Assembly: GCA_015143295.1 (NCBI GenBank)
Contig: CM026551.1
Coordinates: 45,372,034-45,436,033 of the forward strand
Length of the DNA stretch: 64,000 nucleotides
Source: Tetracentron sinense
Lineage: Eukaryota; Streptophyta; Magnoliopsida; Trochodendrales; Trochodendraceae
Reading direction: 5' to 3'
Shown: piece by piece, positions 1 through 64,000 of the stretch
Layout: each line of letters begins with the position of its first letter
Numbering within the stretch: the first letter of the stretch is position 1
Translations under genes and position numbers: made by a program
The notes under the pieces: generated by a model
The model's input: the letters and a program-made list of their open reading frames with translations, nothing else
Databases searched by the model: none
What the model was told of the DNA's origin: nothing

Positions 1-1105
1 TGACACTTATGATGTTTTTTTTTATAAAATAAGGTATAAAGACGGAATATTTTCGGCCACTAATAGAAAGCATTTTGATAGTGACATAAATATTCCGTCA
101 CTAAAGCTATTAGTAACGAAAGTGATTTATATTGATCGAATATTTCCATCATTATTGATGTTGAGATTATTAGTGACGAAAATAATTCTGTCACTAATAG
201 TTAGACATTATTAGGAGTTTCAGAACCTACGATTTCCCCCAATTTTTACTCTGGTTCCCACTCTCCTCGCCTCCGACCACCTTCCACCACCATCACTAAT
301 CAAAAACCTCCACGGTAAGCTTCTCTCTCTCTCTCTCTCCCTCCCTCCCTCCCGCTCTCTCTCGTTTTCTCTCTCTTGATCTCTCTCTTTCTTTTAATAT
401 GAACTATACATTATTTTTGTGTGTACCTATGATCTATAATTTTCTTTGGATGAACTAAGACTTTTTTTAATTTAATAACACTACCTTAACGTTGAGCTAC
501 TGATTGGTTGTATTTAGTTGTTAGTTAATTGATTATGAAAAACATTGCCTTCCCCACGCCACCATCTCAACGACAATCCCAGGATCTCGATTACACCCAG
601 CCTCTAGATGATACCATTGCATGATATTGCCGATGCTTGACTCATTATGTGTTTACACACTCTTGTTGTCAATTTTTTATATCAGTACTTTTAAAAAATT
701 TATATATTACACATCATTTTTTGACTACTGTACATTTCGCTACTTTATAAAATGGAAAGGAATGGACTAGTTCCTCATTGTGTATTTCATGAGTAGTTTA
801 GCTATGAATAGCTGGAATAAGTTGAATGAATGTGAATATATTTTATGTTGAATAAAATTGATACAAGTTGAATGTTTGATGAAACATTGATGTTGAACAA
901 GTTGAATGGTTGTGTGAATGAATTAATGGATACAGGTTGAGAAACATTCATGTTGAAGACGTTGAATGGTTGAGTGAATGAATTAATGGATACATGTTTA
1001 TAGGTTGAACAGGTTATAAGTTCCTAACTGATATTAAAAAAAAAGGACATCAGTGACGGAATAATGATCATTGAGATTTAGTGACGGAAAATATTTCGTC
1101 ACATA
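1..1105. mobile_element. Non-autonomous DNA transposon fragment, left part
   Basis: Positions 38-214 and 1045-1100 carry clusters of a short motif in both orientations (ttagtgacgga, tccgtcacta). The same motif resumes at 32653-32685 and 35316-35635. Removing the two later insertions joins these into one element of about 1.5 kb with motif-rich ends and a core at 240-1040. Such subterminal repeats are typical of En/Spm (CACTA)-like and some Mutator-like elements. I see no terminal CACTA or TSD, so the superfamily is open. The core has no coding frame. Confidence 0.6.
319..398. repeat. CT-rich microsatellite
   Basis: An imperfect (CT)n and (CCCT)n tract lies in the core of the DNA transposon, flanked by ordinary AT-rich sequence. 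It looks like a simple repeat or a CT-rich leader. No gene follows it. Confidence 0.85.
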
Positions 1106-1409
1106 TGTGGGCAGTGAAATTTCACCACCCACAAGGTGGGTGCATGGTGCGTCTGCCTACACAGGATCACCATTCATTGAATGGGCGGTTAAGCTTCGTG
1201 CATGCCAAAGGCACGCGCACCAGCTGGCCAAGGGCTGGCTCACCACCAGCCTACCTAGCATTATATGCTGGCAGTAGGGCAATAATGCCCTATGGATACC
1301 CCTTTATGTCAGTCCATAGAGGACTGACACGTGGTTAGGGTTTGCCCTCATGTATAGACCCCCATTCAAGCTTGCGAATAGACTCTATAAGTCCATCTAC
1401 GAGCCAGTC
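1106..1409 (+). mobile_element. Tat element 5' LTR, first segment
   Basis: It starts TGTGGGCAG and matches 31249-31552 of the 3' LTR throughout. It breaks at cagtc (1405-1409), where the Tekay-like element is inserted. The LTR resumes at 11821 with the duplicated cagtc. The ORFs at 1071-1338 only read across the transposon/LTR border and are not genes. Confidence 0.9.
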
Positions 1410-2281
1410 TGTAGAGACCTGAATCTTTTTCATGCATTTAATGAAAGTATTATGGGTATAATAGTCTTTATGATGTTTTAATGTGTTTGTATTTATATGT
1501 AATTGGTGTGGTGTGATCAAGGCTTAATCAAAGTTGTAAAGAGAGGGATGCTTTAACATACCCTCAACTTTAGAAAGCTCTAGTTTTGTCACTGTTTATC
1601 GGAATTGAGTGATTCTTGGACCATTAAAAATATATTGAAACCCTCTTTAATGTTTATGTTTATCATATTTCCTGATTTTGAGTCGAGGTTCAGTCAAATG
1701 TTAGATTTTCGAAGGTGTTTGTTAAAATGCTTAAAAATGATGAATGCTAGTATAATGCTATTGATTATTAAGAAATTAAGTGAAATGGATATTGCTGTTT
1801 ATCATGATAAATTATGTCCTATTTACTTGTATGGTGATCGGTATTTGGGTAGGCCAAATCTTAGAGGAAAATCTTTCACGTTGGGAATTCTCTAACTAGG
1901 AAGATGTAACCTAGCGGAGTTTCTTAACGAAAGATTAGAATCTAAGGGATGACTCAGTTGAATGCCAATCACGACACTAAAGCACACGTTTACTTGCATG
2001 ATATGTAGTTGTGTCTCATGAGTCCACTTGGCTCACAAGCATGCATTCATTGGACACGAACATGTTATGAATTATGTCATGAAAGAACGATCCCCTACTA
2101 CGAACATCCACTCTACGCATTATCGCACTCATGTGATGCTATGAAAAAATGATCCCTAGTTACGAACAGACCACTCTATGCGTTGCCGCGACTATGTTAC
2201 AAAACATAATGAATTATGCGTTGCCAGGACAAAACACAATGAATTATACATTGCCGGGACAAAACACTATGATTATGCGTT
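1410..2281 (+). mobile_element. Tekay-like 5' LTR, first segment
   Basis: It matches 9403-9703 and then 10583-11150 of the 3' LTR. At 1713/1714 it lacks a segment of about 880 bp that the 3' LTR has at 9704-10582. Because the missing part carries the TATA box, this LTR cannot drive transcription as the 3' copy might. It breaks at gcgtt (2277-2281), where a copia solo LTR is inserted. The reading frames here are incidental. Confidence 0.88.
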
Positions 2282-5200
2282 TGTAAAGTCCATGTTTTAT
2301 GTGTTGGCTTATTTCAGTGTCAAAACAAGTAAGTCTAGGTGTCTAGGTGTGTATCTTGTGTCATTGCCATCAAGCATCCACGACAAGTGAAGTTGAAGAC
2401 CAAAGAAGATTGGTTGAAGACTCGGTTGATCATATCCTTCGTTTCACTCATAGGATGGTAAGCGACCTAGATACCATGTTACCATAAGTGGAAATTGACT
2501 TAGAATAATCATAATATGATACCTTAGGTGGTAAGTGACCTAGACTAAATATATGGACCCAAGGTGATTAGATAAGTAGCCCAAAACAAGTTGAAAATTT
2601 TGAAAATGCTTAAAAAACCAAGGTTGCTTGTAGGTGGCATATCTCTCAGACCATAGCTCGTATTTTATTCCATAATATATCAAATTGATCACGTCGAAAA
2701 GATCTACAACTTTCATAAAGGGAGTAAAAGCTAAAAATGAATTTTTAAAATCAGGGTTTCACCTCAAAATCGACCCTTGGCACTTAGGGTCGACCTTGAG
2801 TATCAAAATTTTTGTATGGGAAAATGAGGCAGAGTGATGTAAAACTCAAGGTCGACCTTGGAGGATGTTTTGGTCGACCGAACTTCACTTTTGGGTTGAC
2901 CCAAGTGTCTCCTAGGGTCGACCCTGATATGAGATGTCTTCCTAAATTCGTTTTTTTTAGCCCTTTTGTGTTTTTAGCAACTTCTATACATGGGTTTTGA
3001 ACTCCCTATTTAACTAGAACCCTTCCAATACGAAAATTGGAACTTGGGAAGTGTGTTGAGAACACTTTGAGGTATCTCTAGAGTTCATAGAAACTCAGGG
3101 ATTTTTTTTCTCTACCCCCTTTGGTAGGTCTTCTTCCATCCTAGTTTTGCAAGCCAAAAGCTTCATTCATGCTTGCTTGGACTTTTCCATTGAAGGAGTC
3201 TGTTGCCTAGATATGGACCCCAGAGGGGGGGTGAATAGAGTCAATGGCAGTTTTTTAAAAATTATTCCTTTTAAATGCGAAAATTAAAAACTAAAAGGAA
3301 TGTAGCTAAGCACAAAATAAATAAAGTAATAAAATGCACAAGAAGAAGGAGAAAGAATTAAAGGATGCAAACACAGATTTGTTTTCAAGGTTTGGTAATC
3401 CCAGCCTACTCCCCGCCTCAAGTAACACCAGCTTGGAGGTTTCCACTACAGTTCACGACTGCACAAGCTTCTTAATTTGGTGAAGCCTAAACCCTTTTAC
3501 AACCTCTCTTCTAGTTGAGGTCAACCGTACAACACCCAGAGCAAAACCCTCTTTGGTTTACACGAAGCAGCAGCTTCACAGAACTCGCAGGTTCTTGGAT
3601 GATAATAACAGATTTTGGATCTTAGATCCGAAAGGTAAACTCCTTTAAGAGTTAGATTTGAATGGAATATCAAGCTCTAAGAAATCTCTCAAGTGGAAGA
3701 TTGGATTTTAGTTCAAAGAGAAAAAACAAAGTATCTTTTTGTAGATTTGGGATTTTTAGCTCAAGAAAGTGATTTTCAATGTAACAGTGTGAGAGTGAGT
3801 GTAATTGTCTTTTGGATCATTCAAAGATCACTTATATTTATAGTGATTTGAAATTTATTACCGTTGATTAGCATTGAATGCGAAAAACCCGTTAAGCAAT
3901 TTAATGCGATATTTCAAAATTTTTCTGAACTATCCAGTCGATTAGAGGAGCCTCTTGATCGACTGGATGGCTGCTTGATTGCCTGGATCAGGTCCTTGAT
4001 CGCCTGAACCATAAAAACGCATTTCATGGAGTTTTGTTCTATCCAGTCGATTAGAGAGAGGAGTGATCGGCTGGATGGACCATCTAATCGACTGGATGGT
4101 CCTCCTGATCGGCTGGATAGACCAAAAAGTTTCCAGTTTTTGGTTTATCTGATTTTTAATGCTTTTGCTTTGACTTTAATGATTTGCACAAATACCAAAG
4201 TCTTTAATAATGTTAGTAAAACATGTTAACAACTCATAATGATCTTTTAAAAGAACTAAAATGGATTAGCAAAGGGAACCAACCCGATCACCACATGCAA
4301 AATTTTTTTTGAAAAAATTTGTTCTATCCAGTCGATCATAGGGCTTGCCTGATCGACTGGATGGTCTGCCTAATCGGTTGGATGGCCTATCTAATCAATT
4401 GGAGAGGCTAATTTTATTTGCAGAATCCATTTTCAAAACCTTTAAGATATGATTTGATTCCAAGGTTTTGTACTTAACCATTATGAGTATAATTAACATG
4501 TTTTAAGGTCCTTAATCATATTTTAATATTTGTTCAAGAGACCTATGGTCAATTTAAGGTATTTTGAGCTTTTTCACCAAATCAACCACTTGAGGATTTT
4601 TACAAGAAATCCTAAACAGATTACTTACTACCTAGACTAAGACCTTGATGGAGATGATCTTTGTGCTTTAATGGTCTTCAGTAGCAGTGTCTTTAAGACA
4701 TTCTTCCAAAACCCTTTTTTTTTGTTGATAGTTGAACATCTTTTTGAAGCTTTGATTTAGAATTTTCATCATGTCTTGACTTGGTCTTTTCATATACTTG
4801 AAATCCCTTTTCTAATTCTTGAATACTGTAAAATAAATTGTTTATGAAAGACATTAGTATTACAAGATTCATTTCATTATATATGTCATCATTAAAATTA
4901 ATTGAGGGACATATGGTTGTAACCTTAAGGCTAACAGAGTCCTTCTAAGAATTGATTCTTATCAAACCATCAACCCGTTCTGGATAGAACAAATTGGTCG
5001 GAGTGTTCCGGAGCCTTTACGAAGGAGATCGATTCGAGAAAGATCGTGGATGTGTGATTTAGTCAGTGGAATTCGAAGCCGTTATTGATGGAGATCGATC
5101 GGAAGATCGTTAACTGTTTTTCGAGGCACAAAGAGAAGTACGAGTGGCTACGGTTGATCATGGGACTTATAAGTACATGATGACTTTTCGAGGTGTGGAG

Positions 5201-5531
5201 GACTAAGAACTGAAGGATCGTAGTGTCGAGTCCGAAGCAGTCAAGTTTGAGTCTTGTAAGGTTTTTTTTAACTTTGTCTTCGTGGATTCTCATGGCTGGA
5301 CAAGGTCTCGTGATTTTTCCCTGAAGGGTTTCTACGTAAAAATCCTTGTGTTATGGTTTGGATGTTTCTATTTTCGCACTTTAAATTCATCATCCCTTTA
5401 ATTAATAACTTAATTGTTAAATCATAAAAATGGTAGATAGAATTGTAGAAAAACCTAACCATCCCCTTGAACTTGTGAGTTCTCAACTCAAACCCTAGAT
5501 TTGAGGTTCATTGAATTTTTTTTTCAGCGTT
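2277..5531 (+). mobile_element. Copia-type (SIRE-like) solo LTR inserted in the Tekay-like LTR
   Basis: The LTR is 2282-5526, TGTAAAGTCC to TTTTCA, with a perfect TSD gcgtt at 2277-2281 and 5527-5531. Without the inner insertion it is about 1.50 kb and matches, in reverse, the LTR at 23941-25410 (1470 bp) that is attached to a copia gag. No interior is present, so it is a solo LTR left by recombination between LTRs. It carries several GGTCGACC-type palindromes at 2760-2930, upstream of a TATA-like ctatttaac near 3005. Confidence 0.88.
3196..4941 (-). mobile_element. Second solo LTR nested in the copia solo LTR
   Basis: The LTR is 3201-4936 (1736 bp) with TG and CA ends and a perfect TSD gagtc (3196-3200, 4937-4941). 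On the minus strand it starts TGTTAGCC and ends GGCAACA, with a pyrimidine-rich stretch (cacccccc) near its end, as in SIRE/Maximus-type copia LTRs. A TATA-like ctataaatataag lies at about 3828-3842 on the minus strand. Palindromic blocks of cagtcgat/atcgactgg occur at 3938-4130 and 4325-4400, upstream of that TATA. Family is inferred from these traits because no coding part is attached. Confidence 0.8.
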
Positions 5532-6201
5532 GTCAGGACAAACACACCATGAATCATGCATTTATGAGTCTATGCATATGTTAAGTTCTAGTTCATGAAT
5601 AAGGGTTACACAACTACACAAGTCAAGATGATGTTATGACATGTTATATGCTTCGCACTCTGATTATGCCTATTGTCACGTATATCTATTATGATTAAGC
5701 ATAGATAAACTAAGTTATGATATTATTATTGCTTATGCTATTTTATGTTGTTGTTAGTTTGTTTATCCACTGAGTATTCCATACTTAGTCGACTTGTCAT
5801 TGTCTTTAGGTCTAGGAGAGGAGCTTTGGACTGAGGAGGTTTATACGGAAGAAGGGGTAGAAGGTGAGCTTCCCGAGGGGGAGGCCAGAGATTTAGATAG
5901 TCATCTTTGTTACTAATTAGTTGTTTCAATTTAAAGGAATTGTAATAGACCTTTAGATGATGTTGCTTATTAGACTACTTTACTGTTGGTACTAAACTAT
6001 TTTTGTTTATGTTGAATTTTGTTATGTTGGGAAGATGACCGTTGTACATGATGGTTTAAGTTTATATAATCAGAATTTTATTACCCTCATTTTGGAGACT
6101 CGTGTCAGTATGCCTTGTATGCATGAATTTTAAGCAGGTTAAGGAAATGTAACGGGTCCAAAGTCTCATTTTAGTCATGGTAGGGTTTTGGGGTCGTTAT
6201 A
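5532..6201 (+). mobile_element. Tekay-like 5' LTR, last segment
   Basis: It resumes at tgtcaggac after the duplicated gcgtt and matches 11151-11820 of the 3' LTR to its terminus (gttata here, attaca in the 3' copy). It directly precedes the primer binding site. Confidence 0.88.
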
Positions 6202-6202
6202 A

Positions 6203-6217
6203 AGGTGTATCAGAGCT
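6203..6217 (+). promoter_or_regulatory. Primer binding site, initiator-Met tRNA type
   Basis: Two bases after the 5' LTR lies ggtgtatcagagc. It shares tatcagagc with the usual plant PBS TGGTATCAGAGC complementary to initiator-Met tRNA. One extra base sits at the 5' side. Position and sequence together support the call. Confidence 0.75.
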
Positions 6218-6454
6218 CAAGGCATTAGAGTCCTTAGGACTAAGGTATTAAGTATAGGATATAGGAAGATGTCAACCTTAGGGAAGCAACATCAAATCTA
6301 GGGTGATAAGTTTACTCTAAGCTTAAGTTTAGAATTAGTTACGTATTCTAGTATTGTGATTACGCTATGATGATGGTACTATTATGTACCAACATGCTAA
6401 ATATATATTATCTGTTTGGCACATGATTTGACACTCTTAGTTATGTATCCAATT

Positions 6455-6560
6455 CAGGCACTTTGTTGGTAAATGACTTCTTACCTTATGTGTTGGTGAT
6501 ACTGGGTCTACACACTCCATCGTTACTCCTAGTTTTGGAAGAGAATTTCCTATGGAGCTA
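6455..6560 (+). pseudogene. Remnant of Ty3/gypsy aspartic protease
   Basis: Translation gives GTLLVNDFLPYVLV in one frame and then, after a one-base shift near 6497, DTGSTHSIVTPSFG in the next. DTG followed by S/A-T/S-HS is the retropepsin active-site signature of plant gypsy elements. No gag zinc knuckle or RT can be followed on either side, so this is about 35 codons of a deleted polyprotein. The residue pattern is seen in the sequence; the lineage is inferred. Confidence 0.7.
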
Positions 6561-7540
6561 AGGCTTTAGGCCCGTATGGGATAGTATTAGGAGCATGAGG
6601 ATTAAGGAGATTGACCAAGATAGACAAATGAATTAGTCTTAATTCTGAATTGATACCATGATGGATGTGGTGTCATTAGGTTCGCTAGGACTTAGGTCTG
6701 TTATGAAATTGTATGTTAATAAAAGTTATTGTATGATATTATGTGTTATGATATGTTATTACGAGTTTTGAATGATACAATGATAATTATATGTTAAGAT
6801 GACTGGTGTCCAATAGAGACATAAGTTATTCTTAAATCCGGGACAGATGACGATAAAGCTAATGCATTGGGTGAAGGAAAACCCTGAGCGAATAAGATTT
6901 AAATTCTTTAAGACTTAGGTTTTAGACTCATTTTAAACCTAAGTTAAAATAATTTTTCAGTTAGACTTATGATTTGTTATTTGTTTTCATGACTTTCGTC
7001 ATGAGGCACAACAACCAAGGTTGCTATTATGTAATATTATTATTTTGAATATGAAATCTATGATGATTGTTAATATGCTACTATACTATCATATGTGAAA
7101 CATGATATGTTATATGATATATGATTGTGCAATTGATTACAACACGTAATTATGTATATATCTTATTCACCTTACTGATCAATGAGTACATAAAGCATAT
7201 CCTTGACACATTTATTCGTTATAAAAAAAAAAAATGAAGACAGGCAAATCTGGTCAATTTTTACAAAATAAAGGGCAGACATGTGATTCCTTGCATGAAA
7301 ACATGAAGACTTGGGTTTAAACCTATAAATATTCAATTAAAGCCCATAATTCATAAGTTTATCTCCTAAACACTAAAGAGTTAGAGTTTGATAGATAGAG
7401 AATGAAAAGTTTGATATTTAATTTCCCTATTTAAATCTAATTAATTTATGATCTAAATTTATCCTTAGATTTTTTTGCTTGAGAATCAAGTAATGATGAT
7501 CAGAAAATTAAGACTTACAAATGAAGCACTCATGGCTATA

Positions 7541-7586
7541 AAATAATAATAATAATAATAATAAATAAATAAATAAATATATATAA
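7541..7586. repeat. (TAA)n / (TAAA)n microsatellite
   Basis: Eight or so TAA units pass into TAAA units and then TA units. Simple repeat with no link to a gene. Confidence 0.9.
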
Positions 7587-7739
7587 TTTTGGATAAGTTC
7601 ATGGATGTTTGATGTATGTTTCTAGATACAGATGCACGTTAATTTTACAACACATTCTAAACCCAGTGCTTAGTCCAAAGTGATAAATTATAAACTCCAA
7701 GAATAGTTTAGGTCTCAAAGTACAAAAAATTATACACCT

Positions 7740-7958
7740 CTCATAAGTATTATACATAGCATATACTTCATGCATAACATAAGCATCATGCATATATCAT
7801 AAACATCATACACAGGATAAGCATCATATATCTCATAAGCATCATACATAACATACACTTCATGCATAACATAAGCATCATGCACATATCATAAACATCA
7901 TACACATCTTATAAGCATCATACATCTCATATGCATCATGCAAATCTTAAAAGCATTA
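7740..7958. repeat. Cat-rich minisatellite with a ~95-bp higher-order unit
   Basis: Variants of cataagcatcatgca and cataaacatcataca alternate. A larger block beginning catatacttcatgcat near 7760 recurs near 7853 (catacacttcatgcat), so short units of about 20 bp are arranged in a higher order of about 95 bp. Confidence 0.75.
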
Positions 7959-9390
7959 AAACGGGAGACCCACCGATCAACTGGCCTATTATTAATTTGC
8001 CTAGAAACTTTCTAAAATAAAGATTCCCGAATGTAATTCATTTGAACGACCACTAATTACAATTTATAAAATTGTAAGAGTATTGATAAATTCAATAACC
8101 ATAATAAAATTATGGGGGAAATATCTCTTAAGTACACTGAGATTCTAAAATTACCCTAGTGGATCCTACCCTTGAAGAACGATATCCCCTTAAATCGCAT
8201 ATGCTAGAATTTTCTTAATATATTTAATTTAATTATGAATTTAGTTAATTAATATTCTTTATGATAAATGATGACTACTTATATATCAAGCTCTCTATAT
8301 TATATATGATATAATAAATCAAGAGTAAAGTGTATAATCATAGAGCCTAGGCATTAAATTTTCTTAGGGTCAGTTAATATTTGATATTGTGATTGAAACA
8401 AGGCATTAGGTTTAAGAAAAGAGTCGTAAACTAAGTATAGTCTACTTAATAGTCTTCATCTCAACCGGTTGATACTTCATCCGACTTGATCCCTAGCTTC
8501 GTTAAGTCATTTAGGAATCCCTATTGTGTGTATACTATATGTACTGTGTTGTTGGGTGTTACTATACTCTAGGTGTTGTGTGCGTACTATATGTTATAAA
8601 TTATTGGAAGTCAGTTCATCAAGCATAGGATTCCAACGTAATTGTGGTTTTCTCAATTAGACTCATGAGTTATGGTAATACTCAAGCTAGAGTCTAGCCT
8701 AGGTGTTGGTTGTCAAGGGATTATTATATTTTTGTCATGCATTGTGTTATTAGGTTTCTATAAGGATTTGCCTTCCGAGTGAGACTATAATATTTTCTTT
8801 TATCTTACAAGTCTAGTAGATTTAGAGTCGTTGAGGAACTAATGATTTAGATTTTGATATATATGCTATTATGTGTATCCTATATAATTTCATTTGTTAA
8901 ATTATGCTTAATACATCTTTTATCACAAACAAGCATAAGTCGCATATTATGGTATGATGATAAGTCTATATGAATACATGTATACTCATGACTAGAAAAA
9001 AAAAATTAATAATAATCATTACATGAGAATTTTTAAGTATAATAGGTAAGAACTTCTCATTTATAACCAAGTGATCGTGAACTCTATCCATCCAAGGAGG
9101 TCATCTCAACTGCCTCATCTGATCACACAAGGTAAAGTATTTATCATCTCAAAATAAAATTTTCAAATATCGGATAATATGGTGCAAGGTACGTCCTACC
9201 CTAGGATGACCTTAAATGAGATATTTTAGCAGAATGAGTAAATTTTCGGTTATTTTAGAGTTATTATATTAAGTTTAATATGATTGTGTACAATAGATAT
9301 TTGCATTATATGAGTATGTGACTTGTACAATTGATTGACACACTTAGTTTATTCGTTTAAAGTTCGTAATTTCGAGGATGAAATTCTTTT

Positions 9391-9402
9391 AAGGGGGAAA
9401 GA
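9391..9402 (+). promoter_or_regulatory. Polypurine tract of the Tekay-like element
   Basis: The sequence aagggggaaaga lies immediately before the 3' LTR start TGTAGAGACC at 9403. This is the expected place and composition for the plus-strand primer. Confidence 0.85.
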
Positions 9403-11820
9403 TGTAGAGACCTGAATCTTTGTCATGCCTTTAATGAAAGTATTATGGGTATAATAGTCTTTGTGATGTTTTAATGTGTTTGTATTTATATCTAATAATG
9501 TGGTGTGATCAAGGCTTAATCAAAGTTGTAAAGAGAGATGTCTTAACATACCCTCAACTTTAGGAAGCTCTAGTTTTGTTACCGTTTATCGGAATCGAGT
9601 GATTCTTAGACTATTAGAAAGATATTGAAACCCTATTTAATGTTTATGTTTATCATATTTCTTGATTTTAAGTTGAGGTTAAGTCAAATGTTAGATTTTT
9701 GAAGTCGGGTCTACTGAAATTCTGGTCTGCTATAATCCATCACAGACTAGTCTGTTTTAAAGTCCATTTAGATAATAAAAAACTCAGAATTAAGATTTAT
9801 CTATTAGAGACAAAATTATTCCCCTTTGAATAAGGAGTCCAACGCAAGTTGAATCGTCAAAATCCAATGAGCGAGTCAAAAGTGATGGTCGAAATACCAA
9901 ACAGAAAAAATCGGGTCTGCTTTAGACGATCGATAGTCAAAATCCGACGATCGATCGCCTGGAACCCAGAAAAATAGATTGCTCTTTGGAATTTGGACGA
10001 TTGATCGTCCATACTGACAATCGATCGTCAGTGCATGACCCTGATCCATTAAAAGACACGGATTTTGGGGTTTTTAACCATTGAGACTATAAATAGGGGT
10101 CCTATTTCGAGGTTTTAGACTATCCTACCAAATTTCTAACCTAATTTTGCAAAATGGGAGAGAAAACCTAGGGTTTCTAAGAAGGTTGTGCTTAGTGAAG
10201 GTGGAGATTGCTCTTAGAAGGAGGAGGAAACTTGGAGATCTCCCCAAAATCATCTTGGGAGCAATTTGGGTCCAAAGGAAGGATCCCTAAGGTCGATAAA
10301 CTCTCTAAACCAACCTTATTAATGATGCTTTGTGAATATTAGTATAAGATAAATGATAGAAATGAAGATCTTATATGTTTTCCGTAGTTATGTATGGATT
10401 AAGCTTATTAGAGATGGAAATGAGTTTTATACTATGGATGAAATGTATGAAGGATGGGAAATACTATGGAGGATGGGATGAATGTATGGATGGGGACTAT
10501 GTTTGAGTTGTATGGATGGATTATGGTGTGGTGGAATGTTAAAAATGTGAAAGGGCAAGGTATTTATAATTAACGCACTCAAGGTGTTTGCTGAAATGCT
10601 TAAGAATGATGAATGCTAGTATAATACTATTGATTATTAAGAAACTAAGTTAAATGGATATTATTGTTTGTCATGATAAATTATGCCCTATTTCCTCTTA
10701 TGGTGATCGGTATTCGGGTAGGCCAAATCTTAGAGAAAAATCTTCCACGTTGGGAATTCTCTAACTAGGGAGATGTAACCTAACGGAGGTTCTTAACGGA
10801 AGATTAGAATCTAAGGGATGACTCATTTGAATGTTAATCACGACACTCAAACACACGTTCACTTGCATGATATGTAGTTGTGTCTCATTAATTCACTTGT
10901 CTCACAAGCATGCATGCATTAGACACGAACATGTTACGAATTATGCCATGAAAGAATGATCCCCCACTACGAACATCCACTCTACGCGTTGTTGCACTTA
11001 TGTTATAGTATGAAAGAATGATCCCCAGTTACGAACATACCACTCTATGCGTTGCCACGACTATGTTATAAAACACAATGAATTATGCGTTACCGGGACA
11101 AAACACAATGAATTATGCGTTGCTGGGACAAAACACTATGATTATGCGTTGTCGGGACAAACACACCATGAATCATGCATGTATGAATCTATGCATATGT
11201 TAAGTTCAAGTTCATGAATAAGGGTAACACAAGTACATGAGTCGAGATGATGTTATGACATGTTATATGCTTCGCACTTTGATTATGGCTATGTCACGTG
11301 AATCTATTATGATTAAGCATAGATAAACTAAGTTATGATATTATTATTGCTCATGCTATTTTATGTTGTTGTTAGTTTGTTTATCCACTGAGTATTCCAT
11401 ACTCAGTCGACCTGTCATTGTCTTCAGGTTTAGGAGAGGAGCCTTGGACTGAGGAGGTTTACGCGGAAGAAGGGGTAGAAGGTGAGCTTCCTGAGGGGGA
11501 GGCCAGAGATTTAGATAGTCATCCTTGTCACTAGTTAGTTGTTTCAGTTTAAAGGAATTGTAGTAGACCTTTAAATGATGTTGCTTATTAGACTACTTTA
11601 CTGTTGGTACTAGACTATTTTTGTTTAAGTTGAATTTTGTTATGTTGGGCAGATGACCGTTGTACAGGATGGTTTAGGTTTATATAATCGAAATTTTATT
11701 ATCCTCATTTTGGAGACTCGTGTTAGTATACCTTGTATGCATGGAGTTTAAGCAGGTTAAGGAAATGTAACGGGGTCCAAAGTCCCATTTTAGTAATGGT
11801 GGGGTTTTGGGGTCATTACA
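9403..11820 (+). mobile_element. Tekay-like 3' LTR (2418 bp, undeleted)
   Basis: Complete LTR from TGTAGAGACC to CATTACA, followed by the TSD cagtc. Unlike the 5' copy it keeps 9704-10582, with palindromic gatcgatcg blocks (9930-10045), a TATA box and a leader-like region. Near 11062-11165 three copies of a unit of about 30 bp (attatgcgttgccgggacaa) are in tandem; the 5' copy has the same at 2203-2280. Confidence 0.9.
10087..10096 (+). promoter_or_regulatory. LTR TATA box (U3/R border)
   Basis: The sequence ctataaatag is followed by a region that would be the start of R. It lies about 45-155 bp downstream of several gatcgat palindromes. Its absence from the 5' LTR marks the element as promoterless at that end. 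Confidence 0.7.
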
Positions 11821-12877
11821 CAGTCAATGACTAGCTCAGTCCGTGACCATAAAAGGCCACTCATGGTCCCACCCTGTATTGGTCCATGGACCGACTATGA
11901 TTAGACCCTAATCCGCAGTCCAAATAAGCTTGGACCCGACCTAGACCGCGGGTGAGACCCATGGTCTCACCTCTTTAATTTACGGAATGACCAAGGTCAG
12001 TCATTTCCCAGATGGCAACCAGTATTTGACCGCCATGTGACAGAGAATCCTTAACAAAAAAGACACTCTGCCAGATTTGGGGGATCTCAAGATAGAGATC
12101 CCCTCTTTTTCTCCAATAATAGAGTGTTATATGACACCCTATTCGAAAGGGGAAGTAATCTCTTTCCTTTTCTTGGAAGATAAAACTCTTTCCTCTTTTG
12201 GAGGGAAGTTTTATCCTCCCAAATTTCTCAAAAGGGGAAACCAATTTGGAGTCCTTAAAAAAAAATTACTCCCATCTGTACCAGGTTTCTCTTAGATAAG
12301 AGAAACCAGTTGTTTTGAACAGATGGCCCTTTCTAAGGAAAGTTGACATTTTTTGATTTCCTAAAAAAGATGAAGTCAAAGGGGAATTTAAAGAGGACTT
12401 CCCGAAAGATATAAAAAATGGAGTTTCTCACAAGAAACTTCCATGCACGCACAAGAACCAAAAAAGGAACACACAGGCACAAAAGAAGAGAGAGAAAAAA
12501 GAGCTTTATTTTATAGGAAAACAACAACAAAAGAAGAAGAAGGATATCCGGAGAACATCAGGTGAACCCCTGATATGGCCACCTCTCTTTCTATTTTTCT
12601 TTTATTGATACAAACACCTCAATGAGATATCCTGTAATGCCTACATGTGACCTGGGCAATCCCATTGAATAAATAAAATATATTTTATTCAAATATTTGT
12701 TCTTCTTCTTAATCAGTTTCTTTCCCAAACTAGGAAGGTAATTAATAGTCTGAGTTTATTCCGATTGGAAGGATAGTCCCCCACACAAAATATTAAACTC
12801 CATACAACAATGGAGGTAATCTGACCGCAAGGTTCAAGAGGTCAATCATAAAAAGACGTTTGAAATTTGCATGTACA
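11821..12877 (+). mobile_element. Tat element 5' LTR, second segment
   Basis: It resumes at the duplicated cagtc and matches 31545-32647 of the 3' LTR to the terminal tgtaca. It holds a TATA-like gatataaaaaa at 12409-12418, followed by a leader. The U3 part has short inverted repeats, such as 12080-12088 with 12095-12103 and 12284-12294 with 12297-12307. The ORFs at 11975-12295 and 12333-12530 overlap these repeats and occur in an LTR, so I do not treat them as genes. Confidence 0.88.
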
Positions 12878-12883
12878 AATTAA

Positions 12884-12902
12884 TGGCACACCCGGTGGGA
12901 CT
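12884..12902 (+). promoter_or_regulatory. Primer binding site of the Tat element
   Basis: The sequence tggcacacccggtgggac lies six bases after the 5' LTR end. It begins TGG, as a site complementary to a tRNA 3' CCA must, and is shaped like the TGGCGCCC...GTGGGGC sites of plant gypsy elements. I cannot name the tRNA. Confidence 0.65.
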
Positions 12903-12960
12903 TTCTTCTCCTCTCATCTTTAAAGAATGATAAATAATAAGAAGCATAAAAAAAGAGAAG

Positions 12961-14466
12961 ATGAGTGATTCTTTCCCCTCTTTTTTTATTGTTTCTGATC
13001 AGGATCATCTAGACCGTATGCGTACATCAGGCCTACATCCTGACCATCAATTGGTGGGTGTATGTATCCCCGATCCGGATTCCGGTGACTCATCCACTCA
13101 CCTAGGCCGAGATAACAACAATTCCAACGAGGCAGGTCCGACCAACTGGTCAGACCTCCATAAAGAGGCCGCGGTCACCAGACCAGGTCTCTGTTGAGAA
13201 CGCTCCAGCCCGTAGCAGAAGCAGAACCCACCTCGTCAACTTAGGGGTGAAAAGACAGTCTGTCCACCTAAATCAAAGGCAGGTAGCCCGCCCACATCAG
13301 GCTGCCCGCCAACAGCAGGTCGTCAACCCGCGGGTATCCCAGAGGAAGCCAGCCAGTCCGCGGGTACCTCAGAAAAGAAGTGCCCATTCCCAGACATCTC
13401 TGTCCGCGGACACCAAGGAGGGTGCATCCAACCGGATGCACAAAAGGCAAAGTTGCTCAGCAACTTCGCGACAGGTCAGCCCAAAGGGCAGACCTATGTC
13501 ACCGGAAACCCTGAAAAGGGATTCCAAATTTTTAACTATTCAGGGTCAACTAATGGAGCAAGCTCATTTCGAGCCCAAACCATAATCCAGTCAAATTCTA
13601 AACAGGAAAAGCCCCATGGGTCGATCTTAAGATAGACTGTTGAGATCTCCCAGCCCAAGTTGGTTGTTGGGACTCACCCATCAAAAGTTTATCAACAGAG
13701 GGGAGATTCTTCCCAAATTATCTCAGGGCAAAAAAATAAGGCCACCGGCCTAAAGGACTTTATAGAAAATTCCCCAGCAAAATCGGTTATAAATAACCAA
13801 GTTTAGGGGACCAATCCGCGGACTCATGCCCAAGACTAGAAGGCTGATCTGCAGGTCAATCTTGCGATCAGAAGGAGAAGTGGCCAAGACCACTCCGCAG
13901 GCAAGGGGTAATGCCCATCCGCAGACACCAATCAAGGTTCACAGACCCAAAGCCCAGCCAGACTTAAGGGTCCAGCCCACGGGCAGAGTTGCAAGTAACT
14001 CCGCGGACAGGTCTAGAAACAGACCTGAGTTCGCAGATAGAAGCATCCACGGATAAGTCCCTTCTAAAAAAAAGAGGAACCTGTGGATAGATTCAACATC
14101 ATCCACAGACAGTTCCTTTTCTAAGAAACAAAAAAGTTGGCAGTTGAAGGCCATTAGGAACAGGGTCCCCCTGGGACAGAACTCGACACCTGATGACATC
14201 ATCAATAATGTTATCAGATCTAGAAGTGAAAGTGTGAACTTGGAAGTTTCTTCGAACTACGTAAGGGGCATTAACAGCCGTGATCAAATTCACCCGGTTG
14301 TTAATGCAAATACTAATTTGGACTCAGCTCAAGCAGACAGACACTTGTTGTTCAGGCTAGGCCCAAATGCATTCAGAGGCGATTATCCGATGACCTTCAC
14401 AGCAATGACGACAACTGTTCGTCATCAAAATCAACGGCCTTCATCCAGAGATGTTAGCCCATTCTA
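12961..14466 (+). pseudogene. Decayed 5' coding region of the Tat element (gag position), product not recognised
   Basis: An ATG at 12961 starts a 78-codon frame (MSDSFPSFFI...) with no domain I know. Between 13250 and 14060 the DNA is unusually GC-rich for this window and repeats cccgcgg/ccgcagac motifs, giving Pro/Gln/Arg-rich peptides in several short frames. A 107-codon frame at 14144-14467 follows (its end includes RLGPNAFRGDYPMT). The place between PBS and integrase is that of gag, but no zinc knuckle or capsid motif is visible. The similar cccgcgg-rich patch at 30420-30560 suggests low-complexity sequence shared by both ends of the element. Confidence 0.4.
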
Positions 14467-14615
14467 GGGTTGAACAAATACGGAATCAGAAAAAGATTTA
14501 TTATAAGTAAACTCCTAAAAATTGCTCTGGAGGTGCAAGTTAGCAAAAGTTGCTTTTTAGGTGTATGTTAGCAAAGATTCAGCCGTAACTCTTCTAGGGT
14601 TTCTTGGAAACCTCC

Positions 14616-16127
14616 ATGGCCACCGAACTCATGAGAGGTGGTTCTTCTTCTCGGCCTCCTGATCCAGTGCTCTCTTATGCGGAAGCAGCTCGACCTAAAT
14701 CCTTTGTGGAAGCTACGAATGGTGCAAAATCTCTGATCCATGAACCAGTTCATCTCTCTAAATCTCTAGCAGCTTATCAAGGGGAACCAGCCTTATTTCT
14801 CACACCTGAAGAATCCTCTAAACTAGCAACTTCTTTGAAGCTGTGTCTTGTTGCTAAATGTTCGTATGGTAGACCGGCCTTCCCAGTCATTAGAGAGTTT
14901 TTTAAGAAAAACTTCCACTTGAAACACGATTACCACATAGGAGTAATGGATCCAAGGCATCTTCTAATTCGGTTTGCAGCAGAAGATGATTTCCTTACTG
15001 TTTATCTCAAGGAATATTGTTACATCAATGGTTTACTCCTCAAATTTATAAAGTGGACTTCTAACTTCAGTTTTGGAATTGAACCTTCCATTGTTCCAAC
15101 TTGGATCTCTCTTCCAAACCTTCCACTACACTTGTATCAAGAACCAATTCTCAGAACCATTGGATCTGCAGTAGGCAAGGTCCTATGCGTGGATGGTCCT
15201 ACAAAGATGCTAACAAGGCCAAATAAAGCTCGGATCTATGTGGAACTCGATATTGCTAAAGCTAAACCTAATCGTATATGGTTGGGGATAGGTTCAATTG
15301 GTAGATGGCAAAAGATCTTATATGAAAAGGAGAACTCTTACTGTTCGTATTGCTGCAAACAAGGGAACTTTGATTCAGATTGCCGAATGATGCATAAGAA
15401 TATCCATGGTGAAGATCCAACTAATAAGGATACTGGTTTGGGAAAAGCTTCAGCCAAGGAAGAAAGGAAAACCTGGGTACTTAAAGGGAAACAACAAGAT
15501 AAAGAGGTGAAGCAATCGGTTGTTAATAAAATACCAATTGAAGTTGAATTGATTGAAGACCCAGAAAAGGATAATGATCCGGAAACTATGAAAAACGAGA
15601 TGGCAGATCTACAAGGGAGAGATCCAGACCAGGCGGAGGTCATCCAAGGTAATCATCTGATTAAGGATTCTGGATTTATCAAGGTTAACTCTAATAAATT
15701 CCAGGTATTATCTAGTCCGGACTGTTTTGCCGTAACGAATGGTGATAGCATTGTTGAGAATTCTCAAATTCGAGATAGTGAAGTTGTCATAGAATATGTT
15801 CAACCAATTCATGTTACTGTTCAAGATGTTATTCAAGGAGTAGAATCCCATCAAAGTTTGGACGAAAGTGGAATTGAGTCTATAGTTCCATTCAAATCAA
15901 AGCTGGAAATTCTGAAGAAGAGAACAATCAATACTATATCTCCTTCAACAAAATCAAAGAGAGACATCATTTGGAATTCATCTTCCTCGGCTGAATTCCA
16001 TCACGAGGTAGACCCTATTACTTTTGATCATGTAGAACAATTTTTAGTAGAAGGAAAAGAATTTCTTTCTAAACTTTCGAAGATCAAAAAAATTTCAGAA
16101 TTAGTAGTTGAAAAGGACTTGGCTTAG
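14616..16127 (+). CDS. LINE ORF1 protein, DUF4283 plus CCHC-type zinc knuckle
   Basis: A frame of 503 codons is intact and is the longest open frame in the window. The first ATG in a good context (cctccATGGCC) is at 14616; the frame is open a few codons upstream without an ATG. Residues of about 65-245 match the DUF4283 domain of plant LINE ORF1 proteins, with RFIKWT-like and VPTWISLPNLP segments (the related LINE at 41346 has RFIKWTP and VPVWISLPDLL). A zinc knuckle follows, C-x2-C-x4-N-x4-C, with Asn where His is expected. The C-terminal half is acidic and without known domains. It would bind LINE RNA as the ORF1 nucleocapsid-like protein. ORF2 follows after 89 bp. Confidence 0.85.
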   Translation: MATELMRGGSSSRPPDPVLSYAEAARPKSFVEATNGAKSLIHEPVHLSKSLAAYQGEPALFLTPEESSKLATSLKLCLVAKCSYGRPAFPVIREFFKKNFHLKHDYHIGVMDPRHLLIRFAAEDDFLTVYLKEYCYINGLLLKFIKWTSNFSFGIEPSIVPTWISLPNLPLHLYQEPILRTIGSAVGKVLCVDGPTKMLTRPNKARIYVELDIAKAKPNRIWLGIGSIGRWQKILYEKENSYCSYCCKQGNFDSDCRMMHKNIHGEDPTNKDTGLGKASAKEERKTWVLKGKQQDKEVKQSVVNKIPIEVELIEDPEKDNDPETMKNEMADLQGRDPDQAEVIQGNHLIKDSGFIKVNSNKFQVLSSPDCFAVTNGDSIVENSQIRDSEVVIEYVQPIHVTVQDVIQGVESHQSLDESGIESIVPFKSKLEILKKRTINTISPSTKSKRDIIWNSSSSAEFHHEVDPITFDHVEQFLVEGKEFLSKLSKIKKISELVVEKDLA

Positions 16128-16216
16128 AAACACAAGAAAAGTATCCTTCCATCGGATAGAATTACTCGGTCTAGAGCTATAGCTCCCATTCTACTGGAAA
16201 AATTCCCTAGTTTTCA

Positions 16217-18045
16217 ATGATTAGTATTTTATCATGGAATATTAGAGGAATTGGAAATTTAGCTTCCAAAGCCAGATTAAGAAATCTAATGGATAATTAT
16301 AACATCTCCATGATTACCATTATGGAACCTATGCAGTCTCCATATAATATTGTAGCTCTCAGCAAAATGCTTAAAATGCCGGGTTATATCACTCATCAGA
16401 AGATTTGGATCTTATGGAAAGATTGGCTGAATACTACTCTATTTGCTTCTCTAGATCAGGCTTTAATAGTTGATGTTAAAGTCAATGGATTAGATATGAT
16501 CAGATGCAGCTTTATTTATGCTAAATGTAACAGTAATGATAGACTGATTCTATGGAATGATTTGTATCTTTTATTGGCTAACTTTAATGGTCCTCTTATT
16601 CTTGCTGGTGATTTTAATGCTATATCTAACTCTGGAGAGAAATTGGGAGATAGAGATCCCAATATTCGGTCTATGGAAGAATTCAATGACTTTATTAGTG
16701 GTATGGGGCTTATTGATGCTGGTTTTTCGGGAAATAAATTCACTTGGTGCAATAACCAAGAGGGTCTTCAACTTATCTATGCTAGATTGGATCGGGTTTT
16801 GTTCAATGTTGAATGGAATAATAATTTCCTAGCTCCTCAAGTCTCTCACTTATCCAGACTCAACTCAGATCATGCGCCTCTTCTTATAAAATTTTATTAT
16901 GATAATGATCGAAGACCTGCGACCTTCAAATTCCAAAAGATGTGGACAAGTCATGCTGATTTCAAAAGGTTAGTTAATGAGTCTTGGTCTTTTCCTATTC
17001 TTGCTGATCCTATTTCTGGGTTTTTCTTAAAGCTTAAGAGACTTAAAGCCGCTCTCAAGAAGTGGAACAAAGAAATTTTTGGTAATATTTTTGTCCAGAT
17101 TAAAGATCTGGAGGAGAAAATTTGTGCCACTGAAATCATTCTTCAAGAGAATTGGGATTCTAGAGTTGATAATCAACTTAATTCTCTGAAGGAGGAATTA
17201 CAGCAGGTTATGATTTAAGAGGAAATATTCTGGAAGCAAAAATCCAGGATCAAATGGCTTAAAGAAGGAGACAATAACACGAAGTTTTTCCATGCCATTG
17301 CAAATCAAAGAAGGAAAAAGAATACTATCTACAAAATAAAAAATTCTATGGGAGAATGGATTGAGAATTCTGCTGACATTGGCAATGAAGCTTCGAATTA
17401 TTTTCAGAATCTATTGTCCTCTTCTAGAAATGGTATAGATTTGGACATTCTTAATCACATTCCTAATATGGTCTCTGAGGAAGACAATTGCATGCTTACT
17501 TCTATGCCTTCTATGGAGGAGATCAAACAGGTTGTCTTCAACATTTCCGCAGACAGTGCACCTGGTCCAAATGGTTTTGATGGTTGGTTTTACCAGAATT
17601 GTTGGGATATTATTCAGCATGATCTGATTGAGGTAGTAAAGGCTTTCTTTATATATCATTTTATTCCTACGTCAGTTAATGCCACAGCCATTGCTCTGAT
17701 TGCTAAGTGTAATGACCCCTCTTCCTTCGCTGACTACAGGCCCATCAGTTTATGCAACTTCTTTTACAAGATTTTTTCCAAGGTGTTAGCAGGCAGATTG
17801 GCTTCCATTCTTCCTAAAATTGTTTCTGAGGAACAATCGGGATTTATTAAAGGAAGAAATATCACAGATAATATCACTATAGCTCAATAAATGGTAAATG
17901 AAATTGACAGGAAAGTGTTTGGAGGGAATCTAATTATCAGACTTGATATGGCTAAAGCGTATGATCGAATGGAATGAAATTTTGTTTTTGAAGTGTTGAA
18001 GAAGTTTGGGTATAGTGTCAAATTTATCAGTCTTATTCAAGGGTG
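16217..18045 (+). pseudogene. LINE ORF2: AP-type endonuclease and N-terminal half of RT
   Basis: The ATG at 16217 begins MISILSWNIRG, the usual start of the EEP endonuclease. Further motifs are IMEPM, LAGDFNAI, FTWCNN, LDRVL and LNSDHAPLL, so the endonuclease domain reads complete. A stop at 17216-17218 ends the first frame; the same frame then continues with SRIKWLKEGDNNTKFFH and the RT blocks SAPGPNGFDGWFYQ, DYRPISLCN, EQSGFIKGRNITDNI and IRLDMAKAYDRME. Further stops lie at 17888-17890 and at the expected Trp after DRME. The FADD active site and all later domains are absent because the LINE is cut at about 18045. Confidence 0.85.
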
Positions 18046-18049
18046 TCTT

Positions 18050-19094
18050 CAGAATCTGCGGTGCCCACCAAGATGGGCCAAAACTCCAAATGCAACTGAA
18101 AAGAATGGGTTATTACTGGCCTACGATGATCATTGATTGTCTCAATTTTGCAAGAAAATGCAAAGTTTGTTAGCTCTATGCTGATTTCATACATCGAGCT
18201 CCCGAGCCTCTCCACATGACAACATTTTCATGACCTTTTGTGGCATGGGGAATGGATGTCATAGGACCATTCACTCCACCATTATCTGCTGGGCATCAAT
18301 ACATCCTAGTTGTGACAGACTACTTCTCGAAATGGGCTAAAGCCATCACTCTCAAAGGGGTTAAACATCACTCAGTGGCAGACTTCATCCGAACTAACAT
18401 CATATACCAGTTCGGAATCCCTGAAAGTATCATCACAAATAACGGGCAACCTTTTCGAAGTACCCCGATACACAAGTTGTATGCAAAATTTAGCATCAAA
18501 GAGAACCATTCCACCCTGTACTATGTAGCTGCGAATGGTCTCTTCGAAGCCTTCAATGAAACTTTGTGCAAAATCCTCAAGAAAGTTGTGGAGGACTGGC
18601 ATCAACGCGTACCTGAAGCCCTCTAAGCATACAGAACTACTTACTGGACTCCGACACAAGCCACGCCGTATTCCCTGGTCTTTGACAGTTAAGCAATTCT
18701 CCCCCTAGAAATTCAAATTCCCTCCCTACAGGTGGCAATTTAGTAGTCTATCACAAAAGAAGATTCAGCTAAGGTTCGTATTGTAGAGCTCAAAACTCTT
18801 GATGAACGTCATCTCCAAGCCCAATAGAGTTTAGAGATGTATAGACAAAGGCTAATTGATACCTTCAACAAAAGAATAAGACTAATGTCTTTCAAAATAG
18901 GGGATTTGGTCTTAATGGTTAGGACCCCAATCATTGTCACTCGTTGAACCAAGAGAAAGCTCGAACCAAAGTTGGAAGGGCCCTAAGTCATTGAGAAGGT
19001 ATATTCTAATGAAGCATACTTATTGACTTCAATGGATGAAGAGCGAATTATCCCTCCAACCAATGCAAGATTCCTAAAGCGATATTACTCCTAG
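18050..19094 (+). pseudogene. Ty3/gypsy integrase and pol C-terminus
   Basis: The frame begins in the HHCC zinc-binding region (GAHQDGPKL, GYYWPTM, KCKVC), has a stop at about 18176 and another near 18236, then reads AWGMDVIGPF, the integrase core. The first catalytic Asp (GMD) is there. The second, normally in TDNG, is Asn (TNNG). The Glu in NGLFEAFN is there. After 18626 more stops occur, but the chromodomain-less C-terminus typical of Athila/Tat elements can be followed through KIGDLVLM, LEPKLEGP and SNEAYLL, ending at 19092-19094. Integrase inserts the cDNA; this copy is dead. Confidence 0.85.
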
Positions 19095-22000
19095 GAATCG
19101 AAATGCTTGCTAGCCCAAAACTTTGAAAGACGGTCTAGGCAAAAATTAGATCACAAAAAGACTCGTTAAGTTGAAAACCCTAACGGGAGGCTTAGGTAAA
19201 AATTAGAGTCAAAATCATGCTCGCTAAGTCGAAAACCCTAAGGGGCGGCTTAGGAAAAAATTAGAGTGACAATGACTCACTAAGTTGAAAACCCTAAGGG
19301 GTGGTTTAGACAAAATTAGAGTCAAAATCAAAATATCCGCTAGACCAAAACTTTAAAAGACGGTCTAGGCAAAATTTAGGGCAAAAAAAATCTCGCTAAA
19401 CTAACACTCCAAGAGTCAGCTTAGGAAAAAATTAGAGCAATTTGATAGGCTCTTGAATACGAGTTAAAACTGTTCACGGTGCTTCAAAAGTCTCCAGAAT
19501 ACAATACCAAAGTCGAAACCCTCCTAGGTATGAACGGAAACTGCCTACTCACTCTCAAAATGCGAAATAAAGCTTCAAAAGTCTTCAAGATACAAGACCG
19601 AAGTCAAAACCCTCCTAAGTGTGAACAGAAACTACTTATTCGCTCTCAAATCGCGAATCTAAATGCCCCTTTTGAACTACGTTTGGCTTGATCCTATCAT
19701 GGGTATATAGGCAGCCTGAGAAAATTAACTTGGGTTCAGCTAGTTCTTTTAAAAGAATACTATTCCCCTGAGATAAAAAATCATCGTTATCGCCCATCAA
19801 TATGGGTGAAACGAAGAAAACTGCTACTTGATGCACCAAGAAGAAACCAAAACTCAAGTGAAGGACTTCTCGTAATCAAGGGAACGCGATTAGATGAAGC
19901 ATATCTGCTGATTACAATGGATGGAAAATGGAGTATCTCCCCCGAAAAAGTAAGATTCCCAAAGCCCGCTAGACCAATATCTCAAAAAAGATGGTGTAGG
20001 CAAAAGTTAGGGCACCAAAATACCCGCTAAGTTGAAAATCCGAAAGGACAGCTTAGGCAAAAGTTAGGGTGACATGGATCGCTATGTTGAAAATCCGAAA
20101 GGACGACTTAGGCAAAAATTAAAATACCCGGTAGACTAATACTCCAAGAGTCAGTCTAGGCAAAAATTAGGGCAACAAAAAGCTCGCTAAACTAATACTC
20201 CAAGAGTTTGTTTAGGCAAAAATTAGAGTAATTTGACAGGCTCTTGAATACGAGCTAAAACTGTTCATGGTGTTTCAAAAGTCTCTAGAATACAAGACTG
20301 AAGTCCAACCCTCCTAGGTATGAGCGGAAAGTACCTACTCGCTCTCGAAATACGAATTAAAATTTCAAAAGTCTTCAAGATATAAGACCGAAGTCAAAAC
20401 CCTCCTAGATGTGAACGGAAACTACCTATTCACTCTCAAAACATGAATCTAAATGCCCCTTCTGAACTACGTTTGACTTGATCCTATCATGGGTACGTAG
20501 GCAGTCTGAGAAAATTAACTTGGGTTCAGCTAGTTCTTCTCAAAGAACACTTTCCCCCTGGGATATAAAATCATTGTTATCGCCCATCAATATAGGTGAA
20601 ACGAAGAAAACTACTACCTGATGCACCAAGAAGAAACAAAAACTCAAGTGAAGGACTTCTCACCATCAAGGGAACTTGATTAAATGAAGCATATCTGCCG
20701 ATTACAATGGATGGACAATGGAGTATCTCCCCTGACCAATGTAAGAATCTTAAAGCCCATTGGACTAAAATCTCAAAAATATGGTCTAGACAAAAATTAG
20801 GACACCAAAATACCGGCTAAGTTGAAAATCTGAAAGGATGGCTTAGGCAAAAATTAGGGTGACATGGCTCGCTAAGTTGAAAATCTGAAAGGACGACTTA
20901 GGCAAAAATTAAAATGCCCACTAGACTAACACTCCAAGAGTCGGTCTAGGCAAAAATTAGGGCAATAAAAAGCTCGCTAAACTAACAATCCAAGAGTCAG
21001 TTTAGGCAAAAATTAGAGCAATTTGATAGGCTCCTGAATACGATCTAAAACTGTTCACGGTGCTTCAAAAGTCTCGATAATACAAGACCGAAGTCCAAAC
21101 CCTCCTAGGTATAAATGGAAACTGCCTACTCGCTCTCAAAATGTGAATTAAAGCTTCAAAAGTCTTCAAGATACAAGACCGAAGTCAAAACCCTCCTAGG
21201 TGTGAACTGAAACTACCTATTCGCTCTCAAAACACGAATCTAAATGCCCCTTCTGAACTACGTTTGTTGGCTTGATCTTATCATGAGTACGTAGGCAGCC
21301 TGAGAAAAGTAACTTGAGTTCAAATAGTTCTTCTAAAAGAACACTATCCCCCTGGGATACAAAATCATCGTTATCGCCCATCAATATAGGTGAAACGAAG
21401 AAAACTGCTACCTGATGCACCAAGAAGAAACCAAAACTCAAGTGAAGGACTTCTCGAAATCAAGGGAACGCGATTAAATGAAGCATATCGGCTGATTACA
21501 ATGGATAGAAAATGGAATATCTGCCCCGACCAATGTAAGATTTTCAAAGCCCGCTAGACCAAAATATCAAAAAATATGGTCTAGGTAAAAATTAGGGCAC
21601 CAAAATACCTGGTAAGTTGAAAATCTGAAAGGACGGCTTAGGCAAAAGTTAGGATGATATGACTCGCTAAGTTGAAAATCTGAAAGGACGGCTTAGGCAA
21701 AAATTAAAATGCCCACTAGACTAACACTCCAAAAGTCAGTCTAGGCAAAAATTAGGGTAACAAAAAGCTCGCTAAACTAACACTTCAAGAGTCAGTTTAG
21801 GCAAAAATTAGAGCAATTTGACAAGCTCTTGAATACAAGCTAAAAAGATTCGTCATTTCTCAAAGGCTTGCCCCTAAAATACAAGTCTAAACCTTCCTAG
21901 GTATGAACGAAAACTACCTACTTGTTCTCAAATTACAAGTCTAAACCTTCCTAGGTATGAACGGAAACTACCTATTTGTTCTCAAATTATAAGTCTAAAC

Positions 22001-22155
22001 TTTCCTAGGTATGAACAGAAACTACCTACTTGTTCTCAAATTACAAGTCTAAACCTTCCTAGATATGAACGAAAACTATCTACTCGTAAATTAGGAGTCT
22101 AAAATTGCCCCTATATGGAACTACGTAGGCTACCTGAAAATGGGTTCAGCCAGTT
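19018..22155 (+). repeat. Satellite-like tandem array in the Tat 3' region, ~790-bp units
   Basis: About 3.9 units follow the end of pol. The landmark gaactacg occurs at 19673, 20464, 21255 and 22118, so spacing is 791, 791 and 863. The start of each unit (gaagcata...ttgac/attacaatggatg) copies the last 25 or so codons of pol at 19018-19094. Within a unit, blocks of about 60 bp alternate (gctaa...ttaggcaaaaatta). A 54-bp block is repeated four times at 21876-22095. Reading frames at 19479-20030 and 21217-21441 are by-products. Satellites born in 3' UTRs are known from Tat/Ogre elements. Confidence 0.88.
21876..22095. repeat. 54-bp minisatellite, four copies
   Basis: A unit starting attacaagtctaaacc and containing ctaggtatgaacgga is repeated head to tail with few changes, at the end of the larger array. 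The same gtctaaacc/ctcctaggtatgaacgga module occurs singly in the earlier units, so it was amplified locally. Confidence 0.85.
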
Positions 22156-22457
22156 CTTCCAAAAAAAAATCAATCTTTCGGGATACAAAAATGGGTTGTA
22201 TCACTTATAAAAAAAAGGTGACAAAGAAGAGAGAAAATCATGAAAATAACGAATGAGAAGATTTCATTGATTTACATAATAAATTACAACATTGTGAGAG
22301 GCAGTATTAGTTGGAAGAGTAGATGTCACAGGAAATGATAATTTCTCTATCCGAATAAATTGCTCAGCATAGGCATTCATGGATTCAACTCTCATATCTT
22401 CTAATCGAGCCCCTGTGATGATAATCTCTCCAAGAACTCATCGGCATTCGGTTACCA

Positions 22458-23940
22458 TTAAACCCTTGCCGATAAATCAAATGAAGAAATTTGTAGTGTC
22501 ATCTCGACAGTCTCACACATCCTTCTAGCTTCAGTGATGCGAGCCAAAGCAATGTCTAGCTCCCTCCAGATTTTATTCACCTCAGTGTCTACAGCATATT
22601 CAACTTCCTTGACTTCGAATAATCGAGCACGGTAGTTGTCAACAACTTCAGAAACTTCTTTTATCATGCTAGACGTTTGGCTAATATAGTCTGTCACCTG
22701 TGTTTTGATTGACTCGATGTCGATTACGTCGGTTATTTGTTGAACCCGACGAGCCAGGTTTATCAGAGTCTTGGCCTCTCTTTGCATGATTGGATTTTGG
22801 AGTCCCAAACTATCAAGAGTATTGAAAGCAGAGATACAATTTGTCTCCATTTGCCTAGATTGCTTATAGCTCCTAGTCAATAAAACAACTTTCAAAGTGT
22901 GGAGAATACACATGATGCTTTCCGCAAAAATGTCTACCATCATCGGAGAAGGCGATATGTCCGGGCCAACGACAGGAAGATTGAAAGCAAAAGGAGGAGT
23001 AGTTCTCAACCCATCAAGTGTCGCTACCAAAAAAAAGAGGAGTGTTAAAAAAAAAGGAATGACAAAAGAAAGAAACACTCACTAGAAATCTCGGAGAGTA
23101 TCCCGTGTAGGCGATGGAACTCTTTCCTGAACTCTAACCATAAGTCAGGCCTACCTTCAAATTGGTTAACTGAAGGAGGGGTAGATGGTGTGTATTTAGG
23201 CAATGGAGGAGCTTTTAACAGCAGAGCTTCATTAACAGGAGGATTGACATTAGATACCGCCTCCATCTCTGATGGATTGATGGTTATTTTTTCCTCCCCA
23301 TCTTCTACAAATAGTTCTGGAGTCTCAATATTCTCCAATTCCTGTATTGTTTCAGACATAATAACTTGAGACTCTCCTTCAGGTCCAGCTTGGGTCTTTG
23401 TCCCAACTTCGATATTTTCTGACTTTGACCTTGTCTCAGGCTCAATTGGTTTCTCCATCCGAGTTTCAAGAATAATGTCTTCAGAAATGTCATCAATAGG
23501 ATTAACAATCAGTATAATAACTATGACGTCAACCTCTACCTCTACCTTAGTTCTGCTAGGATCGAAACCAGCTTCCGGGATAGTTTCATTAAGCCCAATG
23601 GGCTTATAAACAGCCCCTGATTCAGATGACTGTCTGACATCATGGGTAGAGGGAATTGATCTCTTGGATCTTCTAGTTTGAAGCGAAAGTTTTACAGCTT
23701 CAATCATTTCACCCTTATGAAGCCGAGCTTCCTCAGCTTCTTCTTCTTCGGCAACGCTTTGATGAAAAGCTCCTAAAGCTTCATCACCAAGCCTCATATC
23801 TACAAAAGCATCATCTGGAGCTCCGTCTGTAACAGGATTATTATCATCAAGGGCCTCAGCAAAATTAGCAGATCGAGCTTTAGTCTCTGTTGCTGAATTA
23901 AAGTCATCTCCGTCAAAAGTTTCAGCATCTGGTTGAATAG
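22458..23940 (-). pseudogene. Antisense plant-mobile-domain gene of the Tat element, C-terminal part
   Basis: Two open frames of 250 and 206 codons join across a predicted 59-bp intron (23024-23082). The upstream part is acidic and low-complexity (EEEEAEEARLHKGE), then has a Pro-rich stretch (LPKYTPSTPPS) and GRPDLWLEFRKEFHRL. The downstream part, after splicing, is helical and coiled-coil-like (residues RARLFEVKEVEYAVDTEVNKI). It ends at a stop at 22458. The gene lies antisense between the tandem array and the 3' LTR, where extra antisense ORFs are known in the Tat lineage. The frame stays open to 23940, where the copia LTR begins. Function of the tail is unknown. Confidence 0.65.
23024..23082 (-). 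other. Predicted intron in the antisense gene
   Basis: On the minus strand the frame runs to ...gagatttcta, then gtgagtg (donor). T-rich sequence ends in ttttttggtag (acceptor), and the exon restarts cgacacttgatgg. Joining a|cg gives a Thr codon and keeps the frame open for 188 more codons. Unspliced reading meets a stop inside the segment. At 59 bp it is short for a plant intron but has canonical borders and a U-rich body. Confidence 0.65.
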
Positions 23941-25410
23941 TGAAAAAATTCGGTGAACCTCAAATCTGATGTTTGAGTTGAGAACTCACAAATCCAAGAG
24001 GGGATGGATTGGTTTCCCTAAAAGTCTATCTACCATTTTGAATATTTTAACAATTAAGTTATTAACTTAAGGGATGATAAAATTAAAGTGCAGAAATAGT
24101 TCACTGAGCAAACCACAACACAAGGATTTTTACGTGGAAACCTTTCCGGGAAAAACCACGGGACCTAGTCCAGCCAAGAGAAATCACTAAGACAAAGTAA
24201 ATAAGAACTTACAAGACTCGAACATGACTCCTTTGGATTCGACACTACGATCCTTCAGTTCTTAGTCCTCCACGCCTCGACAAGTCATCACGTACTCTCA
24301 AGTCCTGTGATCAACCGCAGCCGCTTGTACTTCTCTTTGTGTCTCGAAAACAGTCCATGACCTTCCGATCGATCTCTGTCAATGACGGCTTCAGATTACA
24401 CCGATCAAATCACACATTCACGATCCGTCTCAGATCGATCTCCTTCGCAAAGGCTCCGAAACGCTCCGGCCAAGTTGTTCTATCTGGAACGGGTTGATGG
24501 TTTGATAGAAATCAACACCTAGATGGACTCCTTCAATGGACAAGTCCAAACAAGCATAAGTGGAGCATTGGGCTTGTAAACTCTAGGATGAAAGGAACTA
24601 ACAAAGGGAGAAGAGCACTTAATTTCCACAGTTTTTATGAACTCTAGAAGGAGTTAAAAACCCTCTCTATACTCTCTCAAAGTTGTACTACACGAACTAG
24701 AGGGGTTCACAATATATAGGGAAGTGAAAACCATGTTTAGAAGTTGCTAAAAGGCTTAAAAACCAAAGAAGGCAAGAAAAAAAGTATAGGAAAAATTCCT
24801 ATATCAGGGTCGACCCTGGGAGTCACTTGGGTCGACCCAAACTCCTACTTCGATCGACCAAAAGGTCTTCCGAGGTTGACCTCCACTTTTTCAACCTTCT
24901 GGAATTTTCCACCATACAAAAACCTCCCATATCAGGGTCGACCTTGAGGTGCATACCTGATTTTCAAACTTCATTTTTGGCTCTCTCACCCTTCTCAAAA
25001 GTTGTAGATCTTTTCGACACAGTCGATTTGATATATTATAGAGCAAAATTTGATATACGGTTTCGAAGATATGCCACCTACAAGCAACCTTGGTTTTTTG
25101 AAAAATTTCAGAATTTTTTAACTTATTTTGCACTGCATATCTAATAACCTAGGATCCGTATCATTAGTTTAGGTCACTTACCACCTAAGGTATCATATTA
25201 GGATTATTCTAAGCAAATTCCCACCTACGGTAGCATGGTATCTAGGTCACTTACCATCCTATGAAGGAAATGATCAACTGAGTCTTCAATAGTTTTCAAC
25301 TTCACTTGTTTGCAGATGCTTGACGACAATGACACAAGATACACACCTAGACAGCTAGATTCACTTGTTTTGACACTGGAATATGGCAACACAAAAACAT
25401 GGACGTTACA
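23941..25410 (-). mobile_element. SIRE-like copia 3' LTR
   Basis: On the minus strand it starts TGTAACGTCC (25410) and ends AATTTTTTCA (23941). It matches the solo LTR at 2282-5526 and the split LTR at 36619-39001. It has GGGTCGACCC-type palindromes (24805-24950) upstream, on the minus strand, of a TATA-like ctatatattg near 24712-24721. The short ORFs at 24744-25144 overlap the palindromes and are not genes. Confidence 0.9.
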
Positions 25411-25425
25411 ATCTCCCTCTTTGGT
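25411..25425 (-). promoter_or_regulatory. Polypurine tract of the copia remnant
   Basis: On the minus strand ccaaagagggagat abuts the LTR start TGTAACG. The same relation (ctcctcctttaa, ctccccttttt next to the LTR) is seen at 39002 and 40338, which fixes the orientation of this family. Confidence 0.75.
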
Positions 25426-27150
25426 AATTCCGTGGCAAAACCAAACTGAAGTACATGACTTGATAGAAACTCACCCAAACACATCAAAATGGTGAATTAG
25501 GACATTACATGATTCCAACACTAATACATGACACCATTTGACAAATCATTTTAAATTAAGACACTTAAACTCTTGTCAAGTAAAATCTGTCTACTGCAAT
25601 CCTGCACCTACACATGCTTATTAACAAAACACTCAGTGAAGTATGTATAGAATATGAAAATAAGTAACCACAAGTAAAGAAAGGAATGTACTGAACTTGG
25701 GAAATAATACCCAACATTCTCCCCATTTTTGGCACAATTACTAAAGGTAATCATGAAGCCAATATCACAAAGAATATATCAATTTAACACATGTGAAATT
25801 TCAAGGCAATCACAGTACAACCAAGTAAATGCAGACAATGTGGGGACTAAGGGAACAAAAAGGAATATAAAGCACAAACTCCCCCTCAACAACTCAACTT
25901 GATCTTCTCCTCCTAAGATCAACGATACCATCAAAAATAGGGCACTTATGCTAGAAATGCCCATGACAACCAATACGGAAACAGATAATAATATCACAAA
26001 AAAATATCATGTGCTACACAAACATGCATCAAAAGCATTCCAAGCAGTAGTAATTTAAAATTACGAATCCAATGAAGTACATGATTAGTTAGACCGACTG
26101 AGGATACATATCTAACTCTCACGAAATGCTAAAGCATAGCCAATTTACTTAGTCACATTTAGTGAACAGTTCAAAAGTGAAGCATTTGTGTGTAGAGGTG
26201 GTCTGATTAGATACTAGATCAATGTTTCTTTCCCTTTCCAAGGATATGACATTAACCACTAAGGGGACTCCCGGATATATACATCATAGAATTCAAACCA
26301 AGTTAGATCTAGATATGTTGATTTCTTACATTTTAGTGCTCATTTTTCATTTTATTTGACTCATTATTTTTCTTTTACTATTGGTCAAATACCTCCGAAC
26401 TTGGTAAGATTTCTTTTGATGTTCTTTATCTGAACATATCTTTTCATGCAATGATGACTTTTACACTATCTAAGTAGATAGTCCTGGCTATTAGCAGCAA
26501 GGGCTTTCACTCTAGTGACCCAGATAGATACCTACTATCCGCCTAGGTAGCCATTTCATATTGTTTGCATCCAATAGTGATTTTTACACTAACCCAGTAG
26601 GTAGTCATTTTCATTGCAGTAATTTTTGCTCATGGAGGATATACAAAATGGGGATGACTAACAAAATGGTCATTCTAGATTAGTTATCCAAGGTCACACT
26701 ATTGAAATAAGTCAAACACCTACAAATTGGAAAATAAACCTCTGAACAAAATCAGTCAGAGTGCGTGTGAAATTTGTAAAGCATACACACATAAATAAGT
26801 TTCTAACTATTTAAGATAAACTCGGTCTAGTTTTCAGCCTAACCAAGAGATTATGAAGGTGATATATCCTCAATCAGTAACAAAATCATGTTCAACCCTG
26901 GACAAGTATAAAAATAAAGATCACACAAGTTATGCAGATCATGCTAGTCAAACAAGGGCAACATGACAAAAATCTTTTTGGATTTTAGGGATTTTCAATG
27001 TTTTTGGATTTTTCAAAATAAAGAAAACAGAAAAACATACCAAAGTAAAGAAAGACTAGTAAAAAGAAAGAATACTAGTATACACAGATAGCATAGCACT
27101 AGGACAAGATATATCACTAACAGCACACCCTAGGCTAAGATAGGCACGGG
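25426..27150 (-). other. Noncoding 3' region of the copia remnant
   Basis: Between gag and the polypurine tract lie 1.7 kb without a frame above 72 codons. No RT (YVDD), integrase or RNase H motif is visible, so pol has been lost. The segment at 25426-25690 recurs at 39015-39300 and 40350-40640, confirming that it belongs to the element interior. Confidence 0.65.
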
Positions 27151-28398
27151 CTAAGTGAAGCCCTTCAGGTCTTCCTTTCTCACCCAAACAGTTTTAGAAG
27201 TTTGATTGACTCTTTGGTCTCTAACCGTTTCAGTTGAGATAGGTATGACCTTTTGCCTCTTCCTCCTATTCCTCCTTTTCCAGGATTGAGTCCTAGAGTT
27301 ATGGCGGGCATTATGGTTCTCCCTGTTACCTCCTCTATATCTAGCATGAGGAGTGTCATGACCATACCACTGTCTAGAGTTGTGAGCAATTTTCATCACA
27401 TCTTCACACAAACTCCTAGACTTCTCCACTAGGACCTCAACTCTCCTTTGAAGATTCTCATTAAAGTTGTTGTGGTTTTTAAAACCATGATTGGGCATTC
27501 TTCGAAGTTTAGGACATCGAGGCTTAATATGACTCTTCACTCCTCATTTATGACATGTAGGAATGAATTTCTGAGTAGAAGGGTCTTTTCCTTTAGCAGG
27601 AGGGTGCCTTTTAGCACCAGGCTCAATGTTCGAGGTGGATGGAGTTTCCTTCTTGTCTCCACACCTCTGATTTTGCTCAAGATCAGCTAACTTGATTTCA
27701 AGACTTGTCTTTTCATCAACAAAAACATGCAAATCAGATTCAAGAAGCTGAATCTTGGCAATGAGGGAAGCCTTCTCTTCCTCAAGCTGTGACACAAGAG
27801 CTCTCAACCCTGAAGCCACTTGGTCTAAGACATCTTTTTCCATTTCAATAGATTTGATCTTTTTGGACATGAAAAACTTAACCTTTTTCAGCTTTAGGCA
27901 TTCCTGAAATAGTTCATCATAGGCTGCTTCAAGGTCTCCCTCAGAATCTGAGTCATTTTGACTCTCATTATCCTCCTCACCATCGCTACAGTGTTGGTTA
28001 CTCATTGCATTTGAAGAAGATTCCTCAATCCAAGATAAGGATGCAGTGAAGGTCACATAACCCCTAGTCTCCTCATAAGAAGAACTATTTGATTTTTCAG
28101 ATTCAGATTCACTGTCATCCCTTGTCTTGCCCTTAAATCTTTTCTTATTAGAGCATTTAGCGACAATATGGCCGTAGCCTTGACATTCATAGCATTGAAG
28201 ACCTTAGGATTTCTTGTCTACACTTTTAAAATGTTTTTTGTTTTCAAAGTGCTTGGACTTAGGCTTTTCAAAAGATTTTTGTTCCTTCGGGTTAAATCTT
28301 TTATTAAATTTCAAAATTTTTCTAAATTTCTTTGCAAATAAAGCCAACTCTTCTTCTTCATCCTTAGAGTCACTATCTGAATCATCTATAGATTCCTA
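27151..28398 (-). pseudogene. SIRE-type copia gag, C-terminal two thirds
   Basis: Reading on the minus strand: an acidic start (ESIDDSDSDSKDEEEELALFAKKFRKIL) contracted here to its key feature, EEEELALF-AKKFRK, is typical just before the knuckle. Then a stop at 28204-28206, a CCHC knuckle CYECQGYGHIVAKC, an acidic Ser-rich stretch, a heptad-rich coiled coil, and a second knuckle C-H-K-*-x4-H-x4-C in which the second Cys codon is TGA (27544-27546). Further on is a basic tail ending WVRKEDLKGFT, the usual gag/pol border in SIRE elements. Gag would form the particle and bind RNA. The N-terminal UBN2 part is missing. Confidence 0.82.
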
Positions 28399-28400
28399 GT

Positions 28401-29905
28401 GAAGATCTCTTATAATTCTTGGAGCTTCTTTCAAAATTGGGGGTTTAGCCTGGTCATAGCCAAATTGCCTTGTGAAACGGCTTGGGAAGTATGGTTTAAT
28501 ATAGCACTTCTCTCCAACACGCCATAAAAGCTTGGTGGGCGAAGGCTCATCATTGTTTCGTAATGAAGGAGTGTAACATGAGCATCTCCTTTTGAAGGGT
28601 TGTCCACCAAAACAGTGTCTCCCCTATGCTCAATTCTCCCTCAGAATGGACGTGGCTCGTATCGAGGAGTTGTGAACATATCCCGAACTCGCTCTTGAGT
28701 GACGAACTGGGTTGGCATCTGGTCAACAATAAAAATTAAGCTCAGAAGATGAGCTTCAGCCTTAATCTCTTCCCTTCTTTGATAAGTGCAAGCAAAATAC
28801 TGACTGATCCCTCCATATAGATACTGGAAAGGTCCTTGAGCTAATTGCTTCCCTGGGTATTGGCTCTTCGCAATGGTTCCTAATTCCCAGTATAGACTGG
28901 ACATCATTGGGATCAGGAGACAATGCTTAGTCCCTGTAGCTAGCCAACCGGCCACAACGAATGTCTCTGGACGAATGACCACTCCTCGATGGGAAGGCAG
29001 CACGAAACTACAAAGCCAACATGAAATGAAGGTAGCCAGATAAACTTTGTGGCTTATACCGTAGCTGGTCAGAATTTTAGAACTTCGGATTTCGTCATCA
29101 GACAGAGTAGGCTCTGGGTTCCTCAAGTACTCGTTGGCTTTGCCATGGAAGAAACACTTCAACCACAAAGTAAAGGAAACTCTACGAAAAAGTAGCCTTT
29201 CTTTTTTTCTGGTGCATCAGCTGTTTTTGACGCTTCTTCATCTTCTTCCTCTTCAATGGATACAGTAGCTGCTACTACGGCCATCTTGCCTTTTATATCA
29301 CTTAGTTTGCGACCAAGGATGATGTTATAAGCAATGAACAACTCCTTGGTGCAGCTAGGGACCTCATCTGAGTAGAGGTTGACATTAAACAAAGTAAATT
29401 CGTCATACGTGGCTCCGTCAATGGGAAGTCCCGAAATGTGGAACATAGCGTTCATCGGAAAACCGACCTCTCCCCAAGCCATATGAAATGTGTTGGTTGC
29501 TACGCACTATCGGTTCAAGAGACTGCGTAGAAAATGTGCATCTCTTTTATATTCATACCGAGCCAATGTCACGGCTCCCTAGATCCCAACTGTATTCAAT
29601 TCTGTGTGGAAGCGGACATAAACATCGTGCACCCATGTTGGTCATAAATCCCGGGTGTTTACGAATGAAGCATCCTTAATCTGCATCACGTTATCCCATA
29701 GGACCTTGTCTGTCCTAGTCAATAGGTTGTCAAATCTTTCTTTGACCACTCTAGTCGGATCTTCTACAGATAAATCAGCCTCTTTGAGAGATTTTAAGTA
29801 TAAGGCCTGACCTTCACTTCGGCTAGATATAGCACCAAGCCTGGGATCGAAAAGGGCAATAGGAGCAGTACTACTTCCCACCCATTCAGTTGGGTCTCGT
29901 ATCTT
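28401..29905 (-). pseudogene. Antisense plant-mobile-domain gene, N-terminal part
   Basis: The minus-strand reading passes RDPTEWVGSSTAPIALFDP, DAHFLRSLLE, then after a one-base shift CVATNTFHMAWGEVGFPM and GLPIDG, the signature of the plant mobile domain (PF10536, aminotransferase-like family). It goes on with FISCWLCSFVLPS, VIRPETFVVA and, after a stop at 28641 and another shift, SRFTRQFGYDQ. Stops lie at about 29642 and 29580. The domain occurs in host genes and in several transposons. It continues at 23940 beyond the copia insertion. No good start ATG is visible. Confidence 0.75.
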
Positions 29906-31143
29906 GAAGGATTAAACTTATCTAACACCACCTGGGCTCATTATCTTTATGTGACGGGTCAAAGTCTAGCCAGTTTGATCAACTTCGTCAATTTCCAGCC
30001 AACGAAGCGCCTGCTTTCCAATAAAATGTTGTGAAGAAATGGTCATTTTGCACAAAAGAAGAATGGAAGTTAATCAGGTATGGTATGTTACATAAATAAT
30101 TAAAATTTGTTAACAATATTCCTAAGGGGATGAAATAATAGTTGGGTCACAAATAGACCTAAGTCTTAACTAAAATAGTCACTTTTAATTAAAATGCCAA
30201 GGCATTTAAAATACCCTAAGTTGTGGGATAATTCAACTAGGCGTGTTTCAAAAAAGAAATTAAATAAATTTTATAATAACCTTAATCGGTTGAAAATGAT
30301 CTAAGGATCTTATCTTGGGACTTAACAAAATTTTGGAAAATTCCTACCCACAAATAAGTCTATGGGCAAGTTTCAGGACAAAACCAAAGTTTTTAAAAAG
30401 TCCATGTCCATGACAAAATGTCCACAGGCAGTAATTAGTGCCCGCAGGCATAGTGCCCACGAACACTAAATAAAGCCTACGGACACAAAGGTCTTTGGGA
30501 CTGTTTTAAGCCCGCGGACAAGGTCCTTGGGCAAAGTCAGCCCGCAGATAAGTCTACAAACAAGAGGTCATCTTCTCAGATAACCCTTCAGGTTTTCCTC
30601 ATCGGAAAACCTTGGAATCCTGGTAATGGTACTGAAATTCTTGCAAGAAAAAAAGCAGGAAACCCAAAAGGGCATTCCAGGGGTCCCTTCAACAGGAAAA
30701 ACCCCAAGAATGCTCAAAAGGGCATTCCGAAACATCTGGATGAAGAAAATCCCTCATCCTGGTTTCTGTAATCAAAAGAAACCCAAAGAAAGAGTTTCTT
30801 TCAAACTAACAGAGTACGGGAAAGACCAAAAAACCCTTCCCTGTAACCGGTTTAATTCGAAAAGGGAAAGCCCACCTGAAAATAAGGGGGCAAAGTGAGA
30901 GGAAGAAGGTTTTCTTCTCTGAAAGTGGAGAGCTCTGGGTTGTGGAGCTCTCTGGTTCTTTGAAAATGGAAAGGCAAAGTGTCTTCCTTGAGAACGAAGG
31001 GCTCTTTATATAAGGACCCCTCTTAAATAAATCCAGGTTGTCCATTTAAAATGGATAGCCCAGATGGTAGAAGAAGATCTCTCGACGTCTGGCATTAAGG
31101 AGGAGAAACCTTCATCATGAGGGTTTCTTGAAACCCACTACGA
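29906..31143. other. Tat element 3' region upstream of the 3' LTR, no certain gene
   Basis: This would be the 5' leader of the antisense gene. It has an AT-rich part (30060-30340), a cccgcgg/gcccgcagg-rich part (30410-30560) like that at 13700-14060, and a purine-rich part with short frames (30626-30898) that I do not recognise. A TATA-like site lies at 31006-31012. Confidence 0.5.
31004..31015 (-). promoter_or_regulatory. Possible promoter TATA of the antisense gene
   Basis: The minus strand reads ccttatataaag, followed by a pyrimidine-rich leader-like stretch, about 1.1 kb upstream of the first recognisable codons. The core is nearly symmetrical, so direction is uncertain. The minus direction fits the only coding region nearby. 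Confidence 0.4.
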
Positions 31144-31144
31144 T

Positions 31145-31160
31145 GGGGGGGGGGGGGGGG
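31145..31160. repeat. G16 homopolymer
   Basis: Sixteen G in a row, followed by aga, about 90 bp before the 3' LTR. It may be an expanded purine tract. Length is prone to sequencing error. Confidence 0.9.
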
Positions 31161-31195
31161 AGACAATAAGCCTCCCCACATTCACTGCCATATGG

Positions 31196-31238
31196 CAGGA
31201 TCTGAATGGCTGAAACATTCTCAGCCATTCAGATCCTG
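31196..31238. repeat. Perfect 18-bp inverted repeat (hairpin) next to the 3' LTR
   Basis: The arm 31196-31213 (caggatctgaatggctga) is the exact reverse complement of 31221-31238, with a 7-base loop. A 14-bp palindrome ctgccatatggcag (31185-31198) overlaps its left edge. The 3' LTR starts 10 bp downstream, where a polypurine tract is expected; only gaggggtatt is there. Confidence 0.9.
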
Positions 31239-31248
31239 AGGGGTATTT

Positions 31249-32647
31249 GTGGGTAGTAAAATTTCACCACCCGCAAGGCGGGTGTATAGTGCATTTGCCT
31301 ATACAGGATCATCACCCATTGAATGGGTGATTAAGATTCGCGCATGCAAAAAGTACGCGTACCAGCAGGCCAAGGGCTGGCTCACTACCAACCCGCCTAG
31401 CATTAAATACTGGCAGTAGGACAATAATGCCTCGTGGATACTCCTCTATGTCAGTCCATAGAGGACTGACACGTGGTTAGGGTTTGCCCTCGCGGACATA
31501 CCCTCATTCAAGCTTGCGGATAAACTCTATAAGTCCATCCGCAAGTCAGTCAATGAGTAGCCCAGTTCGTGCCATAAAAGGCTATGGACTTAACCCAGAC
31601 CAAGGGTTGGACCCATGGTCCCACCCTGCATTGGTCGTGGACTGACTAAGGTCAGACCCTAGTCCGCAGTCCAAATATGCTTGGACCTGACCTAGACCGC
31701 AGGTGAGACCAATGGTCTCACCTCTTTAATTTGTGGACTAACCAAGGTCAGTCCTTTCCCAGATGTCAGTCAGTATCTGACCGTCATGTGGCAGAGAATC
31801 CTTAATAAAAAGGACTCTCTACCAGCTTTGGGAGATCCTAAGATAGAGATCCTCTTTTTTTCCCCAATAATAGAGTGCCATATGACACCATATTCGAAAG
31901 GAGAAGTAATCTCTTCCCTTTTATGGTAAGATAAGACTCTTCCCTCTTTTTGAGTGAAGTCTTATCCTCCCAGGTTTCCCAAAAGGGAAAACTAATTTAG
32001 AGTCTTTCAAGAAAAAGGACTCCTATCCGTACCAGATTTTTTAAGATAAGAGAAACCAACTGTCTTAGACAGATGACCCTCTCTGAGGAGAGTTGACCTC
32101 TTTCGATTTTCTTAAAAAGAGGAAGTCAAAGGAGAATCCAAAGAGGACTCCCCAAAGGATATAAAAAATGGAGTTTCTCACAAGAAACTCTCATACATGC
32201 ACAAGAACCAAAAAAGGAACACACAGGCACAAAGGAAGAGAGAAAAAAGAACTTTCTTTTATAGGAAAACAACAACAAAAGAAGAAGAAGGATCTCTCAT
32301 CAAATGGAGAACATCAGGTGAACCCCCAATATGGCCACATCTCTTTCTATTTTTCTTTTATTGATACAAACACCTCAATGAGGTATCCTGTAATGCCTAT
32401 ATGGGATCTGGGTAACCCCATTGAATAAATAAAATATATTTTATTCAAATATTTGTTCTTATTTATTCTTCTTATTAATCAGAGGTTCTTCCTTAAACTG
32501 GAAAGGTAATTAATAGTCTGAGTTTACTCAGATTGGAAGGATAGTCCCCCACACAAAATAATAAACTCCATAGAACAATGGAGGTAATCTGACCACAAGG
32601 TTCAAGAGGTCAATCAAAAAAAGACGCTTGAAATTTACGTGTACAAC
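31249..32647 (+). mobile_element. Tat element 3' LTR
   Basis: Uninterrupted LTR of 1399 bp from TGTGGGTAG to TGTACA. It has a TATA-like gatataaaaaa at 32158-32168 and a leader, matching 12409 onward in the 5' copy. The 86-codon frame at 32168-32428 starts in the promoter region, and the equivalent part of the 5' LTR has no such frame, so it is not a gene. Many single changes and small indels separate the two LTRs, so insertion is not recent. Confidence 0.9.
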
Positions 32648-32652
32648 ACATA

Positions 32653-32685
32653 TCTATTAGAGACGATGTTCTTTCCGTCACTATG
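32653..32685. mobile_element. DNA transposon fragment between two gypsy insertions
   Basis: The 33 bases hold tattagagacg and ttccgtcacta, the subterminal motif of the base element. They continue from 1105 on the left and into 35316 on the right once both insertions are removed. Confidence 0.75.
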
Positions 32686-35315
32686 AGCACTGGGTTTTAC
32701 TCACAGGTATAAGTTAGAGTCGTCACCTATTCATTCAGAAGGGATAAGTCTCTGGGTAGTGGATAAGGTCTTGGCCTAGAGTAGAGGTCTAGCTAAGAGG
32801 TTCAGTTAAGTCCAGGGAAGATGTTAAGCACCCTAGACTTCCATTTTTCAATGGTTCCCTACATTCTAGGTGTAAGCCAATTTATGTCAAAGTTGTTCAA
32901 ATGCTTAAGTGTTTAAGATAATACTAATTCAAGAAAGAAAAGCTAACTAGGTTCGAACCCGGGTTGGATTACTTACGTACTTACAAAAGGGTGAGATCAG
33001 ACCGAGCGTAGTTCTGGCACATAGGCCCGTGCCAAGGCTAGGAGGCGTATGTGTGTGCACTAGGGTGACTAATGGACTATTCCGGTAGACTAGGGTTTGG
33101 TTGACCAAGTTTGGTCAAGTGCATGGTTTATGCCCGGAAGACTTAGGGTTAGTCTGGTAGACTAGGGTTTAGGCCCGGTAGGCTAAGGGGTAAGTTCAAT
33201 AAACTAAGATTAGGTCGATAGGCCAAAATCAGAAATAACCAAGGTTGGGGTTACTAACCGGGGTTAAGGGTTAAACTAACTATGGTTAGGATTGCTAACC
33301 ATAGTTGAGAGTAACAAGGATAAGCCTGGAAGTCTGAGGTTGGGCTTGATAGGCCAAGAGATTAGGCCCGGTAAGCCAAAAATCGGATTTAACTGAGGTT
33401 AGCGTTGCTAGCCGGAGTTAAATGGATAAAGTAACCGTGGTTAGGACTGGTAACCATGGTAAATGGGTCAAAACAGTAGCATTTTGGACACGTAACAAGA
33501 TTTTGGATTTTTTGATATTTTTCCAGATTTTAACCAATGGTTAAGGCTTGCTTAACCATAGTTAAAAGTTAACCATGGTTATGTTAACCCCAATTAAATG
33601 GTCTAGGCAGGTCAGGGTGGGCTTAGAGAGAATAGCAGGACCTAGAGTGGCCTCCTACCTGATCTGGGTCTTGTGCAAAAGCCCAAATGACAGAAATAAG
33701 GAATGACGGTAATCTGTTTACCACTATTCCAAAACTTCACTGTTTTGGAATGGCAGTAGACAGGCCTTTAACAATATTCTTGTTAATGGTTTTGCAGGGT
33801 CTGGGGTGATAGGTTAAGGTTTAACCCAAGGGTCAGGGACCCATCAGAGTTGGTCAGGGGACTCCCCACAATGTCCTGGGCCTCTGGTGGGCCCTGGAAC
33901 TACTCTATAATGGGCCTAAAGTAGGCCCAAAGTCACTGTAAAAATGATGCTGAAATGATGGTAGACAGACTACTACCATTTTGGACAGGGTATTGTTTAC
34001 GCCATATTAACCATGATTAAAAAATAAGATGAACCCTGAAATGACCAGGGTAGATAAAAGAGATGCAGGGAAACCTAACCATGGCCCTGGAATGGACCAG
34101 GGCCCCACCCAAATGGGTGCAACAGTGCTGCAAAAGTAAAGGCCATGAATGACGGTAATTATTCTATCGCAGTTCCTAGATTTTTCCAGAAATGAGAATT
34201 TCCCCTACGGTGGCTGCACCAGTGGGTTCTAGGGGACTCTCATGGCTTGAGGGAACCTTAGAAGCCCAAGGGGAGTCTAATGTGCATGGGGGCCTTGTAC
34301 TATTGGTTTAAACTTCGAGGGTATTCCACTACACCTATAGGAAGATGGGGGGAACCCTGTCCTTGGCTTGGAAGTGCTGTAACAAACAAAAAATAAATGG
34401 GGGGACCCCTGGGATATGACTAGGGGTCCCCTTACAATGCTTACAAAAAAGAAAGAGAGGGTAGGAGAGGTCCTACCCTACACTGCGACCTTCAGAGCTT
34501 GGAGGTGGCTAAACACGGTGGGGGACTGGTACACAGTGGAGAATGCTCTGGGTAGCTACTAGGGGGTCTGAGATCCCTTAAGATGGAAGAAAAGGGTGCA
34601 AGGTGGCTGGGCAACAGGCTAACCGAATTTCAACGGGGCTTTGGTATGGATTTTTAGGAGTGACCTTCAAGGCATGAAATGGTGGGGTATTTATAGGGTA
34701 ACACCCCAGGGTAGTTTGGAGAGCCCTCAGGCATGCTAGACACAAGAGAGGTAGAGCAGGAAGGTCGCAGAGGGGCCAACTGCACTGCAAACAAGAAACT
34801 CAACAATGGCGGTTGTTTTAAAGGCTTATGGGTCCTTGTTTGGGCCCACAAGGATTTCTGGGGCTGAATTAGGGTTCACCTAGGGATAGACTAGGGTTTA
34901 ACTAGGGTCAGGCCTAGGGTTTGATCAAGGTTTACCTAGGGTTAGTCTAGGGTTTTACTTGGGATTGCCTAGGGTTTGATCAAGATTTACTTAGGGTTAG
35001 TCTAGGGTTTTACCTGAGATTGCCTAGGGTTTAGGGCTTGACTAGGGTTAGGCCTAGGGTTCACCTAGGGTTAGGCCTAGGGTTTGATCAGGGTTTTCTA
35101 GGGTTTAGGGCTTGATTAGGGTTTGACCAGGGTTTACCTAGGGTTAGGATTTGTCCTAGGGCTAGGCCTAGGGCTTGACTAGGATTCAACCAGGGTTTGG
35201 GCAAAGATTTACCTAGGGTTAGGATTGGACTGGAACTCACCTGGGGATAACCATGGTTAAAAGATATTAACCATGGCTATGGTAGGGTGTCAAAATTGGA
35301 TGCTTACAGTCACTA
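32679..35315 (-). mobile_element. Tat/Ogre-type solo LTR
   Basis: The LTR is 32686-35308 (2623 bp), flanked on both sides by the identical gtcacta (32679-32685, 35309-35315). Its plus-strand start (TGAGCACTGGGTTTTAC) and the next 250 bp are related to the LTRs at 41807 and 52305, and its end TGCTTACA to their TGTTTACA. By analogy it lies on the minus strand. It holds ccatggtta palindromes (33240-33590) and a ctagggtt-rich minisatellite (34866-35215). ORFs at 34578-34851 are not supported as genes. Confidence 0.85.
34866..35215. repeat. ctagggttt-rich minisatellite in the solo LTR
   Basis: Variants of cctagggtttgatcaagg and cctagggttaggc repeat irregularly. Related ctagggtttaac repeats are in the LTRs at 42495-42825 and 52995-53240. 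The resemblance to the plant telomere repeat TTTAGGG is only partial. Confidence 0.75.
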
Positions 35316-35640
35316 TTCCACTATTAGTGACGAAATTAATTCAATCACAATTTACTATTAGAGATGGTTGGAATTTCATCATAAATGAATATTAGAGACG
35401 GATATATTTCTATCATTGATGAAAAAAAATATGTCACAAATAGGAAATTCCGTCACAGATACTCGTCGAAATATGTGACCAATTAAGGTATTAGTGACGG
35501 ATAGTGATTTCTATCACTAATGGTATTAGTGACGGGTGTATCTGCGATGGAATAGTGAAATTCAAAATATCCGTCACTAATGCTGTTAGTGACGGAAATC
35601 AGCTTATTAGTGACGTAAAATTTCCATCACTGCTCGGTAC
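35316..35640. mobile_element. DNA transposon fragment, right subterminal repeats
   Basis: At least ten copies of attagtgacgg or its complement in alternating orientation (for example 35483-35500, 35527-35540, 35567-35612). Together with 38-214 this suggests the two motif-rich ends of one element. The outer end is not clear. Confidence 0.65.
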
Positions 35641-36618
35641 CCTTTATGTAACGAATTAGTTTACGTATACTCTCAAAATGTACTCTCAAATCCTAACCAT
35701 TTTTCTCAATTATTAAACAGTTAGGATTAGAGCTGATGTGGCACTAGAGAAAACAAAATAAGCTAACTCAAATCCTGGCCCGTACTTATTAGTTATAAAC
35801 AATTAGGATTAGGGAGTATATTTGGGAGAACCCATAGACCGACTCGTATATAACTATTTTAATAATTCAAAAATCTCTAGAGATTTATGGTGGAGAAAGA
35901 ACTGTCAAAAGTAAGTCTCCTAAAAGTTTGGGTCTGGTAAACGAGGTGGTCCAAGGAGGCAAGTCATCATTCAAAAATCTCTAGAGATTTATGGTGGAGA
36001 GAGCACTTTCAAAATCAAGTTTCTTAACAGTTCATATCTGGCTAATGATGCGGTCCAAGGAGGCGAGTAGTAGCTTGGAGGCGACACATAGATCTAAGTG
36101 TGGCCAAGCGGGTGAGCCAAAGTTCTGAAGGAGCAAGTGGGGAGCACGAGTGGTTTGAGCCGAGGCTCTCGCAAAGATCCAATGATCCAACAATATTTGA
36201 GTAGTGTCTCACAAGTTGTAAAAGGAAAAGTTCCTTCCCTACTCCTCTCTCTCTCTCTCCATTTATGAATCAAGCTTGGGGAAATTACTAGATCTAATAC
36301 TTTGGGGACTAGCTCCTTCCTTCCTCATCTGGGTGTGGTGGTCGTCCAACCTGTAAGGACGCTCCAACATTCAAGTCAGTCCAAGGGTTGATAATGAGAC
36401 AAAGGTTTTAGAAGTGGATCATAAGCTCATAGTTCAGAGGAGAGTAGGGGCTCCAAGTAGGGTTGAGTTTGGATTCCCCTCTCTGTTTCAATCATTTATA
36501 TTTATAGATAGGTCATTAGGGTTCATCAGTTGCATTACCATCTAGATTCCTTAAAAAAATTGGTGTCTTACCATGCATGTTTTTTTACGTGGCCGATATC
36601 GTAGGGCAAGTTTATATT
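35641..36618. other. Unassigned sequence with a ~101-bp duplication
   Basis: No gene seen. Positions 35868-35915 and 35969-36016 share aaaatctctagagatttatggtgg, so a unit of about 101 bp is present twice with divergence. A short CT microsatellite is at 36240-36258. The rest may be old transposon or host intergenic DNA. Confidence 0.6.
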
Positions 36619-36753
36619 TGAAAAAATCAATCCGGTGAATCCCAAATCTAAGGTTTGAGTTGAGAACTCACAAATTCAAGGGGATGGTTAGGTCTCCCTA
36701 CAAGTCTATCTACCCATTTTAATATTTAACAATTAAGTTACTAATTAAGGGAT

Positions 36754-37395
36754 TGCTCCCTCTTCTTATCATTTGGGAAATTTGGAAGGAGCGATGAACG
36801 AGAAGATTCAAGAATGCTAGGAAGCCTTCGGAGATTATTGTTACTCGTATCAAAGATTGGCTAGCGGATTTGGGGAAAATTCCTTACAAAAAAAGACTGG
36901 ATCTTTCTTCTTTTGGTCTTGTGACTCCTCCTCCTAAAGTCAGAAAACATATCTCTATTATAAAATGGATTCGGCCTTTTCAAGGTACTATAAAGCTAAA
37001 TGTGAATGGAGCTTCAAGAGGCAATCCTAGTTTAGCTAGTGGGGGAGGAATCATTAGAAATTATCATGGTGATATGTTAGCTTGTTTCTTCTTGTTTTAT
37101 GATCATTGTTCCAGCTATGTTTCAAAGACTAGAGCCCTCCTTGATTGCATCTTACTTTGTCGCTCAATGGGTTTTGTTCAGATTGAATTAGAGTCTAATT
37201 CTAAAACTCTTGTAGATGTCTAGAATGGTAAATGCCAACACCCTTGGACTATTTGGTATTGGAACCAAAAAAATTGAAAGAGTCAACAATATCTGCTCAT
37301 CTTTTACTCACATTTACAGAGAAGCTAATCAGGTTGCTGATTTTTTAGCTAATTTTGGGTGTGATGTCCAGCGCTCGGGATTGATTCTAAATTTC
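36754..37395 (+). pseudogene. LINE ORF2 C-terminus, RNase H domain
   Basis: The frame reads WEIWKER, a stop, then IKDWLADLG and the RNase H start KLNVNGASRGNPS, SGGGIIRN, and ELESNSKTLVD. In related proteins the catalytic acids are Asp in NVDGA, Glu in AE-x-RAL and Asp in ESDS. Here they are Asn (NVNGA), Lys (SKTRALL) and Asn (ESNS), so all three are lost. A shift near 37218 leads to a second frame with FTHIYREANQVADFLANFG, the domain end. It would have degraded RNA in the hybrid. Confidence 0.82.
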
Positions 37396-37474
37396 AGGAT
37401 AGCTCTCCTCATCTTAGGACCCTTATCTTTCTAGATAATGTGGGTCTTGGTAGCATTAGATTATTTTGATTTGT

Positions 37475-37600
37475 TTTTAGTCTGTATAGGGGCGGGGGTT
37501 TTAATTCCCCCTCCCCTCTTTCATTTTTTTTAAGGTTAAGGTTTTATGTCCCCTCTCTTTTCTTAAGTCTTTGTAGGGGTAAGGTTTTATGTCCCCCCAA
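37475..37600 (+). repeat. LINE 3' UTR repeat of a GTAAGGTTTTATGTCCCC block
   Basis: Copies at 37531-37556 and 37571-37598, with a weaker one at 37480-37515. The same block occurs three times in the 3' UTR of the other LINE at 59975-60093. It lies just before the tail in both. Confidence 0.8.
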
Positions 37601-37984
37601 TTAAAAGTTTTATTTAATAAACAGGTAGGGGTCTGCCAAATCTCCCACTCCTCTTGAGTGACTTTAAAAAAAATAATAATAAATTAAAAAAGTAAAAAAA
37701 TTAAGGGATGATGTACTTTAAAGTGCGGAATAGGAAAAACAAGTAAACCACAATACAAGGATTTTTACGTGGAAATTCGGAAAAAACCACGGAACCAAAT
37801 CCAGTCAAGAGATATCACTAAGACAAAGTCAACAAGAACTTACAAGACTCGAACTTGACTCCTTCGGACTCGACACTACGATCCTTCAGTTCTTAGTCAT
37901 CCACGTCTCGAAAAGTCATCATGTACTCACAAGTCCCGTGATTAACCGCAGCCGCTCGAACTTTTCTTAGATCTCAAAAATAAC

Positions 37985-40900
37985 AACTATCTTCCGAGTG
38001 ATCTACGTCAATGATGGCTTCGGATTCTACAGACCAAATAACACAGCCATGATCCTTATTGAATCGATCTCCTTCGCAAGGGCTCCAGAACACTACGGCC
38101 AATTAGTTCTTTCCAGAACGGGTTGATGGTTTGATTAAAATCAAATCCTAGATGGACTCCATCAATGGGAAAGTCCAATCAAGCAAGAATGGAGCAATGA
38201 CTTGCAAAAACTAGGATGAGAGAATAACTAACAAAGGGGAGGAGAGAAAATAATTCTCAGAGTTTCTATGAACTCTAGAGATACCCCAAAGTACTCTCAA
38301 CACACTCCCCAAGTCCAATTTTCAGACTAGAAGGGTTCAAGTTAAATAGAGAAATCCAAACCAAAGATTAGAAGTTGCTAAAAATCAAAGAGGCAAAAAT
38401 TCTCATATCAGGGTTGACCCTGGGAGTCACTTGGGTCGACCCAACTGCAACTTCGATCGACCCAAGTGTCTTCCAGGGTTGACCTTGGAATTTTTTGCAT
38501 TCTGCCTCTTTTTCCCATACATTATTTTTGAGACTTAGGGTCAACCCAAAGTGCTCAGGGTCGACCTTGATGTGCAAACCTATTTTCAAAAACCCATTTT
38601 TAGTTCTTACATTCTTCACAAAAGTTGTAGATCTTTTTGACACGATCGATTTGATATATTATGGAGCAAAATCCGAGTTACGGTTTGCGAGCTGTGCCTC
38701 TTACAAGCAACCTTGGTTTTTTAAGAACTTTAACAACCTTTAACTTATTTTGGGCTTACATATCTAATCACCTAGGGTCCATATGATTAGTCTAAGCCAA
38801 TTCCCACCCAAGGTAACATGGTATCTAGGTCACTTACCATCCTATGAGTGAAACGATGGATATGATAAACCGAGTCTTCAACCGATCTTCTTTGGTATTT
38901 AACTTCACTTGTCGTGGATGCTTGAAGGCAATGACACAAGATACACTAGACTCACTTGTTTTGACACTGGAATAAGCCAACATTAAAACATGGACTTTAC
39001 AATCTCCTCCTTTAATAATTCCGTGGCAAAACCAAACTGAAGTACATGACTTAACACAAACTCACCCAAACACATCAAAACGGTGAATTAGAGCATTACA
39101 TGACTCCAAAACTATTACATGACACCAATTGACAAATCATCTTAAATGAAGACACAGAAGCTCTTGTCAAGTAGAATCTGTTTGCAGCAACCCTGCACCT
39201 GAACATGTTCATAAGCAAAACACTCAGTGAAGCATATATGGAATATAAAAAAATAAATAAGCACAGGTAATGCAAGGAATGTACTGAATTAGGGAAATAC
39301 TACCCTAACATTCACGATCATTGATCTTCTTCCAATCGATCTCCGTCAATGACGGCTTGGGATTCCACCGACCAAATCACACATCCACGATCCTTTTTGG
39401 ATCGATCTCCTTTGCATAGGCTCCAGAACACTTCGGCCAATTAGTTCTTTTCAGAATGGGTTGATGGTTTGATTAAAATCAAATTCTAGATGGATTCCAT
39501 CAATGGGAAAGTCCAAGCAAGCAAGAATGGAGCAATGACTTGCAAAAACTAAGATGGGAGACGGACTAACAAAGGGGAGGAGAGAAAATAATTCTCAGAG
39601 TTTCTATGAACTCTAGAGATAGCCCAAAGAGCTCTCAACACTCCCCAAGTCCAATTTTTGGACTAGAAGGGTTCAAGTTAAATAGAGAAATCAAAACCAA
39701 AGATTAGAAGTTGCTAAAAACCAAAGAGGCAAAAATTCCCATATCAGGGTCGACCTTGGGAGTCACTTGGGTCGACGCAACTGTCAACTTTGGTCGACCC
39801 AAGTGTCTTCCAGGGTCGACCCTGGAATTTCTTGCATTCTGCCTCTTTTTCCCATACATTATTTTTGAGACTCAGGATCGACCCAAAGTGGTCAGGGTCG
39901 ACCTTGAGGTGCAAACTCGTTTTCAAAAATCCATTTTTAGCATTTGCATCCTTCACGAAAGTTGCAGATCTTTTCGACGCAGTTGATTTAATATATTATG
40001 GAGCAAACGCCAAGCTATGGTTTGCGAGATATGCCTCTTACAAGCAACTTTGGTTTTTTAAGAACTTTAACAACCTTTAACTTATTTTGGGATTACATAT
40101 CTAGTCACCTAGGGTCCATATGATTAGTCTAAGTCAATTCCCACCTAAGGTAACACGGTATCTAGATATCTTAACATCCTATGAGTGAAATGAAGGATAT
40201 GATAAACTAAGTCTTCAACTGATCTTCTTCGGTCTTCAACTTCACTTGTCGTGGATGCTTGAAGGCAATGACACAAGATACACTAGACTCATTTGTTTTG
40301 ACACCGGAATAAGCCAACACTAAAAGATGGACTTTACTATCTCCCCTTTTTGCAATTCCGTGGCAAAACCAAACTGAAGTACATGACTTGACACAAACTC
40401 ACCCAAACACATCAAAACGGTGAATTAGGGCATTACATTACTCCAACACTATTACATGACACCAATTGAAAAATGATCTTAAATGAGGACACTGAAGCTC
40501 TTGTCAAGTAGAATTTGTCTGTAGCAATCCTGTACCTACACATGTTCATAAATAAAACACCCAGTGAAGCATGTATGAAATATAAAAAATAAATAAGCAC
40601 AGGTAATGCAAGGAATGTATTGAATTAAGGAAATACTACCTTAACATTCACGAACCTTGATCTTCTTCCGATCGATCTCCATCAATGACGGCTTCGGATT
40701 CCACCGACTAAATCACACATCCACGATCCTTTCAGATTGATCTTCTTTGCAAAGACTCCGGAACACTCCGGCCAATTAGTTCTTGCCAGAACGGGTTGAT
40801 GGTTTGATTAAAATCAAATCCTAGATGGACTCCATCAATGAGAAAGTCCAAGCAAGTAAGAATGGAGCAATGACATGCAAAAACTAGGATGGGAGAAGGA

Positions 40901-41346
40901 CTAACAAAGGGGAGGAGAGAGAATAATTCCCAGAGTTTCTATCAACTCTAAAGATACCCCAAAGTGCTTCAACACACTCCCCAAGTCCAATTTTCGGACT
41001 AGAAGGGTTCAAGTTAAATAGAGAAATCAAAACCAAAGATTAGAAGTTGCTAAAAACCAAAGAGGCAAAAATTCTCATATCAGGGTCGACCTTGGGAGTC
41101 ACTTGGGTCGACCCAACTGCCAACTTCGGTCGACCCAAGTGTCTTCCAGGGTCGACCCTGGAATTTCTTGCATTCTGTCTCTTTTCCCATACGTTATTTT
41201 TGAGACTCAGGGTTGACCCAAAGTGCTTAGGGTCGACCTTGAGGTGCAAACCCATTTTTAGAAACCTATTTTTAGCTTTTGCACCCTTCACGAAAGTTGT
41301 AGATCTTTGCGACGCGGTCGATTTGATATATTATGGAGCAAAATTT
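37985..41346 (-). repeat. Tandem 1336-bp units made of LTR plus interior
   Basis: Three head-to-tail copies start at about 37985, 39321 and 40657; the last is cut at 41346. Each contains the LTR from cttccgatcgatct to its end and then about 320 bp of adjacent interior (purine tract, ccgtggcaaaaccaaac). The junction aacattcacga...ttgatcttcttcc is the same at 39305-39333 and 40644-40670. The copies differ by scattered changes. Short ORFs at 39711-40080 and 41040-41291 are not genes. Confidence 0.85.
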
Positions 41347-41806
41347 GGAGAAGATTAGAATCTGTAGAAGACTTTCTTGTTGTTTGGTTAAAAGAATTCA
41401 GTTACATTGAAGGGCAGTTGGTTAGATTCATTAAGTGGACTCCCTTATTTCAAGCTGGAGCAGATCTTATTGTGGTGCCGGTTTGGATATCCCTTCCAGA
41501 TCTACTGATCAACTTGTTTAATCCCAAGGATCTAAAGGCAATCGGTAGTATTGTTGGGAGGGTCTTGAAAGTGGATGGGTCGACTAGAACAATCTCTAGA
41601 CCTAGTTTGGCGAGAATTTGTGTGGAGATTGATGTTAATAAAGAGAAGATCAATAGGTTTTGGCTCGATTTAAGTACTGTGGGGAGATGGCAATCCATAG
41701 ATAATTTGTGCATCATGCAATAAGGTGGGGCATTCGAAAGAGGAATGTAATAAAAGTGTTAAAAAACTTCATAGAGGACTAGATCCGAGAAGAATAAAGA
41801 AAACTA
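41346..41806 (+). pseudogene. LINE ORF1, first part: DUF4283 and zinc knuckle
   Basis: Reading DFLVVWLKEFSYIEGQL, RFIKWTP, VPVWISLPDLL and RICVEIDV aligns with the ORF1 at 14616 (about half of residues alike by eye). A shift near 41700 leads to a canonical CCHC knuckle, CASCNKVGHSKEEC. The ATG at 41307 lies in LTR sequence and is not the start. The frame is cut by the Ogre-type insertion after KKT. Confidence 0.8.
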
Positions 41807-44243
41807 TGAGTACCTGGATTTTACCCTCCCTTCCCGATCAGGATTGATCCCGATAAGGAATAGTGATAAATTGTAATTGGGTTGTGAGTCGCCACCTATC
41901 TAATTCTAAGGGAAATAGGTCCCTGAAATTATTGGATAAGGCATGGTCTGGAAATCAGAGGTCAGGGTAAGGGATTCAGTTGAGTTAGGGGAAGGTGTTA
42001 GGCACCCCTAAACTCTCATCCGAAGATGGTTACTTACTCCCTACGTTTGAATTAAATAAAAGAAACCATAAAGAAGTTTGCAATTCGATCTATATGCTGA
42101 GCAATATAATATTAAATGAAATAAATGAATTGAGATAGACAAGATAGAAACAGAATATGGATTCTATCCTAAGGGAGCTGAACCCGATCAGGGTTGCCTA
42201 CGTATCCACCGTTAGTGGAATCAAGCCGCTCGTAGTTCCGGAAGGATTGATGGTTTGAGTTGATTTGATTGGACTGAGTTATGGATGATTGAAAGCTTTG
42301 AGGGTTTTTGCTCCTATTTGAGGAGCGATGTGGCCTTTTAAGCTCGTGCTGAGGAGCAAAAGGTTGGAGGATTTGATTTGATGGATTTCGCAGATTTGGG
42401 AGCGAAATGGCCTTTTAAGCTCGTGCTGAGGAGCGATGAGGCAGTTAAGCTCTTGCCGGGGACCTGGAAGTGGGTATTTGAACAAGGCTTGAATCGAGGT
42501 AGATAGGGGTTAACTAGAGTTTAACTAGGGTTTCGCTGGGGTCTACCTAGGGTTTAACTAGAGTTAAGTTGGGGTTTAATTAAGGTTTAACTAGGGTTTC
42601 GCTGGGGTCTACCTAGGGTTTAACTAGAGTTAAGTTGGGGTTTAATTAAGGTTTAACTAGGGTTAAGCTGGGTTTAATTAGGGTTAAGCTGTGGTTTACC
42701 TAAGGTTTAACTAGGGTTAAGCTAGGATTTACCTAGGGTTTAACTAGGGTTAAGCTGGGATTTACCTAGGGTTTAAATAGGATTTAACTAGGGTTTAACT
42801 AGGGTTTAACTAGGATTACCTAGGGTTTTTGGGCAGAGGTTCGACTAGACAAGGCTAGTTTTGAACAGGGATTTGGGTAGAGGTTTGACTAGACAAGGTT
42901 AGTTTTGAACAGGGATTTGGGTAAAGGTTTGACTAGGCAGGGCTAGTCTTGAACTGAGATTTGGGCAGAGGTTTGACTAGGCGAGGCTATATTTGAACTG
43001 GAATTTGGGCAGAGGTTCGACTAGGCGGGGTTATATTTGAACTGGGATTTGGGCAGAGGTTCGACTAGGCGAGGCTATATTTGAACTGGAATTTGGGCAG
43101 GGGTTCGACTAGGCGAGGCTATATTTGAACTGGGATTTGGGCAAGGTTCGACTAGGCGAGGCTATATTTGAATTGCGATTTGGATAAGGGTTCGACTAGG
43201 CGAGGTTATATTTGAATTGGAATTTGGGCAGAGGTTCGACTAGGCGGGGTTATATTTGAACTGGAATTTGGGTAGAGGTTCGACTAGGTGAGGCTTAGCA
43301 GTCTAAACTAGAAATTAAAGACAAAACTAGAAATTAAGCAATTTAATAAAACTAAAAACTTGAAAGCAAGACGAGGGATAGAGGGATTACCTGCCCGAAA
43401 GTACGACGAACTTTCGGACAAAGAGGGATTCTCCAAAAAACTAAAAACTTAGTGTTTCGGAAATGGAACTCGAAAAATCAAGTAGAGAGAAGTGAAAATG
43501 GATCATTTTTGAAGGAAGGGAGGAGGGGTATTCGGAAAGTGCCCGCACCTCTTTAAAGGGCGCGATTTACTATATTTTAATGAATAGTAAAGCGGTGTGA
43601 ATAGTGAGTCGGCAACGCGGATATTACTTAATCCGCGCCTTTTTAAAGGGCGAGATTTTAATATATTTTATTTTGAACAAAAATAATAATAAAAAATAAA
43701 GTTTGCAGTGCAGGTGGGGCCCACATGGTCCCGTGCCTTTTAAAAAGGCGAGATTGCCTCTTAGGGCCTGTTTGGCCCTTCAAATAACTGATTTTTTGGG
43801 TTTTTTTGTTTATACTCCTATTTGCCGAAAAACTGTTTTTATCGTTTTAAGCACATTTTGAGCTAAAAAATAGTCAAAATTGAACGGGTAAAATCCAGAA
43901 TAATATTTTAGATAAAACATGAATTTTTCAGAAATTTTTAGGGGTATTTTGGTCATTTTACACTCTAGGGGCATTTTGGTCATTTTCTACCATTTTAAGT
44001 CCAATTTAATCCTAAAAATTGCCAAAATTGATCAAAAAATTTGTAAAATTATTTTGAACCAAATGACAACTTTTTAGCACATTTTTAGGGGTATTTTGGT
44101 CATTTTTGACCCTAAGGGCATTTTGGTCATTTTTAATCCTAGGGGTAGTTTTTGAAAATCGAAGCACCTGAAAAGAGGGTTTTTAAAAGGGTTTTTAGAG
44201 GTGTACAAATAGATTAAGGGGGTGCAAAATTGGGGTGTTTACA
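41807..44243 (-). mobile_element. Ogre-type 3' LTR
   Basis: 2437 bp, alike to 52305-54684 with few changes. Differences include a 67-bp tandem duplication here (ctggggtctacctagg block near 42530 and 42598), an extra gatttactatattttaatg near 43565, and a shorter stretch near 43715. It carries a ctagggtttaac minisatellite, a 44-bp minisatellite and attttggtcatttt repeats at 43945-44135. The 68-codon ORF at 42279-42485 is nearly the same in both LTRs only because the LTRs are. Confidence 0.9.
42830..43295. repeat. 44-bp minisatellite in the LTR
   Basis: About ten copies of a unit starting gggcagaggttcgactaggc and continuing gaggctatatttgaactgg. Starts at 42963, 43007 and 43051 show the period. 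The other LTR has the same array at 53235-53740 with a slightly different make-up. Confidence 0.9.
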
Positions 44244-44262
44244 GTTGCCCCTCTTTGTCGGA
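44244..44262 (-). promoter_or_regulatory. Polypurine tract of the Ogre-type element
   Basis: On the minus strand gacaaagaggggcaac abuts the LTR start TGTAAACACC, as expected for a plus-strand primer. Confidence 0.75.
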
Positions 44263-44626
44263 GGGTGCGGGCACGTGAACGACAAAGGTTATAAGACCTC
44301 AATTTTGCACGTGCGAAAAACTTGTGAGTTTGAAGAAAAAAGAATCAAAAAAAGAAAAAGCTAAATTATGCTTAGACTTCCTACCACAAATGGGATCCTA
44401 GAGGACAGGGTTGATGGGAAAACCTGTTTAGTTACTAGGGATAGAGAGGAGAAATGGATGGTTCAAACTTTGGTGAAGTAACATCTGAAATGAGGGAAAA
44501 AGGGTGGATGACAAGCTCGGCGATGTCAACCAGATTGGCAGGGCGGACGACAAGCTTGGCGATGTCAACCAGATTGAAATGGTGGATGACAAACTAGGCG
44601 ATGTCAGCCTGATTTAAATGTGCTTT

Positions 44627-45035
44627 TTAGTCTCTTCACAGGAGAGATTGATTTTGAAATGTTGCTTTTAACCTCTTCACAAGAGGGATCGATTTTGAAG
44701 TATTGCTTTTAACCTCTTCACAGGAGGGATCGATTTTAAAATGTTGCTTTTAGCCTCTTCACAGGAAGGATCGCTTTTGAAATGTTGCTTTTAGCCTTTT
44801 CACAGGAGGGATCGCTTTTGAAATGTTGCTTTTAACCTCTTCACAGGAGGGATCGCTTTTGAAATGTTGCTTTTAGCCTCTTCACAGGAGGGATCGCTTT
44901 TGAAATGTTGCTTTTAGCCTCTTCACAGGAGGGATCGCTTTTGAAATGTTTCTTTTAGCCTCTTCACAGGAGGGATCGATTTTGAAATGTTGCTTTTAGC
45001 CTCTTCACAGGAGGGATCGATTTTGAAATGTTAAA
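44627..45035. repeat. 41-bp minisatellite, ~10 copies
   Basis: Unit cctcttcacaggagggatcg followed by cttttgaaatgttgctttta. Starts at 44821 and 44862 (aaatgttgc) give 41 bp. It lies in the 3' untranslated part of the element, with degenerate ggatgacaa/gatgtcagcc repeats on both sides (44505-44610, 45040-45200). Confidence 0.9.
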
Positions 45036-45298
45036 GTTGAAATGATGGGTGATAACCATTCCGATGTCAGCCAGATGGGTGGTAGGAGGGTGGATGACAA
45101 CACATTACGATGTCAATCGGACTGAAAAGAGTGGATGACAAACTCGGCGATGTCAGCATGAATGAAAGGGTGGATGACAACTTATTACGATGTCCACCGA
45201 CAGGATTGAGCGAGAAGTATATGAATTTTAGTATGCAGGTGTTATGCAATGCATAGGAATGCCAAAATGGTGTACTCGAGGTACCAGGATGTACATAT

Positions 45299-46130
45299 GG
45301 AATGTTGGGATGCGCACGGAGCACGGGAAAATGCTTACGGAAAGCTAAGGTGTGCACGGAGCATGAGGAAATGCTTACGGAAAGCAGAGATGTGCATGGA
45401 GCGCGGGGAAATGCTTACGGAAAGCCGAGATACACACGGAGCGCGGGGAATGCTTACGGAAATCTGAGATGCGCACGGAGCGCGGGGAATGCTTACGGAA
45501 AGCCGAGATGCACACGGAGCACGGGGAATTGCTTACGGAAAGCTAAGATGTGCATGGAGCATGAGAAAATGCTTACGGAAAGCCGAGATGCGCGCGGAGT
45601 GCTGAGAAATGCTTACGGAAAGCTGGGATGCGCACGAAGTGCGGGGAAATGCTTACAGAAAGTTGAGATGCTCACGGAGCGCGGGAAAATGCTTACGAAA
45701 AGCTGAGATGCGCACGGAGTGCGGGAAAATGCTTACGGAAAGCCGAGATGAACACGGAGCATGAGAAAATGCTTACGGAAAGCTGAGATGCGCACAAAGT
45801 GCAGGAAAATGCTTACGGAAAGCTGAGATGCGCACGGAGCGCGGGAAAATGCTTACAGAAAGCCGAGATGTGCACGGAGCGCGGGAAAATGCTTACGGAA
45901 AGCTGAGATACGCACGGAGCGTAGGAAAATACTGACGAAAAGTTGAGATGCGCACGAAGCACGAAAAAATGCTTACGAAAAGCTGAGATGCGCACGAAGC
46001 GCGAGAAAATGCTTACGGAAAGCTGAGATGCGCACGGAGCGCGGGAAAATGCTTACGAAAAGCTGAGATGCGCACGGAGCGTGGGAAATTGCTTACGGAA
46101 AGTTGAGATGCGCACGTAGCATGGGAAATG
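45299..46130. repeat. 40-bp minisatellite, ~20 copies
   Basis: Unit gcttacggaaagctgagatg followed by cgcacggagcgcgggaaaat, period 40 (gcttacggaa at 45731 and 45771). Because 40 is not a multiple of three, the frames at 45249-45706 and 45813-45995 cycle through all frames and are not genes. Confidence 0.95.
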
Positions 46131-46199
46131 CTCTATCGGATGCTCAGAAACCGCTTTTGAGAATCAAGCTTCACTTATTTCACCTGGCTAGTGGACGTG

Positions 46200-46690
46200 T
46201 GAGTAGTTTGTTAAGTGTGATATGAGTGCATAGTGCAACTACGTGGATGTGTCTGCATAGAGTGCGACTTATTTTGTGAGTGTCTGTGGTGCAGATGTTT
46301 GTGAATAGTACAACTAACATCGTGATTATGTGTGTGGAGCGTGATTGACCACGTGGAATGTGTGTATAGAGAGCAACTAACATTGTGAATGCTGTGTGGT
46401 TAACTATGTGAATGTGTGTGCAAAGTCTTATTAACATTGTGAATGCACGTGCGCAGTGAGCGACAAATGTGTGTGTGTAGTGGAAACACGTGTGGTGGCT
46501 ATACAGTATGCACCTAAGTGGAAGTAAGCATAATGCAATTAATCTATGTAGATGTATGTGCAGAGTGTGACTTAATGTGCATGCCTAGTGAGCTAACATG
46601 GCGAATGTGTGTGCGTAGTGTGACAAACTATGTGAAAGCATGTAGTGTAGATAACATTGTAAATGTATTTGCACAATAAATGTGTCATAT
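46200..46690. repeat. Degenerate gtgtgcatagtg-rich repeat
   Basis: Loose copies of aacattgtgaatgtgtgtgc and gcatagtgcaac at varying spacing (about 40-60 bp). It looks like an older minisatellite between two sharper arrays. Confidence 0.6.
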
Positions 46691-46694
46691 AAAA

Positions 46695-46960
46695 CATATC
46701 AAGGGGTGCACCAAATGAGGTGGCTAACATAGAGCGATGCATCGGATGTGATGCAACATGAGGTGTACTGAATGAGGTGACTAACAAAGAGTGACGCATC
46801 AAACATAATGTATCTGGGATGCACCGAATGAGGGTGGCTAACAAAAAATGACGCATCAAACATGATGTATCTGGGGTGCACCGAATGAGGGTGGCTAACA
46901 AAGAGCGATGCATGATGCATCTGGGGTGCACCGAATGAGGGTGGCTAACAAAGATAATCG
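46695..46960. repeat. 57-bp minisatellite, five copies
   Basis: Landmark gcaccgaatga at about 46708, 46765, 46821, 46878 and 46928; unit continues gggtggctaacaaagag and ctgggg. ORFs at 46593-47036 read through it and are not genes. Confidence 0.85.
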
Positions 46961-49467
46961 AAATGGGTGTGAATGTCCATGTGTTGGTGTGTGATTTGTG
47001 AAGCATGTGCAATGTAGTTGACATATGCATATGCATGACATGCGGTGAATATGAAAAACATGACTCGCTCTATAATCCAGTCTTGTTCTCGCTTCTTGAT
47101 GACTTGAGATCCTAGGCTTTGCCTGCTTTTGTTGGAGAGCTTGCTATAGTCAGATTGATTTCGACCAAGTCATAAGATACATTGAACACCGATTATAGAC
47201 AAAAATAAAACCTTTTTGAAAACAAATGGCTTTTGAGTTTTTCAAAATAAGTGCTTTCTTTGTTTGTTGGTTTGTGAGGGGTTTACCCCTACTGATGATT
47301 TTAATGCTTTGCCCCCATAGGGCAGGATATAGCAATGAGCAATGTTGATCTTCTGGGCTCAGCCAAGGAAGATAGTTACTCAATTCTGACTTTATTGCAT
47401 GCTGAATTTGGTTTTGCTTGGAGCCAAGGGCTTCGGATTACAAACGACGTTGAGTTCTTCAATCTGAGTTGCTTGTAGATATGTTGTCGGGGATCTCGGA
47501 TAACTGTTGTCAGGATCCTATTACTAGAGTTCAACTTTTCCTTTTTTTACCCTTGGAATGACCAAGTCTGGGGATCGCATAATTTTTGCGCAATGAGGCC
47601 GTTCCCGGTTTTCACTCATGCCTGCGAAGTTGATTTTCTTGTTCCCTTTTTTGCCCCTGATAACAACATCAGGGCTGGGCTCGCATGATTTTTGTTCCTC
47701 AGTGCTATTTCTGGTTTTCACTGGGCCTGCGATTTTCTGAGTCGAATTGTCCTCTCCTCTCATTGCTTGGTGGATTTGATACAGCTGTTGGATACTTGTC
47801 TATTAATCTGCCAGTACTCTTAATCTCTGAGGGATCTAGGAGGACTTAGGATAGGACGAAACATAGGCTAGGGGGTCAAAATCTTGGGACACCCTTTTCG
47901 CTTTGAGCTTTCTTGAGCATTTTTGTAGAGCTTTAACCCTTTTTTTTTTTTTTTTGAACTTTGAATTTTGCCTTTCCCTTTGGCTTTTGATTGATTTTTC
48001 TTTTTGAGACACTTTAGTTTGCTTAAGAAAGCTGATTGATTTGACCGTGCTTATTTTTCAGGCTGCCTACGTACCCTTTTCAGGATCAGGTCATGACGTA
48101 GTTCAAACATGTAAAAACTTTTGCATGGGGCGTCCCGTTACGAAGGTTTAGTAAAAGAAAGGCTATTAAGCTCGAAGGGCTAACTAGCGGTCTTCATGAA
48201 TTTGATGGGTTATAAACAAGGAGGAATAGTGTGCCAAACATGGCCTTCTTTCATTTCCCAAAGTGACTAAGAGTACAAACAGTTTCCTGACAAGATCTTG
48301 AGCATGGTGCTTTCTTCTGATCTGATCTATGAAGACAGGCTCTGGGAGGTCTTCGTCATCCATGCAGCTGAGTCGAAGAATATTCAGAGAATCTTTGACC
48401 AACCGCATGGGCCTTCAAAGCTGGACATATTTTGCCCCTGGTATTGAATAAGCCGATGATTCTTGTGTAATGATGTGATCATATTCCTCTATGCTTTGAC
48501 TTGTGGCCTTGGCTGATGTGGCAGCTTAATTGTCTGAGATGTACTGGAATTTGCTTTGCTTCCTCTGATTTTGTTCATACAAGTATCTACTGTTTGATAA
48601 CTTGACCTCTCGTATAGTATAGTATTTCTTCAGTGTGTGAATGATCAAGCTTCAAATGGTGGCATTGCCCATGTCTTAGACTGCAAGATGTCTATCCTGA
48701 TGATGCCCCAATCTGCTTAATGAATGCTCTGCTTGTATTGACGATAGGAAGCTTGAAATTGAGGGAGCGAATTGAGTGCTTCAAGAGATCATGCAAGCAT
48801 ACTGTAGGTAGTGTCCGTGCGGCCTCAACACTTGGCTTAGCAAGGTGCTAATCTTTGCATGCTTAGGGTCATTATTGAGCTTTCTCTTACTTGTTTGGCT
48901 CAGCGAGGTCGAAGGTCTCTTTTCGGGAGGTCCCTTTTTTCTTGCTTATTGACATATGCTGCCCCTGGGTACTATGAATTTGAAGTGGATGGCTTGGTGA
49001 ATGTTTGGGGCAATCCCTCATTAGACCAACAAGCTTAGTTAGAACAGGAAACTCCCTTTTTTTTTTTTTTTGGGGCTTCAGATTACTAGCTCTTTTCGAG
49101 AAGATTTAGGTCATACTCTCATGAACCTTTTTTGGCATTTTTCAAAAAGGTTGAGTCATGCTTAAAAAAGTACCATTTTATAGAAAAGGACTATACAAGG
49201 CTTGACTAAAAAAAGGAATTTTTACAGACTTCCTTGACCACTGGGGCCAACAAAAAACAAAAATAAATTTGAACAGACGAAGTTTGAAACATGGTCTGAT
49301 CAATCTCATAGTAGCAAGCTTGCTGGTGATGCTTCAATCATCTCTTCTGCCTTGGAAGCTTAGATGGTACAGAGGCAACTCATTGGGTCGAATGGATGGA
49401 CCTGTTTTGTTGAAAAGGGTACCAAATTCCAAGGATGATATCTGGTCCTATTATAATATCGCCTTGG
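46961..49467 (-). other. Noncoding interior shared with the element at 61090-64000
   Basis: No RT, protease or integrase motif in either strand. Positions 47540-47715 match 62440-62610 (cttggaatgacca, gcctgc, cccctgataacaa), and 48059-48104 match 62986-63035. Frames at 47150-47763, 48184-48408 and 49269-49475 are short and unlike any family I know. The T-rich stretches at 47938-47955 and 49060-49072 are simple runs. Confidence 0.6.
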
Positions 49468-49710
49468 TTAATTAAATCTTGGGACTACATGCTTCAAAAG
49501 CATACATCGGTCAGTGTCATGCCCAATGGCTTGATGGAATGAATAATATTGGTCCATGCGAAAACTGGGTGAGGGACAGGTTGGTGGTGGTGTAGGATCT
49601 CGAGGCTGAACCAGGTTCTTCTGTATGAGCAAGGGTAAAAGTTGGTTGAGCTTACACGGTAGTGGGATAAAGTTTCTGGGTAACGTCCGCACTTGTTGTG
49701 GTGTGAGAAC
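49468..49710 (-). pseudogene. Tat/Ogre gag remnant with zinc-knuckle-like motif
   Basis: The minus-strand frame reads FIPLPCKLNQLLPLL, then YYSFHQAIGHDTDRCMLLKH. Tat-type gag proteins have C-x-F/Y-H-x4-H-x-T-x2-C-x2-L-K at this point. Here the first Cys is Tyr and the rest is present. About 70 codons can be followed. Upstream frames (49762-49944) do not show a clear gag. A better copy is at 63713-63942. Confidence 0.7.
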
Positions 49711-52281
49711 TTGGTTTTGGTTTTGGTTGACTAGTTCGATGATCTGTGAGTGGTTTAGGTTTTACCACTGTACTTCTAGGAATCCATTCAGAATATAGGC
49801 AACGTCACTCAGAAGGGCTCTGAGCTCTTCCCTGCGAAAGGTTTCTATGATTCCTTCGTGATCATTTAATGCTTTCTCATGCTCCATTTCTTCAAATGAT
49901 TGCCTCTGGATCGTCTGCTCGGAAAGGATAAGAACTAAGAACATAGAGCGAGTTGACGCTAGACATGAGACTCAAAAGATGAAATGATGGTGTAAGTGAT
50001 GACATGATAACTTAAAGGATGGTACACAGTATGCATTACATAGAAGATGACGAGAGCATGCATAAAATGTGAGATGGTGATATACAAGATGATGATGATC
50101 ATGCACAAGATGTGTTGCAAGACATGTTGATGGACCCTTTATACAAATGAACAACATTCTGTTTACACAATGATGAAGGAATGGGTGCTGAGTGCTGTGT
50201 GCTTGGGTCGGATCTTATTACTGATCTTTCAATAAAGGGGTAACAAAATCAAGCAACCGTGATATGCCCCTTGGATCTGTGAGTTGTTGGTCTAGGGCAT
50301 TGATGTGAGTGTTGGACCTCTTTTGTTTTTTGCTAGCATCATTAGTTCATAGCCTAGGGGAATCCCTGTGGCTTGATGAAATTACTCAATTTTGAAGGAC
50401 CAGTTGCCAATGTGATATTGCATGCAGATGGATCAGACATGACTAATATACACATGATGAAATTGAATTTTTGAGCATAATGATTTTGGATTTTGAAAGA
50501 AATGACTGATTAAACTGAGAATAAAATGATGAATGTTGATGATGCTAACAAATGAATTGAATCTTAATGGAAACAATAGAAATGAACTTTTTGAGATGAA
50601 ATTGAATGAGAATGATTAAGTCCAATGGATTGAATGTGAATTAATCAAAACAAATTTTGACTAAAAAAAAAATACCTGAGTTTGATGTAAACTTAGATAA
50701 AGAATAGTAATGAAATGAATTGAAATGGATTAAATGTGAATTGACCAAAATGAGTTTTGGTAAAAACCTGAGTTAAATGGAAACTCAGATGATGAATAAG
50801 GGTGATGTAGACAAGTGGATGAGATATTAATCAAAATAAATTTTGACTAAAAAAACCTGAGTTAGAAGTAACTCGGAAGATGGATGGGTTGGTATGGATT
50901 GGTCAAAATAAATTTTGACTAAAAAAACATGAGTTAGATGTAACTTGGAAGATAGATGGGTTGGTATGGATTGGTCAAAATAAATTTTGACTAAAAAAAC
51001 CTGAGTTAGATGTAACTCAGAAGATGGATGGGTTGGTATTGATTGGATATTAATCAAAATAAATTTTGACTAAAAAAAAACCTAAGTTAGATGTAACTCA
51101 GCAAATGGATGGGTTGGTATGGATTAATCAAAATAAATTTTGACTAAAAAAAAAAACCTGAGTTAGATATAACTCAGAAGATGGATGGTGACATGGATTA
51201 ATCAAAATAAATTTTGATTAAAAACTTGAGTTTAGATGTAAACTCAGAAAAATGGATGATGCCAAGTTAATCAAAATAAATTTTGACTAAAAAACCTGAG
51301 TTTAGATGTAAACTCAGAAAATGGATGATGCTGATAGGAATTGAGATTTGAAACGAAATTGAATGAATTGAATTGAAAGAATTAACATATTTTAAGGGTG
51401 AGCTAATTCAACGTGTGTAACCCATTGGGGTGAGTGGATAGGAGTCCATTTCATTTATCTGGGTTGTAGGAAACCAGAGCCCAAATGGGTTAAGATAAAA
51501 CTGACAAAATGAGAGTCCATACAACCCATTTTAATGTGGGTTGGTTGGTTGTCCCTTGACCAGTTTGATCTAGGGTATTAGCCTCACATATGTGTTGAGT
51601 TGGCTCAGAAGGGTTAGGGTTCACACCTATCTAACATCAAATAGGGCTCACACAAGCTCCAAAATAGATTAGGTATAGGGATAAGGAAATCCCTATATCT
51701 AAGCAGAAATGAGGGAGCGGCTTGAACCAAGAGTAGAATAGGGATAAGGTTGCCCCTCATGATGGGTAGCTCTTGGTTTATGCCCAAACAACGATTTATG
51801 ATCTACATGCTTATGCTGGTGTATGCAGGGTTTTGACTATAAGGTTGAGGAGCACTTGACAGTATATGCGACTCCCCGGTATAAAACATACCTGAAAATG
51901 GATGATTGGTGCAAGCGGGAAACACCAGTCGTGTTTACCGGAGATAACCATCTCTCGGTCTACAACCAGTACTTTTCACAGATCTTTAGGCTCCAGCATC
52001 GGGGATAATCATCCCTCGATTGTAAGCTTACCGGATCCAATCTAGATAGGTGTAGGATTTTTATTCTATTGTGCGATGAATATGAATGCATCAATCAAAA
52101 TCAAGCAATGAATAAAAATGGAATCCTAAGCATGTTGCTAAGTTTTGCAAACAAATGTCCGAGGTTTTAATAAAAAAAATGAATGAAATAACATATAGTT
52201 GAAATTAAAAGATTCTGATGTAGTTTCCGGTATTTGATTCAGACTTAGATTTTGGTTTGAATACTGGTCTGTGAAACCAGA
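49711..52281 (-). other. Ogre-type 5' region (gag upstream and leader), decayed
   Basis: No reliable frame. A 72-bp minisatellite occupies 50641-51335. ORFs at 49762-50157, 50827-51057 and 51823-52008 are short, lie in or near repeats and have no known domain. Near 51930-52010 two blocks ggagataaccatctctcgg and ggggataatcatccctcg are alike, with no known role. Confidence 0.5.
50641..51335. repeat. 72-bp minisatellite, ~9 copies
   Basis: Unit: tcaaaataaattttgactaa, a run of A, cctgagttagatgtaactca, then gaagatggatgggttgg. The landmark ttttgacta is at 50841, 50913 and 50985 (72 bp), then at wider spacing. Outer copies are more diverged, as in arrays that turn over from the centre. Confidence 0.9.
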
Positions 52282-52300
52282 GTCCCCAGCAGAGTCGCCA
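52282..52300 (-). promoter_or_regulatory. Primer binding site of the Ogre-type element
   Basis: The minus strand reads tggcgactctgctggggac four bases after the LTR end GGTACTCA. It begins TGG and is the form seen in Ogre/Tat elements. I recall such sites as tRNA-Arg-like but did not verify this. Confidence 0.85.
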
Positions 52301-52304
52301 GCTG

Positions 52305-54684
52305 TGAGTACCTGGATTTTACCCTCCCTTCCCGATCAGGATTGATCCCGATAAGGAATAGTGATAAATTGTAATTGGGTTGTGAGTCGCCACCTATCTA
52401 ATTCTGAGGGAAATAGGTCCCTGAAATTGTTGGATATGGCATGGTCTGGAAATCAAAGGTCAGGGTAAGGGATTCAGTTGAGTTAGAGGAAGGTGTTAGG
52501 CACCCCTAAACTCCCATCCGGAGATGGTTACTTACTCCCTAAGTTTGAATTAAATAAAAGAAACCATAAAGAAGTTTGCAATTCGATCTATATGCTGAGC
52601 AATATAATATTAAATGAAATAAATGAATTGAGATAGACAAGATAGAAACAGAATAGGGATTCTATCCTAGGGGAGCTGAACCCGATCAGGGTTGCCTACG
52701 TATCCACCGTTAGTGGAATCAAGCCGCACGTAGTTCCGGAAGGATTGATGGTTTGAGTTGATTTGATTGGACTGAGTTATGGATGATTGAAAGCTTTGAG
52801 GGTTTTTGCTCCTATTTGAGGAGCGATGTGGCCTTTTAAGCTCGTGCTGAGGAGCAAAAGGTTGGAGGATTTGATTTGATGGATTTCGCTGATTTGGGAG
52901 CGAAATGGCCTTTTAAGCTCGTGCTGAGGAGCGATGAGGCAGTTAAGCTCTTGCCAGGGACCTGGAAGTGGGTATTTGAACAAGGCTTGAATCGAGGTAG
53001 ATAGGGGTTAACTAGAGTTTAACTAGGATTTCGCTGGGGTCTACCTAGGGTTTAACTAGAGTTAAGTTGGGGTTTAATTAAGGTTTAACTAGGGTTAAGC
53101 TGGGGTTTAATTAGGGTTAAGCTGTGGTTTACCTAGGGTTAAGCTGGGATTTACCTAGGGTTTAACTAGGGTTAAGCTGGGATTTACCTAGGATTTAAAT
53201 AGGATTTAACTAGGGTTTAACTAGGATTACCTAGGGTTTTTGGGCAGAGGTTCGACTAGACAAGGCTAGTTTGAACAGGGATTTGGGTAGAGGTTTGACT
53301 AGACAAGGTTAGTTTTGAACAGGGATTTGGGTAAAGGTTTGACTAGGCAGGGCTAGTCTTGAACTGAGATTTGGGCAGAGGTTTGACTAGGCGAGGCTAT
53401 ATTTGAACTGGAATTTGGGCAGAGGTTCGACTAGGCGGGGTTATATTTGAACTGGGATTTGGGCAGGGATTCGACTAGGCGAGGCTATATTTGAACTGGA
53501 ATTTGGGCAGGGGTTCGACTAAGCGAGGCTATATTTGAACTGGAATTTGGGCAGGGGTTCGACTAGGCGAGGCTATATTTGAATTGGGATTTGGGCAGGG
53601 GTTCGACTAGGCGAGGCTATATTTGAATTGAGATTTGGGCAGGGGTTCGACTAGGCGAGGTTATATTTGAACTGGAATTTGGGCAAAGGTTCGACTAGGC
53701 GGGGTTATATTTGAACTGGAATTTGGGTAAAGGTGAGGCTTAGCAGTCTAAACTAGAAATTAAAGACAAAACTAGAAATTAAGCAATTTAATAAAACTAA
53801 AAACTTGAAAGCAAGACGAGGGATAGAGAGATTACCTGCCCGAAAGTACGGCGAACTTTCGGACAAAGAGGGATTCTCCAAAAAACTAAAAACTTAGTGT
53901 TTCAGAAATGGAACTCGAAAAACCAAGTAGAGAGAAGTGAAAATGGATCATTTTTGAAGGAAGGGAGGAGGGGTATTCGGAATAGTGCCCGCGCCTTTTT
54001 AAAGGGCGCGAAAGCGGTGTGAACAGTGAGTCGGCAACGCGGATATTACTAAATCCGCGCCTTTTTAAAGGGCGAGATTTTAATATATTTTATTATGAAC
54101 AAAAATAATAATAAAAAATAAAGTTTGCAATGCAGGTGGGGCCCACATGGGTTGGCCCTTGGGGCCTTTTTAAAATGATTTTAAAAAGGCGAGATTGCCT
54201 CTTAGGGCCTGTTTGGCCCTTCAAATAACTGATTTTTTGGGTTTTTTTGTTTATACTCTTATTTGCCGAAAAACTGTTTTTATCGTTTTAAGCACATTTT
54301 GAGCCCAAAAATAGTCAAAATTGAACAGGTAAAATCCAAAATAATATTTTAGATAGAACATGAATTTTTCAGAACTTTTTAGGGGCATTTTGGTCATTTT
54401 ACATTCTAGGGGCAATTTGGTCATTTTCTACCATTTTAAGTCCAATTTAATCCTAAAAATAGCCAAAATTCATCAAAAAATTTGTAAAATCATTTTGAAC
54501 CAAATGAAAACTTTTTAGCACATTTTTAGGGATATTTTGGTCATTTTTCACCCTAAGGGCATTTTGGTCATTTTTCATCCTAGGGATAGTTTTTGAAAAT
54601 CGAAGCACCTGAAAAGAGGGTTTTTAAAAGGGTTTTTAGAGGTGTGCAAATAGATTAAGGGGGTGCAAAATTGGGGTGTTTACA
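52305..54684 (-). mobile_element. Ogre-type 5' LTR
   Basis: 2380 bp, close partner of 41807-44243. It lacks the 67-bp duplication and the gatttactatatttt stretch, and has an extra gttggcccttggggcc near 54150. The two LTRs remain very alike over most of their length, which suggests a younger insertion than the Tat element at 1106. Confidence 0.9.
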
Positions 54685-54691
54685 AAAACTA

Positions 54692-55747
54692 TGATGGACG
54701 CTCAATCAAAGGATAAGAGTAAGGAAGGGTTTATCAAAGATAATGGTTTCAAGTAAAATACATCTAAATGGGTTGAGAAAACCTTTGGGAAATCAAATGA
54801 GGCAATTAAAAAAGACCAAAATCATGAAAACCAAGAGAAGAACAAAGGAGAGATTGAGAAAACTGGGGATCAAAACAGCGTGAATTAAAAATCAGCAGTG
54901 AATTTAGAAAGACAGAGTCAAAAAGAAGATAGTAATCAAAATATTGCTAATTCTAGTTTTGGGAAAGATTCAGATGCTCAGATTCAGGCCGATATTAGTA
55001 ACAATACCAATAAAAACATGGGAATGGATATGCATGAATAGTTTTTTCCAGCAAACCAGACCCAGATCTTAAAGTTGTCTGAGTTAGAAGATTCTAATCA
55101 AACTGGGAAGGAGCAAAAAAGCAATCAGAAGGTTGTTTTTGTTCCAGATTCTCAGTAGCATGCTTGTTATATGTTCCCTATTATTCAAGATATTTCGAAT
55201 GAGATTTTAGTTGAGAAGGATGAAGAGCAAATCAAAATTCTTAATGAAGAGTTCACAGATGGTATTGGGAAATTCGGGTATGAAAATTTGCAGAAGGATA
55301 GATCTTCAGGGAGCGATGAAGAACAAGGTGATATCGAGGAAGAAAGCATTGGTCCTGACCACGGTTTGAATGAAGAACAAAGCATGGATGTGGATGATAA
55401 TATGAGATTGAGTTTTCAGAATGATAGAGATATGAATCATGATTTTCGTAATGTGGAGGATGAGGATCATCAAAAAATTATTGGAAGCTCTTCAGTTGGC
55501 TAAACCTAAAGTTAAGTTTCGGTCTAAGGAAAGAAGGATTGCAAAAGTGAAGTTTCTCATGGACGAGGGCAGCAGTTTGGAAGTGAAAGCGGGAAGAAAC
55601 AAAGTTCATCTTAATATGGATGAATTCATTCAAAGTTGCAAAAGTTTTTCCAATAGAATTCTTGGTTCAGTCTTGTTGAAAAACTATAATGGTAATTTGC
55701 CAGAAAAGGTATTAGAAGAAAATACTTCTTTCACAAAAGTTAAATGA
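54692..55747 (+). pseudogene. LINE ORF1, second part
   Basis: It continues from 41806 with MDAQSKDKSKEGF. Stops interrupt the frame at several points before a 110-codon stretch at 55171-55503 that is highly acidic (KDEEQIKIL, GSDEEQGDIEEES). A shift near 55480 leads to KPKVKFRSKERR and LGSVLLKNYNG, ending at 55745. Like the C-terminal half of the ORF1 at 14616 it has no known domain. Confidence 0.75.
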
Positions 55748-55798
55748 CAAGATCAAAGACTAGAGCTAGTCTTCTCCCTGATATCCAAAAGGTTTCTA

Positions 55799-58700
55799 AT
55801 GATTAGTTCTATTATCTGGAATATCAGAGGTGCGGGCAACGCTAATTCCTATAGGAGGTTAAAATCGATGATTATTGAAAATAAAGTTTCTATTATGGCT
55901 CTACTGGATCCTAAAAAGAATGTGAAGTTTCTTGACAAATGTAGTAAAGAGTTTGGCTTTAATAACTATGCAGTAAATAATGGTGATGGTAGTCGGATTT
56001 GGGTGTTTTGGAAGGATGGGATTTCCGTGTCTTCTATTCAGAGATCTCCACAATGTTTATTTGTCTCTCTGTCTGAGCAAGGGGAACCCTAAGTTAGGTA
56101 TTCTTTCATAAACGTCATGTGTGGGAAAATTGAGAGGAGAGATCTTTGGGATGAGTTAAGAGTTATCAGTATGGATGTTACTACTCATTGGTTAATAGGA
56201 GGTGATTTTAATGTTGTCAGACATACAGACGAGAAGAAAGGTGGGAGAAGCCCGGATTTAAAAGTTATTGATGAATTCAATTAGATGATATCTCATTGTG
56301 GGCTTATTGATGGGAATTTTCTGGGTAATCGTTTCACGTGGTGCAATGACTGGGTGAGAGCTCACTGTATTTGGGCCAGATTGGATAGAGTTTTATATAA
56401 TTTTGCATGGCAAACGACGTCTTCTCAGACTACGATCACCCATCTCTCTGGAAGTCCCTCAGATCACGACCCTCTACTAATTTCGGCTATTGATAAGCAA
56501 CATGGGAATCCTTTCTCTTTCAAATTCCAGAATATGTGGACTAAAGATGAAGGATTTCTGGAGATCATCAAATAGGATTGGAAAAAGCAAAAACAAGGTA
56601 ATCCTCTTATTTCTTTTTTTCTTGAAACTTAAATCTCTTAAAATTGCTTTATCTGCTTGGAATAAGAACAGGTTTGATAATATTTTTTCTCATCTTCGAG
56701 CATGTGAGAGTCCTGTGGAAGAATTAGATAATTAATTGCAATCCAATTGGAGTGAAGAGGGTTACAATGAATTATGCCCTGCTAAGCTTGATCTAAAGAA
56801 GTATTTAGAATTTGAAGAGATTTTCTAGAAACAAAAATCCAAAGAGCATTGGTTAAAAGAGGGAGACAAGAATACGAAGTATTTTCATGCTGTTTACTAG
56901 AATAACCGGAAGCGCAATTTGATGCATGCTATTAAAGATGAAGAGGGGAAGATGCTGAATACAGAAGAGGAGATGGGGTAAGAAGCTGTTAAATTCTTCC
57001 AAAAATTTTTACTTTCTGAATCGGTTTTTATGTGTGATATTATTGAGGATAATATCCCATTCCTTGTCTCAGAAGATGAGAATGAGATTCTGTGTAAGAG
57101 CCCGGATATGTCTGAAATTCAGAAAGTGGTTTTCATGATGCGGGCTTCTGGGGCTCCTGGACTAGATGGTTTCTCGGGTCTTTTCTTTCATCATTGTTGG
57201 GAGGTAATTAAGGAAGACTTGGTGGCTGCTATTTAGTTTTTCTTTGATAATGGGTTTATTCCAAAGGCTATTAATGTTACTTTATTGTGCCTCATACCTA
57301 AAGTGGAAGCTCCAACATCTTTTGCTGAATTCTGACCTATCAATTTATGTAATGTTTTTTACAAGATTATTGCAAAAATTTTAGCAGCTCGGGTGGGCAT
57401 CATTCTTCCTAAGCTGATTTCAGATGACCAGTCGACTTTTGTGAAAGGCAGGAACATTATTGATAATATCTCTATAGCGCAAGATTTATCTTCTAACATC
57501 AATAGAAAAGTGACAGGGGGTAATGTGATTTTTAAGCTCGATATGTTGAAAGCTTATGATAGGCTAGAATGGGATTTCCTTATTCTAATGATGAAAAAGT
57601 TTGGATTTTGTGACAAATTTTTGAAGCTTATTATAGGGTGCATATCTTCTCGTTTCTTCTTCGTTATTCTTAATGGGAGATTGCATGGTTTTTCAATTCT
57701 TCATGGGGCCTGAGGCAAGGAGATCCGCTTTCCCCGACTCTATTTATATTGGCAGAAGAGGTTCTCAGTAGATGGTTGAAGAATATCTTTCACTCCGATA
57801 AAGTTGGTTATTTTAGAACTTCTAGAAATGCTATTCCTATATCCCATTTATTGTTTGCAGATGATAATCTCATTTTCTGCAATGGGCAAAAAAGATTGAT
57901 TAGAAATCTTTTTAAATTTTTATCTGCTTATGAAGCGGCTTCGGGGCAACAAATCAATATGGATAAGAGTGCGGTTTATGTTTCTGATAATAAGTTTGAT
58001 AGGGATCGAGGAAAATTGGTTGGATTTAGTGGGATTTCAATTGATAAATTTCCATTTCGTTACCTGGGTTTTCTTATATTCAAGGGCAGAATGAAGAATA
58101 TTTATTTTGAATTTATTATTGATAAAGTCAGAAAGAAGATGGAAGGGTGGAAAGGGAAGATGCTCTCAGCTGGTGGGAAGTTGGTTATGTTGAAACATGT
58201 TTTATCCTCCATGCAGATTCACTGTTTGATGGGATCCAATATTCCTGAAGGGGTTATTTGTAGATTGGAAAGGTCCTTTGCTGATTTCTTCTAGAATGAT
58301 AGTGATGGAAATAATCGCACTCACTGGGTTTCTTGGAATAAAATTACTAAACTCGTGGAAGAAGAAGGTTTTGGTCTTTGTAAACTGGGTGATGTAGCTA
58401 ATACAGAATGAAGATGGCTTGGAAACTGATTTCAGAAAAGGGACTTTGGAGCATTTATTCAGAAGTAAATATCTGAATAACAATCATCCTTGGATGATTG
58501 ATATCTTCTTGAAGGGTTCTAAAACTTGGATTGATATTGGAAGATGGGTTAAGAGAACTTTAACAATTGTAAATGGTTGATTGGCGATGGTGAGAATACG
58601 AATTTCTGGTTTGATATTTGGTTGGATGATTCTCCTTTGATTGAGGATGCTTCAGAGTGTCCTAATTCTTTCCTGAGGATTTAAGATAGTTTGGTTAGAG

Positions 58701-59918
58701 GTTCTTGGAAAGAGGAGGAGAGTTAAATTTTCTTCCTAGAGATATTCAACAGGTTCTTATCCAAAACCCAATTGTTTTAACTTCTCTCATGCTGATTGTA
58801 TTATTTGGAAGAATGAAAGTTCAGGGAAATTTTCTACCAAATCTTGCTGGGAGTGTGTTCATGAAGCTTCCCCAAGGGTTCAATGGGCGTCCTTTATTTG
58901 GGGTAAGGGGATCCCATCAAAAATCTTGGTGCTTTCTTGGAAGAGTTTTCAAAATTCCATCCCAATTGACATTAGAGTGTAGTCCAAAGGAATCGCATTA
59001 CCTAGTAAATGTGATTGTTGTACTTTTCCCAATGTTGAATCCCTGTCCCATCTTTTTTGCCAAGGAGAGTTAGCTACCAAAATTTGGAGAAGAGTGGGGG
59101 CTGTTTTGAACATTTAGTGTTTTGACGAAGACACCATCAATACATTGATCATGGGATTCTTCCAGTTTGGGAAAAAAGGTACTATGAAATTTCTCTCAGC
59201 TGTATTGTTCCTTTGTTTGTGTGCTGGGAAATTTGGAGTTGATAATTTTAAGAGACCTTTCAAGGATGTTCTGAAAAGAATTAATGAGTGGGTCATAGAC
59301 ACGGCAAAATTATGGAAGATCTCTAGAAATTTTAGTACCAAGGATAGTGAGCTATGTTTATACTTTGGTATCCATCCTATTAACTCCAAGTTGAAAAGAC
59401 CTTGTATAACCAAGTGGTTATGTCCTTCTCCGGGCTGGTTTAAGCTTAATATTGATGGGGCTGCTAATAACAATCCAGGTATTAGCGGAGGTGGAGGTAT
59501 TATCCGAGATGTAAAAGGTAATATGATTTTAGCTTTTCATGAATTTTATGGAATGAACTCTAATACCATTGCGGAAATTAGGGCTGTTTGTGATGATTGT
59601 TTGCTTTGTGAAAAGAATGGTATTTTCAATGTTGTGGTGGAAAGTGAATCTAAGATTGTTATTGATGTGATCAACGACATTATAGAGCCTCCGTGGAAGA
59701 CTTGGTATTGGTGGAAGGAGATACTTAGGCTGAAGAATAAATGTAATTTATTTTTTCAGCACACTTTCAGAGAGAACAACCAGGTTGCTGATTTTTTATC
59801 CAAAGAAGCTTGTCAGAAGATGGATAACAAAACTTACAGAGATATTAGTGAATGTCCTTCGAGTATGACAGGTTTGATCTGTATTGATCGATCTAACCAA
59901 TTTAATATCAGATTTTAA
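55799..59918 (+). pseudogene. LINE ORF2: endonuclease, reverse transcriptase, zinc finger, RNase H
   Basis: MISSIIWNIRGAG starts the endonuclease, followed by LIGGDFNVV, FTWCND, ARLDRVL and SPSDHDPLL. RT blocks are SGAPGLDGFSG, INLCNVFYKII, DDQSTFVKGRNIIDNI, FKLDMLKAYDRLEWDF, LRQGDPLSP and the active site LLFADDNLIF. A zf-RVT stretch (KCDCC, ESLSHLFCQGE) lies near 59005-59070 and RNase H at about 59435-59810 (LNIDGAANNNPG, AEIRAV, QVADFLSKEA; the third acid is Glu in ESES). At least nine stops and a one-base deletion in a T run (57689-57693) disable it. It would nick DNA and copy LINE RNA. Confidence 0.9.
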
Positions 59919-60109
59919 TTGTCTTGGTTAGATCTTTTTTCTATTTTGTATTGTGTGTGGTTCATGTTTGGAAGGGGTTAGGTTTTATGTCCCCCTCTTC
60001 CATTTGGTCGGTTTGGTCTTGTTGGAGGGGTAAGGTTTTATAACACCCTCTCCGCTGGTGGTCTTGTAGGAGGTAAGGTTTTATGTCCCCTCCATATTTT
60101 TTCTATTTT
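59919..60109 (+). repeat. LINE 3' UTR with three GTAAGGTTTTATGTCCCC blocks
   Basis: Blocks at 59975-59995, 60024-60050 and 60066-60093, each rich in G before and C after the TTTTAT core. They recur in the LINE at 37475-37600. The A-rich tail is absent, because the sequence passes directly into an LTR at 60110. Confidence 0.85.
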
Positions 60110-61080
60110 TGTAGCACCCCGGACTTTTCTACATTTAATGAATAGTACTTTCGTAGCTAATTGGCATTTCTCGTGGTCTAATAAATAAATAAAAGAGAAA
60201 TTGGAAATTCTGAAATGTCAGAAATGTTCCTTTTTGAAAGACAAATCCAACACAAGTTGAATTGTCGAAATCGGACAAGCGAGTCAAAAGATATGGTCAA
60301 AATAGTCCAGACCTACAGAGCACTGATCGATCGATGGCTATCGACTGGTCAAAAATTTTGTATGGGAAATTTTTTTAGAGAGCAGTCTTTTGACCGGTCG
60401 CTCGGTCAAAACACCAATCGCTCGGTAGGCAACCGATCGATCGGTCCTAACCACCGATCGCTCGGTCTTCGCGTTTTTGCAGAAATTTCAGTAAGGGTAT
60501 TTTTGTCTTTCGGGTGTTAAACCCTTACTTTATAAAGCTTGCCTGAGCCATTAGGGCTTATTCAACATACTTAGAGGGTTTTTGAGTGTTAGAGAGAGAG
60601 GAGAAGGGGATTTGCACCTAGGGTTTCCATTGGAGAAGGAATCAAAGGGGTTGACAACCCTAGATCATCCTCAAACTTGGATTACTTCAAGTTCAAGGCT
60701 CAAGCTCGTGGGGGATCTCGTTCTCAAGCTAGGGCAGCATTCTCCAAGGTATTTCAAGAGGGTTTTCTTCCCCAAACCAAGTCTCCCTCAAGAAAAGGTT
60801 TCCTCCTTTCAAGTTGGAGCTCAAATCAAGGTTCCTACCAAGATCAAGCCTTGATCTAAGGTTAGTACACCCTACTAACTTTCCCTAGCAATAATCTAGG
60901 TTTTGTAGGTGAAATGTGATTCATGTTAGTATGTTTCCTTTCTTGTAAAATGTATCATCTCTAATAATTATAAACAAGAAAAAGAAAAGGATATGGATGT
61001 GTGGATGGGAAATTGATTGAGGCGATGGGATGCCGAATGTATGATGTGTGATATGAGTGGTATGTGTAATGGAAAATGGA
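60110..61080 (+). mobile_element. Tekay-like gypsy LTR fragment
   Basis: It starts TGTAGCACCCCGG. At 60225-60330 it has ccaacacaagttgaat, gcgagtcaaaag and ggtcaaaat, like 9838-9900 of the Tekay-like 3' LTR. Gatcgatcg-type palindromes (60325-60465) precede a TATA box at 60531-60537, and a purine-rich leader follows. The downstream end is missing. The 90- to 101-codon frames at 60215-60859 lie in U3/R and are not supported as genes. Confidence 0.75.
60531..60537 (+). promoter_or_regulatory. LTR TATA box
   Basis: The sequence tataaag sits about 65 bp after the last gatcgctcgg block and before gagagagagagg-type leader sequence, the same layout as at 10087. Confidence 0.65.
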
Positions 61081-61830
61081 GGATGGGCATTTTACCAAGA
61101 GGATGGAACTGATGGTTGATCAGACAATCATTTCAGTATACTCCTTGAAGAGTGAAGGTAAGTTACACAATCAGGTTTACCTATAAAATGCAAAAAATGA
61201 TGGTCAGTTACACAACCGCCTTTACAAGAGGCTACAATTGATGGTCGATCAGACAACCATTTCAGTTACTCCTAAAAAAAAAATGGATAAGATGCAATTA
61301 GTGCTGATAACCGCGCTGTTGCACCACTAGGTAAGATGTCATGGTATAGACAATCACACGGTTACCTCACCGGGTAAGATGCCAGCAAGATACATGAAGT
61401 CAGATTTGAAAGGATCGCACGACCACTTTCGCACAAGTAAGCAAGCAGATGTATAAGTGGAGATAGCCACATGGCTAGTCCACGAGCAAGTTTATAAGCA
61501 AGCAGAGTATATGATGAATGGAGACAACCATGTGGTTGTTTCATTTTACAAGCAAGATGTATGAATGGGAAAAGCCACACGACTAACGCATGAGAAAGCA
61601 AAATGTAAGGTTAGTGAGGATTGGTTACACAACCTTGTTCGGTTTCACCGGGAATGAATGCAAAGCAATCAAATGAGTGCAATATATGTGTACATGGAGA
61701 TAGCCACACGACTAGTTCATGAGCAAGCAAATATGTAAATGCATGAAAGGGGATAGTCACGTGGCTTACCCATAAGCAAGTAAATGAAGTGAATGATGGG
61801 GTATGAGGAGTGAGAGAATGGAGCATGACC
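61080..61830. repeat. Degenerate repeats of agccacacgactag / ggtcgatcagacaacc type
   Basis: Two subfamilies: gatggt-gatcagacaaccatttcagt (61110, 61230) and gagatagccacacgactag-catgagcaagca (61455, 61570, 61690, 61750), at spacing of about 60-115 bp. They occupy the place of the 40-41-bp arrays in the related element but differ in sequence. Confidence 0.65.
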
Positions 61831-64000
61831 CTAAGCCACTATCTGATATCTACCCTCTATCTGATGCATCACTACCGCATTGAGGTTATGCCTGGATTTG
61901 CCCAACTGAAATAATCTGCTAGGATAATCTGCTTGGACCAGTCTCAAGTTTAGGAGACTTGATTACACCAGCAAAAGGATTAGCCAATTTTGAGCTGACT
62001 TGCACAAGGACATAACTCTGACTGACTGAATTGACACGACAGAAAAATGTCTTGATGATAGACTAACAGATTGAAAAATTGACATAAGTAACTTGAAAGA
62101 TGTCCGAGATTGCCTGTTGATGGGAAGCCTAGCTGAGATTCCTTTGCCTTAGAAAGGAATTGAATAAGTCTGGGTTGAATGCTTCTGAGATAGATAGGTA
62201 AATCTACTCCTAGATGTCCTCACCATATGCCTGACGCATAAGATAGTGCTTGACTATACTAGCTGATTGTTGTTGATGGCGCTAGATTGTATGTTGTTGA
62301 AAGCTTGTACTTTATGATTTTCCCTTTTTTGCCCCTAGACCTTAACATGTTTCACCAGGACTGGGTTCACATTATTTTTGTACTCTAGCAGGATTGATAA
62401 TTCCATACTAAGCCCGTGAAATTAGAAATTTGTCTCTATCCCTTTTTTGCCCTTGGAATGACCAATTCTTGGGGTTGCATAATTTTTGCGTAAGGAGGCC
62501 ATTTCCGATTTTCACTCATGCCTGCATAATTGATTAATTTGTTCCATTTTTTGCCCCTGATAACAATGTGAGGGCCAGCTCACATAATTTTTGGGCCTAA
62601 GTGCCATTTCTGGTTTTCACTAGGCCTATAATTTTTGATAAACTAATTTACCTTTTCCCGTCATTACGTGATAAAATAATAGAGATTAATGCTTCTGACC
62701 ACTGTTGCTCAAGAACTTTCAAAGATCAAAGAGGGCTTAGTTACTAGGACGAAACGTAGTAGGGATAAAAATGATTGAGGCTTAAAATTGGCTTGTTGGG
62801 TTAGGACACCCTAAAATGTTTGTTTGATGTTGAATACAGAGACAGAACCAGTTAGCTTCTCTTCATCATTTTGGAGATTTGTTAGTTTTGCTCTCTTTCT
62901 TTTCCTTTGCTTTTTTTTTGCTCTGTTTAAAGACAGTTGTCTGGTATTGATGAAAAGCTATCATAATGTGACCGAATCTATTTTTAGGTTACCTACGTAT
63001 CCACCATTAGTTGAATCAGGTCATGCTGTAGTTCAAAATAAGCTTCGCTTTTGATTGGTTGGATTCTGCTCTGTTGATTTATCATTCATAGGGTACTCCA
63101 GTGTATGGGTTTAAAAAGAAAGGATATTAGGCTCAATGGGCTAACTAGCATATGTTATTGCATGGGTACGAATGAGATTTTAAGGGTTAACCAAGGATGA
63201 CCTCCTATCCTTTCTTTGATTGGTTAAGAACATGTGTGGTCATTATATTATCCTTGTTCAAATATGTTTGATGCTTGATAGCTAGGGGAGGTCTTCGTCT
63301 CTCCTTTGCTTCTTGTCTTCTGATGGATTGGTAGCTCACCTTGAAATCTTTGGAGAGCAGAGTACCTTTCTAATTCATGTAAGGCTCGTGATTTTTTAGA
63401 TTACTCACCCGATCAATTGCCCTCTACGGGCTTAGAATCTAGTTCAGTTTCCAAAACTAAGCATCTCAGAGTAATAAGCAAGACAGATTTAACAAAAGTG
63501 AAAATTTCATTAGAGTATGAAATGATGTACAAACTCAATTGCGGAAAATAAAGACAAGTGACCACTGACTAATATGTTAACTGATTGGGAAGACTTCGAT
63601 TTGGGCCATCATGACCATTTGCAAAAAGAGAAATTATGGAATAAACCAAAGAGACAAAAAAACTAGTGAGATTGCTTAAAGTAGGCTATAGAGTGGCTCA
63701 GGCTGGGGTGCCTCAGTTTCCTATTGCTGCATGATTAGGGAGAGGGGCCTGGTTGATGTCGGTGGTCCCTGGTTCAAACTGGATCTTTCCTGTTTCAAGT
63801 AGGTCTTGGATTGTATGCTTTAGATCAAAACACATATCAGTGGAATGCCTCAGGGCTTGATGATACCCACAATGTTGGTCGCCCTGTATATCCTTGGCAG
63901 TGTGATTGGTGGCGGATTTGGTTCCCTCAGCGTAATCAATTGCTTATCTAGTAAATAAGGGAGGAGTTACATCATGGTATATGGCATGGGTGAGAAGATT
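61081..64000 (-). mobile_element. Second pol-less Ogre-type element, interior only, runs off the window
   Basis: Order and sequence follow the element at 41807: minisatellite-like part (61080-61830), shared noncoding part (62290-63170), then gag zinc knuckle (63713-63942). No RT or integrase motif lies between the minisatellites and gag. Its 3' LTR is missing; it abuts a Tekay-like LTR fragment on the left. The frames at 61362-61826 and 62824-63054 have no known domain. Confidence 0.75.
63713..63942 (-). pseudogene. Tat/Ogre gag C-terminal fragment with zinc knuckle
   Basis: A frame of about 76 codons reads EGTKSATNHTAKDIQGDQH, then CGYHQALRHSTDMC-x3-KH-x-IQDLLETGKI and NQAPLPNHAA, ending in a stop at 63713-63715. 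The knuckle has the C-x2-H-x4-H-x4-C form of Tat/Ogre gag (Arg where Gly is common), and the PLPNH tail is also typical. It would be the RNA-binding end of gag. No protease follows downstream on this strand. Confidence 0.8.

Follow-up and report, generated by a model that had tools for sequence, protein, structure and literature searches.

The 64,000-nucleotide stretch of Tetracentron sinense DNA analysed here (the window) contains a decayed retrotransposon with a plant mobile domain (PMD) gene on its antisense strand, and the sequence comparisons make it very probable that this gene has carried one or more ordinary introns through retrotransposition because it lies on that strand. Retrotransposons are expected to lose introns, as their copying goes through RNA. 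The gene lies antisense, its tail intron is conserved in dispersed copies with selection on the coding sequence at both sides, and young intron-bearing copies of a second family occupy three different insertion sites.

A decayed Tat-type element and its antisense gene

The window element is, on our reading of its sequence, an old and decayed Ty3/gypsy retrotransposon of the Tat lineage (Ogre/Retand-type), whose accessory gene sits on the opposite strand, after pol and before the 3' LTR. The element itself has the following parts.

1106-1409, plus strand: left part of the 5' LTR, starting with TG (1103-1409 and 31245-31551 identical at 261 of 307 positions)
11821-12877, plus strand: right part of the 5' LTR (86.5% identity to the 3' LTR, 1040 columns)
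12884-12901, plus strand: likely primer binding site (TGGCACACCCGGTGGGAC), immediately following the 5' LTR
18237-18626, plus strand: integrase core remnant, sense strand (Pfam rve, E 5.3e-8)
19109-22117, plus strand: tandem array that separates the pol remnant from the antisense gene; units of ~790 nt, subrepeats of 54 and 91 nt
31248-32645, plus strand: 3' LTR, from alignment with the 5' LTR parts

A separate LTR element (1410-11820), flanked on both sides by CAGTC, splits the 5' LTR into its two parts, and the five bases before the 5' LTR (ACATA) match those after the 3' LTR (ACACA) at four of five positions. The assignment to Tat and Ty3/gypsy draws on the LTR pair, the candidate primer binding site immediately inside the 5' LTR, which we take to resemble that of Tat/Ogre elements, and the integrase core, which scores barely above the rve cut-off (33.5 versus 32.6 bits) and whose sequence appears Tat-like to us. 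A second RNase H (aRH) sits between RH and INT in Ogre/Retand elements; no such frame was found in the window element.

The antisense gene and its presumed control region are made up as follows.

22458-23023, minus strand: tail exon 2, an open frame and the coding end of the gene, with the stop at 22460-22458
23024-23082, minus strand: tail intron of 59 nt, phase 1, GTGAGT...TTAACA...TAG, in 26 of 26 aligned copies
23083-23959, minus strand: tail part of the long coding exon, an open frame, of which ~20 nt next to 23959 are part of the inserted piece
~23938-28403, minus strand: inserted piece breaking the gene, which we read as copia-type from LTR-like similarity to other window stretches and a gag-like frame
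28404-30046, minus strand: PMD-coding part with stops and frame changes, ATG at 30046-30044 (PF10536, three-frame reading, and alignment of the start region with relatives L019, L025, L027 and L028)
30048-30876, minus strand: candidate intron in the 5' untranslated leader, CAG/GTGGGC to an acceptor next to the ATG (alignment of relatives)
31005-31012, minus strand: TATA-like box TATATAAA, a candidate antisense promoter (relatives)

The first-pass annotation placed a minus-strand PMD gene between the array and the 3' LTR, and this location is borne out. The gene starts at an ATG (30046) and ends at a stop (22458), opposite to the integrase (18237-18626) and ahead of the 3' LTR starting at 31248, which is the layout of an antisense extra ORF (eORF-3'R or aORF-3R). 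Pfam PF10536 (PMD) matches 28641-29216 on the minus strand with E 5e-5; its 23.1 bits fall short of the curated cut-off (34.9) because the gene is fragmented. The four PMD motifs quoted in the annotation are all there, spread over three frames (CVATNTFHMAWGEV with GLPIDG, then VIRPETF, then FTRQFGYDQ), and its gene start at 29905 gives way to the ATG at 30046 on the three-frame reading and the relatives.

The window copy of the gene is not intact. In-frame stops interrupt it three times from 30046 to 29905 and three more times in 29905-29230, another stop lies at 28643-28641, the frame changes near 29215 and again near 28520, and an insertion of ~4.5 kb replaces ~430 nt of gene found in the relatives L010 and L015. 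The inserted piece contains a zinc-knuckle gag-like frame (27544-28203; zf-CCHC, E 0.009, under the cut-off). A fused coiled-coil tail had also been proposed. The tail is present, but it is no new fusion because in L010 and L015 it comes after the PMD with no insertion of this kind, and 'coiled coil' is unproven because the single-sequence AF2 model of tail exon 2, although all helical, has low confidence (pLDDT 60).

There is probably a second intron in the leader, a weaker case than that in the tail. Its candidate acceptor is CAA in the window, CAG in L019, L027 and L028, and TAG in L025; the donor is present in the window, L019 and L025, reads AAG/GTGGG in L027, and falls in a gap in L028. 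The TATA-like box upstream is TATATAAG in L019 and L027 and TATATTAG in L025, with a gap in L028.

Conservation of the tail intron among family-1 copies

On the minus strand the tail intron has the borders CTA/GTGAGT...TTTTTTTTGGTAG/CG and links the frame of 23083-23959 to that of 22458-23023. The window sequence by itself is a weak guide, as 16 GT..AG pairs in the searched range give an open join and the intron is not above chance there; that it is real follows from 25 further copies in the same genome that carry it, which uphold the canonical frame-restoring 59-bp intron of the first-pass annotation. There are 34 matched places in the genome, of which 26 (the window included) were aligned and the other eight judged by their match alignments alone. 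The intron body is in all 26, GT in 24, AG in 20 and a TAAC motif in 25, with the GT destroyed by point changes in two copies and the AG in six. These losses are what decay would bring, but they would also fit relaxed constraint. Related copies lacking the intron, which the annotation had named as evidence that would count against it, are absent among the 26 aligned copies; at the remaining eight places the matches start beyond or inside the intron, and none starts at the exon 2 edge (query base 78), as is expected of an intronless copy.

The alternative that there is no intron at all, and that an indel within the A/T runs at 23030-23057 disrupted an old single frame, gains from the proneness to slippage of runs of eight and nine A and from the 16 frame-restoring pairs, which leave an intron unforced by the window sequence. 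However, this stretch is anywhere from 51 to 78 nt long in the 26 copies, with residues 0, 1 and 2 modulo three in 9, 7 and 10 of them, so that reading straight through in one frame cannot work for all, and selection acts on the frames at both sides. The median dN/dS is 0.36 in the 3' part of the long exon (298 pairs of copies; 0.57 and 0.81 in the wrong frames) and 0.32 in tail exon 2 (283 pairs; 0.67-0.72 in the wrong frames), these pairwise values sharing history and thus not being independent. Splice ends and the TAAC motif are also mostly kept among the copies, and we reject the frameshift on this evidence, giving it next to no chance of being correct. The tail intron has what is expected of a spliceosomal (U2-type) intron: GT..AG ends, a branch-like site, T-richness, and a length that is free to vary while the exon frames are kept.

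Frame keeping is seen in the shared indels and not in the raw total, because the pairwise shares of indel runs divisible by three are only 0.41 and 0.33 in the exons (versus 0.18 in the intron) over all family-1 pairs. Relative to the window, three of the four shared exon indels are multiples of three (6 nt in ten copies, 3 nt in two, and 21 nt in two), and the fourth is a 1-nt change in seven copies at the very end; just two of 24 single-copy exon indels are multiples of three.

Eighteen of the 20 longer loci are clearly inside an element, having 100 nt or more of its array, its upstream region or its LTR next to the gene. At the other two (L017 and L026) the only matching sequence is 38 and 120 nt of 3' flank belonging to the gene itself; a looser count admitting this flank gives 20 of 20. 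A host locus with the gene outside any retrotransposon, the annotation's other counter-evidence, was not seen among the 20, with 18 placed in an element and L017 and L026 unplaced.

The PMD tree with host genes that the annotation proposed has 15 rows. The window PMD groups with family-1 element copies (support 83/89) and not with L029-L031, three loci that we label candidate host PMD genes of the same genome, one of which (L029) is a single open frame of 680 codons. Host MAIN/MAIL1 belong to the same PMD family, but the presumed host genes form their own supported group (97/97), far from the window PMD, which is not among the MAIN/MAIL-type genes in this tree. These 15 rows do not resolve how the PMD of family 1, family 2, the presumed host genes and MULE-like sequences branched from one another. 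Searching a large protein database with the PMD piece yielded 29 candidates, of which none reached E 0.001, and a scan of viral contigs with the same piece found no relative.

A second family and the spread of intron-bearing copies

A second Tat-type family in the same genome, younger and diverged, carries a PMD gene in which two introns, of 101-116 and 94-114 nt, are conserved. In the 19 of 20 loci counted (L047 was dropped, its start pattern not being found), exon 1 is 1863 or 1866 nt long in 17 and exon 2 is 496, 499 or 502 nt in 18, and up to where the fetched piece ends, the frame stays open in ten of the 19 when spliced and in none when unspliced. The PF10536 match in L046 covers positions 2-346 of 347 with 165.7 bits (cut-off 34.9). 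The last exon matches Pfam PEARLI-4 (E 4.4e-7, 30.2 bits versus a cut-off of 29.9). A count made with 54 of 149 PEARLI-4 rows gave at least 37 of 119. A common origin for the tails of the two families was considered but is not supported (hhalign probability 0.3).

Values of dN/dS are 0.08 in the PMD exon (63 pairs, 12 copies) and 0.19 in the other exon measured, using the commonest exon lengths only (12 and 15 of 18 copies) and pairs with dS >0.03, and with L039 and L047 dropped. The former value and the near-constant exon lengths indicate selection on protein. They argue against the antisense transcript acting chiefly as RNA, for example as dsRNA limiting the element, with the protein secondary. 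Such a role has been proposed for these ORFs (Vicient and Casacuberta 2020), and 175 PHAS loci are reported at PMD genes in tea, but we consider it quite improbable here.

L064 is the sole locus read on both sides, and there the PMD gene is opposite to reverse transcriptase, RNase H, second RNase H-like and integrase pieces. A frame at L064:4356-6140 matches RVT_1, RT_RNaseH (216-319) and RVT_3 (373-491), the last of which we would read as the aRH, and the following frame has an integrase zinc finger.

Three young copies (L044, L045 and L046) are ~100% identical over 4243 nt and retain their introns at unrelated sites. They share an exact LTR edge, the sharp TGTAGGGG, past which they do not align; in this flank test of three copies, L066 matches the other two on the LTR side with just ~91% identity, in a stretch that contains tandem repeats. 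Such an edge speaks against spread by segmental DNA duplication, in which case intron keeping would say nothing about retrotransposition, as do the LTR pair and near-perfect 5-bp repeat of the window element and the 20 longer family-1 loci, which are ~77-87% identical to the window and spread over many contigs. In favour of duplication, tail identity exceeds 90% among a small number of family-1 loci, some of them on one contig (L013/L014/L017, L018/L022, L061/L062, and L060/L063), but as a general account duplication is highly improbable. Retention of the antisense intron through retrotransposition, as first suggested for the window, is thus supported both by the dispersed intron-bearing copies and by the two introns of the second family.

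Proposed mechanism, function and known elements

On our best explanation, the gene encodes a PMD protein whose long tail is probably helical, and it contains at least one ordinary GT-AG intron and probably another in its leader. A promoter of its own near the 3' LTR would likely drive transcription opposite to gag-pol, and the pre-mRNA would be spliced. The genomic RNA used for reverse transcription would be the other strand, and because the intron reads CT...AC there and is no intron, it would be copied unspliced in each round. Selection has kept the protein while the family was active, so the protein probably helps the element.

Host PMD proteins MAIN and MAIL1 silence transposons, and our best guess is that the element protein would be nuclear and interfere with or imitate them, though we regard a silencing-related role as somewhat unlikely. 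A role as a transposition helper (in nuclear entry or integration) unrelated to host silencing is a possibility that we hold tentatively: the similar antisense product of Grande, GENE23, is nuclear, the tail is predicted to be helical, and it has weak sub-threshold LEDGF matches, but these reach just 12.9 and 15.9 bits, far below the cut-off of 26.3, in two of six family-1 tails scanned against Pfam, none of which has a match over a cut-off. Returning to interference with MAIN/MAIL1, the element might exploit the antisense strand as a refuge for introns: a multi-exon PMD gene under its own promoter, on a strand that never gets packaged, would give the message of such a protein splicing-dependent export and protection from silencing with no risk of intron loss. 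We think this unlikely; if true, the introns would be selected beyond mere tolerance, and their different places in the two diverged families would fit.

PMD-coding extra ORFs are known in Ogre-type Tat retrotransposons (Neumann 2019, PMC6317226), as are gypsy-encoded PMD-A clades (Ikeda 2017, PMC5418596), with Steinbauerova 2011 as an earlier citation, and a PMD has been published for 57% of Ogre elements. The window element has in common with these the PMD domain, the Tat lineage, an extra ORF outside gag-pol and tandem arrays. Neumann 2019 (PMC6317226) took as extra ORFs those getorf frames that reach 250 codons or more, by which a multi-exon gene would be cut up, and its accessible text makes no mention of introns in them; the word intron is absent from Ikeda 2017 (PMC5418596), and we found no report in the open-access literature of introns in antisense or PMD ORFs of such elements.

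Antisense ORFs between pol and the 3' LTR are known in Grande (gene23), RIRE2, Retand and PvRetro13, with no clear protein similarity for their products except an SMC domain in PvRetro13 and Transposase_28 in Retand (PMC7264820). In maize Grande, gene23 is driven by a promoter of its own and its product is nuclear, and the same review calls for study of antisense and spliced transcripts (PMC7264820). The site is shared with the gene described here, which differs in its PMD protein and conserved introns. Ogre and EVADE are likewise plant LTR elements that use splicing (of only part of the transcripts in Ogre), but theirs is on the genomic RNA strand and here the intron is on the opposite strand. 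The plant LTR elements listed as intron-keeping exceptions in a review carry their introns on the sense strand.

Antisense ORFs and the PMD ORFs of Ogre are thus already known, and what appears to be new, against the open-access literature searched, is the conservation of ordinary introns in a selected antisense accessory gene. Two diverged Tat-type families in one genome keep introns in such a gene, antisense where checked, which suggests that strand and not element decides the fate of an intron. Surveys that count uninterrupted ORFs alone can give a wrong picture of how large and how conserved accessory proteins are and of their domain make-up, and spliced antisense reads offer a clean marker for their expression.

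Antisense gene and its setting in the window

The minus-strand plant mobile domain (PMD; Pfam PF10536) gene belongs to a Tat-type (Ty3/gypsy) element that has itself received several insertions:

1106–32645, old Tat-type LTR retrotransposon, LTR pair 86.5% identical over 1040 columns
1410–11820, second LTR element inside the Tat 5′ LTR, with CAGTC at either side
14598–17890, LINE-like element whose frames encode DUF4283 and an endonuclease
~23938–28403, inserted piece within the PMD gene, read as a truncated copia

The second LTR element is interrupted by a stretch resembling the piece inserted in the PMD gene, and the LINE-like element occupies the place expected for most of the Tat pol. Of this pol, an integrase piece was recovered (plus strand); after it come an array of ~790-nt repeats, the minus-strand gene and the 3′ LTR; the gene thus lies between array and LTR, where the first-pass annotation had put it. 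It runs from an ATG at 30046 to 22458, agreeing with the end annotated earlier and replacing the start (29905). Its PMD part contains stops and frame changes, and the inserted piece severs this part from the C-terminal tail, replacing ~430 nt of sequence present in the relatives L010 and L015. Because in both of these the tail continues the PMD with no such insertion, it is the normal C-terminus of the protein and not the fusion that had been suspected.

The window tail is predicted, at low confidence, to be helical. There are weak LEDGF matches in the tails of the window gene (22461–23021, minus strand; 12.9 bits against a cut-off of 26.3) and of another copy (L009, 4694–5254; 15.9 bits against the same cut-off), which are likely chance matches among helices. 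Elsewhere in the window, tandem sequence at 37690–41347 is similar to the LTR-like segment of the piece inserted in the gene (~1337-nt spacing, 90–91% alike), and long arrays with repeat units of 11, 40, 41 and 44 nt occupy 42438–46230 and 52900–53845, the 44-nt array being present twice, ~10.5 kb apart, inside a repeated stretch.

The tail intron in family 1

The intron at 23024–23082 is 59 nt long, with GTGAGT, TTAACA and TAG signals, and its removal restores the frame; in the window alone, 16 different GT..AG pairs within the searched range would give that result. The first-pass annotation had proposed looking for the antisense frame and its intron in other copies. A 643-nt query against the 1.16-Gb plant assembly matched 34 places including the window's own, and we aligned the window with 25 of the others. 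All 26 copies (family 1) have the intron, none of these relatives lacking it, and it is accordingly real; among the other eight matched places, the search alignments show no intronless start at the exon-2 edge. GT is present in 24 of the 26, AG in 20 and TAAC in 25, and the length varies from 51 to 78 nt, with residues of 0, 1 and 2 modulo three in nine, seven and ten copies. The 26 include four groups of near-copies. The 20 longer loci are spread over many contigs at ~77–87% identity to the window, and in 18 of them the gene borders 100 nt or more of element sequence (array, upstream region or LTR); in L017 and L026 the match is limited to part of the gene's 3′ flank.

The median dN/dS, taken in the pair of frames that splicing would connect, is 0.36 for the 3′ part of exon 1 (298 pairs) and 0.32 for exon 2 (283 pairs), and wrong frames give 0.57–0.81. 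Exon indels common to several copies, relative to the window, are of 6, 3 and 21 nt, plus 1 nt at the extreme end of the alignment; only 2 of 24 single-copy exon indels have a length divisible by three. Across all pairwise comparisons, the share of indels divisible by three is only 0.41 and 0.33 in the exons, and 0.18 in the intron. Most copies are dead, and it is in the indels they inherited that the frame is seen to be kept.

A second family with two introns

A genome search with PF10536 gave 3522 first-look candidates, of which 117 were scored, with 119 matches listed. Among 30 loci cut out, 20 (L038–L056, L058) are close copies of one another and make up a single family. In L064, of the same family, the gene is opposite to reverse transcriptase, RNase H, second RNase H-like and integrase frames, a domain order that fits the one given for Ogre/Retand in Neumann 2019 (PMC6317226). 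There are two introns, both 3′ of the PMD exon: the first (GTAAG...CACAG, 101–116 nt) is present in 20 of 20 copies, and the second (94–114 nt) fits a strict pattern in 14 of 20 and a looser one in all 20. Exon lengths are near-constant and mostly vary by threes (exon 1 in 17 of 19, exon 2 in 18 of 19). With the introns removed, 10 of 19 copies read through to the end of the piece without a stop, against 0 of 19 with the introns left in. The dN/dS is 0.08 for exon 1 (63 pairs, 12 copies) and 0.19 for exon 2 (95 pairs, 15 copies), with 1.0–2.1 in wrong frames. Across 18 copies the exons are 93.8% identical and almost gap-free; the introns are 84.5% and 86.2% identical, with gaps of 14% and 8%. 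L044, L045 and L046 are ~100% identical over 4243 nt up to a sharp TGTAGGGG edge, past which no alignment among them was found, and they therefore look like recent, separate insertions that retained both introns. The window PMD piece was not joined to this family by tblastn at E 1, and the intron positions of the two families differ.

The last exon (L064, 1682–2752, plus strand) matches Pfam PEARLI-4 at 30.2 bits (cut-off 29.9), and at least 37 of the 119 PMD matches have a PEARLI-4 match on the same strand 1.0–1.8 kb downstream; further PEARLI-4 matches cluster at ~20.74–20.99 Mb of contig C11. A third PMD type, provisionally labelled MULE-like (L032–L036, L057), occurs at several places with 96–100% identity and seems to carry an intron of its own within the PMD region.

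Expression, precedent and possible role

Upstream of the second-family gene, TATAAAA occurs in the six aligned rows listed and TATAAAAG in 7 of 18; 17 of 18 aligned copies have the leader donor GGTGAGT, and all 18 have a CTTTCAG acceptor adjoining the ATG. Among four aligned relatives in family 1, three have a TATATAAG-like box, two a CAG/GTGRG leader donor and all four an AG adjoining the ATG (CAG in three, TAG in one); the window has CAA. From these motifs we infer a candidate promoter of the gene's own and a putative leader intron in both families.

On the strand of the genomic RNA the intron reads CT...AC and would be no intron there; for this reason reverse transcription would copy it along with the rest. 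The antisense message would be spliced and yield the PMD protein, as follows from the strand logic together with the conserved introns.

The antisense, intron-bearing PMD gene is well supported as real at the DNA level. Antisense frames and PMD frames are already known in this lineage. PMD is reported in 57% of Ogre elements by Neumann 2019 (PMC6317226), where extra frames were called by getorf at 250 codons or more; a 2022 paper ranks it first in frequency among the extra domains of gypsy consensuses, and PMD-A1 and PMD-A2 are described as found only in gypsy elements (Ikeda 2017, PMC5418596). Vicient and Casacuberta 2020 (PMC7264820) review antisense frames, among them Grande gene23, which has a promoter of its own and a product located in the nucleus, and call for antisense and spliced transcripts to be examined. 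According to a 2025 review, introns are generally absent from plant LTR elements, with Ogre and EVADE as exceptions. Our searches of an open-access library turned up no description of introns in antisense genes of this sort; Steinbauerova 2011 and Gomez-Orte 2013, which lie outside that scope, may describe some. The conserved introns and the strong selection in these antisense PMD genes appear to be new.

The selection seen on the PMD protein indicates that it probably serves the element. The host PMD proteins MAIN and MAIL1 are described as silencing transposons, and from the kinship with them we would guess at a role against host silencing.
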